DNA of 64,000 bases from Altererythrobacter rubellus (GTDB lineage Bacteria > Pseudomonadota > Alphaproteobacteria > Sphingomonadales > Sphingomonadaceae): positions 62,001 to 126,000 of the forward strand of contig NZ_CP127221.1 in NCBI RefSeq assembly GCF_030284385.1, read 5' to 3'. The position numbers were made by a program, and so were the translations under genes. Position 1 is the stretch's first letter. Every line of letters starts with the position of its first letter. Shown one piece after another: positions 1 to 64,000 of this stretch. Under the pieces are notes generated by a model that did not search any database, was not told the origin of the DNA, and saw only the letters and a program-made list of their open reading frames with translations.

Positions 1-167
1 CCGGAGGTATCGTACACCCGCAAGCTAGGTTCGCCGCCCTCAAGGTCAATCTCGCGCATCGCAACGCGGATGCCGGAGCCGGTGCGCGCGCCCACGTGGA
101 TTTTACGGCTGCCCCGAATTGACCCTGTCGTTACGCCTATTTCCAGCTTACTGTTGATATCGGCCAT
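1..167 (-). CDS. thiC: Phosphomethylpyrimidine synthase ThiC, N-terminal part (runs off the window)
   Basis: Only the first 55 codons are inside the window, read leftwards from ATG at 167. The translation begins MADINSKLEIGVTTG and contains SRKIHVG, the VAMREIDL stretch and LRVYDTS, which match the N-terminal region of ThiC (family pattern 'SRKVYV...VPMREI...VRVYDTSGPY'). ThiC is the radical-SAM enzyme that rearranges aminoimidazole ribotide into the hydroxymethylpyrimidine phosphate moiety of thiamine in the cytosol. A GGAGAG ribosome-binding site sits 7 nt before the ATG. The TPP riboswitch immediately upstream independently supports the call. The catalytic core and Cys motif are outside the window, so intactness cannot be judged. 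Confidence 0.92.
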   Translation of the reverse strand, partial: MADINSKLEIGVTTGSIRGSRKIHVGARTGSGIRVAMREIDLEGGEPSLRVYDTS

Positions 168-169
168 GC

Positions 170-201
170 GAAGTCTCTCCTACTGACGGAGTGGGGACTT
201 C
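170..201 (-). promoter_or_regulatory. Shine-Dalgarno-masking hairpin, expression platform of the thiC riboswitch
   Basis: On the minus strand GAAGTC (201-196) can pair with GACTTC (175-170), and inside it CTCC (191-188) can pair with GGAG (180-177), which is the ribosome-binding site of thiC. This places the SD inside a stem just downstream of the TPP aptamer and suggests translational control. I infer the switch mechanism; only the complementarity is seen. Confidence 0.6.
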
Positions 202-218
202 AGGCGGGTTGCCCTCCG

Positions 219-306
219 CTCCCTCCGCCGATGCTAATCGGTTCAGGTTCAACGAGTCGTGTGGAGCATACCCACACCTCTCAGCCATTTGTGCTGGCTC
301 CCCGGG
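219..306 (-). promoter_or_regulatory. TPP riboswitch (THI element)
   Basis: Read on the minus strand the segment shows the conserved THI-box blocks in order: GGGGAGC, GGCTGAGA, ACCC-type central stem, TTGAACCTGA, and the 3' strand ending in GCGGAGGGA. These are the hallmark conserved blocks of the thiamine pyrophosphate aptamer. It lies 50-140 nt upstream of the thiC ATG, the usual position. High TPP would be expected to repress thiC, here probably by masking its ribosome-binding site. Confidence 0.96.
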
Positions 307-367
307 GATGAACTGAGTTTATACCTCTGCAAGCTCGCAGTAAAGCGTGGCCTGGGAGAGACTCTGA

Positions 368-754
368 AAAATAGCGACAACGGCAAAGGCGGATAACCGC
401 CCAATCGCTCCGATCGATCTAAGCTAGAATGCTCTTTATATTAATAACCGCTGGCACGCCCCCTTTGCCGAGCTACGCCGTATCGCACCGCTCAGCTACA
501 TGCCGGAAAGCCCCTTTGGCGCTTATTGGTCTGCCGCCACGCATGACCTTATCCAGCAAATCGAACTGGATCATGAGGCTTGGTCTTCATCCTGGCAGAA
601 GGGCAATATCACGATCGCAGATGGTGTAGGCGATATCGATTTCCCCAATTTCATCGCGCAGCATCCGCCGATCGATACTGCGCAGCGCAAGGTAATCGCT
701 CCCGGCTACACGACCCGGCCGGGGGAATTTCAGTCACCGGGCGACGTTGACTAA
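368..754 (+). pseudogene. Decayed N-terminal fragment of a CYP153-type cytochrome P450
   Basis: The frame from 368 translates to a peptide with PIDLS, then a TAG stop at 425-427, then NALYINNRWHAPFAELR, PESPFGAYWSAATHDL, NITIADG and FIAQHPPIDTAQRKVIAPGYTTR. These line up in order with the N-terminal part of CYP153-family alkane/fatty-acid hydroxylases ('...[30 protein letters not shown]...GGITI...FIAMDPPKHD-QRK-VSP...'). Family resemblance continues on both sides of the TAG, so the TAG looks like a nonsense mutation. About 100 residues of an expected 420 or more remain; the I-helix, ExxR and heme-cysteine regions are gone. An open segment 500-754 (84 codons, starting MPESPFG) could still be translated but cannot be a functional P450. 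The identification is by eye. Confidence 0.72.
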
Positions 755-777
755 TAATCGATGCAGCTGTGTGTCGA

Positions 778-821
778 CGGGCTGACTGGCGGGTGATCAC
801 GCTGGTCAGCCCGCTTTTTTT
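778..821 (+). terminator. Rho-independent terminator
   Basis: Perfect 9-bp stem CGGGCTGAC (778-786) with GTCAGCCCG (805-813), followed by C and seven T (815-821). The T-run fits termination of plus-strand transcription. It follows the P450 remnant by 24 nt and may have been that gene's terminator or may shield the next gene from read-through. Confidence 0.85.
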
Positions 822-901
822 GCGCGCACACAACCCTCTCAAATGCGCGACTCGGCAACCTTGAATTCGCGCGCTAGTGCTATGATCCAAGGGAGAGATA
901 A

Positions 902-2020
902 ATGCCGTTTCGCATGTCAGATATGGTGGGATGTGAATTCCCGCTGTTTGCATTCTCGCATTGCCGCGACGTTGTCGCAGCGGTCAGCCGGGCCGGCGGC
1001 TTCGGCGTGCTGGGCGCGGTCAGCTTCACACCCGAACAGCTGGAGACAGAGCTTAAGTGGATCGACGACAATATCGACGGCATGCCATACGGCGTGGATG
1101 TGCTGATCCCGGAAGTGCAAGCGGTCGATCACTCAGTCACGGCTGACGAAGTTGTCGCCGCAATCCCGCAGCAATATCGCGACTTCACGCGCCAAATCCT
1201 GCGCGAGGCGGGGCTCGATGAGGGCGGCGCAGCGCCGCTAGGCGGCGCGCAACAGCCGAATACCTCTCTAGGGCAGGAACTGCTTGAGGTCAGCTTCAAC
1301 CACCCTGTGCAGCTTATCGCCAATGCGCTGGGCACGGCACCGCCGCAGATGATCGAGGCAGGAAAGAAGCACGGCATTCCTGTCGCAGCGCTGGTGGGAG
1401 CCAAAGAACACGCCATGAAGCAGATCGACGCGGGCGTAGATATCATCGTCGCGCAGGGCGGCGAAGGCGGCGGACATTGCGGCGAAGTCAGCACAATAGT
1501 GCTGATCCCTGAAGTTTTGCAGGCGATCGAGGATGCCGGTGCGGATATTCCGGTGCTTGCGGCAGGCGGCATCATGAACGGGCGGCAAATGGCGGGCATG
1601 ATGGCGATGGGCGCGGCGGGTGCATGGTGCGGCAGTGTGTGGCTCGCCACCACCGAAGCCGAAACGCACGAGATCTTCCGCGAGAAGATGGTTCAGGCGA
1701 CCAGTCGCGACACGATCCGTTCAAAGCATCGCACCGGCAAATATTCGCGGCAATTGCGCAGCGGCTGGCACGCCATGTGGGAAGAGGCAGGCTTACCCGC
1801 ACTGCCGATGCCGTTGATGATGTTGCTGTCAGAACCCGCACTTCGCACCATCGACAAGGCCGCGGTGAGTGGCAATCCGAAGGCGCAAGAGCTGTGCTCT
1901 TACTTTGTCGGGCAAGGCGTGGGGCTGGTTCGCGAAGTCACCTCCGCCGGACAGGTTGTGCAGGATTTCAAACAGGATTTCGTTGCGGGTTACGAGAACC
2001 TGGCGGGAGCGCTGGAATGA
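902..2020 (+). CDS. Nitronate monooxygenase / NAD(P)H-dependent flavin oxidoreductase
   Basis: A 372-residue TIM-barrel flavoenzyme of the 2-nitropropane dioxygenase (NMO) family. It begins MPFRMSDMVGCEFPLFAFSH, the usual 'first strand plus substrate loop' of the family, then AVSRAGGFGVLGAVSFT. The FMN-phosphate region appears as IVAQGGEGGGHCGEVST near residues 180-196, and AAGGIMNGRQMAGMMAMGAAGAWCG follows at about 220-245. These are characteristic NMO segments. The family oxidises alkyl nitronates or acts as an FMN-dependent enoyl/quinone reductase, so the substrate is not predictable. GGGAGAG lies 6 nt before the ATG. The stop overlaps the next gene's ATG by 4 nt, so the flavin monooxygenase is probably translationally coupled to it. 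Confidence 0.85.
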   Translation: MPFRMSDMVGCEFPLFAFSHCRDVVAAVSRAGGFGVLGAVSFTPEQLETELKWIDDNIDGMPYGVDVLIPEVQAVDHSVTADEVVAAIPQQYRDFTRQILREAGLDEGGAAPLGGAQQPNTSLGQELLEVSFNHPVQLIANALGTAPPQMIEAGKKHGIPVAALVGAKEHAMKQIDAGVDIIVAQGGEGGGHCGEVSTIVLIPEVLQAIEDAGADIPVLAAGGIMNGRQMAGMMAMGAAGAWCGSVWLATTEAETHEIFREKMVQATSRDTIRSKHRTGKYSRQLRSGWHAMWEEAGLPALPMPLMMLLSEPALRTIDKAAVSGNPKAQELCSYFVGQGVGLVREVTSAGQVVQDFKQDFVAGYENLAGALE

Positions 2021-3366
2021 ACGGTTCGCCCAAGGTCTGCATAATCGGTGCGGGTTGCAGCGGTTTCACGACTGCCAAACGGCTGAAAGATTTCGGCATA
2101 CCCTTCGATGTATTCGAAGCCTCTGACGATATCGGCGGAACCTGGTATTACGACAACCCCAACGGCATGTCGGCCTGCTACAAAAGCTTGCACATCGACA
2201 CGTCGAAATGGCGGCTGGCATTTGAAGATTTTCCTGTGCCCGATGATTGGCCGGACTATCCGCATCACGCGCAGCTGCTGAAGTACTTTCACGACTACGT
2301 CGATCATTTTGGCTTGCGCGAACACATCGCATTCAACACGCGAGTCGAGAAGGCGCAGCGGCGCGAGGGTGGCGGCTGGGATATCACGCTCTCGAACGGT
2401 GAGACGCGGCAGTATGACGCCTTGGCGGTTGCAAACGGCCACCACTGGGCTGCGCGGATTTCAGACTATCCGGGCGAGTTTACTGGCGAGCAATTCCATT
2501 CACACAGCTATCGCAGCCCGTTCGAACCCGCTGATTGTGTTGGCAAACGCGTGCTGGTGGTGGGCATGGGCAATTCCGCGATGGACATCGCTAGCGAGCT
2601 GTCGCAGCGCCCGATTGCTGAGCGGCTGTTTGTATCCGCGCGGCGCGGTGTGTGGGTGCTGCCCAAATATTACAACGGCCAGCCGCTCGACAAGAATCCG
2701 GCGCCTGCCTGGATGCCGAAATCGCTGAGCCAATGGCTCGGCACGCGGTTCATCAAGAAGCTGGTAGGCAAGATGAGCGATTATGGCTTGCCAGACCCCG
2801 AAATCGGCCCGTTTGAGAGCCACGCGACGGTATCGGGCGAATTCCTGCTGCGCGCGGGCTCAGGTGACATCGCGATGAAACCGGGGATCGAGCGGCTGGA
2901 CGGCGATAGCGTAGTTTTCACTGATGGCTCGCGCGAACAGGTGGATGTGATCATCTGGGCGACGGGTTATGACATCAAATTCCCGTTCTTCGACGATCCC
3001 CAATTCACTGCTGACAGCGACAATCGCCCGCCGCCGCTGTTCAAGCGGATCATGAAACCCGATGCGCCAGACCTTTTTTATATGGGTCTCGCTCAGCCAC
3101 TTCCGACATTGGTCAACTTTGCCGAGCAACAGTCAAAGCTGGTCGCAGCCTATCTGGCGGGCGAATATGCGCCCCCTTCCTCATCGGAAATGTATGACAT
3201 TATCGCAGCGGACGAAGCCTATCACACAGGGCAATATTACGCCGCGCGGCGGCACACGATCCAGCTCGACTTTGACCACTACGTGCGCGACTTGCTCAAA
3301 GAAATCGAGCGCGGCAAGAAGCGCGCTGAAGGCGCAGGCAAACACCGATCGCTGGAATCTGCCTAA
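2017..3366 (+). CDS. Flavin-containing monooxygenase (FMO/BVMO-like)
   Basis: A 449-residue protein starting at ATG 2017, inside the stop of the preceding gene (ATGA); the frame stays open further upstream but homology starts here. The FAD dinucleotide motif is GAGCSG (11-16), the NADPH motif is GMGNSA (183-188), and the FMO fingerprint FxGxxxHxxxYR is at 155-166 (F155, G157, H161, Y165). GGTWYY at 40-45 and the ATGYD motif typical of group B monooxygenases are also present. Such enzymes use NADPH and O2 to oxygenate heteroatoms or ketones; the substrate is not apparent. Pairing with an NMO-like flavoenzyme suggests one pathway, perhaps ketone or nitro-compound oxidation, which is inference. 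Confidence 0.87.
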   Translation: MNGSPKVCIIGAGCSGFTTAKRLKDFGIPFDVFEASDDIGGTWYYDNPNGMSACYKSLHIDTSKWRLAFEDFPVPDDWPDYPHHAQLLKYFHDYVDHFGLREHIAFNTRVEKAQRREGGGWDITLSNGETRQYDALAVANGHHWAARISDYPGEFTGEQFHSHSYRSPFEPADCVGKRVLVVGMGNSAMDIASELSQRPIAERLFVSARRGVWVLPKYYNGQPLDKNPAPAWMPKSLSQWLGTRFIKKLVGKMSDYGLPDPEIGPFESHATVSGEFLLRAGSGDIAMKPGIERLDGDSVVFTDGSREQVDVIIWATGYDIKFPFFDDPQFTADSDNRPPPLFKRIMKPDAPDLFYMGLAQPLPTLVNFAEQQSKLVAAYLAGEYAPPSSSEMYDIIAADEAYHTGQYYAARRHTIQLDFDHYVRDLLKEIERGKKRAEGAGKHRSLESA

Positions 3367-3371
3367 GCGGC

Positions 3372-5195
3372 TTAGCCGCCCACCCAAATCGGAGAGCTCC
3401 ACGCGCGTTCTTGGATCGTCAGCTCCAGGCCATCACGCACAGGCAGCCCTAGCCGGTTTGCTTCCCAAGTTGACCAGCGACAAGTCGGCCGTTCGATCGC
3501 ACGCAGATAGTAGAATGCGCGGCGATCAGGATTGTAATCCGGCTCTTGCCATCGCGCGGTCAATTGCGCCGCGCCATAGCTCGATGGGGTCGTGCAAGTA
3601 TTGGTATCAACGCCAGAGCGCATTGCAGGGCAGCGATGCGTGCGCCTGTCCGGCGTGCCAACAGCGCAAGCAATGTCATAGACTTGTTCTTGCAGGTCGC
3701 CATCGTCATCGACCCATCCGCGAATAAGCTGCAAACGCTCCAGGCCTGCACCGTCAGGGTCTTTCATCGCTTCAGCAAGGAAGGTTGGCGCACCCTCCCC
3801 ATGACTGCCCAGATCACCTCCCATGGGGACACCGCCCGCATAGGCGAGACGGGCAAAATCATCGCGATCAAAAATATCAGCAGGATAGCCATGGCCTGCA
3901 AACAACCGCGCTTTGATCCGCGGGCCGGATGTCGCGAACGTCTCTTTGCGGCGGAACGCGTCGTAGATGTCTTCGCGGTTGTTCTGCTCCGCCCAAACGC
4001 CCGCCAGCCCCGCTGCGCTCCATTTATAAAACGGCGTGGCGGCTGCACCTTCGAGCCCAAGGTCCGCATCCGATGCCACCACGCGGCGGCCCGCGGGCGT
4101 CCCGTCAAGCGCGCCGGTTTTGCCAAAGAATCGATCTTCATCGACAGGACCACCGCCATTATGTGTGTCGGAGGAACCGATCAGTCCGAACTCGTATGGG
4201 TTTACCCCCAATTGCCGCTCTAGCGTGAGGCCCCGTTGTAATGCTTGGCGAATATAGCTGCCAGACGTCCGGCCCTTGATATCGGTTCCGATCAGCGTCT
4301 CGTAGACTTCGAAATTGGCCCATTCGTCATTGGGCGAAAGCAAGGGGTGCGTGTCAGATGTGCCTTTAACCTGGCTCATCTCGACAATCGGTTCGTTGCG
4401 CATCCGCTGCCGCGCATATTCGGCCGTGATCGGGCCACCATCATAGGTCGTCATCTCGAACATCTTGCCGTTCGAGACATTGGAATTGTGCGGGATGGCG
4501 AGCCCTTCGATCCCTTTGCCACGTAAGGCATCGAGCCAGCTCCACAGACCTTCCGGATTTTGCGAATCGAAACTGTTGAACGGGAGATTGGGCCGATTCA
4601 CACCACGAAACAGCACGATCCGGTGCAAATTCTGGTTGCTGGGAGCACTGGTGAACTCGTAGCCGTGAAAGGTCGTGAACTCGCCTGGCTTATAATATCG
4701 CTCTGTCGCGGCGTTGATCTCCGCCCATGTCGAACGCATCACGTCAACATCGTAAGCTTCCTCAAGCTTTTCGCCCGAACGCAGCGTACCCGCAATCTTT
4801 CCGAAAGCCTCCGAAATCTTCTCGCGAACGCTAGAGAACATGTCTGCGGCGTATTCCAGCAGCGAAAGCGGGTGGTTTTCATCATCCATCGCAGGGAGAA
4901 CGCCAAGATACTCGGCGTGGTCGGTCACAGCGTAGAAATCGAGCGCGCCGCCTTTCAGCGCAATGTCGTAACCAGCCATGTGCCGGATCGTTTCCCCGCG
5001 CGCATAGCGATAGGCATCATCGGGCGTGGCACGAATGCCGAAGATGTAGGCGTCAAACGAATTGCGCGAATGAACATGCACATCGCCAAACAGTGCCTGC
5101 CTTCGTTCAGGTACATCAGCTTGCGCTGGAACGAGCGGCGTGACCATCGCAGCCCCTGCAAACAATGCTCCCGCGAAACGCATCAGGTGCGCCAT
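3372..5195 (-). CDS. DUF3604 domain secreted protein
   Basis: A 607-residue protein with an N-terminal signal peptide (hydrophobic run after MAHLMRF, AQA-type cleavage region). The body begins with LFGDVHVHSRNSFDAY, a PHP/amidohydrolase-like metal-binding start, followed by ALDFYAVTDHAEYLG and later GLIGSSDTHNGG, all diagnostic of DUF3604. The His/Asp-rich motifs suggest a metal-dependent phosphoesterase or hydrolase, but no activity is established that I can name. I chose ATG 5195 because GGGAGAGGG lies just upstream and the signal peptide follows directly; the frame is open to 5240. The gene converges on the monooxygenase with a 5-nt gap and precedes no close same-strand partner. Confidence 0.85.
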   Translation of the reverse strand: MAHLMRFAGALFAGAAMVTPLVPAQADVPERRQALFGDVHVHSRNSFDAYIFGIRATPDDAYRYARGETIRHMAGYDIALKGGALDFYAVTDHAEYLGVLPAMDDENHPLSLLEYAADMFSSVREKISEAFGKIAGTLRSGEKLEEAYDVDVMRSTWAEINAATERYYKPGEFTTFHGYEFTSAPSNQNLHRIVLFRGVNRPNLPFNSFDSQNPEGLWSWLDALRGKGIEGLAIPHNSNVSNGKMFEMTTYDGGPITAEYARQRMRNEPIVEMSQVKGTSDTHPLLSPNDEWANFEVYETLIGTDIKGRTSGSYIRQALQRGLTLERQLGVNPYEFGLIGSSDTHNGGGPVDEDRFFGKTGALDGTPAGRRVVASDADLGLEGAAATPFYKWSAAGLAGVWAEQNNREDIYDAFRRKETFATSGPRIKARLFAGHGYPADIFDRDDFARLAYAGGVPMGGDLGSHGEGAPTFLAEAMKDPDGAGLERLQLIRGWVDDDGDLQEQVYDIACAVGTPDRRTHRCPAMRSGVDTNTCTTPSSYGAAQLTARWQEPDYNPDRRAFYYLRAIERPTCRWSTWEANRLGLPVRDGLELTIQERAWSSPIWVGG

Positions 5196-5281
5196 TGACC
5201 CTCTCCCTTCTTCTCCCCGGAGAGAGAGTGCACTTCGCAAGAAAGATTGTCCAGCCTTTGGCTTGGCCCGGGATCAGGTGA

Positions 5282-6556
5282 TCATTCGACCACGCGCCCT
5301 CGCACCATCACCCAATCGACATTCTCCAGCACGCTCACATCTTCAAGCGGATTGCCTTTCACTGCGATGATATCGGCTGAGAAACCCGGCGCGATGCGAC
5401 CGATCTCGTCTTCCATGCCGAGCACTTCAGCGGCACCTGTGGTCGCGCTGGCAAGCACTTCCCTATCCGACATGCCACCATTGCGCATCAAGGCCAGTTC
5501 GCCTGCATTCAAGCCGTGCGAGAATACACCAGCGTCCGTGCCAAACGCCACTTTCACATCATACATGATTGCGCGCTCGATGATGCTTTCAGCAAAGGCG
5601 GCAACCTGCTGTACCTTGTCTTCTACCACTGGCGTATAAATGCCCTTGCCAAGCCTTTGCTTGATGCCCTGGAACGCCATTAACGTAGGGATCAGTACAG
5701 TCCCGTTCTCGCGCATCGCCTTGCCTGCCGCTTCATCAATATAGGTGCCATGCTCGATAGTCTGCACGCCGGCCTTTGCCGCCGCTTCGATCCCGCGTGC
5801 GCCGTGTGCGTGGGCCGCAACCTCCAGTCCCAATGAATTGGCCGCCTTTACAATCGCGCGCATCTCTGCGTCGGTAAAATGCGCTTCCAGCCCGCGGCCT
5901 TGCTGCGACAATACACCGCCGGTCGCGGTGATCTTGATCAGGTCAGCGCCATATTTCGATGCCAGCCTCACTTTCTCTGAACACTCAATCGGGCCAGTGC
6001 AGGAAAAGTCATTGTCCAGCGCATCATTCACATGCTCATTGAAGCCGTTGGTGTCTCCGTGGCCGCCAACAATTGCGATCGTACGCGTAGAGGCAATAAT
6101 GCGCGGACCAGGCACAAAACCTTCAGCGGTTGCACGGCGCAAAGACTGCATCACCTGATCGCTGCGTGCACCCAGATCGCGAATGGTGGTAAATCCGGCA
6201 AGCGCTGTGATGCGCGCATTCTTGGCCGCAACAAATGAATACCATTCCGCCGGATTGACAGCAGCGTCGCGAAAATCACCACCCGGATCGCCGGATAGAT
6301 GCGTATGCAGGTCGATCAGACCGGGCATGACAGTGTGTTCATCAAGATGCACCATAGTGGCGCCTTCTGGCGTTGGCGAAAAGCCATCCACAATGCTGAC
6401 GATTTTTCCGTCAGTCACCGTGATCGTGGCCGGCCCGCTTGGCCGGCTATCCGCATCGGTTAGCACCGCCCCTGCATGGATAATTGTAGTGTCGGCCAGC
6501 GCCGGGCTGCTCATTAAAGCCACTGCTGCCGCCATCAGTCCCGAGAAAACACGCAT
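5282..6556 (-). CDS. Secreted amidohydrolase (imidazolonepropionase/prolidase-like)
   Basis: 424 residues with a signal peptide (MRVFSGLMAAAVALMSSPALA). The metal centre is recognisable: LIDLHTHLSG (HxH), KITATGGVLS (carboxylated-Lys region), HAHGARGIE, IEHGTYID and GTDAGVFSHG. This set is typical of the amidohydrolase subgroup containing imidazolonepropionase-like and Xaa-Pro dipeptidase enzymes. A GGGAGA site lies 6 nt before ATG 6556, which also places the signal peptide at the start. It probably hydrolyses dipeptides or cyclic amides in the periplasm. It is separated by 86 nt from the DUF3604 gene on the same strand and could be co-transcribed; the S9 peptidase gene diverges from it. Confidence 0.85.
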   Translation of the reverse strand: MRVFSGLMAAAVALMSSPALADTTIIHAGAVLTDADSRPSGPATITVTDGKIVSIVDGFSPTPEGATMVHLDEHTVMPGLIDLHTHLSGDPGGDFRDAAVNPAEWYSFVAAKNARITALAGFTTIRDLGARSDQVMQSLRRATAEGFVPGPRIIASTRTIAIVGGHGDTNGFNEHVNDALDNDFSCTGPIECSEKVRLASKYGADLIKITATGGVLSQQGRGLEAHFTDAEMRAIVKAANSLGLEVAAHAHGARGIEAAAKAGVQTIEHGTYIDEAAGKAMRENGTVLIPTLMAFQGIKQRLGKGIYTPVVEDKVQQVAAFAESIIERAIMYDVKVAFGTDAGVFSHGLNAGELALMRNGGMSDREVLASATTGAAEVLGMEDEIGRIAPGFSADIIAVKGNPLEDVSVLENVDWVMVRGRVVE

Positions 6557-6696
6557 ATTTATCTCCCTTTCGGGACCTGTGTTGCGCGTTCTGCATTGAG
6601 GATACAAGGGGCGGATTTGCCCGTTCCGTCATTTGAATTTCCCCGCATTGCCGCTATCAGGCGCGCAACAGTCAATCACGAGAGGACAATTTTCTT

Positions 6697-8766
6697 ATGA
6701 ATCGCATGGCTTTGAGTGCTGCGACTCTGCTCGCATCTGTCTCTATTGCGGCGACCGCTTCAGCCCGCCCGATGACGCCGGAAGATGTCGCCAAGATCGA
6801 AAGCATCGGCGCTATCGCTGTGTCGCCTGATGGAACACGCATCGCTTACACTACCGCCAGCCTACCTGATGTAAGCGAAGGCGAAGACAATGGCGGCTTC
6901 GAGCAAGTCCTGAAAGTTGCAACCGGCCCGAACACGTCAACAGTATATCTGCGGGAAGATGTCAGCCCGAGTGGCGTTCAATTCAGCCCCGATGGCAGCA
7001 TGGTCAGCTTCACCTGGAGCGCTGAAGGTGAAGATAACGCCGTATGGGGCGTGCCAGTAGCCGGCGGTACCTATCGCAAACTTGCGGAAATCGCTGATAG
7101 CGATGTCCTGTCTTATGTGTGGGGCCCGAATGGCAACAGCATCTTCATGCTGGCCACCGCGGAAGAAGACAAACAGCGCACCGAGCAACGTAAAGCTGGT
7201 TTCAATTCTGTCGTCTATGAAGAAGAGGCACGCCTGCGCCGCCTGTTCGAAGCCAAGGTTGGCGAAGAAGTGGACGCGGAACCACGCCAGATTCCTGTCC
7301 CTGCCTACGTGACCGGTTTCGACATCACACCCGATGGCAAGACAGGCATCGTGCAGAGCAAGCCGACCCCGCAGATCGACGACACTTACACATCATTGCG
7401 CGTCCACATCATCGACCTGGCCGATGGCAATGTGAAGGCTATCGTACCGACGCCGGGCAAGCTGGGCGACGTGGAAGTCTCACCTGACGGCACGCAACTC
7501 TCCATGATTGCTGGCGTCGACAAACACGATCCGGCGGAAACCACGCTGCATCTGGTCGATGTCGCAACCGGCAATTACCGCGCGCTCAACGAAGGCGCTG
7601 CTGAAGCAACAGTTGATGCAGAATGGATGGCCAATGGCCGCCTCGCAACCATCGTGCATGTCGGCGCGCAAAGCGTTCTGCGCATCTACAACGCCGATGG
7701 CAGCGTGCACCGAGAAGTCGATCCGGGTTCGCTGATACTGACCAGCGTCGAATCCGCCGGCGGCAAGGTTGCGGTTTCCGCCAACTCCCCCAAGCACCCT
7801 ACCGAGTTGTTCGTATGGAACCCGCGCTTGCGCGCAAACGCATTCGAGCGGTGGACGTCACACAACCCGTGGCTGAGCGAGATCACCTTCGGGGAGCAGC
7901 GAATCTACACCTATACCGCGCGCGACGGACAACAGGTTCAAGGCGTACTGGTGCTGCCAGTCGGCGGTATTCCCGAGGGCGGTGCACCCACCATCATGAA
8001 TGTCCATGGCGGTCCTGAGGCGCACGAATCGAACGGCTGGATTACAGCCTATTCGAAGCCGGGGCAGGTTGCCGCTGGCCAAGGCTATGCCGTGTTCCTG
8101 CCCAACTATCGCGGCTCAACCGGTTACGGCACCGCATTCTCTAAACAGCATCAGGGCAATTACACCGATCCTGAATTTGCCGACATCGTAGATGCGAAGC
8201 GGGCGCTAGTCGCCGAAGGCATTACCGATTCTGACCGCACCGGCATTACCGGCGGATCCTATGGTGGTTATGCATCGGCATGGGGCGCGACTTATCATTC
8301 TGCTGAATACGCGGCGTCTGTGATGTTCGTTGGCATTTCCAATCAGGTCAGCAAGTTCGGCACCGGCGACATCCCTTACGAGATGTACAATGTTCATAGC
8401 CGCGCTTGGCCGTGGGATGACTGGATGAAGATGCTCGAAGTGTCACCTGTCTATCACGTCGACAAGGCCAACACGCCAACACTGATCATGCATGGCGAGG
8501 AAGATACGCGCGTCGATCCGGGCCAAAGCCTGGAGCTTTATCGCGCGCTGAAGGTTCGCAAGCCTGACGTACCGGTGCGCTTGGTTTTCTATCCGGGCGA
8601 AGGTCACGGCAATCGCATGGCTGGCAGCCGCTATGACTACAATCTGCGTATGATGGAATGGTTCGAAACCTATCTCAAAACCGGCGACCGCAAGGCCGAA
8701 ATGCCCGGCCCGCGCCCGCAGTTAGCGGATGGTGCCAAAGGCGCCGCAGCAGACGGTGGCGAATAG
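6697..8766 (+). CDS. S9 family peptidase (acylaminoacyl/dipeptidyl peptidase type), secreted
   Basis: A 689-residue prolyl-oligopeptidase-family serine peptidase. Residues 1-24 form a signal peptide (ending TASA-R). The N-terminal two-thirds hold TolB/WD-like propeller blades with repeated 'SPDGT' motifs. The alpha/beta-hydrolase domain shows the nucleophile in GGSYGG (Ser521), acid Asp603 in HGEEDTRVD, and His637 in EGHGN. These enzymes trim peptides in the periplasm. It shares a divergent promoter region with the amidohydrolase at 5282-6556, suggesting a common peptide-scavenging role. A stem-loop with a T-run follows the stop. Confidence 0.92.
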   Translation: MNRMALSAATLLASVSIAATASARPMTPEDVAKIESIGAIAVSPDGTRIAYTTASLPDVSEGEDNGGFEQVLKVATGPNTSTVYLREDVSPSGVQFSPDGSMVSFTWSAEGEDNAVWGVPVAGGTYRKLAEIADSDVLSYVWGPNGNSIFMLATAEEDKQRTEQRKAGFNSVVYEEEARLRRLFEAKVGEEVDAEPRQIPVPAYVTGFDITPDGKTGIVQSKPTPQIDDTYTSLRVHIIDLADGNVKAIVPTPGKLGDVEVSPDGTQLSMIAGVDKHDPAETTLHLVDVATGNYRALNEGAAEATVDAEWMANGRLATIVHVGAQSVLRIYNADGSVHREVDPGSLILTSVESAGGKVAVSANSPKHPTELFVWNPRLRANAFERWTSHNPWLSEITFGEQRIYTYTARDGQQVQGVLVLPVGGIPEGGAPTIMNVHGGPEAHESNGWITAYSKPGQVAAGQGYAVFLPNYRGSTGYGTAFSKQHQGNYTDPEFADIVDAKRALVAEGITDSDRTGITGGSYGGYASAWGATYHSAEYAASVMFVGISNQVSKFGTGDIPYEMYNVHSRAWPWDDWMKMLEVSPVYHVDKANTPTLIMHGEEDTRVDPGQSLELYRALKVRKPDVPVRLVFYPGEGHGNRMAGSRYDYNLRMMEWFETYLKTGDRKAEMPGPRPQLADGAKGAAADGGE

Positions 8767-8791
8767 AGCGTCTCTGCACGACTAAAATCGA

Positions 8792-8825
8792 GGAAGGGGC
8801 GCTATCGGGCGGCCCTTTCTTTTTG
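8792..8825 (+). terminator. Probable Rho-independent terminator after the S9 peptidase
   Basis: GGAAGGG (8792-8798) pairs with CCCTTTC (8813-8819, one G-T wobble), followed by five T. It starts 26 nt after the S9 stop codon. Confidence 0.7.
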
Positions 8826-9133
8826 GAGAACCACTAAGCTATCCAGAAAACACAGGCCACGCCGAATATGGCAGTAAACTGATCAGCTTCGCCGCGCCGC
8901 GAAGTGAAAGGCGCATCCGTAGGTCGACGGACGGTCCATATCTAGCAAGATGAACACCGCTAAGATTGAGATCGCGGCGGAGGCAAGAATCGCCTTGCGG
9001 CTGTGGATCAGTTTTCTATGATCCAAGTAAGAGGCATGGCTGCAGCGCATGCAAGGAAACCGCAGACAGGCTCTAGGGATTGCGCGCCACGCCATTGCCG
9101 CCGCATCGATGCTAGGGTAGGGGTTCTGCCACA
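8826..9133 (+). other. Intergenic region upstream of crtY, no supported gene
   Basis: 308 bases between the S9 terminator and crtY. It should carry the promoter of the carotenoid operon, but I cannot place a convincing -35/-10 pair. A minus-strand frame ending at 8883 encodes a short hydrophobic helix but has no good start codon or ribosome-binding site, so I do not call it. Confidence 0.5.
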
Positions 9134-10342
9134 ATGAATGGGCGCGAAACCGATGTAGCAATTGTGGGCGGCGGACTCGCTGGCGGGCTGATCGCGCTGG
9201 CGCTGCATCGCGCACATCCCGAAATTCGATTCCAGCTGATAGAGGCGGGCAAGGCGCTTGGCGGGCATCACCGCTGGAGCTGGTTTGGCAGCGATCTTTC
9301 TGACGAAGGGAACTCGCTGCTGGATGGCTTTACCAAAACCGAATGGAATAATGGCTATGAAGTCGCTTTCCCTGATTATCATCGGTCAATGGAGGCAGGA
9401 TACCGCTCGCTGTCCTCGGTTGACTTCGACGCTGCTTTGCGCGATCTCTTGCCTAATCAGTCCCTGCGCATTGACTGCAAAGTTAATCAGCTCGAAGCGA
9501 CCGGTGTTACGCTAGAAAACGGCGAACGCGTTGCTGCCCGCGCAGTTATTGATTCTCGCAGTGTGCCGCCTTCAAAACATTTGCTGGGCGGCTGGCAGAT
9601 CTTCACCGGACGTCATTTCAAATATGATCAGCCCCATGGGCTGTCGCAGCCGGTGATAATGGATGCGAGTGTCGATCAGCATACGCCAGCAGGCAATCAT
9701 AGCGCCTATCGTTTTATGTATGTGCTGCCGCTGGCCAAGGATGAGCTGTTCTTGGAAGACACCTACTATGACGAGACCCGGGTACTTGACGAGGATTTGC
9801 TAAGTCGTCGGATCGATGAATATGCAGCAGAAAAGGGTTTCCGCAATGGGGTCGAGATAGGCCGTGAGAAAGGCATTTTGCCCGTCATCACTGGCGGCAA
9901 TTTCGACGCCTATCGGGCCAGCATCGACATCCCGGGGGTTGCCATGGCGGGTGCGCGTGGCGGGTTCAGCCACCCGCTAACCAGCTACACTATGCCGATC
10001 GCTGTCGAGAACGCATTGGCGATCGCCTCTCATGCCCACTTGTCCGGCCCGCTGCTGGCGCATTTCGTCCGTGAACGTGCCAATAAACATTGGCGTAAGA
10101 CGTCGATTTACCGCGCGCTGGGCCGAATGCTTTTCAAAGCTGCGGAACCAGAACGCCGTGTGGACATTTTTCAAAAGTTCTATCGGCTCCCACAAGATCT
10201 GATTGAGCGATTCTATGCGTGCCACACGACCTTGCCTGACAAGTTCCGCATCTTCACTGGCAAGCCGCCTGTACCTATTTCGCGTGCAATCCGCGCGCTT
10301 GCGAGCAAGGGGGATCCCTTGATCATGGAGAAAACCGAATGA
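9134..10342 (+). CDS. crtY: Lycopene beta-cyclase CrtY
   Basis: 402 residues. The FAD-binding motif VGGGLAGG is at 11-18, followed by the acidic strand end (LIEAG) and GGHHRWSWFGSDL, a CrtY-type segment. FLEDTYYDE and GARGGFSHPLTSYTMP match the conserved 'FIEDTxY' and 'GxRGGxxHPxTxYSxP' regions of bacterial CrtY. It converts lycopene to beta-carotene at the membrane. It is first in the operon crtY-crtI-LOG-crtB and overlaps crtI by 4 nt (ATGA). No clear purine-rich SD precedes ATG 9134. crtE and any hydroxylase or ketolase genes (crtZ, crtG, crtW) are not in this window. Confidence 0.93.
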   Translation: MNGRETDVAIVGGGLAGGLIALALHRAHPEIRFQLIEAGKALGGHHRWSWFGSDLSDEGNSLLDGFTKTEWNNGYEVAFPDYHRSMEAGYRSLSSVDFDAALRDLLPNQSLRIDCKVNQLEATGVTLENGERVAARAVIDSRSVPPSKHLLGGWQIFTGRHFKYDQPHGLSQPVIMDASVDQHTPAGNHSAYRFMYVLPLAKDELFLEDTYYDETRVLDEDLLSRRIDEYAAEKGFRNGVEIGREKGILPVITGGNFDAYRASIDIPGVAMAGARGGFSHPLTSYTMPIAVENALAIASHAHLSGPLLAHFVRERANKHWRKTSIYRALGRMLFKAAEPERRVDIFQKFYRLPQDLIERFYACHTTLPDKFRIFTGKPPVPISRAIRALASKGDPLIMEKTE

Positions 10343-11904
10343 ACGCCGCCTCCACGCCAGTTACACCGCTGGTCCGCGCACCGCAAATAGCCGATCCTGC
10401 CAAATATGAAGGGAAGACGGCCTGCGTGATCGGATCCGGATTTGGCGGGATGGCACTTGCGATCCGGCTGCAATCAGCTGGCATCGCAACGACCGTTATT
10501 GAATCCCGCGATAAACCCGGCGGGCGGGCCTATTTCTGGGAAAAGGACGGCTTTATTTTCGATGGTGGGCCAACAGTTGTCACTGACCCCCCTTGCCTGA
10601 AAGAGCTTTGGGAAATCACCGGCCACGACATGGCCGAAGATGTTGAGCTGATGAAGGTAATGCCGTTCTACCGGCTCAACTGGCCCGACGGCACGAACTT
10701 CGATTATTCGAATGACGAAGAGAGCCTGAATGCAGAAATCGCAAAGCTCGACCCTGCCGATATCGCAGGCTATGCGGAATTCTTGGAATATGCCGCCGGC
10801 GTATACGAGGAAGGTTATCTGAAACTCGGCACCGTGCCCTTCCTCGATTTCAAAAGCATGCTGAAAGCCGCGCCCGCGCTGATCAAGAAACAGGCCTGGC
10901 GCAGCGTTTATTCCATGGTTTCAAGCTATGTAAAAAGTGAGAAGCTACGCGAAGCGCTGTCGTTCCACACGCTGCTGGTTGGCGGCAATCCGATGAACAC
11001 CAGTGCGATTTACGCGCTGATTCACAAGCTGGAAAAAGATGGCGGCGTGTGGTGGACACGCGGCGGCACCAACCGCTTGATCGCCGGAATGGTGCGCCAC
11101 TTCGAGCGACTAGGCGGTACGATGCGCGTGGGCGATGCCGTGACGCAGGTTCACACCATCGGCAACAAGGCGAGCGAAGTCGAAACCGCCAGCGGGTGGA
11201 AACAACGTTTTGACGCGGTCGCTTCGAATGCGGACATTATGCATTCCTATCGTGACCTGCTGAAAGGCACCAAGCGCGGCAAGGATTATGCGAAGTCTTT
11301 ATCGCGCAAAAGCTTCAGCCCCGGACTGTTTGTGGTGCATTTCGGGCTTGAAGGCACATGGCCTGGCATCCCCCATCACATGATCCTGTTCGGACCGCGC
11401 TACAAAGGCCTGCTGGATGATATCTACAAGCAAGGTGTGCTGCCGCAGGATTTTAGCATCTATCTGCACCATCCCACGGTGACTGATCCCAGCATGGCGC
11501 CCAAGGGCAAGAGCACCTTCTACGCGCTGGTCCCGGTCGCTCATATGGGCAAACTGGCGGTGGATTGGGACGAAGTCGGCCCCATGCTTGAAAAGCGCAT
11601 TCTGGATGAAATTGGGCGTCGTCTGATCCCTGACATCCATGACCGGATCGTGACCAAGTTCAGCTATGCACCAAATGATTTTGCGCATGACCTGAACGCC
11701 CATCTGGGCAGCGCTTTCAGCCTTGAGCCGGTGCTGTGGCAGAGCGCTTATCTGCGTGGTCACAACCGCGACGATTTGATCGACAATTTCTATCTTGTGG
11801 GCGCAGGCACGCATCCGGGTGCAGGCATTCCCGGCGTTGTCGGCAGCGCAAAAGCAACTGCGGGCTTGATGCTAGAAGACTTGGGCGTAAAGACGCCTGC
11901 GTGA
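10339..11904 (+). CDS. crtI: Phytoene desaturase CrtI
   Basis: 521 residues, within the usual 490-520 for bacterial CrtI. The N-terminal dinucleotide motif GSGFGGMA is at 32-39, then VIESRDKPGGRAYFWEKDGFIFDGGPTV, the classical CrtI signature. The C-terminal FAD motif VGAGTHPGAGIPGVVGSAKATAGL is intact. The enzyme introduces four double bonds to turn phytoene into lycopene. It is translationally coupled at both ends: ATG overlaps the crtY stop and its own stop overlaps the GTG of the LOG gene (GTGA). Confidence 0.96.
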   Translation: MNAASTPVTPLVRAPQIADPAKYEGKTACVIGSGFGGMALAIRLQSAGIATTVIESRDKPGGRAYFWEKDGFIFDGGPTVVTDPPCLKELWEITGHDMAEDVELMKVMPFYRLNWPDGTNFDYSNDEESLNAEIAKLDPADIAGYAEFLEYAAGVYEEGYLKLGTVPFLDFKSMLKAAPALIKKQAWRSVYSMVSSYVKSEKLREALSFHTLLVGGNPMNTSAIYALIHKLEKDGGVWWTRGGTNRLIAGMVRHFERLGGTMRVGDAVTQVHTIGNKASEVETASGWKQRFDAVASNADIMHSYRDLLKGTKRGKDYAKSLSRKSFSPGLFVVHFGLEGTWPGIPHHMILFGPRYKGLLDDIYKQGVLPQDFSIYLHHPTVTDPSMAPKGKSTFYALVPVAHMGKLAVDWDEVGPMLEKRILDEIGRRLIPDIHDRIVTKFSYAPNDFAHDLNAHLGSAFSLEPVLWQSAYLRGHNRDDLIDNFYLVGAGTHPGAGIPGVVGSAKATAGLMLEDLGVKTPA

Positions 11905-12494
11905 CTCAAAAACTGAACCGCCTAGCTGTTTATTGCGGCTCCGCCACGCCGGATGATGCACGCTATATCGAACTAGCTACTGAGGTTGGTCGCTCGCTGG
12001 CCTTGCGCGAGATTGGCGTCGTTTATGGCGGCGGGCGGCTGGGCCTGATGGGCGCGGTTGCTCGCGGTGCGCTCGATGCAGGAGGCGCAGTGATCGGCGT
12101 GATCCCCGAAGCGCTGTTTAATTCAGAGGTCGCCAATCACGATTGCACAGAGCTCTACACTGTTTCCGGCATGCATGAGCGCAAACAGCGCTTCGCCGAT
12201 CTGTCGGACGGTTTCGTCACGATACCCGGCGGGGTCGGCACCATGGACGAGCTTTGGGAAGCGATGAGCTGGGCGCAGCTTGGATATCACTCCAAGCCTG
12301 TAGGCCTGCTCAACACGATGGCGTTTTTCGATCATCTGATCGCCTTCAATGAAAAGATGGCGGAAGTCGGCTTTGTTCGCCCGGCGCATCAGAACATCCT
12401 GATCCACGATACGACTATAGGCGGCCTGATTAACAAAATGACCGCGTATGAACCCCACACGCCTATCTTTCGCATGAAAGCCGAGGATCTGTGA
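11901..12494 (+). CDS. LOG-family protein (TIGR00730 Rossmann-fold phosphoribohydrolase-like)
   Basis: 197 residues starting at GTG 11901, which overlaps the crtI stop (GTGA). Both diagnostic LOG motifs are present: GGGRLGLMG at 43-51 and PGGVGTMDE at 109-117, with Arg95 before the second. Characterised LOG proteins cleave the ribose-phosphate from cytokinin nucleotides or other nucleoside 5'-monophosphates; some bacterial members do this for purine monophosphates. Position inside the carotenoid operon implies co-expression with crtI and crtB, but no biochemical link is known to me. The frame is open further upstream within crtI, but homology begins at about residue 5. Confidence 0.9.
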   Translation: MTQKLNRLAVYCGSATPDDARYIELATEVGRSLALREIGVVYGGGRLGLMGAVARGALDAGGAVIGVIPEALFNSEVANHDCTELYTVSGMHERKQRFADLSDGFVTIPGGVGTMDELWEAMSWAQLGYHSKPVGLLNTMAFFDHLIAFNEKMAEVGFVRPAHQNILIHDTTIGGLINKMTAYEPHTPIFRMKAEDL

Positions 12495-12522
12495 AAAGGC
12501 GTTCTTTTTTGATGTCCGCGCC

Positions 12523-12594
12523 GCCTGCACCCTCCACCCTTCCACCCGGAGCCGACCGGGATACCATCCGGGTGGAAGGGTGGAGGGTGCAGGC
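12523..12594. repeat. Long perfect palindrome between the LOG gene and crtB
   Basis: Two 28-nt arms, 12523-12550 (starts GCCTGCACCCTC) and 12567-12594 (ends GAGGGTGCAGGC), are exact reverse complements around a 16-nt loop. No T-run follows on either strand, so it is not a standard terminator. A related copy lies at 17058-17117. In RNA it would form a very stable hairpin 22 nt before the crtB start and could affect mRNA stability or coupling. Confidence 0.93.
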
Positions 12595-12615
12595 TGGCCA
12601 GGCAGCGGGTCAACC

Positions 12616-13563
12616 ATGACCCGTCCCGAACTAGTCGAAGCAAGCCGCCTTGCAATCAAGCGAGGTTCGAAGAGCTTCTCCGCTGCCAGCCGCTTATTCG
12701 ACCGTACCACGCGAGAGCGAGTTTGGATGCTCTACGCATGGTGCCGCCGCTGCGATGACTTAACCGATGCGCAGGATATGGGCGGTGAACTGGGTGACCA
12801 ATCCGATATCGCGGCCAAGGTCGAGCTTATATGCTCATTGACCGCCAAAGCCCTTGCAGGTGAGGAAACCGGCGACATTGCGTTCGACGCTTTCGGACAG
12901 GTTGCCAACGAGGTCGGGCTGACAATTGACGATGCCGAAGCCGTAATCGCAGGTTTCCAGCTTGATGCGGAAGACTGGCGCCCACGCACCGAAGCCGATC
13001 TAATGCGCTATTGCTGGCATGTCGCGGGCGCGGTTGGCGTGATGATGGCGCTAGTAATGGGTGTGAAGCGCGAAGATGCGGACACGCTGGATCGCGCTTG
13101 TGATCTAGGCCTCGCGTTTCAGCTGGCGAATATTGCACGTGATGTCGTGGAAGATGACGCCGCGGGGCGTTGCTATCTACCGGCAATCTGGCTGGTCGAG
13201 GAAGATATCGAGCCCGGTCAGCACACCAAGCCGCACTATCGGCAGGAGCTTGCCGATATGGCGGCGCGGCTTGTCCGGCGGATGCAGGTGCATGCGGCCT
13301 CTTCACGGATCGGTGCGGCAAGATTGCCGTTCCGCTGCCGTTGGGCAATACTTTCCGCGGCGCGCATCTACACTGCGATTGGCCGCGAAGTGCTGGCCAA
13401 AGGCCCCGCTGCATGGGACCACAGGGTCTACACATCCAAAGTAAAAAAGATCGGGCACGCGCTCGCCGCGTTCGCCGAAGCATTGGTCAACCGTCCGCCG
13501 CAGCTTGACGACGAGCCACGGTGGCGGCGTTCCGATCTTGCTGAGAATGCCGCCAGCGCGTAG
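12616..13563 (+). CDS. crtB: Phytoene synthase CrtB
   Basis: 315 residues of the squalene/phytoene synthase family. The GSKSFS start region (17-22) and both Mg-diphosphate motifs are present: DDLTD at 47-51 within YAWCRRCDDLTD, and NIARDVVEDD at 172-181 followed by GRCYLPAIWL. It condenses two geranylgeranyl diphosphates to phytoene. I take ATG 12616 because the family homology begins there; the frame is open back to 12580 but that stretch lies inside the palindrome. It is likely in the crtY-crtI-LOG operon, separated from LOG by the long palindrome. The carboxylase genes follow after 10 nt. Confidence 0.95.
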   Translation: MTRPELVEASRLAIKRGSKSFSAASRLFDRTTRERVWMLYAWCRRCDDLTDAQDMGGELGDQSDIAAKVELICSLTAKALAGEETGDIAFDAFGQVANEVGLTIDDAEAVIAGFQLDAEDWRPRTEADLMRYCWHVAGAVGVMMALVMGVKREDADTLDRACDLGLAFQLANIARDVVEDDAAGRCYLPAIWLVEEDIEPGQHTKPHYRQELADMAARLVRRMQVHAASSRIGAARLPFRCRWAILSAARIYTAIGREVLAKGPAAWDHRVYTSKVKKIGHALAAFAEALVNRPPQLDDEPRWRRSDLAENAASA

Positions 13564-13573
13564 CGTTGAGCAC

Positions 13574-15508
13574 ATGTTTTCAAAGCTTCTTATTGCCAAT
13601 CGTGGCGAGATCGCATGCCGCATCATCCGCACCGCACGCGCGATGGGGATCGCGACGGTTGCAGTTTATTCCGACGCCGATGCCAAAGCGCTGCATGTGC
13701 GGCAAGCGGACGAGGCGGTGCACATTGGCCCCTCGCCAACAGCGGAAAGCTATCTCGTGGGCGAGAAGATCATCGCGGCGGCGAAAGAGACCGGCGCTGA
13801 GGCGATCCACCCGGGCTATGGATTCCTGTCTGAGAATGCGGGCTTTGCTCAGGCTGTGATCGACGCCGGGCTGATCTGGGTTGGGCCGAAGCCTGCCAGC
13901 ATCGAGGCGATGGGTCTGAAAGATGCGGCGAAAGAGCGCATGATCGCCGCCGGTGTCCCTGTGACGCCGGGTTATCTGGGCGAAGACCAGTCGGCCGAGC
14001 GCCTAAAGAGAGAGGCCGATGCCATTGGCTATCCGATGTTGATAAAGGCGGTCGCAGGCGGCGGCGGCAAGGGGATGCGCAAGGTCGATGCCCCGGCCGA
14101 CTTCGAAGCCGCGCTGGAGAGTTGCAAGCGCGAGGCCAAGGCGAGCTTCGGCAATGACGAAGTATTACTGGAAAAATGGATCACCTCGCCGCGCCATATA
14201 GAGGTGCAGGTGTTCGGAGATAGCCACGGCAATGTCGTCCACCTGTTCGAACGCGACTGCTCGCTCCAGCGCCGCCACCAAAAGGTGATCGAGGAAGCCC
14301 CCGCCCCCGGCATGGACGAGGCGACCCGCGAGGACATCTGCGCCGCCGCTGTGCGCGCTGCCAAGGCGGTCGATTACGAAGGCGCGGGCACGATCGAGTT
14401 TATTGCCGATGCCAGCGAAGGCCTGCGCGCCGACCGCATCTTCTTCATGGAAATGAACACGCGACTTCAGGTCGAGCATCCGGTGACCGAGGAGATCACC
14501 GGTGTCGATCTGGTGGAGTGGCAGCTGCGCGTGGCGAGCGGGGAGCCAATCCCGCTAAGCCAAGAAGAGCTGAGCATCAACGGCCACGCCATCGAAGCGC
14601 GGCTTTATGCGGAGGACCCGGCGAAAGGGTTTTTGCCGAGCATGGGGCGGCTCAATCACTTCTACCTTCGCGACTACGGTGCATCAGACCGCATCGAAAC
14701 AGGCGTGGAAGAAGGCGATGAAATCAGCCCGAATTACGACCCTATGATCGCCAAACTTATAAGCCGCAGTGAAGATCGCGAAGGGGCTATTGACTCACTC
14801 CTTCACATCGTCGGACGCAGCTCAGTTTGGCCGGTCGTATCCAATGCTGCATTCCTCTTCGAATGTTTGTCGCACCCAGAATTTCGCGCGGCGAATGTCT
14901 CGACAGGCTTCATCGAAGAGCACGCCGACGATCTCACAATTTTAGACGAGCCTTCGACGGATGCGCTAGAAGACGCGATCGCGCACCTCGTCTCCGATTT
15001 TCATTCAGAGTCATACGGCGAAACCAAAGCGGAAATAGAGTTCTGGCCCTTGGGCTTTCGGCTTAACCAGCCCTCAAATGCAAAAGCCGCGGTGATGGTT
15101 GGCGGATCGACCAAAAGCGTCGTCGTCCATCCTATGTCGATTTATAACCCGCATGGCTCGAACTCTCCTTCCGTGATCCGCGAGGTTGAAGCTATCGATG
15201 CTGATCATGCTGTTGTGGTCGAACGCGGTCGCACCTTCATGCTCTCTTTGCGCTCGGATGGTGACGGCCATGCCTCAGCTGCCGACGGCGCGATCCTCGC
15301 GCCGATGCCGGGCAAGGTCATTGCCGTCAATGTAGCCGAGGGCGATGCGGTGACCGCTGGGCAGCGCCTGATGGTGCTCGAAGCGATGAAGATGGAGCAC
15401 GCGCTCACCGCCCCGTTCGACGGGACCGTGACCGAACTTTCCGCCAGCGAGGGCGGGCAGGTGCAGGTCGAGGCGGTGCTGTGCGTGGTGGAGCCGTCCG
15501 AAGAGTGA
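13574..15508 (+). CDS. Acyl-CoA carboxylase alpha subunit (biotin carboxylase + BCCP)
   Basis: 644 residues. The start MFSKLLIANRGEIACRIIRTA is the standard biotin carboxylase opening; GGGGKGM marks the ATP-grasp loop, and EMNTRLQVEHPVTE the metal-binding region. The C-terminal biotinyl domain carries EAMKMEH with the biotin Lys at 606. Length and domain order match methylcrotonyl-, geranyl- or propionyl-CoA carboxylase alpha subunits rather than a housekeeping AccC. ATG 13574 is 10 nt after crtB; the longer frame from 13505 overlaps crtB and lacks homology. The beta subunit follows with a GTGA overlap. Which acyl-CoA is carboxylated cannot be settled by reading. Confidence 0.93.
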   Translation: MFSKLLIANRGEIACRIIRTARAMGIATVAVYSDADAKALHVRQADEAVHIGPSPTAESYLVGEKIIAAAKETGAEAIHPGYGFLSENAGFAQAVIDAGLIWVGPKPASIEAMGLKDAAKERMIAAGVPVTPGYLGEDQSAERLKREADAIGYPMLIKAVAGGGGKGMRKVDAPADFEAALESCKREAKASFGNDEVLLEKWITSPRHIEVQVFGDSHGNVVHLFERDCSLQRRHQKVIEEAPAPGMDEATREDICAAAVRAAKAVDYEGAGTIEFIADASEGLRADRIFFMEMNTRLQVEHPVTEEITGVDLVEWQLRVASGEPIPLSQEELSINGHAIEARLYAEDPAKGFLPSMGRLNHFYLRDYGASDRIETGVEEGDEISPNYDPMIAKLISRSEDREGAIDSLLHIVGRSSVWPVVSNAAFLFECLSHPEFRAANVSTGFIEEHADDLTILDEPSTDALEDAIAHLVSDFHSESYGETKAEIEFWPLGFRLNQPSNAKAAVMVGGSTKSVVVHPMSIYNPHGSNSPSVIREVEAIDADHAVVVERGRTFMLSLRSDGDGHASAADGAILAPMPGKVIAVNVAEGDAVTAGQRLMVLEAMKMEHALTAPFDGTVTELSASEGGQVQVEAVLCVVEPSEE

Positions 15509-17052
15509 GTTGGGAGCGCGAACTCGAGGAACTGCGCAAGCGCGAAGAGCTCGCCGAGCAAATGGGCGGGCCGGAAAAGGTCGCGCGGCAGCATGGTCGC
15601 GGCAAGATGGATGCCCGCGCGCGGCTGAACGCGATCTGCGACGAAGGCTCCTTCCGCGAAATTGGCAAGGTCGCCGGGAATGCGACCTATGACGAGAACG
15701 GCGATCTGGTCAGCGTGCTTCCCGCACCCTTCCTTTTCGGCAAGGCAACCGTGCATGGTCGCCCGGTGGTGGCAACCGCCGACGATTTCACCATTCGCGG
15801 CGGCGCGGCAGACGCAGGCATCAAGCGCAAGATGGTACAGGCCGAGCAGATGGCGCATGAGCTGAAGCTGCCGATCATCAAGATGATCGATGGCACGGGC
15901 GGCGGCGGATCGGTCAAAACGCTGGAAATGATCGGCGCGACCTATATTCCCGCGGTTCCCGGGTGGGGCGATACAGTCAAAAACCTAGACACTGTGCCGG
16001 TTGTCGCGTTGGCGCTGGGGCCGACAGCGGGTCTTGGCGCCGCGCGGGTCGCCGCCAGCCACTATTCAATCATGGTACGCGGCCTAAGCCAGATTTTCGC
16101 CGCTGGCCCCGCCGTGGTCGATGGATTGGGCGAAAGCTACAAGGGTTCTGACGATCACGCCCGCGCCAAGGAAGAACTCGGCGGCAGCGACATCCACACG
16201 CGCAATGGCGTGGTCGATGATGAAGTCGCATCCGAAGCTGAAGCCTTTGCCCGCGCGCGACACTTCCTCGCCTTCATGCCCGAACATGTCGGACAACTGG
16301 CGCGCCGTTCCAACTGCACCGATCCGGTTTACCGCCGCGAAGAAGCCTTGCTCTCCCTCGTCCCCCGCGAAGACAAGCAAGTCTATTCGATGCGCCGCTG
16401 CATGGACATGGTGTTCGACCAAGGCACTGTGTTCGAAATCGGCAAGATGTGGGGCCGCGCCGCGATCACGGCGCTGGCAAGGCTAGACGGATGGCCGGTC
16501 GCCGTGGTGGCCAGCGATCCCAGCTTCCTTGGCGGGTCGTGGGATGCGAAGACCAGCGAGAAGGTAGAGCGCTTTGTCAAACTCGCGGACCAGTTCCGCC
16601 TGCCAATCGTCCATCTGGTCGACAATCCCGGCTTCATGATCGGCCGCGAAGCCGAAATGGCAGGCACAATCCGCTATGGCGTGCAGGCCATGAACGCGAT
16701 CTACAAAGCGACTGTGCCACTAGCGAGCATCGTATTGCGGCGCGCCTATGGCATTGCCGGCAGCGCGATGAGCAATGCAGACCTCTACCAATACCGATTC
16801 TGCTGGCCGTCAGGTGATTGGGGAAGTCTGCCAATCGCTGGCGGGCTGGAAGTGGCTTACAAGTCAGAGCTGGTAGCAGCCGATGATCCAGAGGCGCTGC
16901 TTGAAGAGATCAAGGAACGGCTAAACAAGGTAACGTCACCGTTCCGAAGCGCTGAACGCTTCAATGTCGAGGATATCATCGACCCGCGCGATACGCGGCC
17001 ATTGCTGTGCGAATTTGCAGATCTGGCTTGGCGGAAACTGAATTCTGATTAA
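15505..17052 (+). CDS. Acyl-CoA carboxylase beta subunit (carboxyltransferase)
   Basis: 515 residues starting at GTG 15505, overlapping the alpha-subunit stop. It opens with WERELEELRKREELAEQMGG and GRGKMDARARL, and has the ACC/PCC-type carboxyltransferase blocks: GGAADAGIKRKMVQAEQMA, IDGTGGGGSV, and in the C-terminal half VDNPGFMIGREAE. It transfers CO2 from carboxybiotin to an acyl-CoA. It is the partner of the preceding gene. Given the valine pathway at 24-30 kb, a propionyl-CoA role is plausible but methylcrotonyl- or geranyl-type activity is equally possible. The second palindromic repeat starts 6 nt after the stop. Confidence 0.9.
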   Translation: MSWERELEELRKREELAEQMGGPEKVARQHGRGKMDARARLNAICDEGSFREIGKVAGNATYDENGDLVSVLPAPFLFGKATVHGRPVVATADDFTIRGGAADAGIKRKMVQAEQMAHELKLPIIKMIDGTGGGGSVKTLEMIGATYIPAVPGWGDTVKNLDTVPVVALALGPTAGLGAARVAASHYSIMVRGLSQIFAAGPAVVDGLGESYKGSDDHARAKEELGGSDIHTRNGVVDDEVASEAEAFARARHFLAFMPEHVGQLARRSNCTDPVYRREEALLSLVPREDKQVYSMRRCMDMVFDQGTVFEIGKMWGRAAITALARLDGWPVAVVASDPSFLGGSWDAKTSEKVERFVKLADQFRLPIVHLVDNPGFMIGREAEMAGTIRYGVQAMNAIYKATVPLASIVLRRAYGIAGSAMSNADLYQYRFCWPSGDWGSLPIAGGLEVAYKSELVAADDPEALLEEIKERLNKVTSPFRSAERFNVEDIIDPRDTRPLLCEFADLAWRKLNSD

Positions 17053-17057
17053 GCCTG

Positions 17058-17117
17058 GCCACCCGGATTGCCACTCCTGAGTAGGATCCGAGTGGAAGGG
17101 TGTAGGGAGCGGGTGGC
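17058..17117. repeat. Degenerate second copy of the palindromic repeat
   Basis: Outer arms GCCACCCG (17058-17065) and CGGGTGGC (17110-17117) pair perfectly, with inner CCACTC/GAGTGG pairs. The right half, from TCCGAGTGGAAGGGTGTAGG, matches the right arm of the repeat at 12567 at most positions. The left arm appears shortened. It lies just after the carboxylase stop codon. Confidence 0.75.
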
Positions 17118-17164
17118 TCGGTAAAGGTCAGGACGGATGTTCTGACGGCACGCAACAAAACGCC

Positions 17165-18427
17165 TCAATAATTCTTATGCATCTGCATATAACGCCGCGC
17201 CTCTCCGGGTGCGCGGAACAGCTTTCCGCGCTCACTATAGAGGATGCAGGCCAAGCCAAGGCAGGAACAGATCACCATCGCTGTCGCCAATGGCCCCGCA
17301 GTGCCATCATAAGCCTGGCCGATCAGAGCCCCCATCACCGCGCCGGTGGTCATGCGAATGCTGGTCTGGATCGATGATGCAGCGCCTGCGATATGCTGGA
17401 AAGGTTGCATCGCGATTGCGCCAAAGTTCGCGCCGACAAAGCCAAGGCACGCCATCGACATGCTGAGTAGCGGGACGAATTCCCAAAGCGTCTGTTCCTC
17501 GCTTCTCGCCGACCACAATTGAACCACACTGACCAGCAGAAAGCCGATCAGCGCCGCATGCCCCACGCGCCGCGCGCCATATTTCTCGACAATCCGTGAA
17601 TTGAGGAAGTTTGCCAGCACCATGCCGATGATCGAAGCACCAAAGATCAGCGCGAAATAGTCGCCCGCGCCAAAGCTCTCTGCGATCAATTGTTGCGAGG
17701 AATTGAGGAATCCGAACAACGATCCGAACACCAGCGCGCTGCCGATGACATAGCCAACCGATTCTCGCTTCGCGAGCGCCTCTTTCATATTGCGCAGGAT
17801 CGTGATCGGTTGGATGTCTTGCTCGTTCGCTTCGGTCAGCGTTTCGGGCAGGCGCAGCCACACCCACAGCGCGACACCCAACCCCATTACGGCCATCGCA
17901 ACGAATATCACACGCCAATCTGCCACCATGAGGATCAACTGCCCGATCGCAGGTGCGACGATAGGCACGACCAAGAATACCATCATGATCAGGCTCATCA
18001 ACCGTGCCATCCGGTCTCCGCCTACATGATCGCGCACGATCGCAGCGGGCACAACGCTAAGGCCCGCGCATGAGATTCCCTGGATAAGCCGCAAGCCGAT
18101 CAGCCACCAAAAATCGGTCACAATCGCGCAGGCGAGCGACAAGAATATGTAAGAGGCAAGTCCCACAAACAGCACAGGACGCCTTCCAAACTTGTCTGCA
18201 AACGCACCAGGGAAGAATGCACCCAGGCCTGCACCAAGGAAGTAGCTGCTGATAACATATTGCCGGTCATTCCCGGCTGCGCCCAGTTCCTCTGCCATCA
18301 CGCCAAGCGCGGGCAGCATGGAATCGATCCCGAACGCCTGCAAGCTCATCAATAGTGCCATCAGTGTGACAAGTTCACGTTCACCCAATTTGGATGATGC
18401 AGAGGCGGCTGTCATCTTCATGGCCAT
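17165..18427 (-). CDS. Bcr/CflA family multidrug efflux MFS transporter
   Basis: 420 residues with about 12 hydrophobic segments. The N-terminus reads ELVTLMALLMSLQAFGIDSMLPALGVMAEEL, typical of the Bcr/CflA drug-resistance branch ('DMYLPALP...' type), with DKFGRRPVLFVGL as the MFS motif A in loop 2-3. It should export drugs or metabolites across the inner membrane by proton antiport. Three in-frame ATGs (18427, 18421, 18415) are possible starts; none has a strong SD, and I take the first. The long upstream extension of the open frame overlaps dinB and is not real. It diverges from dinB. Confidence 0.88.
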   Translation of the reverse strand: MAMKMTAASASSKLGERELVTLMALLMSLQAFGIDSMLPALGVMAEELGAAGNDRQYVISSYFLGAGLGAFFPGAFADKFGRRPVLFVGLASYIFLSLACAIVTDFWWLIGLRLIQGISCAGLSVVPAAIVRDHVGGDRMARLMSLIMMVFLVVPIVAPAIGQLILMVADWRVIFVAMAVMGLGVALWVWLRLPETLTEANEQDIQPITILRNMKEALAKRESVGYVIGSALVFGSLFGFLNSSQQLIAESFGAGDYFALIFGASIIGMVLANFLNSRIVEKYGARRVGHAALIGFLLVSVVQLWSARSEEQTLWEFVPLLSMSMACLGFVGANFGAIAMQPFQHIAGAASSIQTSIRMTTGAVMGALIGQAYDGTAGPLATAMVICSCLGLACILYSERGKLFRAPGEARRYMQMHKNY

Positions 18428-18533
18428 GCTCTTGGCCGGATAGATGCGTGAAAGAAAGCAGCAATTTGGCCAGTGATGCATTTTCGCCTGTGCGTGCTTT
18501 CGCTGCACCGCCGCTGGGCGTAAGGCTAGCGAT

Positions 18534-19667
18534 ATGGCGGAATCACCTGACAGTGATGAGAGCGAGAGCGGCGGGGATTCGCTTGGCCTGCGCAAGATCA
18601 TCCATGTCGATATGGATGCCTTTTTTGCCAGCGTTGAACAGCGCGACAACCCCGATCTGCGCGGCAAGCCGGTTGCAGTGGGCGGTGCGGGCGGGCGAGG
18701 CGTGGTGGCCGCTGCAAGTTATGAAGCCCGCAAATTCGGCGTGCGCAGCGCGATGCCATCCGTCACCGCCAAGCGGCTCTGCCCCGACCTGATTTTCGTG
18801 CGCCATCGCTTCGATGCGTATAAAGAAGCCAGCCAGACGATCCGAAAGATATTTGAGCATTATACGCCGCATGTCGAACCGCTGAGCCTGGACGAAGCCT
18901 ATTTGGATGTGACCAATGATTTGCTGGGCATCGGCTCTGCCACGCGCATTGCCGAACTGATCAGGCAGGAAATCAAAGCGAAGACGCGGCTGACGGCCAG
19001 CGCCGGGGTTTCCTACAACAAGTTCCTCGCCAAGATCGCCAGCGACCAGAACAAGCCCGACGGCATATGCGTGATCCGACCTGGCGAAGGCGCGGATTTT
19101 GTCGCAGGCCTTCCGGTGCGCCGTTTTCATGGCGTTGGGCCAAAGGGAGCGGAGAAGATGGCGAAGCTTGGGATAGCAACCGGAGCCGATCTTGCGGCGA
19201 AAGACATTGAGTTCCTGCAGGCCAATTTCGGGAGCATGGGCGACTATCTCTATCGAGCCGCCCGCGGCATTGATCTGCGCAGGGTCAGTGCACACAGGGT
19301 TCGCAAGTCTGTCGGGGGCGAGCGTACCTTCAGCGAGGATATCTCCTCTGGGCCAGCGCTACGCGAAACACTCGACAATATCATCGACATTGTGTGGGAC
19401 AGTATCGAGCGATCAGAGGCCAAGGGGCGCACGGTAACGCTCAAGATGAAATACAGCGATTTTCAAAATGTCACCCGCGCCCAAACAGTCGATCATCCGG
19501 TCGCGGACAAGCAGGAATTCGCGCGGATTTCGCGCGCACTGCTCGATGAATTGCTGCCGTTGCCTTTACCGATCAGGCTTATGGGGTTGACGCTTTCGAA
19601 ACTGGAAGGCGAAAGCGGTGCCAAGCAAGCCGCGCCGCGCGACGATGCGCAGTTATCACTGCTCTAA
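18534..19667 (+). CDS. dinB: DNA polymerase IV (Y family)
   Basis: 377 residues. The catalytic carboxylate motifs are intact: HVDMDAFFASVE near residue 25-36 and SLDEAYLD near 120. AASYEARKFGVRSAMP is the finger region and SVGGERTFSEDI marks the little-finger domain typical of DinB. It performs translesion synthesis on the chromosome. No SOS-type operator was recognised in the 106-bp divergent region with the MFS gene. Its stop overlaps the convergent Nudix gene by 4 nt. Confidence 0.95.
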   Translation: MAESPDSDESESGGDSLGLRKIIHVDMDAFFASVEQRDNPDLRGKPVAVGGAGGRGVVAAASYEARKFGVRSAMPSVTAKRLCPDLIFVRHRFDAYKEASQTIRKIFEHYTPHVEPLSLDEAYLDVTNDLLGIGSATRIAELIRQEIKAKTRLTASAGVSYNKFLAKIASDQNKPDGICVIRPGEGADFVAGLPVRRFHGVGPKGAEKMAKLGIATGADLAAKDIEFLQANFGSMGDYLYRAARGIDLRRVSAHRVRKSVGGERTFSEDISSGPALRETLDNIIDIVWDSIERSEAKGRTVTLKMKYSDFQNVTRAQTVDHPVADKQEFARISRALLDELLPLPLPIRLMGLTLSKLEGESGAKQAAPRDDAQLSLL

Positions 19668-20152
19668 GTAGGCCCGCGCCCTTCCTTCCAATGCGAAAGT
19701 GCACGCCTTGTCGAAACACCAAGAGGTTGAGGCAGCGAATGCGTCGGGAAAAATCGCGCTTCTGTGACCTCGCGATTATCTGGTCGAGGCTGTTTGTCGA
19801 TCACGGCAGCAAAGAGATACATGGTATGTGGTGAGCCCGAAATTTCACCTTCAAGCTCCCCGATCGGCGTCAGCTTCTTAGTCTCGAGGCCCAATTCTTC
19901 CTTCAGTTCTCGGCTTGCGGCATCTGCTGGGTGTTCGCCACGATCAACACCTCCACCGGGCAAGAGCCAGTCCTGCGGCCCGTAACTGTGCTTGAGCAGC
20001 AAGAGGTCACCCTGGAAATCGGTCAAAATGATGTTGCAACCGACAATCGGCACTTTGCGCCATCTTCGCCATTGATTTCGCAGCGGAAAAATGATCCTCA
20101 GCGCGAGCCGATGCAAAGGTGCAGGCAGCATCCGCTCGATCAAGCGAAGCAT
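19664..20152 (-). CDS. Nudix hydrolase
   Basis: 162 residues. The Nudix box GX5EX7REUXEEXGU is complete at about 67-89 (GGVDRGEHPADAASRELKEELGL). The N-terminal 35 residues are basic and partly amphipathic, then VGCNIILTDFQGDLLLLKHSYGPQDWLLPGGG leads into the box. The substrate, some nucleoside diphosphate-X, is not predictable. ATG 20152 lies within the 3' end of pgl (13-nt overlap), so the two are co-transcribed and probably coupled. The 3' end overlaps the convergent dinB gene by 4 nt. Confidence 0.9.
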   Translation of the reverse strand: MLRLIERMLPAPLHRLALRIIFPLRNQWRRWRKVPIVGCNIILTDFQGDLLLLKHSYGPQDWLLPGGGVDRGEHPADAASRELKEELGLETKKLTPIGELEGEISGSPHTMYLFAAVIDKQPRPDNREVTEARFFPTHSLPQPLGVSTRRALSHWKEGRGPT

Positions 20153-20763
20153 GTGACCGGTTGGGTGGCAGCGCTGAGAAGCCGAGCGATTGGGAGGTCA
20201 TGATCGGCGCGGATGGCAGCATCGAATACCTGCCGTTTGTCCGGGTTTCCGCCTAGCGTAAAGAGGAGCGCATCTGACTTGAGCAATGCCGGGATGGTCA
20301 GTGTAATCCTGTCAAAGGGCGCATGCGGCGGAAGCGGATCCGGCGTCAACCTGCGAACCAGCTGAGGATCGTCAACTTGCGGATCGGTGTTAGGAAACAG
20401 CGACGCAATGTGGCCATCGTCTCCCATGCCCAGCCATGCCATTGCGAAATGTGGCGGCGGAACATGCTGGTCCAATGCCTGAACCTTTGCACCCACAGGC
20501 TCGAACAGTGCGCGAACTTTGCCTGTATTCGAAGATTCGTGATCTTCGGGCACAATACGGTCATCGCCCGGCCAGACTTCCAGGCGCGACCAATCCAGAT
20601 CACTCATTACCAATTGCTGCATGATCGGAAAAGGCGTCGATCCACCGGGCACTGTAATGGCGACCAGACCTTCGTTGGCTTCCAGCGCGCTAGAGATGCA
20701 CGCATCAAGCCAATCGGCAATCACGCCGGCGCCCACACTTTCTATCGCATCAACCGCTTTCAT
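20140..20763 (-). CDS. pgl: 6-phosphogluconolactonase
   Basis: 207 residues, a little shorter than the usual ~230. VPGGSTPFPIMQQLV and WPGDDRIVPEDHESSNTGKVRALF match the Pgl/NagB-like sugar-phosphate binding loops, and AWLGMGDDGHIASLFPNT is the signature GMGxDGHxASLFPG. It hydrolyses 6-phosphogluconolactone in the oxidative pentose phosphate/Entner-Doudoroff route. The usual neighbours zwf, edd and glk are not adjacent here, so it is an isolated copy. Confidence 0.9.
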   Translation of the reverse strand: MKAVDAIESVGAGVIADWLDACISSALEANEGLVAITVPGGSTPFPIMQQLVMSDLDWSRLEVWPGDDRIVPEDHESSNTGKVRALFEPVGAKVQALDQHVPPPHFAMAWLGMGDDGHIASLFPNTDPQVDDPQLVRRLTPDPLPPHAPFDRITLTIPALLKSDALLFTLGGNPDKRQVFDAAIRADHDLPIARLLSAATQPVTCFA

Positions 20764-20847
20764 GATCCAACCATAGCCATAGCACCGGCCACTAAATAGC
20801 GAAAAGCGCGTGCTAAAATGTAAAACTTAGTATGCATAGCCCAATGG

Positions 20848-21411
20848 CTAACGACCAGCCGCTATGCCAACCCACAAAACGAACGCGGCAACAGCCAATG
20901 CCAACATTGCCAGCACGATCCTGAGTATGCACAATTTGGAGGTGTGTCGGCCCATTTCTGGAGCGATCCATGCACTCAACAACGCCGCAGCAGAGCCGAA
21001 AGTTACGCCGAGAGCAATGCCAAGCGGCTCAGTGATGGCAGCCCCTGCCGCGAAAGCCAGCCAGCGCGGCGCGTCCAAAGCCTGCTTGCCTGAAAGCGCC
21101 ATGAAGATTGCCCCTATAGAACGGGTTGGTTCGCGGATGGGCACGAATGGCTCACTCCGAAACAGAGTGATCGCAGCAAGCAGCAACCCACCCGCCACAA
21201 GCAGTGCGCATGGTAACCCGATGAAATGTGCAGACAGCCAGAAACCGAGATAGGCCATGGTAAACGCTGTCAAAACGCTCGTCAAAACCACCAGGCTTGG
21301 GAGGATCGGGGAATTGGGCAATGTGCCAGCCAAGCCACTAACAATCTGCTGCGCACCGCCGCCCATTGTTGCCAAGAAGCAAGCGAGCATGATGATCAGC
21401 GGCAAGTCCAT
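20848..21411 (-). CDS. Uncharacterised small membrane protein, possibly a degenerate GDT1/UPF0016-like protein
   Basis: 187 residues (from ATG 21411) with five or six hydrophobic segments. I do not recognise it firmly. The first helix reads FLATMGGGAQQIVSGLA, which aligns by spacing with the GDT1/TMEM165 motif 'FLAExGDKTQ...' but lacks the acidic and basic residues; the rest is alanine/leucine-rich. Codon use and composition resemble its neighbours. ATG 21429 is an alternative start; neither has a strong ribosome-binding site. It is transcribed toward pgl with an 84-nt gap and diverges from the SDR gene. Confidence 0.6.
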   Translation of the reverse strand: MDLPLIIMLACFLATMGGGAQQIVSGLAGTLPNSPILPSLVVLTSVLTAFTMAYLGFWLSAHFIGLPCALLVAGGLLLAAITLFRSEPFVPIREPTRSIGAIFMALSGKQALDAPRWLAFAAGAAITEPLGIALGVTFGSAAALLSAWIAPEMGRHTSKLCILRIVLAMLALAVAAFVLWVGIAAGR

Positions 21412-21499
21412 TGCGCAGCCATGCACCATTTGGGGAGGGGAATTAAGCCATCATTTAGGCCAGAAGAGATCTCAATGAACAATTCAGCGGGAGCAGGAC

Positions 21500-22294
21500 A
21501 TGAAACTCGAAAGCGGAATGGCGGCAGTGGTAACCGGCGGCGCATCGGGACTGGGGCGTGCAAGCGCGCAGGCGCTGGCCGATCAAGGGCTGAAAGTCGC
21601 GATCTTCGATATCAATGACGAAGACGGCAAAGCGCATGCCAAGGCGATTGGCGGCACTTTCCACCGTGTCGACATCATGGATGAGCAGTCGGTTGAAGAC
21701 GGCTTCGCCGCAGCGCGCGAAGCAAACGGCCAGGAACGCGTGACCGTGCATTGCGCCATGGCCAGCAGGCGCGGCAAGACGCTGGGCTGGGACAAGGAAA
21801 ACGGCCGGTACAAGCGCTTGCCGACAGAGGATTACGCCTTTGGCGCAGAAGGTATCCTGATCGCAAGCTATCGCATCGCCAGTATCTCCGCCCTGGGCAT
21901 GGCCAACAGCGAACCGCTAAATGAAGATGGTGAGCGCGGTTGCATCACACTGACCGCCAGTGTCGCGGCACAAGACGGGCAGATCGGACAAGTCATCTAC
22001 GGCAGTTGCAAGTCAGGCGTGAACGGTCTGGTGCTACCGATGGCGCGCGACTTGATGGACATCGGCATCCGTGTGAATTCTGTAATGCCGGGCATTTTTG
22101 CGACCCCGTTGATGCTGGGGATGAAAGATCGCAATCCGGCCATGTGGGCGCAACTAAACGCCAGCGTACCTTTCCCCAAGCGGCTCGGCCATCCAGAGGA
22201 ATTCGCATCGCTGATCTGCGAGATCGCCCGTAACAGCTACATAAACGGGCACCAGTTCCGCCTCGATGGCGCGATCAGAATGCCGCCCAAATAG
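21500..22294 (+). CDS. SDR oxidoreductase (3-hydroxyacyl-CoA dehydrogenase type II-like)
   Basis: 264 residues. The cofactor motif TGGASGLG is at 12-19, the catalytic set Ser154, Tyr167, Lys171 (YGSCK) is complete, and VNSVMPGIFATPLM follows. The pattern resembles the HSD10-like 3-hydroxy-2-methylbutyryl/3-hydroxyacyl-CoA dehydrogenases. It is followed after 10 nt by an alcohol dehydrogenase and then an enoyl-CoA hydratase, consistent with acyl-CoA beta-oxidation. It reads as the first gene of that three-gene unit; its substrate is not determined. Confidence 0.87.
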   Translation: MKLESGMAAVVTGGASGLGRASAQALADQGLKVAIFDINDEDGKAHAKAIGGTFHRVDIMDEQSVEDGFAAAREANGQERVTVHCAMASRRGKTLGWDKENGRYKRLPTEDYAFGAEGILIASYRIASISALGMANSEPLNEDGERGCITLTASVAAQDGQIGQVIYGSCKSGVNGLVLPMARDLMDIGIRVNSVMPGIFATPLMLGMKDRNPAMWAQLNASVPFPKRLGHPEEFASLICEIARNSYINGHQFRLDGAIRMPPK

Positions 22295-22304
22295 GAGAGA
22301 CAAC

Positions 22305-23372
22305 ATGGCAACAGCCACCAATGAATATCCGACCAAGGCCTATGGCACTTCCGCTCCGGATTCTCCTGTCGGGCCGATGGACATCACGCGCCGCGGCCTT
22401 CGCGAAGATGATGTTCTGATCGACATCACTCATTGCGGCATCTGCCATTCGGACCTGCACACGGCGCGTAACGATTGGGGCCGCACGACTTATCCTGTCG
22501 TGCCTGGGCACGAGATTGTCGGCACGATTGCGGCCATTGGCGAGAACGTGACCCGGCACGAGGTAGGTGATCGCGTTGCCATCGGCTGCATGGTCGATAG
22601 CTGCATGGAATGCCGGCACTGTGATCAGGATCTGGAACAATACTGCGTCAACGGGATGGTCGGCACCTATAACGGCAAGGATTTGCGAGACGGCACGCCC
22701 ACCTTTGGCGGCTATTCCGAGCGGATCGTTTGCCGCGAAGAGTTTGTGCTCAAAGTTCCGGACGCGATGCCGATGGCTGAGGCTGCGCCGCTTCTGTGCG
22801 CGGGCATCACCACATACTCGCCATTGCGCACCTGGAAGATCGGCCCGGGCAGCAAGGTCGCCGTCGCGGGGTTGGGCGGGCTCGGCCATATGGGTGTGAA
22901 GCTGGCTGCCGCGATGGGCGCGGAAGTTACCGTGCTGAGCCGCAGTGAAAGCAAGCGTGAGGATGCCGAAAAGCTAGGCGCGCACGCATTTCTTAACACG
23001 TCAGACAAGGACGCGATGAAAGCCAAGGCCGGCTACTTTGACATGGTCCTGAACACTATCCCGGTGCGCCATGACATTACCCCATACCTGCACCTGCTGA
23101 AGATCGATGGCGTGCAAGTTCTGGTAGGCGTGATCGATATGTTGCCGGAAATGCATTCCGGTATTCTACTGGGCCGCAAGGTGTTGACCGGCAGCGGGAT
23201 TGGCGGATTGGCAGAGACGCAGGAAATGCTCGATTTCTGCGCAGAGCATGATGTGCTGCCAGAGATCGAGATCATCCGCATGCAGGAAGTGAACGATGCC
23301 TATGACCGGATGGAAAAAAGTGACGTGAAATATCGCTTCGTCATCGATATGGGCAGCCTCAAAGAAACTTGA
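22305..23372 (+). CDS. Zinc-dependent NAD(P) alcohol dehydrogenase (CAD/YahK type)
   Basis: 355 residues. Catalytic zinc ligands sit in CGICHSDLH and GHEIVG; the structural zinc tetrad is in CMECRHCDQDLEQYC. The nucleotide fold reads AVAGLGGLGHMGVKLA. These identify the cinnamyl-alcohol-dehydrogenase/YahK branch, broad-range aldehyde reductases. ATG 22305 has AGGAGAG 6 nt upstream. It lies between an SDR and an enoyl-CoA hydratase gene (10- and 12-nt gaps), so the three are likely one operon. Confidence 0.9.
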   Translation: MATATNEYPTKAYGTSAPDSPVGPMDITRRGLREDDVLIDITHCGICHSDLHTARNDWGRTTYPVVPGHEIVGTIAAIGENVTRHEVGDRVAIGCMVDSCMECRHCDQDLEQYCVNGMVGTYNGKDLRDGTPTFGGYSERIVCREEFVLKVPDAMPMAEAAPLLCAGITTYSPLRTWKIGPGSKVAVAGLGGLGHMGVKLAAAMGAEVTVLSRSESKREDAEKLGAHAFLNTSDKDAMKAKAGYFDMVLNTIPVRHDITPYLHLLKIDGVQVLVGVIDMLPEMHSGILLGRKVLTGSGIGGLAETQEMLDFCAEHDVLPEIEIIRMQEVNDAYDRMEKSDVKYRFVIDMGSLKET

Positions 23373-23384
23373 GGACCCCCCTTT

Positions 23385-24155
23385 ATGACTGACCATATCC
23401 GCATCGAGCAAAGCGACCGCCTGATCACGGTTGCGTTCAACCGCCCAGACAAGCGCAACGCAATCACTCAAGACATGTATCAAGCGATGACCGATGCGGT
23501 GAATGCCTATGCCGTGGATGATGAAAACCGCGCGCTTATGATTACAGCGGACGGTGCCGGTGACGGGGCATATTTCACCGCTGGCAATGATTTGCAGGAT
23601 TTTGCCATGGGTCCGCGCGGTGAGAACAATCCGCCGGTCATCCAGTTTCTCCACGCGATCAAGGATTGCCCCAAACCTTTGATCGCTGCGGTGAATGGGC
23701 CAGCTATTGGTGTGGGCCTTACGCTGACACTGCATTGCGATCTGGTTTATGCCGCACAATCGGCGACGTTCAGCGCGCCTTTTGTGAAGTTGGGATTGGT
23801 GCCAGAAGCAGCCTCTTCTCTGCTGCTGCCAGAAGCTATCGGCATGGCCGCGGCGATGGACGTGTTCATGACCGGGCGCACGCTGACTTCGGAAGAGGCG
23901 CTGCGCATGGGGCTGATCTCCCGCATGTTTGATGACGCTGAATTTGACGCCCGCGCGCGCGAACTTGCCATGGTTGTCGCGAATGCCGCGCCCAATGCGA
24001 TGCGCCATGCAAAGGCGCTGGTCCGAAACCGCAATGCCGAGATCACAGATCGCATGATGGCCGAAAGCGTGCATTTCGCAAACCAGCTGCAATCGCCCGA
24101 ATTCGGTGAAAGCGTTGCGGCAATGATGGCGAAGCGCCCGGCGTTCTATCCCTAA
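23385..24155 (+). CDS. Enoyl-CoA hydratase/isomerase family protein
   Basis: 256 residues of the crotonase family. The oxyanion-hole segments are YFTAGNDLQDF and AAVNGPAIGVGLTLTLHCD; FVKLGLVPEAASSLLLPEAIG follows. The catalytic Glu pair of classical hydratases is only partly recognisable (Glu in LVPEAA is present), so isomerase or thioesterase-like activity is possible. It closes the SDR-ADH-hydratase unit. Its stop is 2 nt from the end of a convergent tRNA gene. Confidence 0.87.
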   Translation: MTDHIRIEQSDRLITVAFNRPDKRNAITQDMYQAMTDAVNAYAVDDENRALMITADGAGDGAYFTAGNDLQDFAMGPRGENNPPVIQFLHAIKDCPKPLIAAVNGPAIGVGLTLTLHCDLVYAAQSATFSAPFVKLGLVPEAASSLLLPEAIGMAAAMDVFMTGRTLTSEEALRMGLISRMFDDAEFDARARELAMVVANAAPNAMRHAKALVRNRNAEITDRMMAESVHFANQLQSPEFGESVAAMMAKRPAFYP

Positions 24156-24157
24156 TC

Positions 24158-24231
24158 TGGAGCGGGTGAAGGGAATCGAACCCTCGTCGTCAGCTTGGGA
24201 AGCTGCTGCTCTACCATTGAGCTACACCCGC
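24158..24231 (-). tRNA. tRNA-Gly (anticodon CCC)
   Basis: The minus-strand cloverleaf is complete: acceptor GCGGGTG/CACCCGC, D arm GCTC...GAGC, anticodon loop TTCCCAA (anticodon CCC), T arm GAGGG-TTCGATT-CCCTT, and an encoded CCA end at 24160-24158. The anticodon stem has one G-A opposition at its outer pair. Confidence 0.95.
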
Positions 24232-24395
24232 ACCCCGATCCGGGCTCGCGCATTGCCGCAAAGGCCAAAGATGGTCAATCAGATAGGTGAAGCGGACATG
24301 CGCGGCTAGTATCACACACATGAACGCGGCTTGGCTTGGATTCGCAACTGCGAAGAGGTAGAGCGCGCGAAAGATTCGAAGGTTCGAGAGGAATA

Positions 24396-25895
24396 ATGAT
24401 GCGGCAAGTTGATCATTTTCTAGCCGGAGGGGAGAGCGTTCCCTCTACACGCAAGCACCAGATCTGGAATCCCTCAACCGGCGAAGTTCAAGCCGAAGTT
24501 GCCCTGGGCGATGCGGCTCTGCTCGATAAAGCGGTGGCGACAGCAAAGGCGGTCCAGCCCGGCTGGGCGGCGACCAATCCGCAAAAGCGCGCACGTGTGA
24601 TGTTCAAGTTCAAGGAATTGATCGAACATAACATGCAGGAGCTTGCCGAACTGCTTAGCTCCGAGCACGGCAAGGTGATCGACGATGCGAAAGGCGACGT
24701 TCAACGCGGGCTGGAAGTGATCGAATATGCTTGCGGTATCCCGCAGGCTCTCAAGGGCGAGTACACCCAAGGCGCCGGGCCGGGTATCGATGTCTATTCC
24801 ATGCGTCAGCCGCTCGGCATCGGTGCAGGCATCACACCGTTCAACTTCCCAGCGATGATCCCGATGTGGATGTTCGGTATGGCATGTGCGGCCGGAAATG
24901 CCTTTATTCTGAAGCCGTCAGAGCGCGATCCCTCAGTCCCCGTCCGCCTCGCGGAGCTGTTTCTGGAAGCAGGTGCGCCAGACGGTTTGCTGCAAGTGGT
25001 TCACGGCGACAAGGAAATGGTCGACGCGATCCTTGACCATCCGGATATCCCCGCGATCAGCTTTGTCGGCAGCTCTGACATCGCGCAATATATCTACTCA
25101 CGCGGCAGTGCGAATGCAAAGCGCATACAGGCATTCGGCGGCGCGAAAAACCACGGCATTGTGATGCCTGACGCGGATCTGGATCAAGTGGTCAATGATC
25201 TGGCAGGCGCGGCATTTGGCAGCGCAGGCGAGCGGTGCATGGCATTGCCTGTCGTCGTACCGGTTGGCGAAGACACCGCCAATCGTTTGCGCGAAAAGCT
25301 GATCCCGGCAATCAACGCATTGCGCATTGGTGTTTCGAACGATCCGGACGCGCATTACGGCCCGGTTGTAACGCCCGAGCACAAAGCGCGGGTCGAAGGC
25401 TGGATCGATACGGCTGAAGCCGAAGGTGCAGAAATCGTGATCGATGGCCGCGGGTTCACACTGCAAGGGCATGAGAACGGCTTCTTCGTCGGTCCGACCC
25501 TGATCGACCGCGTTACGCCGCGGATGGAAAGCTACAAGGAAGAGATTTTCGGCCCTGTGCTGCAGATCGTGCGCGCCAACGACTTCGAAGACGCGGTTCG
25601 ACTACCAAGCGAGCATCAGTACGGCAATGGCGTTGCGATCTTTACGCGCAACGGACACGCCGCGCGCGAATTCGCCAGCCGGGTGAACGTGGGCATGGTC
25701 GGCGTGAACGTGCCGATCCCTGTACCGGTCAGCTATCACAGCTTCGGCGGGTGGAAACGCTCCGGCTTTGGCGACATCGATCAGTACGGCATGGAAGGCC
25801 TGAAGTTCTGGACCAAGAACAAGAAGATTACTCAGCGCTGGCCCGATGGCGGGGGCGATGGATCGAATGCCTTTGTCATTCCAACGATGGGGTGA
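24396..25895 (+). CDS. mmsA: CoA-acylating methylmalonate-semialdehyde dehydrogenase
   Basis: 499 residues of the aldehyde dehydrogenase superfamily. MmsA features are clear: ITPFNFPAMIPMWMF near 146-160, LKPSERDPS, AFGGAKNHGIVMPDADLD near 247-263, and catalytic Cys281 in SAGERCMALPVV. The enzyme converts methylmalonate semialdehyde to propionyl-CoA (NAD, CoA) at the end of valine catabolism. ATG 24396 follows GAGAGGAAT; a second ATG at 24399 is equally close. It begins a run ending in mmsB. Confidence 0.95.
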   Translation: MMRQVDHFLAGGESVPSTRKHQIWNPSTGEVQAEVALGDAALLDKAVATAKAVQPGWAATNPQKRARVMFKFKELIEHNMQELAELLSSEHGKVIDDAKGDVQRGLEVIEYACGIPQALKGEYTQGAGPGIDVYSMRQPLGIGAGITPFNFPAMIPMWMFGMACAAGNAFILKPSERDPSVPVRLAELFLEAGAPDGLLQVVHGDKEMVDAILDHPDIPAISFVGSSDIAQYIYSRGSANAKRIQAFGGAKNHGIVMPDADLDQVVNDLAGAAFGSAGERCMALPVVVPVGEDTANRLREKLIPAINALRIGVSNDPDAHYGPVVTPEHKARVEGWIDTAEAEGAEIVIDGRGFTLQGHENGFFVGPTLIDRVTPRMESYKEEIFGPVLQIVRANDFEDAVRLPSEHQYGNGVAIFTRNGHAAREFASRVNVGMVGVNVPIPVPVSYHSFGGWKRSGFGDIDQYGMEGLKFWTKNKKITQRWPDGGGDGSNAFVIPTMG

Positions 25896-25911
25896 AGTAG
25901 GGGATGAAACT

Positions 25912-26226
25912 ATGAGACTGATTGCGACTCCACTATTCGCTCTGCCGTTGGTTGCCTGTGCTGGATATGCTGACCCGGAACCAGCGCCTCCCGCGCCAGA
26001 GGTTACCACAGCGCCAGCAGAATATGTCTGCGATGTAGCGCCTGCGGAGTATCACGTTGGCCACGATGCGACTGCGGAAATGGGCGCGGCCATTCTGCGC
26101 GAAAGCGGGTCACGCACACTGCGATGGGGTCCCCCGCGTACCGCATGGACGATGGATTATCGCCAGGATCGCGTGAATGTCCGCTATGACGACAACATGA
26201 AGATAACCGAAGTCAGCTGCGGGTAA
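25912..26226 (+). CDS. I78-family peptidase inhibitor lipoprotein
   Basis: 104 residues. The signal peptide ends in a lipobox, LPLVAC with Cys16 as the lipidation site, followed by a Pro/Ala-rich linker. The C-terminal half (DATAEMGAAILRESGSRTLRWGPPRTAWTMDYRQDRVNVRYDD and ITEVSCG) matches the inhibitor I78 family pattern, including the conserved 'MDYRxDRxNV' strand. Such proteins inhibit serine peptidases. The protein should be anchored to the outer or inner membrane. It sits 16 nt after mmsA within a valine-degradation run, where it has no obvious metabolic role. Confidence 0.85.
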   Translation: MRLIATPLFALPLVACAGYADPEPAPPAPEVTTAPAEYVCDVAPAEYHVGHDATAEMGAAILRESGSRTLRWGPPRTAWTMDYRQDRVNVRYDDNMKITEVSCG

Positions 26227-26284
26227 GCAGCGTTATAAAGCAGGACGCTTTGCCAAGCGATCAAGAGGGGCTATTGCGCACGCC

Positions 26285-27430
26285 ATGACAGGACAATTTG
26301 CATTAACTGACGACCAACTCGCCATTCAGGAAATGGCGCAGCGTTTCACTGCAGACAATATCACACCCTTCGCGGGCGAATGGGACGAGAAGAGCCACTT
26401 TCCGCGCGATGTAATCCAGCAGACGGGCGAACTGGGCTTTGGCGCGATCTACGTTTCCGAGGAATCGGGCGGGATCAACCTTGGCCGGCTTGAAGCCGCA
26501 CTGATCATGGAAGCCATGGCCTATGGCTGCCCCGCGACCAGCGCCTATATCTCGATCCACAATATGGCCGCATGGATGATCGACCGCTTCGGCGGAGACG
26601 AGCTGAAAGCACGCTACCTGCCCAAGCTGGTGACGATGGAACACATCGCCAGCTATGCGCTGACGGAACCCGGCTCAGGCTCGGACGCAGCGGGCCTTAA
26701 GACCAGCGCCGTGCTGGACGGCGACCACTATGTCATAAATGGCACCAAGCAATTTATCTCGGGCAGCGGCTTCAACGACATCTATGTCGTCATGGTCCGC
26801 ACCGGAGAGCACAAGTCAAAGGGCATCACCTGCCTTGTGATCGAGAAAGACACGCCGGGCCTCAGCTTCGGCAAGCCTGAAAAGAAGCTTGGCTGGAATG
26901 CTTCGCCCACAGCGCAGCTGATATTCGAGGATTGCCGCGTTCCGGTTGCCAACCGCGTTGGCGCAGAGGGCGAAGGCTTCCGCTTTGCCATGGCCGGATT
27001 GGATGGCGGGCGCATCAATATCGGCGCATGTTCGCTGGGCGGCGCGCAACGCTGCCTGGACGAAGCGGTGAAATACACCAAGGAACGCAGGCAGTTCGAT
27101 ACGCCTGTGGCCGATTTCCAGAACACACAATTCATGCTGGCCGACATGGCGACCGAGCTGGAGGCGGCGCGCGCGCTGCTCTATCTCGCGGCGGCGAAAG
27201 TGACCGAGAATGCGCCGGACAAGACGCGCTTTTCCGCCATGGCCAAGCGGCTCGCGACTGATAGCGGCAGCAACGTGGTCAACAACGCGCTGCAACTGTT
27301 CGGCGGTTATGGCTATCTGAAGGAATATCCGATCGAACGCTTCTGGCGCGATTTGCGCGTGCATTCGATCCTGGAGGGCACCAATCAGGTCATGCGGATG
27401 ATCGTAGGACGGGATCTGACACACCAATGA
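26285..27430 (+). CDS. Acyl-CoA dehydrogenase (isobutyryl-CoA dehydrogenase-like)
   Basis: 381 residues. Characteristic segments: YALTEPGSGSDAAGLKT (FAD/substrate loop), FGGYGYLKEYPIERFWRD, and the catalytic base in HSILEGTNQVMR. The family member in valine operons oxidises isobutyryl-CoA to methacrylyl-CoA. Position between mmsA and a 3-hydroxyisobutyryl-CoA hydrolase makes that substrate likely. The hydrolase overlaps it by 4 nt (ATGA). Confidence 0.9.
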   Translation: MTGQFALTDDQLAIQEMAQRFTADNITPFAGEWDEKSHFPRDVIQQTGELGFGAIYVSEESGGINLGRLEAALIMEAMAYGCPATSAYISIHNMAAWMIDRFGGDELKARYLPKLVTMEHIASYALTEPGSGSDAAGLKTSAVLDGDHYVINGTKQFISGSGFNDIYVVMVRTGEHKSKGITCLVIEKDTPGLSFGKPEKKLGWNASPTAQLIFEDCRVPVANRVGAEGEGFRFAMAGLDGGRINIGACSLGGAQRCLDEAVKYTKERRQFDTPVADFQNTQFMLADMATELEAARALLYLAAAKVTENAPDKTRFSAMAKRLATDSGSNVVNNALQLFGGYGYLKEYPIERFWRDLRVHSILEGTNQVMRMIVGRDLTHQ

Positions 27431-28473
27431 CTCAAGAATTGCTGACATCTATTGAAGGGGCGGCAGGAAAACTGTCCCTCAATCGCCCCAACGCGCTGCA
27501 TTCGCTCACTCTGGATATGTGCCATGCGATGAGCTCGGCGCTAACCGCGTGGGCGAGCGACGACGCGGTGAAAGCTGCGATCCTCGACCATGCCGAGGGG
27601 CGCGGGTTTTGCGCGGGTGGCGATATCAACCTGCTGCGCGAAAGCGCTTTGAATGATGGTGGAGTTTCGGGCCGCAAGTTCTTCCATGACGAGTATCAAT
27701 TGAACCATCAGATGTTCACCTATGAAAAGCCGATCGTGGCGTTCATGGACGGCATCACCATGGGCGGCGGTGTTGGCATTTCACAGCCCTGCAAATTCCG
27801 TGTCGCGACGGAGAAAACGCGTTTCGCCATGCCGGAAACGGGCATCGGCCTGTTCCCCGACGTTGGCGGCGGCTGGTATCTCTCGCGACTGGGTGGGCGT
27901 TTGGGACAGTTCCTAGCACTCACCGGCGCACGGCTGGATGGGGCAGAATGCCTTTGGACCGGCCTCGCGACCCATTACCTGCCAACCGAAAAGCTGGAAG
28001 AAGCCAAGGCCCGGATCGCAGAACATCCCGAACGCATCGCCGGGATTCTCGGCGAGTTATCTGCGCCAACACCCGAAGCCCGTATCGCAGGCAATGCGGA
28101 CAAGATCGCCAAACATTTCGCATCGGATCGCTATGAAGACATACTTGCTTCGCTAGACGCCGATGAAAGCGAATGGGCGGCGAAGGAACGCCGCACGCTG
28201 GGCACCAAAAGCCCGCAGACCTGCAAGGTCGCGCTGCGCCAGTTGGCTGAAAGCGAGAAGCTGACTGATTTTGCCGACAATATGGCGATGGAATATCGCA
28301 TCGCTTCGCGCGTGCTGACCCGCCCCGATTTTGCTGAAGGCGTGCGCGCGGTAATCGTTGAGAAAACGCATGATCCCGAGTGGGATCCCGCTACTCCTGA
28401 AGGCGTGAGTGACGAGCTGATCGATCAGATTTTCGCGCCCTTGCCTGCCGATGAGGAATGGAAACCCCTATGA
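27427..28473 (+). CDS. 3-hydroxyisobutyryl-CoA hydrolase (crotonase family)
   Basis: 348 residues, the length of HIBCH-type hydrolases rather than 260-residue hydratases. RGFCAGGDIN, FMDGITMGGGVGIS and MPETGIGLFPDVGGGWYLSRL are HIBCH hallmarks, and the C-terminal ~100 residues form the extra helical cap with SPQTCKVALRQL. It frees 3-hydroxyisobutyrate from its CoA ester in valine catabolism. Start and stop each overlap neighbours by 4 nt (ATGA), indicating coupling. Confidence 0.92.
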   Translation: MTQELLTSIEGAAGKLSLNRPNALHSLTLDMCHAMSSALTAWASDDAVKAAILDHAEGRGFCAGGDINLLRESALNDGGVSGRKFFHDEYQLNHQMFTYEKPIVAFMDGITMGGGVGISQPCKFRVATEKTRFAMPETGIGLFPDVGGGWYLSRLGGRLGQFLALTGARLDGAECLWTGLATHYLPTEKLEEAKARIAEHPERIAGILGELSAPTPEARIAGNADKIAKHFASDRYEDILASLDADESEWAAKERRTLGTKSPQTCKVALRQLAESEKLTDFADNMAMEYRIASRVLTRPDFAEGVRAVIVEKTHDPEWDPATPEGVSDELIDQIFAPLPADEEWKPL

Positions 28474-29264
28474 CCTACGAAACCATCACCGCCGAAAAAG
28501 ATGCCCACGGCACCAAAGGTGTCACGCTGCTGACGATCAACCGTCCGCAGGCACTGAACGCGCTCAATTCCAAGGTGCTGGAAGAGCTGATCGAAGCCTT
28601 CGCCGACTATCAGGCAGACGAGAGCCAGCTATGCGCCATCCTGACAGGCTCCGGCGAGAAAGCCTTCGCGGCAGGCGCGGACATCAAGGAAATGAGCGAG
28701 AAAGCGGCGGCCGATTTCTATCTCGACGATTTCTTTTCGCCCTGGACCAGCGAGATCGTTAAGAAGACCCGCAAGCCGTGGATTGCTGCGGTCAATGGCT
28801 TTGCACTGGGCGGCGGATGCGAGCTGGCGATGATGGCAGACTTCATCATCGCATCGGACAATGCCAAATTCGGTCAGCCGGAGATCAAACTGGGCGTAGC
28901 CCCGGGCATGGGCGGTTCGCAGCGGCTGACGCGCGCAATCGGCAAGTCAAAGAGCATGGAAATGTGTCTGACCGGCCGGATGATGAGCGCCGAGGAAGCC
29001 GAGCGGTCGAACCTGATCGTGCGTGTTGTGCCTCAGGCGGATTTGATCGCAGACGTGCTCAAGACCGCTGCGACCATTGCCAGCATGCCTCCTATGGCGA
29101 CCATCGCGAACAAGGAAATGGTCAATTCGGCTTTCGAAATGACGCTGGATCAGGGGCTGATTGTTGAGCGCCGTATCTTCCAGATCCTGACCGCGAGCGA
29201 AGACAAGGCCGAAGGCATGGCCGCCTTTATCGAGAAGCGCGAAGGCCAGTGGAAGGGGCGCTAG
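28470..29264 (+). CDS. Enoyl-CoA hydratase
   Basis: 264 residues. AFAAGADIKEM and AVNGFALGGGCELAMMADF form the oxyanion hole; both catalytic Glu regions (GGGCELAM and GQPEIKLGVAPGMGGSQRL) are conserved. In this operon it most likely hydrates methacrylyl-CoA to 3-hydroxyisobutyryl-CoA, though such enzymes are also general short-chain hydratases. ATG 28470 overlaps the preceding stop (ATGA); a longer frame from 28458 is unnecessary. Confidence 0.93.
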   Translation: MTYETITAEKDAHGTKGVTLLTINRPQALNALNSKVLEELIEAFADYQADESQLCAILTGSGEKAFAAGADIKEMSEKAAADFYLDDFFSPWTSEIVKKTRKPWIAAVNGFALGGGCELAMMADFIIASDNAKFGQPEIKLGVAPGMGGSQRLTRAIGKSKSMEMCLTGRMMSAEEAERSNLIVRVVPQADLIADVLKTAATIASMPPMATIANKEMVNSAFEMTLDQGLIVERRIFQILTASEDKAEGMAAFIEKREGQWKGR

Positions 29265-29299
29265 TCTTGGATTGAACCAAGCCCCCAAAGGAGAGACAC

Positions 29300-30166
29300 A
29301 TGAAAATCGCATTTATTGGCCTCGGCAATATGGGCGGCGGGATGGCCGCAAATCTTGTGAAAGCCGGGCACCACGTCCGCGCGTTCGATCTGTCCAAGGA
29401 TGCGCTGGCCCGCGCCAAGGAAGCTGGCTGCGAAACCTTCACCAATGTCCGCGATGCTGTGAAAGACGCCCAAGCGGTTGTCTCCATGCTGCCCAACGGG
29501 GCCATCGTAAAATCGGTCTACACCAGCGACGTTATCGGCCACACGCCGCATGCCGCAACGCTGATCGATTGTTCGACCATCGATGTCGCCACTGCGCGCG
29601 AAGTTGCCGATGCGGCACACGCAGAAGGCTACAAGATTGTCGATGCACCCGTTTCTGGCGGCATCGCGGCGGCGAATGCCGGCACGCTGACCTTCATGGT
29701 CGGCGGAGAAATCCACGCCTTTGAGGCAGCCAAGCCGGTGCTTGAAGCGATGGGTAAGGCCGTGATCCACGCCGGCGGTATCGGCAATGGTCAGGCCGCG
29801 AAAATCTGCAACAACATGCTGCTCGCGATCCATATGATCGGCACGTGTGAAGCCTTCTCCATGGCGGAGAAACTGGGCCTTGACGCGCAGACTTTCTATG
29901 ACATTTCCAGCGTATCTTCGGGCCAGAACTGGTCAATGACCAGCTATTGCCCGGTACCGGGGGTTGGCCCGCAAAGCCCGAGTGACAATGACTATCAGGG
30001 CGGATTTGCCACCGTGCTGATGCTGAAAGACCTGAAGCTGGCGATGGAGGCGGCGGAAAGCGCAGGTGCAACCACCGCGCTGGGCCGCCATGCCCAGGAA
30101 ATCTACGAAGCCTTTGCTGAGCAGAACGGTTCGGTTGATTTCTCCGGCGTCATCAAGACGCTCTAG
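29300..30166 (+). CDS. mmsB: 3-hydroxyisobutyrate dehydrogenase
   Basis: 288 residues of the beta-hydroxyacid dehydrogenase family. MKIAFIGLGNMGGGMAANLVKAGH is the N-terminal cofactor motif; DAPVSGGIAAANAGTL is the substrate loop; GGIGNGQAAKICNNM carries the catalytic Lys. It oxidises 3-hydroxyisobutyrate to methylmalonate semialdehyde, the substrate of MmsA, closing the pathway within this operon. A GGAGAG site lies 8 nt before the ATG. Its stop abuts, with no gap, the stop of the convergent Nmad3 gene. Confidence 0.95.
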   Translation: MKIAFIGLGNMGGGMAANLVKAGHHVRAFDLSKDALARAKEAGCETFTNVRDAVKDAQAVVSMLPNGAIVKSVYTSDVIGHTPHAATLIDCSTIDVATAREVADAAHAEGYKIVDAPVSGGIAAANAGTLTFMVGGEIHAFEAAKPVLEAMGKAVIHAGGIGNGQAAKICNNMLLAIHMIGTCEAFSMAEKLGLDAQTFYDISSVSSGQNWSMTSYCPVPGVGPQSPSDNDYQGGFATVLMLKDLKLAMEAAESAGATTALGRHAQEIYEAFAEQNGSVDFSGVIKTL

Positions 30167-30895
30167 TCATTTCCTTCGGATTTCGTCCAGAATTCGCGCG
30201 AGCCATTCGCGCGGTGCAGATCTGCGCCCGATATCGGCGACGAATTCCTGACCGCGCGCGACACTGCGCAACTTGCCGCCGCGCAGCCAGCGATCGGGCC
30301 TGTCGTGGTAACTTAGCCCGCCGCGCTTGAGCCATTCGGGCCTGTCCCACAGCGTCACCGGACCGCCGGGAACGGTTAGCTGCAAGGCATCGCATGCGCG
30401 CGATGCCTGCACACCCGGCCCGCGATAGATCACATCATTCTTGTGATGCATCGCCAGCGCGTGGGGATGCGCCAGATCAGCGAGCTTTTGCGGTGGGCCG
30501 TCGGCAAGCGGGATTACCTCTTCGACTTCAAGATAGGCGAAGATGCGGTGATGCGGCTTGCCGCCATGATCCCAGTCTCGGAATAGCCCGAAAAACAGGA
30601 ACACATCGCCTAAACCCACGCCTTGGCGTTCCAGATGCGTTTGCGCCGCACCGCATTGCCCGAACAGGCACTCTCCCGCGTCAGTGAACATCGGATCGTG
30701 ATGACATGGGTCATCCGCATCAAGCTTCCCCCGACTTGAGCGAGCGGCATGTTCGCCCAAGCCTAGATCCCCGTAAGTAGTACGCGAAGCAGCCCCCGCG
30801 GGAATCGGCAATGTCACAGGCCGACCGGCCACAATCGGCGACGGGCCACCTCCCGAGCCGCTATCAAAACCCTTGCGAGACAAGATAATGCGCAT
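30167..30895 (-). CDS. Nmad3-domain protein (nucleotide modification associated domain 3)
   Basis: 242 residues. The start MRIILSRKGFDSGSGGGPSPIV, then TYGDLGLGEHA, FGQCGAAQTHLERQGVGLGDVFLFFGLF and HHRIFAYLEVEEVIPL, match the Nmad3 family as I know it. That domain was defined by association with DNA base-modification genes, often of phage. Its biochemical activity is unclear. I start at ATG 30895 because family homology begins there; ATG 30919 is an alternative. It diverges from the nucleotidyltransferase gene across 76 nt. No phage or modification genes are close. Confidence 0.75.
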   Translation of the reverse strand: MRIILSRKGFDSGSGGGPSPIVAGRPVTLPIPAGAASRTTYGDLGLGEHAARSSRGKLDADDPCHHDPMFTDAGECLFGQCGAAQTHLERQGVGLGDVFLFFGLFRDWDHGGKPHHRIFAYLEVEEVIPLADGPPQKLADLAHPHALAMHHKNDVIYRGPGVQASRACDALQLTVPGGPVTLWDRPEWLKRGGLSYHDRPDRWLRGGKLRSVARGQEFVADIGRRSAPREWLARILDEIRRK

Positions 30896-30971
30896 CGCTG
30901 CACCTGCTGCACGGCTCATCTTCGCATGACAAGAGTTTGCGTTCTGGCAATTCGGGACTATTTGCCTGCCC

Positions 30972-31772
30972 ATGGACGGAAAAATCACAGCACTTATCAT
31001 GGCCGGCAAGCGTTCCGGCATTATGGACCCCTTGGCGACCCGGGCCGGCGTATCGCAAAAGTGTGTCGCGCCTGTGCTGGGCGTACCCATGGTCGAGCGC
31101 GTGCTGAAAGAGGTTGCCGGATGTGACCGGATCGGCGCGATCCATATCGTTGCGCACGAAGCAGACGAGATCAAAGCTTTGCCCACCGCGCAAATGCTGA
31201 CCGCGGAAGGCAGGCTGCACTTCAAAGAAGGCAAGTTCAACATCGTCGACAGCGTGTTCTCAGGGGCGGAAGGCGCCAGCTTCCCGCTGATGATTACAAC
31301 CGCGGACAATTGCCTGGTTACGTCAGACGGCTATGCAGAGTTCATCGACAAGGCGTTGGCGGCGGATGCGGGTGCAGCAGCTGCGCTTGCGCGCAAGCAG
31401 GATGTGCAAGCGGCCGATCCCGAAGGCCAGAAGAAATTCTACGAATTCACTGACGGCGGCTATTCCAACTGCAACACCTATTGGATGGGCAGCGAGGAGG
31501 CGCTTAGCGCAGCAGAGATCATGCGCGAAGGCGGACAGTTCGTAAAGTTCCCTAAACGCATCGCCAAGGCGTTCGGCCTGATGAACCTGATCCGGTTTTA
31601 CTTCGGTTGGGGCAGCAAAGAGAAGATTTTCGAGCAGGTCTCCAACCGTTTTGGCTTCAAGCTGGTGCCGATTGTCATGTCCAACGGCGAATTCGCGATC
31701 GATGTCGACAATGAGCGTACATTCGAAGTGACCGAACGGCTGCTGAAAAAACGCGAAGGCGCCGCGGGTTAG
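30972..31772 (+). CDS. Nucleotidyltransferase-fold protein (MobA-like NTP transferase)
   Basis: 266 residues. The N-terminus TALIMAGKRSG resembles the GxGxR-type nucleotide loop of NTP transferases, with the Lys of QKCVAPVLGVPMVERVL and the metal-binding Asp in TADNCLVTSDGY. The C-terminal half (YSNCNTYWMGSEEAL onward) has no motif I recognise. It should transfer a nucleotide to a sugar or alcohol phosphate, or be a kindred CTP/GTP-dependent enzyme. It precedes a flippase gene by 14 nt, so a role in activating a lipid- or polysaccharide-linked precursor is plausible. Confidence 0.78.
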   Translation: MDGKITALIMAGKRSGIMDPLATRAGVSQKCVAPVLGVPMVERVLKEVAGCDRIGAIHIVAHEADEIKALPTAQMLTAEGRLHFKEGKFNIVDSVFSGAEGASFPLMITTADNCLVTSDGYAEFIDKALAADAGAAAALARKQDVQAADPEGQKKFYEFTDGGYSNCNTYWMGSEEALSAAEIMREGGQFVKFPKRIAKAFGLMNLIRFYFGWGSKEKIFEQVSNRFGFKLVPIVMSNGEFAIDVDNERTFEVTERLLKKREGAAG

Positions 31773-31786
31773 GCCCGGCGCGCATT

Positions 31787-33097
31787 ATGAAACGTCTCTG
31801 GCAGAATATTGGCTGGTTACTGGGCGGGCGCGGCTTCAACGCCGTGATGAGCCTTGTCTATCTCGCTATAGCCACACGCACACTTGGACTAGAGGGCTTT
31901 GGCTACTTCGCGATTATCATCGCATTGGGACAGACAGTCACAGGTCTCGCCAATTTCCAGACCTGGCAATTTGTTGTCAGGTGGGGAGCGAATGGCAGCG
32001 GGCCTGCAGATGCAACCGGGTTTGCCATCGCGCTTGATCTGATGTCCGTCGTGATGGGTACAGTGGCGGCCGCGATACTGGTCTGGACGGCGCAGTTGTG
32101 GCTGCCCCTGCCCGATGAACTGCTGTGGCTAACTTTCGGCTATTGTGTCATCTCGCTCCTTTCTATCCGCACGACGCCCACCGGGTTGCTGCGCCTAAGG
32201 TTCAAATTTGCCAAAGCGACCGCAGCCGAAGCAGTGCAGCCAGCAATCCGGGCGGCCGGCGCGATCCTGGCTTTGTTCTTCATGCCGAATGTAACAGGGT
32301 TTGTGCTCGCCTGGGCTGCATCCGAAGTGGCAGTTGCGCTGGCACTCTGGATAATTGCTGCACGCGACGAGAGGATCGACCTGTCGCGCGTTAGCCTTAG
32401 ACGCATTCCTTCCGCGCATCCCGATGCATGGCGCTTTGTCTGGTCGACCAATATGTCCGGCTCTCTGTCCATCGCCGGAAAGCAAGTCATGATCCTGATG
32501 GTTGGCTCCATAGGCGGCGAGGCACTTGCTGGTGGCTTCCGCGTCGCAAGCCAGTTGGGCCAGGCTTTGGTTGTGCTTGCGCAAACTGTATCCAAAGCGA
32601 TCTATCCCGAGCTGGTACATGCAAAGGACGAAGCCCTGCAGATGGCCCGCCGAATGGCGAACATCGCACTGATCGGCGGGTTTCTTGCCGTGATGGTGGC
32701 GCTGTTCGCTGGTCGTTGGGGCCTTACGGCAATAGCGGGGGCTGAGTTCGCGGGCTTTTATTGGGCGATGGTAATCCTCGCGATCGCAGGTGCGGTTGAA
32801 CTGGTCGGCGCGAGCCTGGAATCGCTGCTGGTCAGCGCTGGCAAGGCGCATACCGCCTTTCTCGTGCGGGCAGTGCCGACGGTGTTGGCGCTGGTTCTGC
32901 TTGATGCAGCGATCGACTGGAATGGCGCGAAGGGTGCCGCCATGGCAGTGCTGGGGTCTAGCTCGCTTGCTGTGATCGGCTTCTACGTTACGATCCTCAA
33001 CCTTCAGCAGATCCGCATCCGGATTGATCCGCACCCGGAGGAAACTGTGCCGCCGCCAGAGGCCGCGACAAGCACTCCCGCTGTGCTACGCGACTGA
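31787..33097 (+). CDS. Oligosaccharide flippase / lipopolysaccharide biosynthesis protein (Wzx-like)
   Basis: 436 residues with about 12 predicted membrane segments, starting with MKRLWQNIGWLLGGRGFNAVMSLVYLAIATRTLGLEGFG, typical of the polysaccharide export (Wzx/RfbX) family. It would flip undecaprenol-linked saccharides across the inner membrane. The only same-strand partner is the nucleotidyltransferase 14 nt upstream; no glycosyltransferase or polymerase genes are next to it. Its stop abuts the gcvPB stop directly. Confidence 0.85.
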   Translation: MKRLWQNIGWLLGGRGFNAVMSLVYLAIATRTLGLEGFGYFAIIIALGQTVTGLANFQTWQFVVRWGANGSGPADATGFAIALDLMSVVMGTVAAAILVWTAQLWLPLPDELLWLTFGYCVISLLSIRTTPTGLLRLRFKFAKATAAEAVQPAIRAAGAILALFFMPNVTGFVLAWAASEVAVALALWIIAARDERIDLSRVSLRRIPSAHPDAWRFVWSTNMSGSLSIAGKQVMILMVGSIGGEALAGGFRVASQLGQALVVLAQTVSKAIYPELVHAKDEALQMARRMANIALIGGFLAVMVALFAGRWGLTAIAGAEFAGFYWAMVILAIAGAVELVGASLESLLVSAGKAHTAFLVRAVPTVLALVLLDAAIDWNGAKGAAMAVLGSSSLAVIGFYVTILNLQQIRIRIDPHPEETVPPPEAATSTPAVLRD

Positions 33098-34717
33098 TCA
33101 ATCGTCTTCAGGTTCTGCCCACGCCAAATTTGGTTTGCGCGCAGCCTGCGTTTCATCAAGCCTGCGGCGCGGCGCATAGTAAGGCGCTTGCTTCATTGCC
33201 TCGTCGCCCGCGTTCGCACGTTCGACCAGCGAACGGAAGGCCGCGATGAACTGATCCAGCGTTGCCTTGCTTTCAGTCTCGGTTGGTTCGACCAGCATGG
33301 CGCCGTGCAATACAAGCGGGAAATACACCGTCATCGGGTGATACCCTTCATCGATCATGGATTTCGCGAGATCAAGCGTTGATAGATCGCCGCCAAAATC
33401 TCTGTCTCCGAACAATGCTTCATGCATGCAGGGCCCACTTGCCGCGTAAGGCGCATGGAGGATGTCTTCCATGCTGCGCAGAATGTAGTTGGCGTTGAGC
33501 ACGGCGTCTTCTGCCACCTGCCGCAAACCGTCTGCACCGTGGCTGAGCATATAGGTCAGCGCGCGCGTGAACATGCCCATCTGGCCGTGAAACGCAGTCA
33601 TCCGGCCAAAGCTTTGCATCACCCCGCCGAAATGTTCTTTGGAAAACGCGTCTGCGCTTTCTTCCTCGACCAGATGCACCACGCCGTCTGCGGTGCGCGC
33701 TGTGTAAGGGAGCGGGCCGAAGGGGCTGAGCGCCTCTGACAAGACCACCGGGCCTGAGCCTGGTCCGCCGCCGCCATGCGGGGTGGAGAATGTCTTGTGC
33801 AGATTGATGTGCATCGCATCGACGCCAAGATCGCCCGGGCGCACCTTCCCAACGATCGCATTGAAGTTTGCACCGTCGCAATAAACGAAGCCGCCCGCTT
33901 CATGGACTGCGTCAGAAATCTTCTTCATGTCGCGTTCGAACAAGCCGCAAGTATTCGGATTGGTGATCATCACCGCGGCCACATCAGGGCCAAGCCGCGC
34001 CTTGAGCGCCTCCAGATCCACCCGGCCTTCATCCGTCGCGGGGATATTCTCTACCCGGTACCCGGCAAAGGCAGCTGTCGCCGGATTGGTGCCATGCGCG
34101 CTTTCCGGCACCAGCACCACTTCACGCGCATCGCCACGTGCTTCCAGCGCGGCACGGATACACAGGATGCCACACAATTCGCCATGCGCGCCTGCCTTTG
34201 GGCTCATCGCCACGCCATGCATACCCGTGAGCGTGATCAGCCAATGTGCCAACTCGTTGATGACTTCGAACGCACCTTGCACCGTTTCGCGCGGTTGCAA
34301 CGGATGGACATCCGCAAAGCCGGGCATCCGCGCCACTTTCTCATTCAGCCGCGGGTTGTGCTTCATCGTGCAGCTGCCCAGCGGGAAGAAGCCCAGATCG
34401 ATGCCGTAATTCTGGCGGCTGAGGCGCGTGTAATGTCGCACGGTTTCCGGTTCTGTCAGACCGGGCAGACCAATCGGTTCTGCACGCTCCAGACCGCCCA
34501 AACGGTTTGGCGCATCCGTGTTCACTTCCGGCAGATCAACGCCGGTCACATTGGTGCGGCCGATTTCAAACAGCAGCGGTTCTTCCAGCATCAAGGCGCG
34601 ATTTCCGGTAGCCGTTGCTGGGCCCCAATAACCTTTGGCGTGCAGCCCGTCTTCGCTCGCTGGCGTCATTTCAGGCTTCCAGCCCGATGCATTGGGGGTT
34701 TTGGTGGTCGCGTTCAT
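33098..34717 (-). CDS. gcvPB: Glycine dehydrogenase (decarboxylating) subunit 2, P-protein beta chain
   Basis: 539 residues. The PLP-binding Lys is K308 in [32 protein letters not shown] and [10 protein letters not shown] are conserved P-protein segments. With GcvPA it decarboxylates glycine and passes the aminomethyl group to lipoyl-GcvH. It overlaps gcvPA by 4 nt (ATGA) and is the last gene of the gcvTHPAPB operon. Two-subunit P-protein is one of the two arrangements found in bacteria. Confidence 0.97.
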
Positions 34718-36075
34718 GACAACACCTCCTCAAGAGCATTGGTCAGGGCCTCGATATCCTCCTCGCTCGTGGTCTCCGTCACTGCCACCAGCAGGCCTTC
34801 GGACAAGCGATCTACGCCCGGATAAAGCCGCCCAAGCGACACGCCGCCCAGCACACCCTTGGCTGCCAGCTTGTGCACCACTTCACGCGCATCCTGCCCC
34901 ACCATCAGCGTGAATTCGTTGAAGTAATTGTCGTTGAGCACGGACACGCCGGGAACCTTGGCCAAGCGGTCAGCCGCCTGGCAGGCAAGCCGGTGATTTT
35001 CCGCAGCCAGTTGGCGCAGGCCCTTCTCACCCAGCAACGTCATATGAACATTGAATGCCAGCGCGCACAGGCCAGAGTTAGTGCAAATGTTGGACGTCGC
35101 TTTCTCGCGCCGGATGTGCTGCTCACGCGTCGAGAGCGTCAGCACGAACCCGCGCTTGCCCTCTGCATCAACGGTTTCACCGCACAGGCGCCCAGGCATC
35201 TGGCGAACATGTTTGGGATCGCGCACGGCGAAGAGGCCCAGATAGGGCCCGCCGAACTGTAACCCTACGCCCAGCGCCTGACCTTCACCGACAACGATGT
35301 CTGCGCCCATCTCTCCAGGTGACTTGATCGCACCCAGAGCAACCGGTTCTGTATTCACAACCACCAGCAAAGCGCCCTTCGCGTGCGCGGCTTCGGCTAC
35401 TTCAGACAAATCCGTGATGCGGCCCAGAATATCGGGATATTGCACCACCACGCAGCTGGTCTGATCATCAATGCGCGATATCAGCCCCGCGTTGTCCGGA
35501 GTGGACTGGATCGCAGGCTCTGCTCCGGCGATCTCGTCACTTGTGAACTTCGCCATCGTCTTGACGACTTCGGCGTAATGCGGGTGCAGCGCGCCTGACA
35601 GGACCACATGGTCGCGGCGAGTGATGCGGCTCGCCATCGCAACCGCTTCCCAGCATGCCGTCGATCCATCATAAAGTGACGCATTGGCCACTGCACAGCC
35701 ATACAGCCGCGCTACCTGCGTTTGAAATTCAAACAGCATCTGCAGCGTGCCTTGCGCGATTTCCGGCTGGTAGGGTGTATAGGCCGTCAGAAATTCGCCG
35801 CGCTGGATGATTTGATCGACGCTGGATGGCACGTGGTGGCGATAGGCCCCTGCCCCGAGGAAGAATGGCGCGTCCGCTGCCGCCAGGTTCTTCTTCGACA
35901 ATTTGCGCATATGCTTTTCGACCGCCATTTCGCTGGCATGCATCGGCAAGCCGCGAATAGGGCCATCGAGCCGCGCTTCTTCTGGCACATCGACAAACAG
36001 ATCATCGATGGTGCCAGCGCCGATTTTGGCAAGCATTTCGCCGCGATCGGCGTCGGTCAGGGGTAGGTAACGCAT
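34714..36075 (-). CDS. gcvPA: Glycine dehydrogenase (decarboxylating) subunit 1, P-protein alpha chain
   Basis: 453 residues. The start [31 protein letters not shown] is the canonical GcvPA opening; [35 protein letters not shown] is the highly conserved core segment. It forms the heterotetrameric P-protein with GcvPB. It lies 22 nt after gcvH and overlaps gcvPB by 4 nt, and is under the same glycine riboswitch. Confidence 0.97.
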
Positions 36076-36097
36076 CTATTCAATTCCCGTTTGGGGT

Positions 36098-36469
36098 TTA
36101 GAGGCCGTCGACAAACGCCTTATAGCCCTTGTCATCCATCAGCCCTTCAAGCTCGGACTTGTCGCCAATGGTCATGCGGAAGAACCAGCCGTCTTCCTCT
36201 GGCGAGGTATTGACCAGCGCAGGATCATCTTCCAGCGCGCCATTGGTTTCTGTCACTTCGCCGGTGATCGGAGCGTAGACATCGCTTGCCGCTTTCACAC
36301 TTTCGACCACGGCTGCATCGCCCGCCTTGTCCAGCATCGCGCCCACATCGGGCAGTTCGACGAAAACAATGTCACCCAACTGTTCCTGAGCATAATCAGT
36401 AATGCCGACGGTGGCGGTGTCGCCTTCGATGTCGATCCATTCGTGTTCATCAGTGAAATAACGCGGCAT
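36098..36469 (-). CDS. gcvH: Glycine cleavage system H protein
   Basis: 123 residues, standard length. The lipoylation site is Lys59 in [26 protein letters not shown] and [20 protein letters not shown] are typical. It shuttles the aminomethyl group between P, T and L proteins. It begins only 3 nt after the gcvT stop, and gcvPA follows. Confidence 0.98.
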
Positions 36470-36472
36470 CTA

Positions 36473-37606
36473 TCAGCTCCCTCGGTAGTAATTATGCGGC
36501 ACAAAAGGCATGGGTGAAACGGTCGCGGGCAAACGCTTGCCCCGCACTTCGATTTCGAGCACGGTGCCTTCAGCAGCCTGCGCGATATCGACATAAGCCA
36601 TCGCAATCGGTTGCCCCAGCGTGGGCGAAAAACCGCCGCTGGTGACTGTGCCGACTTTGGTTTCGCCGGAATAAACTTCCGCGCCTTCGCGCGCGGGCAT
36701 GCGGCCATCAAGCTTCAGCCCGACGCGCTTGGTTGCCGGGCCATCGTCGAGTACCGGCACAAGCGCTTCGTGCCCCATCCAGCCGCCGGCCTCGCGACGC
36801 TTCTTGGTCAACGCAAAGATCAGATCGGCACTGACCGGATCAGTTTGAGTGGTCAGATCATGCCCGTAAAGCGGCAGGCCCGCCTCCAGCCGTAAAGAGT
36901 CCCGCGCGCCCAGCCCTGCCGGCTTAACGCGTTCATCCGCAACAAGCGCATCTGCAAGCTGCTCGACATGTGTCGCAGGCACGGAAATTTCGAAGCCATC
37001 CTCGCCAGTATAGCCCGCGCGGCTAACCCAGAGGTAGGTACCTTCCCATTCGAACAGTCCGGCCGTCATGAAGGTGAGCGCACCTGTGCCGTGCAGCAGC
37101 GCTTCAAGAACTTCGCCAGCCTTGGGTCCCTGTAAAGCCAGCAAACCATAATCATCGTGATGGGTCAGCGTGATCTCATCAGGCAGATACTCGCGCAGAT
37201 GCGCGATATCATCCCATTTGCACGCGCCATTCACCACCAGCGCAAAATGCGGGCCGGTATTCGTGACCATCAGATCGTCAATGATCCCGCCATCCTCATT
37301 CAACAGCAGAGAATACCGCATACGCCCGGCTTTCAGGCTGGTGATCGCGCCGGGCAGCAGCTTTTCCAGCTCTTCACCGGCATTTTCGCCACTGACGGTC
37401 AGCTGGCCCATATGGAAGACATCGAACAGACTGGCGCTTTCCCGCGTCCAATTATGTTCCGCAACGATGCCCCCGAACGGGCCGGTGTACTGGATCGGCA
37501 TTTCATAGCCAGCGAACGGCACCATGCGCACGCCCTGCGCACGATGCCAGGCGTCGAGCGGCAGCTTTTCCAAAGGCAATTCTTCGAATGTTTCGTCTTC
37601 GCTCAA
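36473..37606 (-). CDS. gcvT: Glycine cleavage system T protein (aminomethyltransferase)
   Basis: 377 residues. FAGYEMPIQYTG, SASLFDVFHMGQL, RAGYTGEDGFEI and LRLEAGLPLYGHD are GcvT signatures. It transfers the methylene group to tetrahydrofolate. The start is not an ATG: the frame is open through the riboswitch, but homology begins near SEDETFEEL, and TTG 37606 has GGGGA 6 nt upstream, so I choose it. It is the first gene of gcvT-gcvH-gcvPA-gcvPB. Confidence 0.93.
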   Translation of the reverse strand: MSEDETFEELPLEKLPLDAWHRAQGVRMVPFAGYEMPIQYTGPFGGIVAEHNWTRESASLFDVFHMGQLTVSGENAGEELEKLLPGAITSLKAGRMRYSLLLNEDGGIIDDLMVTNTGPHFALVVNGACKWDDIAHLREYLPDEITLTHHDDYGLLALQGPKAGEVLEALLHGTGALTFMTAGLFEWEGTYLWVSRAGYTGEDGFEISVPATHVEQLADALVADERVKPAGLGARDSLRLEAGLPLYGHDLTTQTDPVSADLIFALTKKRREAGGWMGHEALVPVLDDGPATKRVGLKLDGRMPAREGAEVYSGETKVGTVTSGGFSPTLGQPIAMAYVDIAQAAEGTVLEIEVRGKRLPATVSPMPFVPHNYYRGS

Positions 37607-37654
37607 AATCAGTCCCCGCACAGAAGGTGCAACGCTCCGAGACGAAGCGATGTT

Positions 37655-37848
37655 CCACACCCCCTCTGTCGGGTGACCTGAGAGCTTAGCTCGGCTGTTG
37701 CCGAGCCTTCCCCTTCGGTGGTTTCCGCAACTCGCAGAAACGCTTTCCAGAGTGCCGATCACACTGCGGTCCGTGGGCCTGAGAGTTTCCGGGGTGGTTG
37801 CTCCTTCGGCGCCGATTGGCCCTGAGGGGCTTCACGAACTCTCCCGCT
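37655..37848 (-). promoter_or_regulatory. Tandem glycine riboswitch upstream of gcvT
   Basis: On the minus strand two consecutive aptamers can be read. The first runs GGGAGAG, GCCGAAGGAGCAA, AACTCTCAGG, GGACCG; the second CTCTGGAAAG, CACCGAAGGGGAAG, GCTCTCAGGT, GACAGAGG. This is the standard cooperative two-aptamer arrangement and ends about 49 nt before the TTG start. Glycine binding would switch the operon on. Between 37849 and 37941 is the probable promoter region, which I could not resolve. Confidence 0.96.
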
Positions 37849-37941
37849 GGTGTGTCTACAGAATCGCTTCTGCAGCAGCACGATTGGTCTGCGCGATTCC
37901 TTTGGGAGCGTCAATCGCACAATTGTGCGGTGCAGCGTTTT

Positions 37942-39132
37942 TCACCGGCCAGCTTCAATCAGCTCTTGCGCTTTGGCCATCAGCTCGATTTCGCGGGGGT
38001 CGAACCCGCCTTCATCCTCGGCCGACTGGCGCGGGGGAACGGCAGTGGTGAAATAGGCAAAGCCTTTGTTGGTAGCCCGCGAATACCACAGTCCGGATCG
38101 CAACCCATAAGCTTCGCCGGCATGACCAATGCGTGCAAGTCCATCGCTGAATAGCCTGTCCTGACACTCTACGTCCGACACCTCAATCTGGTGCATTGCA
38201 AGGCCGTATTCGCAAAAAAATTCCTGTCTCACTGGAGCATTGAAAACAATGTGCATGGCGATCTCATGCTGCGCCGATTCCGAGAGAAATTCCGAGTTGA
38301 GTGGCAGAAAGGCCTGCCCAATCTTCGCCAGGTCCATCATCCCGATCCGAACTCCGCCTTGCGGCGAGAAGATCGAGCCATTGGTACCTGGCACGTAATT
38401 GTCGAGACTGCATTTCACGCCCTCCGCCACCGGGATCGTACAATTGGGCGGCAGGTCGGCCGCATCATCGCGCGCGACTTCGCCGGTGTCGCGATAAAGC
38501 ACGACGGCTCGCGCGATTTGCTCTTCGCTGCATCCGATCCAGTTAAGGCAAGCCTCGACCTCCAACGGGGCGAAGATCGTGCGCTCCATGATATGATCAA
38601 AGCGTTCGCCTGTCGCCGCTTCGAGCACTGTTGCCACCACTGGCGAGCCCAGATTGGCATATTCGAACGGCGCTTCGCCGGGTGGCGCGTCGGCGTACCA
38701 AGCCTTGGGATCGCTCAGCTTTGCCTGCAGGCTCTCTCCCAGCGGAATCACATAGCCTGCATTGTCACGCAGGCCGGAGCGGTGGCTGAGCAATTGGGCA
38801 AGCGTGACCTTGGCATCGGGGAAATTTGGAGAGCGTAGGTGCCATCCCAAATAGTCCGAGACGTCCGCGTTCAGATCGACCTTGCCCTCGTCGACCAGCC
38901 GCAATGTCGCCAACGCCATGATCAGTTTGGAAATGCTGGCGATCCGCACCGGATCATTCGCTTCGACCGCGCGACCTGTCTCGCGATCCACCTCGCCTTC
39001 GACGATGAGCGGACGGATGCTGTCGCGGTCAAAGGCGACAACCACAGTGGCTGGTGCTGGCGGAAGAGCTTCTTGAGCGCTGGCACAAGTTGCCAGTGCG
39101 ACAAGCGGAGTTGCGAGGATTTTCCTGAACAT
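37942..39132 (-). CDS. Beta-lactamase-family serine hydrolase, secreted
   Basis: 396 residues, signal peptide MFRKILATPLVALATCASA. The catalytic SxxK is SISK at 66-69 and the YxN motif is Y157-A-N159 (FEYANLG). LLSHRSGLRD is the typical class-C/esterase block. Such proteins act as periplasmic esterases, D-Ala peptidases or lactonases. It starts 10 nt after the TauE/SafE gene and is last in the methionine-cycle gene run. A functional link to methionine is unclear and may simply reflect read-through. Confidence 0.87.
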   Translation of the reverse strand: MFRKILATPLVALATCASAQEALPPAPATVVVAFDRDSIRPLIVEGEVDRETGRAVEANDPVRIASISKLIMALATLRLVDEGKVDLNADVSDYLGWHLRSPNFPDAKVTLAQLLSHRSGLRDNAGYVIPLGESLQAKLSDPKAWYADAPPGEAPFEYANLGSPVVATVLEAATGERFDHIMERTIFAPLEVEACLNWIGCSEEQIARAVVLYRDTGEVARDDAADLPPNCTIPVAEGVKCSLDNYVPGTNGSIFSPQGGVRIGMMDLAKIGQAFLPLNSEFLSESAQHEIAMHIVFNAPVRQEFFCEYGLAMHQIEVSDVECQDRLFSDGLARIGHAGEAYGLRSGLWYSRATNKGFAYFTTAVPPRQSAEDEGGFDPREIELMAKAQELIEAGR

Positions 39133-39142
39133 GGTCAGTCCC

Positions 39143-40096
39143 TTACCAATTCGGCCAGAGCAGATATAGTGCTGACCCGACGATCCAGATTGCGCCTAAG
39201 GTCTTCAGCTTGCGGGGCCCCAGCCACAGCGCAATTGGCCGCGCGAGGAAGGCGCCAAACATCGCGCCCGGTGCGGCGAGCAGTACGACTTCCCATTGGA
39301 CAGTGCCCGCATCGACATGCCAAATAAGACCTGCCGCGACGCTGATTGCAGAGATCACACAGGCCGTGCCGACGCTTAGCAGAATGGGGTAGTGGCGCAG
39401 GAAAAGGTAGAACGCCACCAGCTCGCCTATGCCGACCGAGAACAGCGCAGTTATCGCGCCGCCAGGGATCGAGATCAGCGCAAGCATCGCGATATCGACG
39501 GGCTCTAACCGGGTGCGCTCTGGGATGTCGCGATTAAATGTCCACGTCGCGATCAGGAGCGCGACCCCCAGCACGATCGAGAAGCTCTTGTAGCCCAGCA
39601 AAACCGCTTGCCCGTCGAATGAAAACAGGCGCTGCGTAGCGAGCAGAGCGGGGACAGACAGGAGCAGAACAAGTCCACATACGAGCCAGTAATCGCGCAT
39701 GCGGGTTTGAGCTTCTAGATCGGAGGGAGGCTTCTGGTGATAGAGGCGGTCGGTCCAGCGCAGCGCGCCCACGCTCATCCCGAATGCCTGAATGCCCATC
39801 GAGACCGCTGTGACTCGCAAAGGGTCGAGATCCATTGCGCCCAGATCGCGCATCGCGTTGAATACAGGGACGAACACTACCCCGCCGCCTGTCCCGCTGG
39901 CATTGGCGATGATTGCGCCCACCACCCCGACACCCGGCAGGAACCACAGCTGTGTTAGGAGCGCTGGGTTGGTCTCAACCAGCAACCAGACCAGCACATA
40001 TAACGCTGCCAGCAATGTGCCGCCGACAATCGCCAGCCGCGAACTGTGCGCCAGCGTTGGCTGGACAGTATTTAATCGAGGTTCGGGCGTAGCCAT
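39143..40096 (-). CDS. TauE/SafE-family sulfite/organosulfur exporter
   Basis: 317 residues with about eight hydrophobic segments. [26 protein letters not shown] is the typical TauE/SafE N-terminal motif, and a repeated half follows with [22 protein letters not shown]. The family exports sulfite, sulfoacetate or related anions. ATG 40096 lies inside the 3' end of the metH C-part gene (25-nt overlap), so it is in the methionine operon. A sulfur-compound transport role related to methionine or homocysteine metabolism is plausible but inferred. Confidence 0.85.
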
Positions 40097-42699
40097 CGTT
40101 CGGCTGTCGCCATATCGACCCCGCTCCGCTTCGCATAGTCCTCCAACTGATCGCGACCGATCCGCGCGACCCCGAAATACTCGGCTTCGGGGTGGCCAAA
40201 GTAGAAGCCGCTTACCGCCGCAGTCGGATACATGGCGAAGTTTTCCGTCAGCGTCAGGCCGACATTTTTCTCTGCATCAAGCAGTTCGAACAGAATCGGC
40301 TTCAAAGAGTGATCCGGACACGCCGGATACCCCGGCGCCGGGCGAATGCCGCGATATTGTTCCTTGATCAATGCCTCATTGCCAAGCTGCTCATCCGGTG
40401 CATAGCCCCACAAATCGGTGCGAGTGTGCTTATGCAGCCGCTCGGCAAAGGCTTCTGCAAAACGGTCTGCCAAAGCCTTCAGCAGTATATCCGAATAATC
40501 GTCCTTGTCGGCAAGGAAGCGCTGCGAATGCGGCTCGATCCCGTGAATGCCAACCGCAAAGCCGCCAATCCAGTCGCCCGCCGGATCGATAAAGTCTGCC
40601 AGGCACATGTTCGCCCGGTCACGGCTCTTCTTCACTTGCTGGCGCAGGAAAGGCAGCACGACATGCTCTTCACGGTTGACCAGGTGGATCGTAACGTCGT
40701 CACCATCCCTTGCGCAGGGCCAGAATCCTGCAACGCCGCGCGCGGTCAGCCATTTCTCAGCCACGATCTTGTCGAGCATGGCATCCGCATCGGCCTTTAG
40801 TTGTCGCGCGGTCTCGCCCACCACATCATCGTCGAGGATGGCAGGATAATTGCCATGCAATTCCCATGCGCGAAAGAACGGCGTCCAGTCGATATACTCG
40901 CGCAGATCCGCCAGGTCCCAATCGTCGAAAACATGTACGCCCGGCTGCAGTGGGGGCGCTGGCTTATCGCTCAAATAGGCATCGTAATAATTCGCGCGCG
41001 CCTCCTCCAGACTCAGCAGAACACTGGGCGTTTTGCCGGCGCGCGCATCGCGCACCCTGGTGTATTCTTTCGCGGTTTCATCAACGAATTCATCGCGCTG
41101 CGTGTCGGACAGCAGCTTTGATGCCACGCCCACCGCGCGGCTCGCGTCGAGCACGTGGATGACCGGGCCCGGATAGGCTGGATCAATCCGCAGCGCGGTA
41201 TGCACCTTGCTGGTGGTCGCACCGCCGATCAGAAGCGGCATGGTGAACTCGCTACGGCTCATCTCTTCCGCAACTGTCACCATTTCATCAAGCGAAGGCG
41301 TGATCAGGCCCGACAGACCGATCATATCAGCCTTGTTGTCATTGGCCGATTTCAGAATGTCTTGCCATGGCACCATCACGCCAAGATCAATCACGTCATA
41401 GCCATTGCACTGCAATACCACGCCGACGATGTTCTTGCCGATATCGTGAACGTCGCCCTTTACCGTCGCCATCACGATCTTGCCCTTGGCCTTGCGTTCC
41501 TCCTCGGGCAGCAAATCCTTCTCCGCCTCGATAAAGGGGATGAGATGCGCGACCGCTTTCTTCATCACGCGGGCTGATTTGACCACCTGCGGCAGGAACA
41601 TCTTGCCGCTGCCGAACAGGTCACCGACGACATTCATTCCGTCCATCAGCGGGCCTTCGATCACTTCGATCGGGCGGCCACCATTGGCCGCTAGCGCGGC
41701 GCGCGCTTCCTCGGTGTCGTCGACGACATGAGCATCAATGCCCTTGACCAGCGCATGCTCAAGCCGCCTCTCGACCGCCCAACCGCGCCATTCTTCTGCC
41801 GCCTTTTCATCGGCGACAGACTTGCCCTTGTAGCTCTCCGCAAGGTCGATCAACCGCTCGGTTGCGTCCGGCCTGCGCATCAGGGTCACGTCTTCGCATG
41901 CCTCGCGCAGTTCCGCGTCGATATCATCATAGATATCGAGCTGGCCCGCATTGACGATCGCCATGTCGAGCCCGGCGGGGATCGCGTGATAAAGGAAGAC
42001 CGAATGCATCGCGCGGCGCACAGTCTCATTGCCACGGAAGCTGAACGACAGGTTCGATAGCCCGCCAGACGTCTTCGCATGTGGGCAATTGGCCTTGATT
42101 TCCTGCACAGCTTCAATGAAATCGAGGCCGTAGCGGTCATGCTCCTCAATGCCCGTTGCGACCGCGAAGATATTCGGGTCAAAGATGATATCTTCCGGCG
42201 GAAAACCTATCCCGGTCAACAGTTTATAGGCACGCGAGCAAATCTCGACCTTGCGATCCTTGGTATCGGCCTGCCCCGTTTCGTCGAAGGCCATCACAAC
42301 CGCCGCGGCACCATATGCCATGCACAACCGTGCATGTTTGAGAAATTCCTCCTCGCCTTCCTTCATCGAAATCGAGTTGACGATCGGCTTGCCTGACACG
42401 CATTTGAGGCCCGCCTCGATCACTTCCCATTTGGAACTGTCGACCATGACCGGCACCCGCGCGATATCCGGTTCGGCAGAGATCAACTTGAGGAAAGTTG
42501 TCATGGCGAGGGTCGCGTCGAGCAGGCCTTCGTCCATGTTAACGTCGATCACTTGCGCGCCGTTCTCCACCTGCTGGCGCGCCACCTCCACGGCGGAGGT
42601 GTAATCGCCCGCCATGATCAGCTTCTTGAACCGGGCAGAGCCGGTCACATTGGTGCGTTCGCCGATATTGACGAAACGGGCGGTTGTGATTTCAGTCAT
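40072..42699 (-). CDS. metH: Cobalamin-dependent methionine synthase, folate/B12/activation part
   Basis: 875 residues containing MetH modules in order: pterin/methyl-tetrahydrofolate domain (about 1-270; [21 protein letters not shown]), cobalamin cap (about 300-395), B12-binding DxHxxG with H418 (GDVHDIGKN), and the AdoMet activation domain near the C-terminus ([14 protein letters not shown]). The homocysteine domain is absent because it is encoded by the next gene upstream. The ATG shares one base with that gene's stop (TGATG). It requires B12 and is methylated by MetF-derived methyl-THF. Confidence 0.97.
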
Positions 42700-43751
42700 C
42701 AGGCAGCAATCGTAAAAGGTTCAAGGCCGGCAAGGCGCATTTCGGACTTAAGCTTAGGCACTTCGCGCGGGGCCAGCCCTTCAACCGCCTTCGCCATGGC
42801 GCCGATATGTTGAGGCGTATTCCCGCAACAACCGCCAAGAATGTTGACCTGGCCGCTGTCGGCCCATTGGCGAACGAGGCTGGCGGTTGTGTCAGGAAGC
42901 TCGTCATATTCGCCCAGCTCATTAGGCAAGCCCGCATTGGGATAAGCCATCAGAAGCGTATCTGCGATGCCGGACAATAGCTTCACATGCGGGCGCAACT
43001 GTTCAGCGCCGAAGCTGCAATTGAGGCCAATTGTCACAGGCTTTGCGTGCCGCACCGCATACCAGAATGCCTCTACCGTGTGCCCCGACAGGTTGCGTCC
43101 GGACAGGTCTGTCAGCGTGAGCGAAATCATCAGCGGTATGTCTTCGCCGCGCTCTGCCTCCAGCTCTTTCACCGCCATGATCGCGGCTTTGCAGTTGAGC
43201 GTGTCGAAAACCGTCTCAATCAGGATAAAGTCCGCGCCACCTTCGATCAGTGCAGCGGCCTGTTCACGGTAGACGTCCTTCACTTCGTCAAAGGTGACTT
43301 CGCGAAAGCCCGGGTCTTCGACATTGGGCGAGAGCGACAGGGTCTTGTTAGTCGGCCCCATTGCGCCGCACACAAAGCGTGGCTTGCCGTCCTTTGCCGT
43401 CGCCTCATCACAGGTTTCGCGGATGATCCTTGCGGCAGAGATATTGATCTCGCGAACTAGGCCTTCCGCGCCATAGTCCGCCTGGCTGATGCGATTGGCG
43501 TTGAATGTATTCGTCGCGAGCACGGTTGCACCAGAAGCGATATACTGATCACAGATCGAACGAATCACTTGCGGCTGTGTCAGGTTCACAAGGTCATTAT
43601 TGCCCTTCTGGTCCTGCGTCAGTCCGGTGTTGCCTGCGTATTTTTCTGCCGTGAGCTTCGCGTTCTGGATCGCCGTGCCATAGGGGCCATCCTTGATCAG
43701 GATGCTTTCCGCCGCAGCTGTCTGCAACTTCTCGCGCGCGCTGGCCATCAT
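42699..43751 (-). CDS. metH: Methionine synthase, homocysteine-binding part
   Basis: 350 residues equal to the N-terminal module of MetH. The zinc-binding cysteines are in [10 protein letters not shown] and [11 protein letters not shown]. The start [15 protein letters not shown] is the family's 'DGAMGT' region, but here with Y rather than M. It ends one base into the downstream metH part, so a split MetH protein is made from two ORFs. It overlaps metF by 4 nt (ATGA). Confidence 0.95.
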
Positions 43752-44674
43752 GAACCGCCTTTAGGGCGCATGCCCAGCATGTGGCAGATCGCATAGCTTA
43801 GCTCTGCCCGGTTCAATGTGTAGAAATGGAACTGGCGCACGCCACCCGCATAAAGCCGGCGGCACAGTTCAGCGGCGATGGTTGCGCTCACCAGCTGGCG
43901 CGCTTCGGGCCGGTCATCCAGCCCTTCGAAAAGTCCCTCCATCCAATGCGGGATCTCGGTGCCGCAAAGGCCACTCATCCGCTGGACAGCGGCAAAGCTG
44001 ATTACGGGCATGATGCCGGGCACGATTTCGCCATTGATGCCAGCAGCAGCTGCCTTGTCACGAAATTCGAAGAAACAGCGCGTGTTGAAGAAGAACTGCG
44101 TGATCGCGCGGGTCGCACCTGCATCAAACTTGGCCTTCAGGTTGTCAAGGTCGCTTTGCGCATCGGGGCTGTCCGGGTGAACTTCGGGGTAAGCCGCTAC
44201 CGAAATCTCGAAATCGGCCACTTCCTTCAGACCTGCGATCAGTTCCACTGCATTGGCATAGCCGCCAGGATGCGGGGTATAATGTCCGCCACCCTCGGGC
44301 GAATCGCCGCGTAGCGCGACGATATGGCGGATACCGCTCTCCCAATAATGGCGTGCGACTTCGTTGACCTCTTCCTTGGTCGCGGCGACGCAAGTGAGGT
44401 GCGCAGCAGCCGGAATGCCTGCTTCGTTCTGAATTCGTACGACTTGCTCATGCGTGCGGGTGCGGGTCGACCCGCCTGCGCCATAAGTGACCGACGCGAA
44501 CCGCGGACCAAGCGGCTTCAGCGTTTCAACACTCTGCCATAGCGTTTCGCCCATCTTCTCCGTCTTGGGCGGAAAGAATTCGAACGACACTTCGATATCG
44601 CCTGGCAACCCTTTGAACAGCGGGCTGTCGAGCGCGGTGCGCGCTTCGTGCATTTGATCGAGCGTCGGGCTCAT
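43748..44674 (-). CDS. metF: 5,10-methylenetetrahydrofolate reductase
   Basis: 308 residues. SFEFFPPKTEKM, SVTYGAGGSTR, LTCVAATKEE, and HIVALRGDSPEGG are canonical MetF motifs (FAD, methylene-THF). It makes methyl-tetrahydrofolate for MetH. It overlaps the upstream regulator gene and the downstream metH gene by 4 nt each. Confidence 0.97.
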   Translation of the reverse strand: MSPTLDQMHEARTALDSPLFKGLPGDIEVSFEFFPPKTEKMGETLWQSVETLKPLGPRFASVTYGAGGSTRTRTHEQVVRIQNEAGIPAAAHLTCVAATKEEVNEVARHYWESGIRHIVALRGDSPEGGGHYTPHPGGYANAVELIAGLKEVADFEISVAAYPEVHPDSPDAQSDLDNLKAKFDAGATRAITQFFFNTRCFFEFRDKAAAAGINGEIVPGIMPVISFAAVQRMSGLCGTEIPHWMEGLFEGLDDRPEARQLVSATIAAELCRRLYAGGVRQFHFYTLNRAELSYAICHMLGMRPKGGS

Positions 44675-45669
44675 GCCAGAGATTCCTTCGTTTTCGATTG
44701 GCCTGCCGGCGCGCCTTTGCGCTCACCAATCCAGATTTTGACAACCAGTTCCCCGCCTTCAAGCGCCACCGGCGGCTTTGCTGTGTAGCCCGCATCGCGA
44801 AGCATCTGCCTGAGCTGGCCATCTGCAAAGCCAAGCCGCGCGTGGGCATGTCGGGTGCGCAGTTCTTCGCGGCTGTGCGCAGCAAAGTCGACAATCGCGA
44901 TCCGTCCGCCGGGACGCGTGACCCGCGCGGCCTCCTGCAACACAAGCTCCGGCTCTTGCGCGAAATGCAGCACTTGATGCAGCAATACCGTGTCAAACTG
45001 CGCTTCGCCGAACGGCAAGTCAGTGAAGTCCCCTTGAACCAGCTCGATCTTGTCTGTCGGCAAATGCTGCAGCTTTGCGCGTGCCAGCTTGAGCATCTCC
45101 AGACTCTTGTCGAGGGCCACCACACGCGATGCGTGATCGGCAAGCAGTTCGGCAACCCGGCCGGTCCCCGTCCCGATATCGAGCAGGTCACCCACCGGCG
45201 CATCGCCTAACGCTGTCGCAAGCGCTTGCTCCACTTGCTTGTCCGGGCTATGCAATTGGCGAAGCTCGTCCCATTCACCGGCGTGCCGTTTGAAGTAAGC
45301 CTGCGCTGCGTCTTCGCGGGCAGAGCGGATCGCGGAGAGCTTGCGACGATCATCGAGGCATTGACGCGCAAATACCGGATCTTCCCGCTCGGCTATTTCA
45401 AGCAGCCCGATGATAGCGCGCGTCAGCGGCGCATGCTCACCCGAGGTGCTTAGCGCATGCAGGAATACCCAGCTGCCTTCACGCCGACGCTCAGCCAAAC
45501 CTGCATCGTACAAAATGCCGACGTGGCGCGAGACGCGCGGCTGGCTCTGCTGGAGCACTTGCGCCAGCTCACCAACCGCCAGCTCCATCGCGGCGAGCAA
45601 GCGCATGATGCGCAGCCGCGTAGGGTCCGCCAGCGCCTTTATGATGGTTTCGGTCTGCATCGAAACCAT
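44671..45669 (-). CDS. ArsR-type regulator fused to a SAM-dependent methyltransferase domain
   Basis: 332 residues. Residues 1-90 form an ArsR winged helix (ALADPTRLRIMRLL, then VGELAQVLQQSQPRVSRHV recognition helix). Residues 120-320 are a class I methyltransferase with motif I DIGTGTG at 164-170 and downstream acidic loop VALDKSLEML. The pattern fits SahR-like regulators, which sense S-adenosylhomocysteine and control the methionine cycle in proteobacteria; the methyltransferase-like fold could be the sensor. This is family knowledge plus inference. ATG 45669 has no strong SD; ATG 45660 is an alternative. Confidence 0.88.
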   Translation of the reverse strand: MVSMQTETIIKALADPTRLRIMRLLAAMELAVGELAQVLQQSQPRVSRHVGILYDAGLAERRREGSWVFLHALSTSGEHAPLTRAIIGLLEIAEREDPVFARQCLDDRRKLSAIRSAREDAAQAYFKRHAGEWDELRQLHSPDKQVEQALATALGDAPVGDLLDIGTGTGRVAELLADHASRVVALDKSLEMLKLARAKLQHLPTDKIELVQGDFTDLPFGEAQFDTVLLHQVLHFAQEPELVLQEAARVTRPGGRIAIVDFAAHSREELRTRHAHARLGFADGQLRQMLRDAGYTAKPPVALEGGELVVKIWIGERKGAPAGQSKTKESLA

Positions 45670-45670
45670 G

Positions 45671-45692
45671 GATATAAAGATTCTTTTATATC
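45671..45692 (-). promoter_or_regulatory. Palindromic operator for the methionine operon
   Basis: GATATAAA and TTTATATC arms (8 bp each, perfect) separated by six bases, at 45671-45692, just before the start of the ArsR-methyltransferase gene. ArsR-family operators are AT-rich palindromes of this size. Autoregulation of the operon is inferred from position. Confidence 0.7.
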
Positions 45693-45750
45693 TGTAAATA
45701 GAGTCCAGCTAGCAGCTGCCCAAGCAGCGCTTGCCGCCCTGCCCACATAG

Positions 45751-46836
45751 TCAACTGAAACCGAGGCTTTCTGCCACTGCCTCGTTCACGATCCGTCCGC
45801 CGTGCACATTCAGGCCCGGCTTGAGATGCGGATCTGCGTCACACGCCGCAATACCCTTGTTTGCGAGCGCAAGGCCAAAAGGCAAAGTCGCGTTGTTGAG
45901 CGCATAGCTGGACGTATGCGGCACCGCGCCTGGCATATTTGCCACGCAATAGTGGATGATGTCATCAACCAGATAGGTCGGGTCTTCGTGCGTGGTCGGC
46001 TTCGAAGTTTCGAAGCAGCCACCCTGATCGATTGCTACATCGATCAACACGGCGCGATGCTGCATCAGGCCAAGCATGCCGCGAGACACCAGCTTCGGTG
46101 CGCTTGCACCGGGGATCAGCACAGCGCCCACAACTACGTCTGCGTCGGTGATCGCGTTCTCGATTGTGCCGGCGTTGGAATAGCGTGTTGTGACGCGGCC
46201 CTGGAACATATCGTCAAGCTCGCGAATGCGCGGTAGCGAGCGGTCGAGAATCTCGACATTCGCACCGAGCCCCGCCGCCATGCGCGCGGCTTGCGTTCCA
46301 ACAACACCGCCGCCGATCACAACAACCTTTGCTGGAAGCACGCCCGGCACGCCGCCCATCAGGATACCGCGCCCGCCATTGACCTTGTGGCTAGCCTGCG
46401 CACTCGCTTCGATCGAGAGTCGCCCGGCGACTTCGCTCATCGGCGCGAGCAGCGGCAAGCCGCCGTCACGATCGGTCACGGTTTCATATGCGACCGCTGA
46501 AACGCCACTTTCCATCAGCCCTTTGGCTTGCTCCGGATCGGGCGCAAGATGCAGATAGGTGAACAGGATCTGGCCTTCGCGCAGTTGCACCCACTCGTTC
46601 GGTTGCGGTTCCTTGACCTTCACCACCATCTCTGCGCGCGCGAATATTTCTTCCGCCGTATCGACAATTTCGGCCCCGATGGCGCGATAGTCATCGTCGG
46701 TCTTGGTGATGCCCAGCCCCGCACCGCTTTCGACGATGACCGAGTGACCGCACACGATGTACTCTCGCGCAGCTTCCGGCGTCAGACCGACGCGGTATTC
46801 GTGGTTCTTGATTTCCTTAGGGACACCGACGAGCAT
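45751..46836 (-). CDS. ald: Alanine dehydrogenase
   Basis: 361 residues. MLVGVPKEIKNHEYRVGLTP is the standard Ald N-terminus; KVKEPQPNEW is the pyruvate/Lys region, GGGVVGTQAARMAAGLGANVEILD the NAD fold, and GAVPHTSSYALNNATLP a conserved C-terminal segment. It interconverts L-alanine and pyruvate plus ammonia. ATG 46836 has GAGAGG 7 nt upstream. A TTG 15 nt earlier is open but not needed. It is a single-gene unit with an upstream palindrome. Confidence 0.96.
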   Translation of the reverse strand: MLVGVPKEIKNHEYRVGLTPEAAREYIVCGHSVIVESGAGLGITKTDDDYRAIGAEIVDTAEEIFARAEMVVKVKEPQPNEWVQLREGQILFTYLHLAPDPEQAKGLMESGVSAVAYETVTDRDGGLPLLAPMSEVAGRLSIEASAQASHKVNGGRGILMGGVPGVLPAKVVVIGGGVVGTQAARMAAGLGANVEILDRSLPRIRELDDMFQGRVTTRYSNAGTIENAITDADVVVGAVLIPGASAPKLVSRGMLGLMQHRAVLIDVAIDQGGCFETSKPTTHEDPTYLVDDIIHYCVANMPGAVPHTSSYALNNATLPFGLALANKGIAACDADPHLKPGLNVHGGRIVNEAVAESLGFS

Positions 46837-46861
46837 GGGGGAACCTCTCAAACAGACTCGG

Positions 46862-46906
46862 ATGACGTTGGAGGAACGTCATATAGCACAGGCAAGAAAG
46901 TTACAA
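46862..46906 (-). promoter_or_regulatory. Promoter and palindromic operator upstream of ald
   Basis: On the minus strand TTGTAA (46906-46901) and TATGAC, 17 nt further on, resemble a -35/-10 pair. A perfect palindrome ATGACGTT/AACGTCAT (46862-46869 and 46875-46882) with a five-base spacer overlaps the -10 and start site. It would suit a repressor or Lrp/AsnC-type activator; the regulator is unknown. Confidence 0.6.
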
Positions 46907-46940
46907 AGGAAACTAATTTTGTTTTGTGGCGGGAGCGTCT

Positions 46941-49900
46941 TCACTCCCACCAGTATTTCCGTCGCTCGATATTCCCCGTCTCGACCTCTTTCATCGTCGC
47001 TGCATCATACAGCCGCCCGCCGAGCATCACCTGGTCGATCTTGTCCGAATTGGCGATGTCCTCGCTGGGATCGGCACTCAGCACCACCAGATCCGCCAGC
47101 TTGCCTGCTTCGATTGAGCCGATGTCATCGGCCATGCCCAGCGAATGCGCCGGCTCGATCGTGCCGGCCCGCAAGGCCTCAACCGCGGTCATTCCGCCGC
47201 GGGCAAAGCTCCATAGTTCCCAATGAGCCGCGATCCCGGCCTGCTGACCATGCGCACCGATGCTTACCCGCACACCGCGCTTTGCCAGCTTGGCTGCTTC
47301 ACGCGCGGCATCATCATCAACAAAGGCCCAGTCGGGCGCCTTGGTCCGGCGCGCAGTTGCTGCCAGCAATTGCTTGGGCGGAGTGTGCACCATCAGCGGA
47401 TTGGCAAACACATCTGTCGCCTGTCGCCAATAGGGATCGCCTGCCAGACCGCCATAGGTCACGCCTAGCGTAGGAGTGTAGTTTGACTGTGACTGGCCAA
47501 AGAACTGCAGCACATCTTCGTAGAAAAACTCGCCCGGCACATTGTGTTCGACGGTCGAGTTGCCGTCCGCCACAAGGTTCATATCCATGCCGAACAGCGA
47601 ACCGCCTTCGGCCACCACCAGCATGCCTTCTTCTGCCGCGGCGCGCGCCACCATCTGGCGCTGCTCGCGGCGTGGCTGGTTGTAGTTCTTCACTGAAATG
47701 CCGCCTTGCGCCTTGATCCGGCGAACATGGGCCAGCGCGTCATCATAGGTATCAATCCGGGCGAAGAAGCCAGGGGCCTTTGCGCCATAGATCACTTCGC
47801 CGGTCGAGAAGATGCGCGGAGCCGTAATCAGGCCCGCCTGCTGGCGCTCTGCCGCGGCGAAGACCATGCTGGCGCTGGAGGATGGGTTGTGGATCGTAGT
47901 GACCCCCATCGCCAGATCCTGAAGCAAGGTCCAGTTCTGCTGCGGGATCAGATCGCCCGTGCCATAGGGACCGTGCGCATGCGCATCGACGAGGCCGGGC
48001 ATGATCACCTTGCCCGTCACATCGACCACTGTCGCGCCATCCGGAATCGCGGTTTCTCCAGCCGGGCCAACCGCGCGGATCCGGTCACCGCTGATGACAA
48101 TCGTGGCGTTATCGATCGCACCTACGCCATCGCCGGCCATAGTGAGAACACGAGCACCGGTAAGCGCCACGGTACCGCTCGGCTTGGCGGCATCAACTGT
48201 CAGGGCGAGCGAGACACCGATCTCTGGCGGCGTGAAGCCTTCGCTATCGTCCCCTTCCCCCTTGGGCGCGTTGGGGAACAGGTCTGCCACTTGCGCGGTC
48301 TTGAGCATTGGACCGATGGACCAGTTGATCATCGCGCCATCGCGTGACCAGCCGATGTAGTCTGCACCGCCTTCGCTGACCTTGGTAACCGGGACAAAGC
48401 CGCCCTTTTCGCTGACGCTGACGGGCTTACCACCCGGCATCAGCGGCATGGCGAAGACTTCGTAGTTCTGGCGAAATGCTACAGTCTGCCCGTCGGGCGA
48501 TACGCGAAATTCACTGGCCAGATCGCCCTCGGCATGGGTGCGCTCGTCCTCACCATCAAGATCCATCGAGACGAGCGACAGCTTGTCACCGCCAAAGCGG
48601 GTGACGAACAACCGGTCACTGGAATCGCCGAATTGCGGATCAGACCCGCTGCGGGTGACCAGTGTTGGCGTGCCGCCGCTGGCGCTGACCACATAAATGC
48701 CGGGGTTTTCCGAATATTCGGGTGCCGTCAAATAGCCGCCGCTGCGCTTCTCAAACGCAATGGTGCGTCCATCGCGGCTGAAGCGCGGCACGGCATAGTG
48801 GCCGGGCTGGCTTGTGATCACGCGCGGGTTACGGCCATTGGCCTCCGCGACCACAATCTCGCCCAGCCCTTCATCGCTCCAGCGGACATAGGCAAGCTTG
48901 CTGCCATCGCGGCTATAAGCAGGCCATAACTCAAGCTTGTCACCGCTCTCGCCGGTTAATCGGGTGGGGTAATCGCGCCCGCGGAAGCTCTTGGTGTAGA
49001 GTTTGCCCAGGCTTTCGAAGACCACACGGCCGCCGTCAGGGCTGATCGTGGCAAAACGCGGCATAGTGGTGGCGAACCGGTCTGGAGACACTTCGATCGC
49101 GGGATGCGGCGCATCGGCTATGCCGCGCGTATCATTGATCGCGAAAGGGATCACCGCAGCGCCGCTGCCGTCTGCATTGACCCGGCGGATCTTGCCGCCA
49201 GCCCAGAATACAATGGAATTGCCGTCTGGTGTCCAGTCCATGTTCGGATAGACTCCCGTCACCGCCCAGGTTTCCTGCATGTCCATGTCCAGCTCGCCAT
49301 AGATCATGCGTTCTTCGCCGCTGGCGATGTTCTTGACCCATAGCTGGCTCTTATCCTTGTCGCGCCGGACAAAGGCGATTTCCTTGCCGTCGGGCGAAGG
49401 TGCCGGGCGCACCGCGCCGCCATAACCATCGACCGCTGTGGTCACTTCGCCTGTCGCAATATCATAGCGCTCAATGGCAAAGATGCCGCTGTTCGAATCC
49501 TGCGCGTAGATGAAGGTGTTCCCTGGCGTGGTGTTGCGCGTGTAGTAGATCGCGCTGCCATCAGGCGCGTAGATCGGCTCGCCCAATTCCTTCTGCAACG
49601 CTTCGCTGGCACGCTTGACCAATTGCACACCGCCGCCACCAGAGACGTGGTACATCCAGATCTCGCCCGTGCCGAGCGAGCGTCCGGTTGTGAAGTGCTT
49701 CTTCGCGACGATGAACTTTCCGTCCGGCGACCATGTCGGCTGGTTGAGCAGGCGGAAGTCTTCTTTCGTCACCTGGCGCTTGTCCGAGCCATCGGCATTC
49801 ATCACCCAGATATTGTCTGCGCCCCCACGGTCAGACGTGAAGGCGATGCGGCTGCCATCGGGTGAGAAGCGCGGGTGCACTTCCCACGCCATACCTTCGG

Positions 49901-50189
49901 AAATCCGCGTCGGGGTGCCGCCTGATATCGGCATGGTGTAAATGTCACCCAGCAGCGTGAAAGCGATGGTGCTGCCATCGGGCGAGAGATCGACATCCAT
50001 CCATGTGCCTTCGTCCGTCTGGATCGCTACCTGCTGGATCGTCGCTCCCTTGGGCGCTTCGATATCCCACTTCCCGTCATCACCACCAGCTTCGGCATCG
50101 TCCTGCGCGGTCAGCGGGCTGGCAATCATCGCGGCTCCGGCGAGCAGCGCGGCGGCAAGAGTGCGGGTCGTGGTGGTGTGATGGCGCAT
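46941..50189 (-). CDS. TolB/WD40 beta-propeller + amidohydrolase fusion, secreted
   Basis: 1082 residues with a signal peptide (LAAALLAGAAMIASPLTAQ). About residues 40-650 carry repeated 'SPDGxxIAF' blades of one or two TolB-like propellers. The C-terminal ~400 residues are an amidohydrolase (VMPGLVDAHAHGPYGTG with HxH, then GGISVKNYNQPRREQRQM and EHNVPGEFF). The architecture is known for secreted amidohydrolases acting on peptides or cyclic amides. ATG 50189 has GGGGA upstream and begins the signal peptide; the frame is open further upstream. It ends 104 nt before ald. Confidence 0.9.
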   Translation of the reverse strand: MRHHTTTTRTLAAALLAGAAMIASPLTAQDDAEAGGDDGKWDIEAPKGATIQQVAIQTDEGTWMDVDLSPDGSTIAFTLLGDIYTMPISGGTPTRISEGMAWEVHPRFSPDGSRIAFTSDRGGADNIWVMNADGSDKRQVTKEDFRLLNQPTWSPDGKFIVAKKHFTTGRSLGTGEIWMYHVSGGGGVQLVKRASEALQKELGEPIYAPDGSAIYYTRNTTPGNTFIYAQDSNSGIFAIERYDIATGEVTTAVDGYGGAVRPAPSPDGKEIAFVRRDKDKSQLWVKNIASGEERMIYGELDMDMQETWAVTGVYPNMDWTPDGNSIVFWAGGKIRRVNADGSGAAVIPFAINDTRGIADAPHPAIEVSPDRFATTMPRFATISPDGGRVVFESLGKLYTKSFRGRDYPTRLTGESGDKLELWPAYSRDGSKLAYVRWSDEGLGEIVVAEANGRNPRVITSQPGHYAVPRFSRDGRTIAFEKRSGGYLTAPEYSENPGIYVVSASGGTPTLVTRSGSDPQFGDSSDRLFVTRFGGDKLSLVSMDLDGEDERTHAEGDLASEFRVSPDGQTVAFRQNYEVFAMPLMPGGKPVSVSEKGGFVPVTKVSEGGADYIGWSRDGAMINWSIGPMLKTAQVADLFPNAPKGEGDDSEGFTPPEIGVSLALTVDAAKPSGTVALTGARVLTMAGDGVGAIDNATIVISGDRIRAVGPAGETAIPDGATVVDVTGKVIMPGLVDAHAHGPYGTGDLIPQQNWTLLQDLAMGVTTIHNPSSSASMVFAAAERQQAGLITAPRIFSTGEVIYGAKAPGFFARIDTYDDALAHVRRIKAQGGISVKNYNQPRREQRQMVARAAAEEGMLVVAEGGSLFGMDMNLVADGNSTVEHNVPGEFFYEDVLQFFGQSQSNYTPTLGVTYGGLAGDPYWRQATDVFANPLMVHTPPKQLLAATARRTKAPDWAFVDDDAAREAAKLAKRGVRVSIGAHGQQAGIAAHWELWSFARGGMTAVEALRAGTIEPAHSLGMADDIGSIEAGKLADLVVLSADPSEDIANSDKIDQVMLGGRLYDAATMKEVETGNIERRKYWWE

Positions 50190-50320
50190 TGAAGGGTCCC
50201 CTGTTGAATTGCGCGCGACATTAGCAAGGCGGGTCAATTATGCTAGCGCTGGTATACCAAGCACTTGATTGACTCGGCGAATGTTCCTGTCACTTTGCGC
50301 GCCAAGGGGAAGTTGACAGC

Positions 50321-51628
50321 ATGACAATGACTTTGGGGGTGACACCGCCGCGCGCCATTAGCCTTGGCGGAGCAGTGCTGATCAATGTAAACGCCGCGAT
50401 TGGTGCAGGGATATTCGCCCTTCCCGCGCTGTTATATGCCGGTGCGGGCAATTTTGCCCCGCTCGCGATTATGGGCTTTGCATTCGCTTACGCCTGTCTT
50501 GCCGGGGTCTTTGCCAAGCTTTCGACCATGTTCGAACAGTCTGGCGGGCCGCAGCTCTATGCAGAGCATGTGTTCGGGCGCTTTGCCGGCTTTCAGGTCG
50601 GATGGTTTGTGGTCTGTGCGAATTTCGCTGGCCGGGCAGCCAATTTCCACGTGCTGGTTGCCTACCTCGCAGCGCTTTTCCCGGTCTTTGGTGGCGATGT
50701 AGCCCGGCTGGTAACTGTCATTGCCCTGATCGCGCTAGCCACATTTATCTCTGTCATCGGAACGTGCCGAGCAATTGGCGCGATGTGGGTGGGGACAGCA
50801 CTCAAGCTTGCGCCCATCTTGCTGCTGGCAGGTTATGGCCTCATTGCCAACGGTTTGCCGGGAGCAGTTGCCCTGCCTGAATTCAGCGAGGGGGAGTCGG
50901 TGATCTTGCTAATCGCTTACGCCTTCTCCGGCGTAGGTGTGGCGATGATCTCTGCCGGTGAAACCAAGGCGCCGACCACCACGATCTACCGCTCGATCTT
51001 CCTCAGCCTCGGCTTTGTTACGGCACTCTACGTGCTGATCCAATTGGCCTACAGCGTGACCGTGATCGAGCAGGACAATCCCGATGTGCCGCTGGCGGCG
51101 ATGGGCGAGGCCTTGTTGGGCCAGACGGGCGTGACCATGATCAGCCTGGCGGCGATATTCTCAATCGCGACCAACCAACTGGCGGGCTTCGTGGTGATCC
51201 CGCGCATCCTGTTCGGCATGGGACGGCGCGGGCTATTGCCGCCGGTTTTCGCGCATGTTTCGCCGCGCTTCCAAACGCCGTCCGTGGCAATCACTTTCTT
51301 CGGCGCAGTGGTGGCGCTGCTTGCCGCGTCGGGCACATTCGCCAGACTTGCGACGATGCTGGTTGCGGCAGAGCAGATTTTTATCGCCGCATGCATTCTT
51401 GCGCTCATCATATTGTGGCGGCGCGGCGAAGGGCGCGTAGCGCAGACGATGGGGCCGCGCTGGCTCGCGATCATCGGTATGGCAATTGTGCTGACGATCT
51501 GGCTGACCTCGCAAGTGCCGATCAACGCCGCACTGTCGACCGGGCTTCTGGCGGGCGTGGGAACGCTGCTCTATTTCCTCGCAGGGGCCAATACACGCGA
51601 AGGCGAGGCAACGCGTTTTGTGGGTTAG
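50321..51628 (+). CDS. APC-family amino acid permease
   Basis: 435 residues with about 12 hydrophobic segments. AVLINVNAAIGAGIFALPALLYAGAG is the typical APC helix 1 with the unwound GxG segment, and the central MISAGETKAPTTTIYR loop is characteristic. It imports an amino acid by proton or sodium symport; the substrate is unknown. It diverges from the amidohydrolase fusion across 131 nt, so the pair may serve peptide hydrolysis and uptake. It ends 3 nt before the convergent acyl-CoA dehydrogenase gene. Confidence 0.85.
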   Translation: MTMTLGVTPPRAISLGGAVLINVNAAIGAGIFALPALLYAGAGNFAPLAIMGFAFAYACLAGVFAKLSTMFEQSGGPQLYAEHVFGRFAGFQVGWFVVCANFAGRAANFHVLVAYLAALFPVFGGDVARLVTVIALIALATFISVIGTCRAIGAMWVGTALKLAPILLLAGYGLIANGLPGAVALPEFSEGESVILLIAYAFSGVGVAMISAGETKAPTTTIYRSIFLSLGFVTALYVLIQLAYSVTVIEQDNPDVPLAAMGEALLGQTGVTMISLAAIFSIATNQLAGFVVIPRILFGMGRRGLLPPVFAHVSPRFQTPSVAITFFGAVVALLAASGTFARLATMLVAAEQIFIAACILALIILWRRGEGRVAQTMGPRWLAIIGMAIVLTIWLTSQVPINAALSTGLLAGVGTLLYFLAGANTREGEATRFVG

Positions 51629-51631
51629 CTC

Positions 51632-52918
51632 CTAACCGAACTGGCCGCGTTTCGGGCCCAGATAGCCGAACAAATACGCCGCGACCTTGCGCATCTGGAT
51701 TTCCTCTGCGCCTTCGGTTATGCGATAGCGACGGTGGTGGCGATAAATATGCTCGAACGGCTTATGCCGCGAATAACCGATCCCGCCATGCACCTGCATC
51801 GCGCGGTCCGCCGCCTGGCACACCAGCCGGTTCGCCCAGTAATTGCACATCGAAACCTTGTCAGAGATCGTCTTCTCGATCTCCTCATGCGGCATATTGT
51901 CCATTTCCCACGCGGTCTTGTAGATCAGCAGGCGCAACATTTCGCATTGCGTCGCAAGCTCTACAAGCGGGAACTGGATCGCCTGATTCTTCGCCAGCTC
52001 CTCCCCGAACGGCTTGCGCTGGCGCGCATACTTGACGCTTTCATTGACGCAGAATTGCGCCGCACCAAGCGAGCTTGCCGCCTGCCGGATGCGGTTCTGG
52101 TGGACGAAGCTCTGCGCCAGCGACAGCCCGCGCCCTTCGACGCCCAGCATCGCACCTTCAGGCACCCACACGTTGTTCACTGAAAGGCGCGGGTGATCGG
52201 TGGGCATGTTGAAGGTCCACATCCACTCTTCGATCTCCAGCCCTTCGGTCGGGTTGGGCACGAGCAGACAGGTGATCCCGCTGGCATCGCCATCTTCGCC
52301 ACTGGTGCGGCAGAACATCGCGCAATGGGTGGCCACATGCATGCCGGTGATCCACATCTTATCGCCATTGATGAGCCAGCCGTCGACCCCGTCGCGCGTT
52401 TCGCGCACCGCGCGAGTTTCCATATGCGTCGCGTCAGAGCCGTGGTCAGGTTCGGTGAGGCCAAAGGCAACGCGGCGCGTACCTTCGAACCCGCCCAGGA
52501 TGAATTCCTGTTTCTGTTCCTCTGTCCCCCACTGTTCGAACATTTCGACGAAGGGGAAATTTCCGACAATGCTGTGCTCGTTCTGCAGATCGTTGTGCAG
52601 CCCCAGTCCGCGCTGCGCAAACCGATCACGGATCACTGCCATCCAGAGGTTGCTGCCATCCTTGCCGCCATATTTCTTCGGCGCGGTGAAGCGCCAATGC
52701 CCCGCCTTGTCCGCGCGTTTTTTCGCTTCCCACAGTAACTCTTCCCATTCTTCACGCGGCAAGCCGCCCGCCTCGAAATCGGTGCGCGCATATTCGCGCC
52801 GGTGGTCGAAGAAGCGGATATTGTCATCCTGCTGTTCAAGCGGAGTGATCTCATCCGCGATGAATTTCTCTAACTGGGCGTAGTAGTCTTCGAGCCCCTG
52901 CGGGATGGTGAAATCCAT
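51632..52918 (-). CDS. Acyl-CoA dehydrogenase (ACAD10/11-like context)
   Basis: 428 residues. FGLTEPDHGSDATHMETRA is the substrate loop, QVHGGIGYSRHKPFEHIYRHHR and ITEGAEEIQMRK the C-terminal region with the usual Glu of this family. Its upstream same-strand neighbour, 3 nt away, is an APH-type kinase, the same partnership that is fused in eukaryotic ACAD10/ACAD11. Those proteins phosphorylate and then eliminate the 4-hydroxyl of 4-hydroxyacyl-CoAs. That substrate is an inference here. Confidence 0.88.
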   Translation of the reverse strand: MDFTIPQGLEDYYAQLEKFIADEITPLEQQDDNIRFFDHRREYARTDFEAGGLPREEWEELLWEAKKRADKAGHWRFTAPKKYGGKDGSNLWMAVIRDRFAQRGLGLHNDLQNEHSIVGNFPFVEMFEQWGTEEQKQEFILGGFEGTRRVAFGLTEPDHGSDATHMETRAVRETRDGVDGWLINGDKMWITGMHVATHCAMFCRTSGEDGDASGITCLLVPNPTEGLEIEEWMWTFNMPTDHPRLSVNNVWVPEGAMLGVEGRGLSLAQSFVHQNRIRQAASSLGAAQFCVNESVKYARQRKPFGEELAKNQAIQFPLVELATQCEMLRLLIYKTAWEMDNMPHEEIEKTISDKVSMCNYWANRLVCQAADRAMQVHGGIGYSRHKPFEHIYRHHRRYRITEGAEEIQMRKVAAYLFGYLGPKRGQFG

Positions 52919-52921
52919 TTC

Positions 52922-54268
52922 CTATTCCTCTCCGGTCCATTTTTTTCGAGCGACAGCGAGTGCGGCGTATTTGGGAACGTCTGCCGAAACCTTCTCTAGC
53001 GCGGCTTCCTTCATTTCGCGCAGCAGGCCGGGACTGGCGAGTGTCTCCGCACCATCCAGTATCGCTTGCGCCAGGTCAGGCTCTGTTACACGCGGCGCAA
53101 TATCGTCTTCCCGCGTGATCATGCCTAGCGCATTGCGCGCAACCGCCAGCTGGAAGCGGTTGTGTCCTTGCATGAGCGGCTTGAGGGTTTCGAGCCATTC
53201 GGAAACCGCAGCGGCAATCTCTCCGTTTGTTGCTTCACCGTGGTTTTCATCAGGCTCGATCAGTGGTTCCGCTGGCAGTGCCCGCTCTTCTTCGGGCGCA
53301 TCCTTCTCCAGCAGCATCAGCAGGTCCAATTCCTGCTCGCTGGTACGGCGCGAGATCACCACGCGCTCGAGCATCCGGTCCGATCCATCGCGCCACACCT
53401 TCGCGCATTTGAGGCAACCCATCGCCCACCACACCGTGCGGTGGATCAGCCAGTAACGGAAACGCTCGCGATCAACTGTGCGGCCTGATTCCGCCTCATA
53501 CGCGGCGAAATAATCCTCCAGCGAGCCCAGCCCCAGCGCGGGCCGGTCATATCGCGCAAAGCGCCACACCGCCATGCAACCGAACGCCAGGTCTTCGTGC
53601 GGGTCGCCGAAATGCGCCAACTCCCAGTCGAGCACGCCCGTTAGATGCCCGTCTGCGGCGAGCACATTACCCATGCGATAATCGCCATGATTGAGCACTG
53701 GCGCGCAAGGATCGGGGCAATTGTCCTCCATCCATTTGAGGCCGAGCGCGATGATCGGGCGATCGCCGCCTGCTTCCTCAAACTGCGCGCGCAAGTCCGC
53801 AATTGCCGCGCGATAGTCCATCACCGGCACATCTCTGGGCAAGTCTTCGCGCTTGAGCAAATGGATGCGGGCAAGATCGCGCGCGGCCTCGCGCAGGATC
53901 GTGTCCGCGCCCTCCATCGCGAGGATTTCCCTCGGGTTCGGCGTTCCGGGCAGCGCGCGCATGATGAAGCCGCTTCCGATACCGTCATCGGGCTCAAGCA
54001 CGGTCAGCACTTCCGGCGCGGTAACCCCAGCCTTGCGCGCGGATTCGATGATTGCGGCCTCGGTCGCATGACCGAACGGGCGACCTTCCATAAAGGCGAG
54101 GCTAGGTGCGCGGCGCAGCACGAAGCCGTCTCCGCCACTGGAAAACCGCCAGCTTTCCATCGTCGCGCCGCCGGTGAGCCGCGTCAGGCCTTCAGGTACA
54201 GAAAGGCCGACCCGCGCACATGCACGGGCCAGCCCTTCATTCAGTTCTTCTGCAGTAACGTCACCCAC
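52922..54268 (-). CDS. APH-family phosphotransferase (acyl-CoA kinase-like)
   Basis: 448 residues. The kinase-like core shows HGD at 194-196 and Asn201 (Brenner-type motif, HGDYRMGN) and the metal-binding DWE at 214-216 (GVLDWELAHFGDPHEDLAF). The C-terminal ~150 residues are an extension with no motif I recognise. In this family the enzyme phosphorylates a small hydroxyl. Pairing with the acyl-CoA dehydrogenase suggests a hydroxyacyl-CoA substrate. It is 16 nt after an aldehyde dehydrogenase gene and likely in the same operon. Confidence 0.87.
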   Translation of the reverse strand: MGDVTAEELNEGLARACARVGLSVPEGLTRLTGGATMESWRFSSGGDGFVLRRAPSLAFMEGRPFGHATEAAIIESARKAGVTAPEVLTVLEPDDGIGSGFIMRALPGTPNPREILAMEGADTILREAARDLARIHLLKREDLPRDVPVMDYRAAIADLRAQFEEAGGDRPIIALGLKWMEDNCPDPCAPVLNHGDYRMGNVLAADGHLTGVLDWELAHFGDPHEDLAFGCMAVWRFARYDRPALGLGSLEDYFAAYEAESGRTVDRERFRYWLIHRTVWWAMGCLKCAKVWRDGSDRMLERVVISRRTSEQELDLLMLLEKDAPEEERALPAEPLIEPDENHGEATNGEIAAAVSEWLETLKPLMQGHNRFQLAVARNALGMITREDDIAPRVTEPDLAQAILDGAETLASPGLLREMKEAALEKVSADVPKYAALAVARKKWTGEE

Positions 54269-54284
54269 AGATCAGGCCCAAAGA

Positions 54285-55712
54285 TCAAGCCACGACGGCG
54301 TCTTTCTTGACCGTGATAACCTGCGGATAGGTGAACTCTTTCAAGCCCTCCTGCCCGTATTCCGCGCCAAAGCCCGATTGCTTGTGTCCGCCGAACGGCG
54401 CGAAGGGCGAGAGGTGCAGATATTCGTTGATCCAAACTGTGCCGGTCTCGAGCTGCTCTGCGATCTCGACACCCTTTTCAGGGTTGCCGGTCCACACAGC
54501 GCCGGCAAGGCCATATTCGGAATTGTTGGCACGCGCGATCACCTCTTCCTCGGAAGAGAATTTCATCAGCGGCATAACCGGCCCGAACTGTTCCTCTGCA
54601 ACGATCCGCGCATCTTCCGGCGGATTGTCCATGATCGTGATCGGCACGTAGTAGCCTGTGCCCGATGGATCGGCATCACCGCCAATCAGGAAGTTATAGC
54701 CATTATCCTTGGCGTCCTGGATCAGCTCGAGCACACGCTCATACTGCTTCTTGTTCTGGATCGGGCCGACACCGGTACCTTGCTGCGCGCCATCGCCCAC
54801 AACCACGGTCTTGGCATATTCGACCAGCGCGGCGGCCAGTTCATCATAGATATCCTCGTGGATATAGATGCGCTTTGCGGCAACGCAGATCTGGCCTGCG
54901 TTGGAGAAGCTGGACCAGAACAATTGCTCCGCCACCTTCTTCGGATCGGCATCAGGCAGAACGATTGACGCGTCATTACCGCCCAGTTCCAGCGTGATGC
55001 GCTTCAGATCTTTCGACGCGCCCTCCATGATCTTCTTGCCGGTCGCGGTCGAGCCGGTGAAGGTGATCTTGTCAATATCAGGATGCGATGTAATCAACGG
55101 GCCAAGCGAATCTTCGCCAGTGATAATGTTGACCACGCCAGCAGGAACCACGTCCTTGATCAGCTCTGCCAGACGCAGCGTGGTGAGCGGCGTGAACGGC
55201 GAAGGCTTGAGCACAATGGTGCAACCAGACAGCATTGCCGGCGCGATTTTCTGCATCGCCATCATGACCGGGAAATTCCACGGCACAATGCCGCCGACCA
55301 CGCCCACGGGGACGCGGCGCGTGCGGCTGAGGCGCTGATCGGAATCTTCGTTGATCACATCGTCCAGCTGAAGCGTAGCCTGGCTGCCAGCCATATAGGC
55401 CGCGCCCATGATCTCGCCCTTGGCTTGCTCATGCGGCTTGCCCTGCTCAGCGGTGAGCAAACGGTAGAGCTCTTCGTGATTTTCCTGGATGACTTTCGCC
55501 ACGGCCTGAATCGTCGCGCGGCGCTCTTCTATCGGGGTCTTGGACCAGGTCTTGAATGCTGCGCGCGCTGCCGCGACTGCTTGGTCCAGCTCGGCCGCAC
55601 CGCAAGATGGCACCTGACCGATCACTTCTTCCGTCGCGGGATTGACGACGTCGCACCATTCGCCAGTGTCGATCGTCTGTCCGTTGATCAGGTTTTTATA
55701 TTGGGTCGCCAT
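54285..55712 (-). CDS. NAD(P)-dependent aldehyde dehydrogenase (succinate-semialdehyde dehydrogenase-like)
   Basis: 475 residues. Catalytic Glu242 (LELGGND) and Cys276 (NAGQICVAAK) are present; GGIVPWNFPVMMAMQKIAPAM is the cofactor region. Sequence style is that of the SSADH/GabD branch, but aldehyde specificity cannot be read off. ATG 55712 has GGAGAGAGG upstream. It is the first gene of a likely three-gene unit (ALDH, APH kinase, acyl-CoA dehydrogenase) and diverges from a glutathione transferase gene over 187 nt. Confidence 0.9.
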   Translation of the reverse strand: MATQYKNLINGQTIDTGEWCDVVNPATEEVIGQVPSCGAAELDQAVAAARAAFKTWSKTPIEERRATIQAVAKVIQENHEELYRLLTAEQGKPHEQAKGEIMGAAYMAGSQATLQLDDVINEDSDQRLSRTRRVPVGVVGGIVPWNFPVMMAMQKIAPAMLSGCTIVLKPSPFTPLTTLRLAELIKDVVPAGVVNIITGEDSLGPLITSHPDIDKITFTGSTATGKKIMEGASKDLKRITLELGGNDASIVLPDADPKKVAEQLFWSSFSNAGQICVAAKRIYIHEDIYDELAAALVEYAKTVVVGDGAQQGTGVGPIQNKKQYERVLELIQDAKDNGYNFLIGGDADPSGTGYYVPITIMDNPPEDARIVAEEQFGPVMPLMKFSSEEEVIARANNSEYGLAGAVWTGNPEKGVEIAEQLETGTVWINEYLHLSPFAPFGGHKQSGFGAEYGQEGLKEFTYPQVITVKKDAVVA

Positions 55713-55899
55713 GATAGGCCTCTCTCCAGTCTGATTTGAAAACTCTCGAGCCGCCAAGATGGGGCGCAACGGTCCCAAGGGCAATCGAATTCTGCGAGAA
55801 TATAGAACGAGAGTTGGCGTCGCGCGCCTATCGATTGCGCTATGCAACTGAATGTCGCAGAGAAGCTATCACACAGTCGAGCAAGAGAGGAATTTTTCG

Positions 55900-56592
55900 A
55901 TGGCCGATCTCGTCCTTTACGGCAGCCCCGTTTCACCCTTTGTCCGCAAGGCCGCAGCGTTTTGCATAGAGAAGGGCGTCGATTTCGAACTCGAATCGGT
56001 GAATGTGTTCGATCCGCCGGACTGGTTCCACGAGATTTCGCCTATGAAGCGCATCCCGGTGCTGCGCGACCGCTCTATCGCTGAAGAGGGCATCCCTGGC
56101 ACGATCGCCGATAGCTCCGCAATCTGCGGCTATATCGAGAAAAAGCATCCGGACGTTCCGATGTACCCGGCTGAGCCTTATGCCTATGGCCGCGCACTAT
56201 GGATAGAAGAGTATGCCGACAGCCATTTGGCTGCAACCGGTGGATTGGGCATTTTTCGCGCGATTGCCTTTGCCGCAATGAACGGGAAAGAGCCTGACCT
56301 CGACACAGCGCGCGCAACCTGGGCGGAAAAGATGCCGCCCATCCTGGCCTATCTTGACGGCGCATTGGGCGATGGTGAGTTCCATGCCGGAGACGCACTA
56401 TCGATCGCGGACATCACAGTTACGACCTGTTTGATGCAGATCGACCTTGCTGCCAATGCCCCGCTCGATAGCTATCCCGCGCTGGCAGCGCATCAGAAGC
56501 GCATGCGCGCGCGCGAGTCGATTGCCCGTCCTTTCGCAAAGGCTGAAGCTTTCATCCGGAAAGCGGTGCCTAAACCCTTTGATATCGCCTGA
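55900..56592 (+). CDS. Glutathione S-transferase family protein
   Basis: 230 residues. The N-terminal thioredoxin-like fold begins MADLVLYGSPVSPFVRKAAAFCIEKGVDFE; IADSSAICGYIEKKHP is the glutathione gamma-Glu binding region, and the helical C-terminal domain ends with DALSIADITVTTCL. The catalytic Ser/Cys/Tyr cannot be fixed. GAGAGG lies 9 nt upstream of ATG 55900. It diverges from the aldehyde dehydrogenase. Confidence 0.88.
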   Translation: MADLVLYGSPVSPFVRKAAAFCIEKGVDFELESVNVFDPPDWFHEISPMKRIPVLRDRSIAEEGIPGTIADSSAICGYIEKKHPDVPMYPAEPYAYGRALWIEEYADSHLAATGGLGIFRAIAFAAMNGKEPDLDTARATWAEKMPPILAYLDGALGDGEFHAGDALSIADITVTTCLMQIDLAANAPLDSYPALAAHQKRMRARESIARPFAKAEAFIRKAVPKPFDIA

Positions 56593-56673
56593 GAGGCGTT
56601 TGCTAACTTTATCTTTGCCTTCGCGCGGCATAGCGCCTTAAACCATATGCCAAGGCGTGCAGGGGGAGACTAA

Positions 56674-57546
56674 ATGACCAGCCCGTGGACAATCGGGATC
56701 ATCGGCGGATCGGGGCTTTATGCCATCGAAGGGCTTGAAGACGCGCAGTGGATCGCGATCGAAAGCCCGTGGGGCAAGCCGTCTGACGAAGTGCTATGCG
56801 GGCGCATCGGGGATGTGCGCGTGCGGTTCCTTCCGCGCCACGGCCGTGGCCATCCGATCGGCCCGGACGAGCTCAATTCGCGCGCCAATATTGACGTGTT
56901 GAAGCGTGCTGGCTGCACCGATATTCTCGCGATTTCAGCGGTAGGGTCACTGCGCGAGGAAATCGAACCCGGCCGCTTTGCGATTGTCGAACAATTCATT
57001 GACCGCTCCAACCGCAAGCCGAACAGCTTTTTCGGTAGCGGTCTGGTGGCGCATGTCTCGATGGCCGATCCGGTCTGTCCGCGCTTGTCCGAAATGGCAG
57101 CAGCAGCCGTCAAGGGGGCCAAGGGCAAACTTGCGACCGGTGCGACCTATCTGGCAATGGAAGGACCGCAATTCTCCACCCGAGCGGAAAGCCGGATGTA
57201 CCGCGAATGGGGTGCTGATGTGATCGGCATGACCGCCATGCCTGAGGCCAAGCTCGCGCGTGAAGCCGAAATGCCTTACGCGTTGATCGGCATGGTGACA
57301 GACTATGATTGCTGGCGCGACGGCGAAGCAGTGGATGTTGGTCAGGTTGTCGCGCAAATGCAGATCAACAGCCAGATCGCGCGTGATGCAGTTGTGCGTT
57401 TCATCAATGCATTGCCAGAGGGCCGTCAGTCATCTCCGATCGATTATGCATTGGAAGATGCCGTGATTACTGCCCCCGACCAACATGATGCGAACCTGAT
57501 CGCAAAGCTGGATGCGGTAGCCGGTCGTTTGCTTAGCCAGAGCTGA
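56674..57546 (+). CDS. mtnP: S-methyl-5'-thioadenosine phosphorylase
   Basis: 290 residues. GGSGLYAIEGL and PRHGRGHPIGPDELNSRANI are canonical MtnP/PNP motifs, with YLAMEGPQFSTRAES and VIGMTAMPEAKLAREAEM following. It phosphorolyses MTA to adenine and methylthioribose-1-phosphate, entering methionine salvage. Specificity versus 6-oxopurine nucleosides is uncertain in this family. No other mtn genes flank it. Confidence 0.93.
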   Translation: MTSPWTIGIIGGSGLYAIEGLEDAQWIAIESPWGKPSDEVLCGRIGDVRVRFLPRHGRGHPIGPDELNSRANIDVLKRAGCTDILAISAVGSLREEIEPGRFAIVEQFIDRSNRKPNSFFGSGLVAHVSMADPVCPRLSEMAAAAVKGAKGKLATGATYLAMEGPQFSTRAESRMYREWGADVIGMTAMPEAKLAREAEMPYALIGMVTDYDCWRDGEAVDVGQVVAQMQINSQIARDAVVRFINALPEGRQSSPIDYALEDAVITAPDQHDANLIAKLDAVAGRLLSQS

Positions 57547-57644
57547 ACTTCGACAGCGTAACACCTCATTGCAATAGCCAGTAGTCATCACCAAGCGGGT
57601 AGCGCATAGGTGCTGGGCACCTGACCTGGATTGAGAGACACCAA

Positions 57645-58622
57645 ATGAATTTTATCAGCGCACGGATCACACAGCTGGGCGGTCCCGAAGCGATCGAATG
57701 GGTCGAGGGCGACGTGCCTTCTCCTGGCCCCGGTGAAGTCCTGATCGAACATACAGCGATAGGTCTCAATTTCATTGATACCTATCATCGCGGCGGGCTG
57801 TATCCGATTGAACTGCCCAGCGGTCTGGGGCTTGAAGCGGCCGGACGCATCATCGCGATCGGCGAAGGCGTGAGCGGCTATCACGAGGGAGATCGCGTTG
57901 CCTCTATGGGGCCGGGGCTTGGTGCTTATGCCACGCACCGCGTGATGCCCGCCGATGCGATGTTCAAACTTCCTGATGACGTATCTGACGACATCGCCGC
58001 AGCAGCCATCCTGAAAGCCGCGACCACAGAGGGGCTTGTCGAGCGATGTGCCGATGTAAAGCCGGGTGACACAATACTTGTGCATGCAGCGGCGGGCGGT
58101 GTGGGCCTGATCATGGTGCAATGGCTCAAGGCCAAGGGGGTGCGCGTAATCGGCACAGTGTCTTCGGACACCAAAGAGAAGCTTGCCCGCAATGCCGGCT
58201 GTGACCTTGTGATCCGCTATGACCAGGTGGAAATCGCTCCGCTGGTGCGCGAATTCACCCATGGTGCAGGCGTGCCTGTGGTATTTGACGGAGTGGGCAA
58301 AGATACCTTTGAAGCCTCGCTCGATAGCATGAGCCCGCGCGGCTTGCTTGTCAGCTTTGGCAACGCTTCTGGCCCGGTAGACGGAGTGAACCTTGGCATA
58401 TTGGCGCAGAAGGGGTCATTGTTCGTCACGCGCCCGACTTTGATGCATTACTACATGACGCCGGAAGATCGAAGCGCGGGAATCGCGCGCGTTTGGGACA
58501 TGTTGGGCAGCGGGAAGGTCAAAGTCACAATAGGCCAGACTTACGCGCTGAGGGATGCGGCCCAAGCGCATATCGATCTGGAAGCGCGCCGAACCACAGG
58601 CTCGACCATTCTCAAGCCTTAA
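57645..58622 (+). CDS. NADPH:quinone oxidoreductase (zinc-independent MDR family)
   Basis: 325 residues of the Qor/crystallin branch: NFIDTYHRGGLYPIELPSGLGLEAAG at 43-68, and the nucleotide loop HAAAGGVGLIMVQWLKAKG. No zinc ligands are present, which fits quinone reductases and alkenal/one reductases. It reduces quinones or 2-alkenals with NADPH. It shares its stop codon region with the convergent YciI gene (4-nt overlap). Confidence 0.92.
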   Translation: MNFISARITQLGGPEAIEWVEGDVPSPGPGEVLIEHTAIGLNFIDTYHRGGLYPIELPSGLGLEAAGRIIAIGEGVSGYHEGDRVASMGPGLGAYATHRVMPADAMFKLPDDVSDDIAAAAILKAATTEGLVERCADVKPGDTILVHAAAGGVGLIMVQWLKAKGVRVIGTVSSDTKEKLARNAGCDLVIRYDQVEIAPLVREFTHGAGVPVVFDGVGKDTFEASLDSMSPRGLLVSFGNASGPVDGVNLGILAQKGSLFVTRPTLMHYYMTPEDRSAGIARVWDMLGSGKVKVTIGQTYALRDAAQAHIDLEARRTTGSTILKP

Positions 58623-58918
58623 TCGCTCAGATGTTTTGACCAGTCACCGAAGCGTGGTTGGAACTCGTCGGCGCGGATCGATTGCCAAACGCCAATCTCG
58701 AAATAGGGGATCGCTTCCAGTTTCTCTCGCGCCGCGGCTTCGTCCCCGGCTTTGATGACGAGCAGCGAACCAACGATTTTCTCGCCTGATACCATCGGAC
58801 CCGCAACCGCAAAATCATCGCCATGCTTGTCGAAATGGTCGAGCAAAGCCTCATAGCCATGCTCGCGGAACATTGCACTGTGTTCACCATCCCGGCAGTA
58901 AAATGCAAATAGCTTCAT
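58619..58918 (-). CDS. YciI family protein
   Basis: 99 residues, the usual YciI length. It begins MKLFAFYCRDGEH and has the ferredoxin-like pattern with HFDKHGDDFAVAGPMVS and GSLLVIKAGDEAAAREKLEAIPYFEIGVW. The family includes chlorinated-phenol-pathway enzymes and stress proteins of unclear function. Its stop overlaps the quinone oxidoreductase stop by 4 nt. Confidence 0.9.
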   Translation of the reverse strand: MKLFAFYCRDGEHSAMFREHGYEALLDHFDKHGDDFAVAGPMVSGEKIVGSLLVIKAGDEAAAREKLEAIPYFEIGVWQSIRADEFQPRFGDWSKHLSD

Positions 58919-58979
58919 TCAGCCATTGTAGCGGGTTTGCAGCGCAGTGGGAGAGTTTCTTTGATCTTCCGACCTTGGA

Positions 58980-59213
58980 TCAGATCACGAAATCGATTGG
59001 CGCGGGCAGCTTGCTGCGATTGACCACCATTTTGCCATGCAGCGTTTCGATCTGCTTGCTACCGGTTTTCACGAACAGGAACGGCAGTAAACCGTGTAGC
59101 ACGCAGGCAAGCCCGCCCAGCACCATCCTGACCCCGAAGCCGGAAGCGTGAACGAGATGTTCGAAATAGGTCTCACCGACACTTTGCGGGTGGCGCTGCT
59201 CAATGCGGCGAAA
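58980..59213 (-). pseudogene. 5'-truncated DUF6356 protein remnant
   Basis: The minus-strand frame ending at TGA 58980 reads HPQSVGETYFEH, ASGFGVRMVLGGLACVLHGLLPFLFVKTGSK and ETLHGKMVVNR, which fits the DUF6356 family (small membrane protein: 'HPxSVGExYxEH...GGLACLVHGLxPxLF'). Upstream the frame meets a TAG at 59214-59216 and has no ATG, GTG or TTG before the homology (only ATT at 59204). The first few residues are missing. It overlaps the 5' end of the Lrp remnant on the other strand. Confidence 0.65.
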
Positions 59214-59498
59214 CTAGGGTTCACCACAAGCGTATTCGTTGCCATCCGCACCCGTCGGCATGATGCCGAATGGTTGTCCGCGTTCGACATAGCAATTGCC
59301 GGGATCGATGAGATAGCCGAGTGTCACCGGATGGCAGGCGACATTGATTATATCCTGAAACTGAGGGTGCGCGATATCGCGGATTATGACCGGATCTATC
59401 AGCGTTTGATCAAACGCATTCCGGATCTGGCCGATGTCACCGCGAGCTTTTCCATGGAAGAAATGAAAAGCACGACCGCACTGCCCCGGCCAGCCTAG
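59148..59498 (+). pseudogene. Lrp/AsnC regulator lacking its DNA-binding domain
   Basis: The 116-codon frame from GTG 59148 contains only the C-terminal ligand-binding (RAM) domain: LGFTTSVFVAIRTRRHDAEWLSAF, ECHRMAGDIDYILKLRVRDIADYDRIYQRLI and FSMEEMKSTTALP. This is the Lrp/AsnC effector domain from about residue 65 on. The expected ~60-residue helix-turn-helix is absent; the first ~20 codons instead overlap the DUF6356 remnant in antisense. A truncated protein may still be made from GTG, but it could not bind DNA in the usual way. Confidence 0.75.
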
Positions 59499-59509
59499 GC
59501 AGGCCCTTG

Positions 59510-60592
59510 CTAGATCAGCATAGTAGCGACGAATAGCGCCATTGCGAAGGATGCCAGCGTTGCTGTGATAACAGGCGCCATCGGCCTCCAGCCTGCTTCC
59601 AGCAAGAGCGAGAGGCGCGAACGCATTGCGGTTGCGGTCACAGCCAGCAGTAACAGGAATTTGGAAACGGCCAGCCCGTTCTCCGCAACGCCGCCCGGCA
59701 TGCTGACGAAACTGTTGACGAGCACCAGTGAGAGGAAGGCGATAATAAACCACGGCATGGAGACGCGTCGCCACATCGGCTTGCGAGACTCGCCAGACGC
59801 GCCCGCTTCGCCGAGCCACAACGCCACCAGTGCAACTACCGGCGCCAGCAACGCTACCCGTGCGAGCTTGATGATCGTCGCTTGCGCACCTGCCGCGTCG
59901 GAAATCGCATAGCCACCGCCGATGGCCTGCGCGACATCATGGATCGAAGCGCCCACCAGATAGCCCGCCGCGACCTCATCCAGCCCAAGCGTCTCCGCGA
60001 TCAGTGGGTAGGCCGAAAGCGCCAGGGCACTGGCAAGAGCCACCCCCACCAATGTGATCGTGAAGCGAGCCTGATCGAGCCTATCGCGCCCGATCACACT
60101 GTATAGCGCCAAGGCCGCCGACGCACCGCAGATAGCGGTGGCTCCACCCGCCAGAATCCCAGCATAGCGGCCTTGCCCCGACAGTTTCGCGCCGAGCATT
60201 CCCGCACCGAATGCGGCCGCCATGATTGCCAAAAGGCCCGCAAATGGCAGCCAGCCTATCGCACCAATCTGCATCAGCGTGACTTGCAATCCCAACAGCA
60301 CGATCCCGATACGCAGGAAATGCCGCGCGGCGAAATCCAGTCCAGCGCCCAATGCAGGATGCTCTGACAGAAAATGCAGCGCCAGCCCGATCAACAGGCC
60401 CAGCAAGATCGCGGGAAAACCATAATGCTCTGACAGCCACATCGCCGCAAGCGACGCGATCAGGCATGTCACCAATCCAGGCAATAGCACGCCCAGCGTT
60501 ACGCGCGGTGGCTTCGTAACCAATTCGGCCTGATAGACTTCGCCGAACAGATCGCCTGCGAAAAGTCCTGGATCGGGTGTTTTTGAACTCAT
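59510..60592 (-). CDS. YeiH-family putative sulfate exporter
   Basis: 360 residues with about ten hydrophobic segments. LGAGLDFAARHFLRIGIVLLGLQVTL, AGGATAICGASAALAL and GYLVGASIHDVAQAIGGGYAIS are the conserved segments of the YeiH (UPF0324) family. Family annotation proposes sulfate/sulfur-compound export at the inner membrane. It is convergent with the Lrp remnant, 11 nt away, and divergent from putA. Confidence 0.9.
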   Translation of the reverse strand: MSSKTPDPGLFAGDLFGEVYQAELVTKPPRVTLGVLLPGLVTCLIASLAAMWLSEHYGFPAILLGLLIGLALHFLSEHPALGAGLDFAARHFLRIGIVLLGLQVTLMQIGAIGWLPFAGLLAIMAAAFGAGMLGAKLSGQGRYAGILAGGATAICGASAALALYSVIGRDRLDQARFTITLVGVALASALALSAYPLIAETLGLDEVAAGYLVGASIHDVAQAIGGGYAISDAAGAQATIIKLARVALLAPVVALVALWLGEAGASGESRKPMWRRVSMPWFIIAFLSLVLVNSFVSMPGGVAENGLAVSKFLLLLAVTATAMRSRLSLLLEAGWRPMAPVITATLASFAMALFVATMLI

Positions 60593-60728
60593 GGTTTGCG
60601 ACTAGCGGTTATGCGCCCAGAACTGCAAGCTTGCAGCGCACTCGGGCGTGTTCACAAAACTTGATTACATATGAAACCGGGTTCAAGGGCGATCTCCCTA
60701 ACGCCAATTTCGCAGGAGTCGCGCTGCC

Positions 60729-63700
60729 GTGTCCTCGCACGATCTGATTGACCGTTCCGCTATTCGTCGCGCCTATCGTGAAACGGAAGAGGTCTGTGTC
60801 AACGAACGACTCAAACAAGCTCAACCTGCCTCTGCGTTGCATGCTGAGGCAGGAGAGCTGGCCGCCAAGCTGATTACGGATGCGCGCAAGACCAAGGCGA
60901 GCGGCATCGATGCGTTCCTGCATCAATATGGGCTGGACACTGAAGAAGGCATCGCTCTGATGTGCCTTGCAGAGGCATTGCTACGCGTGCCCGATGCAGA
61001 GACTGCAGACCTCCTGATCCGCGACAAGCTGAGCGAGATAGACTGGGGTGAACATCTAGGCGAAAGCTCATCCACCTTCGTCAACGCCGCGACATTCTCG
61101 CTTATGCTAACCGGCGAAGTGCTCGATCCCCCTGAAGCGAAGCAACGCGGCATGGGCGCGACGTTGAAGCGCACGATGAACCGTCTGGGCGAGCCAGTTG
61201 TGCGCAAGGCAACGCTTCAGGCGATGAAGATCCTGGGCGGGCAATTCGTGTTTGGTCGCACTATCGACGAAGCGCTCGACCGTGCGAAGCCTGAACGCAA
61301 GATGGGGCTTACGCACAGCTTCGATATGCTGGGCGAAGCCGCCATGACCTATGCCGATGCAGGCCGCTATGCGCAGGCCTATCATCGAGCGCTTGATCGC
61401 CTCTCTAGCGAGGCTGCGGGCGGCGTTGCCAATTCGCCAGGAATTTCAGTGAAGCTCTCTGCGCTGCACCCGAAGTACAATTTCCTGCATGCAGACCAGG
61501 CGCGGACTGAACTGGTGCCGATCGTCCGCGATCTTGCGATCAAAGCGCGCGATGCCGACATTCATTTCACGATTGATGCCGAAGAAGCCGAACGGCTTGA
61601 GCTGTCGATGGATATCATCGAAGAGCTGGCATCGGACGACGCCCTTTTCCTCCGGCCCGATGGATCGCAATGGCAAGGGTTCGGTCTGGCCATCCAAGCC
61701 TATCAGAAACGCGGCGTGCCATTGTGCGATTGGGCCGCAAAGCTTGCCCGGCGCAACAACCGCCGCTTCTTTGTGCGGTTGGTCAAAGGCGCATATTGGG
61801 ACACGGAAATCAAGCTGAGCCAGGTTGGCGGATATGATGATTTCCCGGTGTTCACCCGCAAGGTGGCCACCGATGTGTCCTATCTCGCCTGTGCCGCCCG
61901 CCTGTTTGAACACAGCGATGTCATCTTGCCCGCCTTTGCCACGCATAACGCGCTGACCATCGGGTCGATCAAAGCGCTGGCGGCTGGGCGTGCTTTCGAA
62001 TTTCAGCGCCTGCATGGCATGGGTGAGGAAGTCTATGACGCGCTCGCAAAGGCGGAAGGCAATGATCGCACCAATGTTCGGATTTACGCGCCCGTAGGCG
62101 GGCACAAGGAACTGCTCGCATATCTGGTCCGCCGGCTTCTGGAGAACGGCGCGAACACCAGCTTCGTCAACCGCATGGCCGATGCGGACATTCCGGTCGA
62201 AGAGATGACCGGCGATCCCGTGACCGAACTTGTGGCGCTGGATCCCAAGCGCAATCCGGCGATCCCGCTGCCGGCTAACATTTTCAGCAGCCGCATTAAT
62301 AGCGCGGGCGTGGATCTTGCCGATCCGCTTGTACTTGCGCCTTTGCAGGATCAGCTTGCCGCGATTGGGACAAAGCACTGGTATGCCGCGCCAACATTTG
62401 CAGGCGAAGAAGCGGGCAAAGAGGCTCCGATCAATGCACCGCAAGATTTAACGCATGAGGTCGGCACACGCCGCGATTCCACCGAGCAAGAGGTTGCCGA
62501 TGCGATCACCCGTGCGCTCGATATTCAACCCGGTTGGGATGCATTGGGCGGACAGAAACGCGCGGTAATACTGGAAGCCGCGGCTGAGCTGTTCGAAGAC
62601 CATACAGTAGAGTTTTTGTCGCTGTGCCAGCGTGAAGCTGGCAAGACGCTGGTCGATGCTGTGCTGGAATTGCGCGAGGCCGTTGATTTCCTGCGCTATT
62701 ACGCGGTTGAAGCGCGGCGCCAGTTTTCCGGCCCGATCACTTTACCGGGGCCGACCGGAGAGGAAAACCTATTGCAGATGCATGGACGCGGCGTCTTTGC
62801 CACGATCAGCCCATGGAACTTCCCGCTCGCCATCTTCATCGGTCCGGCAGCCGCCGCGCTTGCAGCAGGAAATACGATTGTTGCCAAGCCGGCTGAACAA
62901 ACCCCGTTGATCGCTGCACTTGCAGTCAGGCTCTGCCACGAGGCGGGCATGCCCGAAGAAGCATTCCAATTGCTACCCGGCGCAGGCGATGTTGGGCAAA
63001 TGATCACTAGCGACCCGCGCATAGCCGGCGTTGCCTTCACCGGCTCAACCGAGACCGCCCAGGCCATCAACCGCTCGCTGGCCGCACGAGAAGGCCCGAT
63101 CGCGACCTTTATCGCGGAGACCGGCGGCCAGAATGCGATGATTGTCGACAGCTCGGCCTTGCCCGAGCAAGTGGTGCGTGACGTTCTGGCCAGCGCTTTC
63201 CAGAGTGCGGGCCAACGCTGTTCGGCGCAGCGCATGCTGTACATTCAGGATGACGTGTACGACGAAATGCTGGAAATGATCCGCGGAGCATTTGATGCGC
63301 TGAATGTCGGTGATCCGGTCTTGATGCACACCGATGTCGGCCCGGTGATCGATCCCGATGCCAAAGCCGCGCTGGAACGCCACGTTGCGCGCCGCAAGAA
63401 AAGCGGTGCGAATGTGTGGCGGCACAAACTGCCGCGAGGCACCAGCAAGGGTTGTTTCGTCGCGCCAGCGATCATCGAGGTCAATTCAATCCTCGATCTC
63501 AAGCGCGAGAACTTCGGCCCAATCCTGCATGTTGCAAGGTTTGCGTCCGAAGATCTTGGCAAGGTTATCGGCGATATCAATGCGACCGGGTTTGGCCTGA
63601 CACTTGGCCTGCACAGCCGCATTGCGGCAACCAAGCGTTTTATTGAACAGCGCGCGCGTGTGGGGAATTTCTACGTTAATCGCAACCAGATTGGCGCGGT

Positions 63701-63851
63701 GGTGGAGAGCCAGCCATTCGGCGGCGAAGGCCTGTCGGGCACGGGCCCCAAGGCAGGTGGGCCGCATTATTTGGCGCGCTTTGCCACAGAACGGGTCACT
63801 TGCGTCGACACGACCGCGGCGGGCGGCAATGCGAGCCTGCTGGCAGGCTAA
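60729..63851 (+). CDS. putA: Bifunctional proline dehydrogenase / glutamate-semialdehyde dehydrogenase
   Basis: 1040 residues from GTG 60729, preceded by AGGAG about 10 nt upstream. The N-terminal half is the proline dehydrogenase barrel (FGRTIDEALDRA, ISVKLSALHPKYNF, RLVKGAYWDTEIK), ending near 500. The C-terminal half is the ALDH module with TISPWNFPLAIFIG and catalytic Cys831 (SAGQRCSAQRM). It lacks the N-terminal ribbon-helix-helix seen in longer, autoregulatory PutA proteins. It turns proline into glutamate, channelling the intermediate internally. Confidence 0.96.
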   Translation: MSSHDLIDRSAIRRAYRETEEVCVNERLKQAQPASALHAEAGELAAKLITDARKTKASGIDAFLHQYGLDTEEGIALMCLAEALLRVPDAETADLLIRDKLSEIDWGEHLGESSSTFVNAATFSLMLTGEVLDPPEAKQRGMGATLKRTMNRLGEPVVRKATLQAMKILGGQFVFGRTIDEALDRAKPERKMGLTHSFDMLGEAAMTYADAGRYAQAYHRALDRLSSEAAGGVANSPGISVKLSALHPKYNFLHADQARTELVPIVRDLAIKARDADIHFTIDAEEAERLELSMDIIEELASDDALFLRPDGSQWQGFGLAIQAYQKRGVPLCDWAAKLARRNNRRFFVRLVKGAYWDTEIKLSQVGGYDDFPVFTRKVATDVSYLACAARLFEHSDVILPAFATHNALTIGSIKALAAGRAFEFQRLHGMGEEVYDALAKAEGNDRTNVRIYAPVGGHKELLAYLVRRLLENGANTSFVNRMADADIPVEEMTGDPVTELVALDPKRNPAIPLPANIFSSRINSAGVDLADPLVLAPLQDQLAAIGTKHWYAAPTFAGEEAGKEAPINAPQDLTHEVGTRRDSTEQEVADAITRALDIQPGWDALGGQKRAVILEAAAELFEDHTVEFLSLCQREAGKTLVDAVLELREAVDFLRYYAVEARRQFSGPITLPGPTGEENLLQMHGRGVFATISPWNFPLAIFIGPAAAALAAGNTIVAKPAEQTPLIAALAVRLCHEAGMPEEAFQLLPGAGDVGQMITSDPRIAGVAFTGSTETAQAINRSLAAREGPIATFIAETGGQNAMIVDSSALPEQVVRDVLASAFQSAGQRCSAQRMLYIQDDVYDEMLEMIRGAFDALNVGDPVLMHTDVGPVIDPDAKAALERHVARRKKSGANVWRHKLPRGTSKGCFVAPAIIEVNSILDLKRENFGPILHVARFASEDLGKVIGDINATGFGLTLGLHSRIAATKRFIEQRARVGNFYVNRNQIGAVVESQPFGGEGLSGTGPKAGGPHYLARFATERVTCVDTTAAGGNASLLAG

Positions 63852-63893
63852 ACCGCCTTGCTCCTCCGCAAAGCCACGCTAAAACAGCGCGCT

Positions 63894-64000
63894 ATGGGGC
63901 GCTACCTCTCGATCTTGCTCGCATTGCTCACATTCGGCTGGGCATCACCAGCGCTGGCTGATGTCCAGCTCAGCTTTCACAGTTTCAACGGCTCGGTGCT
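63894..64000 (+). CDS. Secreted protein of unknown function, N-terminus only
   Basis: Starts MGRYLSILLALLTFGWASPALADVQLSFHSFNGSVL and runs off the window. A signal peptide with a probable ALA cleavage site is clear. I do not recognise the 36 visible residues beyond a general resemblance to small exported sphingomonad proteins. It is 42 nt after putA on the same strand. Confidence 0.6.
   Translation, partial: MGRYLSILLALLTFGWASPALADVQLSFHSFNGSV

Follow-up and report, generated by a model that had tools for sequence, protein, structure and literature searches.

A conserved chromosomal Nmad3-domain gene of Altererythrobacter rubellus with a predicted PUA/EVE/YTH-like fold

EVE and YTH domains bind flipped modified bases. 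The Nmad families were reportedly defined by Iyer et al. in 2013. Within the literature searched, no published assignment of Nmad2 or Nmad3 to the PUA/EVE/YTH fold was found; the founding Nmad paper lay outside that scope, and an earlier assignment is possible. In EVE domains the base pocket is lined in part by the loop that follows the first strand, and in VcaM4I the pocket is formed by P24, W82 and Y130 with contacts from residues 10, 11, 15 and 22 (PMC7897488). Slow-evolving proteobacterial EVE proteins have been proposed to serve normal physiology and fast-evolving ones to serve defence (Bell et al. 2020, PMC7641849), and a term search of the main text of that paper returned no occurrence of 'Nmad'. 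Here we compare with these systems an Nmad3-domain gene that lies in a stretch of 64,000 nucleotides from Altererythrobacter rubellus (contig NZ_CP127221.1, positions 62,001 to 126,000), referred to below as the window.

The Nmad3 gene and its surroundings

The open reading frame consists of 242 codons and a stop on the minus strand, and is considered together with the following features of the window.

29300 to 30166, plus strand: mmsB, 3-hydroxyisobutyrate dehydrogenase, convergent (TIGR01692, E 6.8e-120)
30167 to 30895, minus strand: Nmad3 gene, 242 aa (Pfam PF18754), single copy in the genome, with purifying selection indicated among relatives
30581 to 30610, minus strand: codons for residues 96-105, which form the G-D-x-F-x-F-F-G strand motif (conservation and model strand E98-106)
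30863 to 30880, minus strand: codons for residues 6-11, the SRKGFD motif, located in the loop that follows the first strand (invariant in 41/41 alignment rows; model strand E2-7)
30896 to 30971, no strand: 76-nt gap from Nmad3 to the divergent nucleotidyltransferase gene (ORF coordinates)
30972 to 31772, plus strand: MobA-like nucleotidyltransferase, divergent, variable (NTP_transf_3, PF12804, E 3.3e-06)
31787 to 33097, plus strand: polysaccharide flippase, variable (Polysacc_synt, PF01943, E 3.8e-13)
33098 to 34717, minus strand: gcvPB, glycine dehydrogenase subunit 2 (PF21478, E 1.5e-17)
34714 to 36075, minus strand: gcvPA (PF02347, E 2.1e-119)
36098 to 36469, minus strand: gcvH (PF01597, E 5.6e-43)
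36473 to 37606, minus strand: gcvT (PF01571, E 4.1e-82)

The first-pass annotation had placed an Nmad3-domain gene here from the letters alone, and the homology search bears this out, since the protein matches PF18754.6 with an E-value of 6.7e-74 and 249.1 bits against a curated cut-off of 27, covering the whole profile (positions 1-247 of 247). No second Pfam family was detected up to an E-value of 1, nor any match to EVE (PF01878), and searches of NCBIfam, PHROGs and PADLOC gave no match for the protein. It is the only Nmad3 copy in the 2.30 Mb single-contig genome, and the closest named record is the MAG Altererythrobacter sp. XM-24bin4 (99 % protein identity). A longer open frame of 380 aa begins with a TTG at 31309; conservation, however, starts only at the ATG at 30895. 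The composition-based gene caller missed Nmad3 in the window; the case for its being a gene is made by conservation and dN/dS. In the 41-row Nmad3 alignment D97, F99, F101, F102 and G103 are invariant, and the window protein carries every residue that is invariant across all rows.

mmsB and Nmad3 meet directly at their 3' ends (0 nt apart), and the 76-nt gap at the other end of Nmad3 contains no sigma-70-like site, a single weak match being located at 30973-31000 on the plus strand. The TIGR01692 and Pfam matches agree with the earlier naming of mmsB and of a nucleotidyltransferase/flippase pair as the neighbours. It had also been remarked that no phage, methylase or glycosyltransferase gene is found nearby, which holds for the 16 proteins of the window that were run against Pfam: these belong to metabolic and cell-surface families, with no phage, integrase, DNA-methylase or glycosyltransferase family among them. 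Weak Methyltransf_11/25 matches on the Rossmann domain of mmsB (E 0.1 and 0.005) are below the cut-off. A DNA hypermodification operon is not apparent, as the 16 scanned proteins include no base-modifying neighbour (methylase, hydroxylase or glycosyltransferase). A one-carbon gene cluster is seen upstream of gcv at 40072-44674, comprising a gene for a homocysteine S-methyltransferase (Pfam) at 42699-43751 and the segments 40072-42699 and 43748-44674, which by eye resemble separate metH and metF genes.

The surroundings were compared over 80 loci, the best 80 of 144 confirmed relatives drawn from 210 pattern matches in genome contigs; nearly all carry Erythrobacteraceae names, a few being labelled just Sphingomonadaceae or Sphingomonadales, and absence of a gene means absence in tblastn at an E-value of 1e-10, with some contigs ending nearby. 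Among these best 80 loci, mmsB is convergent (tail-to-tail) with Nmad3 in 68, and gcvPB lies upstream on the same strand in 54. In 48 of the 80 at least one member of the nucleotidyltransferase/flippase pair was found, and Nmad3 is kept where both are missing, so the divergent nucleotidyltransferase, whose conservation the first-pass annotation had proposed to check, is a variable neighbour and was rejected as a conserved partner. Twenty-one loci carry gcvPB without the pair, and in 19 of them Nmad3 starts 10-19 nt past the gcvPB stop (774 and 777 nt in the remaining two); the arrangement in the window, where the divergent pair separates gcvPB from Nmad3, is therefore one of two local forms. 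The tight form looks like the end of a glycine-cleavage operon with Nmad3 as its last gene, and in ancestral Erythrobacteraceae the gene was probably co-transcribed in that position.

Six of the best 80 loci instead have Nmad3 divergent from putA (L080-L082, L084, L089 and L093, from other genera, L093 with one extra gene between), and the window has its own putA at 60729-63851, about 30 kb from Nmad3. The orthologous putA beside Nmad3 in six loci suggests local rearrangement. Eight congeners without Nmad3, among 15 matching genomes of which these 8 were extended, have mmsB and show no gcv within ~12 kb. The contexts of Nmad3 in Gammaproteobacteria, a class name inferred from gene content, vary.

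Inheritance and distribution

All four of Nmad3, mmsB, gcvPB and cro were present at 53 of the 80 loci, giving 1378 pairs, of which 1285 had unsaturated dS. For Nmad3 the dN/dS ratio over the 595 pairs with dS of 0.1-1.5 has a median of 0.204 and reaches at most 0.411, indicating that the gene is under purifying selection in Erythrobacteraceae. Its mean distance (0.383) exceeds those of mmsB (0.259), gcvPB (0.191) and cro (0.166), so that Nmad3 evolves faster than its neighbours. Its distances correlate with those of mmsB (r 0.36), gcvPB (0.385) and cro (0.70), none of 999 permutations reaching the observed value in any of the three cases, and the correlation between mmsB and gcvPB is itself just 0.56. 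Being only moderate, these values were not accepted as proof that descent has been strictly vertical.

A tree was built from 59 hand-picked Nmad3 rows, and its 28 rows from Erythrobacteraceae, L091 not counted, group together in a single clade with support of 97/98. L091, a MAG labelled Erythrobacter, has a divergent Nmad3 outside this clade and carries Nmad2. Because three viral contigs (L128-L130) sit just outside the Erythrobacteraceae clade, an old transfer to or from viruses is conceivable though not established. The earlier suggestion of a domesticated phage gene, for which a phylogeny of Nmad3 had been recommended, finds no support in this single well-supported clade, even with the viral contigs just outside it. 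Nmad3 is an ordinary conserved gene of the chromosome, retained by Erythrobacter-type bacteria of the sea.

In a sample of 396 genomes of the order, 104 have Nmad3, and all 104 belong to the same family as the window. Among 41 near relatives the count is 13, with the A. rubellus genome itself included. A phylum sample gave 9 of 398 genomes, another proteobacterial order 16 of 244 (over 11 of 112 genera) and a third order 1 of 48. A tblastn search with three diverged queries (P0001, L121 and L134) matched none of 50,697 phage records. Among 72,556 plasmid records all three queries picked out one and the same pair, large replicons of Burkholderia and Cupriavidus; IMG/VR yielded 11 contigs with Nmad3. 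From these counts a chromosomal setting is the rule for Nmad3. The setting had been regarded as unusual, with phage contexts as the norm; solo chromosomal copies prove to be the usual form. A phage-borne gene or phage cargo is likewise not supported, given that the 16 scanned proteins include no phage or integrase family, the phage records gave no match and synteny is stable. In one congener (G229, contig 1, 5615-6297) a second Nmad3 copy was read as two pieces and is possibly a broken paralogue.

Predicted fold and possible function

The AlphaFold2 model of Nmad3, based on 41 rows, has a mean pLDDT of 95.5 and a pTM of 0.92. Its top VIA-align match is MJECL36 (2p5d, rmsd 4.0, 133 residues aligned) with a Z of 9.3, which is slightly above the 7-8 that the tool gives as typical for models without a clear match. 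Further matches are PH1033 (Z 8.9), the EVE-HNH protein VcaM4I (7.1), the N-terminal domain of McrB (7.0), the YTH domain of Mmi1 (6.8), ZmASCH (6.5), THYN1 (6.2) and YTHDF2 (6.2). The 23 listed entries span Z 5.8-9.3, followed by a drop to 3.9, and nearly all are of the PUA/EVE/YTH/ASCH kind by title or from the literature, two DrmAB entries being left unclassified; a fold missing from this table is not thereby excluded. We take 2p5d, 1wmm, 2hd9, 2ar1, 2gbs, 1zce and 2g2x to be EVE-type structures. The structure 2eve is termed EVE in published reports (PMC7897488, PMC5615036).

Foldseek, run with the model against PDB and BFVD, returned nothing at an E-value of 0.001 or better, its weak PDB rows including THYN1, PH1033 and EVE proteins. 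The PUA-like β-barrel is indicated by the likeness of the predicted model to 2p5d. No sequence link to EVE was found: hhalign of Nmad3 against the genome's own EVE protein gave an E-value of 0.41, no better than the 0.44 of an unrelated control, and a PDB sequence search with Nmad3 gave one chance-level row (E 0.48). On the model, the assignment of Nmad3 to a PUA/EVE/YTH-like fold appears fairly but not fully secure.

With this predicted fold, Nmad3 is most likely a reader of a modified base or modified nucleotide, to which we assign a probability of about 0.55. It would be a stand-alone, vertically inherited protein whose β-barrel forms a binding pocket for the modified base or nucleotide, with the invariant SRKGFD loop as its lining. 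By analogy this loop may be equivalent to the EVE pocket loop, in which case the pocket might hold a flipped modified base of RNA or DNA, and the protein may act as a reader in ordinary cell physiology, as proposed for slow-evolving proteobacterial EVE proteins.

An unlikely alternative is that Nmad3 is catalytic and merely shares a PUA-like scaffold, for instance as an amidohydrolase or a nuclease whose substrate is a modified nucleoside or nucleotide. The invariant or near-invariant polar residues S6, R7, K8, D11, H65, D67, Q80, D97, H116, H145, Q216 and E217 would suit catalysis, as would the SRKGFD loop, which is stricter than the 'KSEP' loop of EVE, and a greater length and more invariant charged residues than in EVE would also fit. 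The PUA superfamily moreover has active members, namely the amidohydrolase YqfB (9kyf) and the ribonuclease ZmASCH, although the latter is without a conserved acidic site (PMC5615036) and YqfB, when aligned, scores only Z 2.8. The density of near-invariant columns is, however, no higher than in EVE readers. Columns conserved at ≥95 % make up 28 of 226 core columns (12 %) in 32 diverse Nmad3 proteins of mean identity 0.40, against 21 of 130 (16 %) in 31 EVE proteins of mean identity 0.49, the latter set being 30 loci of 48 matches plus the genome's own EVE protein. Narrower sets of mean identity 0.58 give 28 % (21 Nmad3) versus 24 % (16 EVE), and 12 Nmad3 proteins of the other order give 21 % at mean identity 0.49. 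D, E, H, K or R account for 10 of the 28 near-invariant positions in Nmad3 versus 7 of 21 in EVE. Since the near-invariant share is similar in EVE readers, many invariant residues do not alone demand catalysis, and the charged ones were rejected as proof of an enzyme.

A role in defence, in which Nmad3 would sense an invader's modification or a nucleotide signal and the solo form would be a remnant of a scattered defence system or work with one, is rather improbable for this copy; one point in its favour is the association with Nmad2 (PF18753). Nmad2 adjoins Nmad3 in at least 6 of 32 distinct divergent loci (L091, L126, L130, L137, L157 and L172), a lower bound because some contigs end near the gene; the 32 are 31 loci outside Erythrobacteraceae plus L091, with duplicates merged by hand, and the Nmad2 of L126 is only 67 aa long and that of L137 is below the Pfam cut-off. 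The patchy occurrence of Nmad3 outside Erythrobacteraceae (16/244 genomes) points the same way, as do the cassette of ThsB_TIR, MazG_C and UDG genes in which Nmad2 is found elsewhere and the inclusion by DefensePredictor of an NMAD domain, not named more closely, in its list of predicted defence domains. Against this, Nmad2 is absent from the A. rubellus genome and present in only 1 of 41 relatives, PADLOC gave no match, the neighbours are metabolic, and in Erythrobacteraceae Nmad3 shows one clade, purifying selection and stable synteny. Membership of this copy in a defence system is accordingly not supported. L091 apart, Nmad2 was found at none of the other 79 of the best 80 relatives' loci.

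Nmad2 also occurs without Nmad3, for example in four IMG/VR contigs (L198-L201). In L173 (congener G014, 3086-5976) and L201 (IMG/VR, 5528-7755) it is flanked by a ThsB-type TIR gene on one side and a MazG_C gene on the other (Pfam), an arrangement resembling a predicted defence cassette. L173 also has a UDG-family gene next in the row (Pfam), with a pair alongside that by eye resembles a type III restriction system. The virus-labelled contig L137 has Nmad2, Nmad3 and a gene that by eye resembles DUF1643 in a row at 7350-9553, with a serine-recombinase-like gene nearby, and at 7944-11745 of L157 Nmad2 and Nmad3 lie near a pair resembling, by eye, an AbiE toxin-antitoxin system. For the Nmad2 model (pLDDT 82.5, 7 rows) the 50 listed VIA-align rows, at Z 6.5-7.7, are YTH entries, most of them by title and the remaining few presumably so. 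The top Foldseek rows are ZmASCH (E 0.02), and hhalign detected no sequence similarity between Nmad2 and Nmad3.

Direct modification of DNA or nucleotides, as the Pfam name and the first-pass reading suggest and as phage nmad5, termed a DNA modification enzyme gene (PMC11846954), would illustrate, is very unlikely in view of the reader-type fold of the predicted model, the lack of any other modification gene among the 16 scanned window proteins and the 0 of 50,697 phage records with Nmad3. The idea of a cellular nucleic-acid or nucleotide modification factor survives in part: the gene is chromosomal and its product plausibly deals with modified nucleic acid, but the predicted fold points to a reader rather than a modifying enzyme, with catalysis still conceivable.

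In favour of a modified-base or modified-nucleotide reader we count the likeness of the model, the similar likeness of Nmad2, conservation of the EVE type, purifying selection and the linkage to gcvPB and mmsB, and against it the Foldseek and hhalign nulls, the modest best Z, the extra length and charged residues, and a gcv link that is not universal. A bolder extension, in which Nmad2 and Nmad3 would be two unrecognised branches of EVE/YTH-type readers and Nmad3 in the gcv operon of Erythrobacteraceae would couple the state of a modified base of RNA or DNA to one-carbon metabolism, is speculative and improbable as a whole.

Comparison with described systems

If the fold reading is true, two families whose names refer to nucleotide modification would turn out to be readers, not writers; Nmad3 would gain a testable function and add to the known bacterial modified-base readers, and an endogenous modified base would be worth seeking in Erythrobacteraceae.

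Within the Pfam Nmad3 family the window protein shows no difference in sequence; what sets it apart is that it occurs solo, without Nmad2, beside metabolic genes. Nmad2 is sometimes adjacent to Nmad3 and its own model is YTH/ASCH-like, as is that of Nmad3; it differs in having no sequence similarity to Nmad3 and is absent here. The YTH and McrB N-terminal domains, which are readers of methylated bases, are the next-best structural matches (Z 6-7), yet have no sequence similarity to Nmad3 in the PDB sequence search. The closest resemblance is to the EVE proteins (PH1033, MJECL36, THYN1 and the EVE domain of VcaM4I), with which the predicted barrel of Nmad3 aligns over residues 1-238 at Z up to 9.3; both have a first strand followed by a conserved loop, and the G-D-x-F-x-F-F-G strand is by eye like the EVE 'GD..FYHS' strand. 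Nmad3 differs from them in being about 100 residues longer, in its SRKGFD loop in place of KSEP and in the lack of detectable sequence similarity. In its inheritance, Nmad3 of Erythrobacteraceae is similar to the slow-evolving EVE proteins, as these are characterised in PMC7641849.
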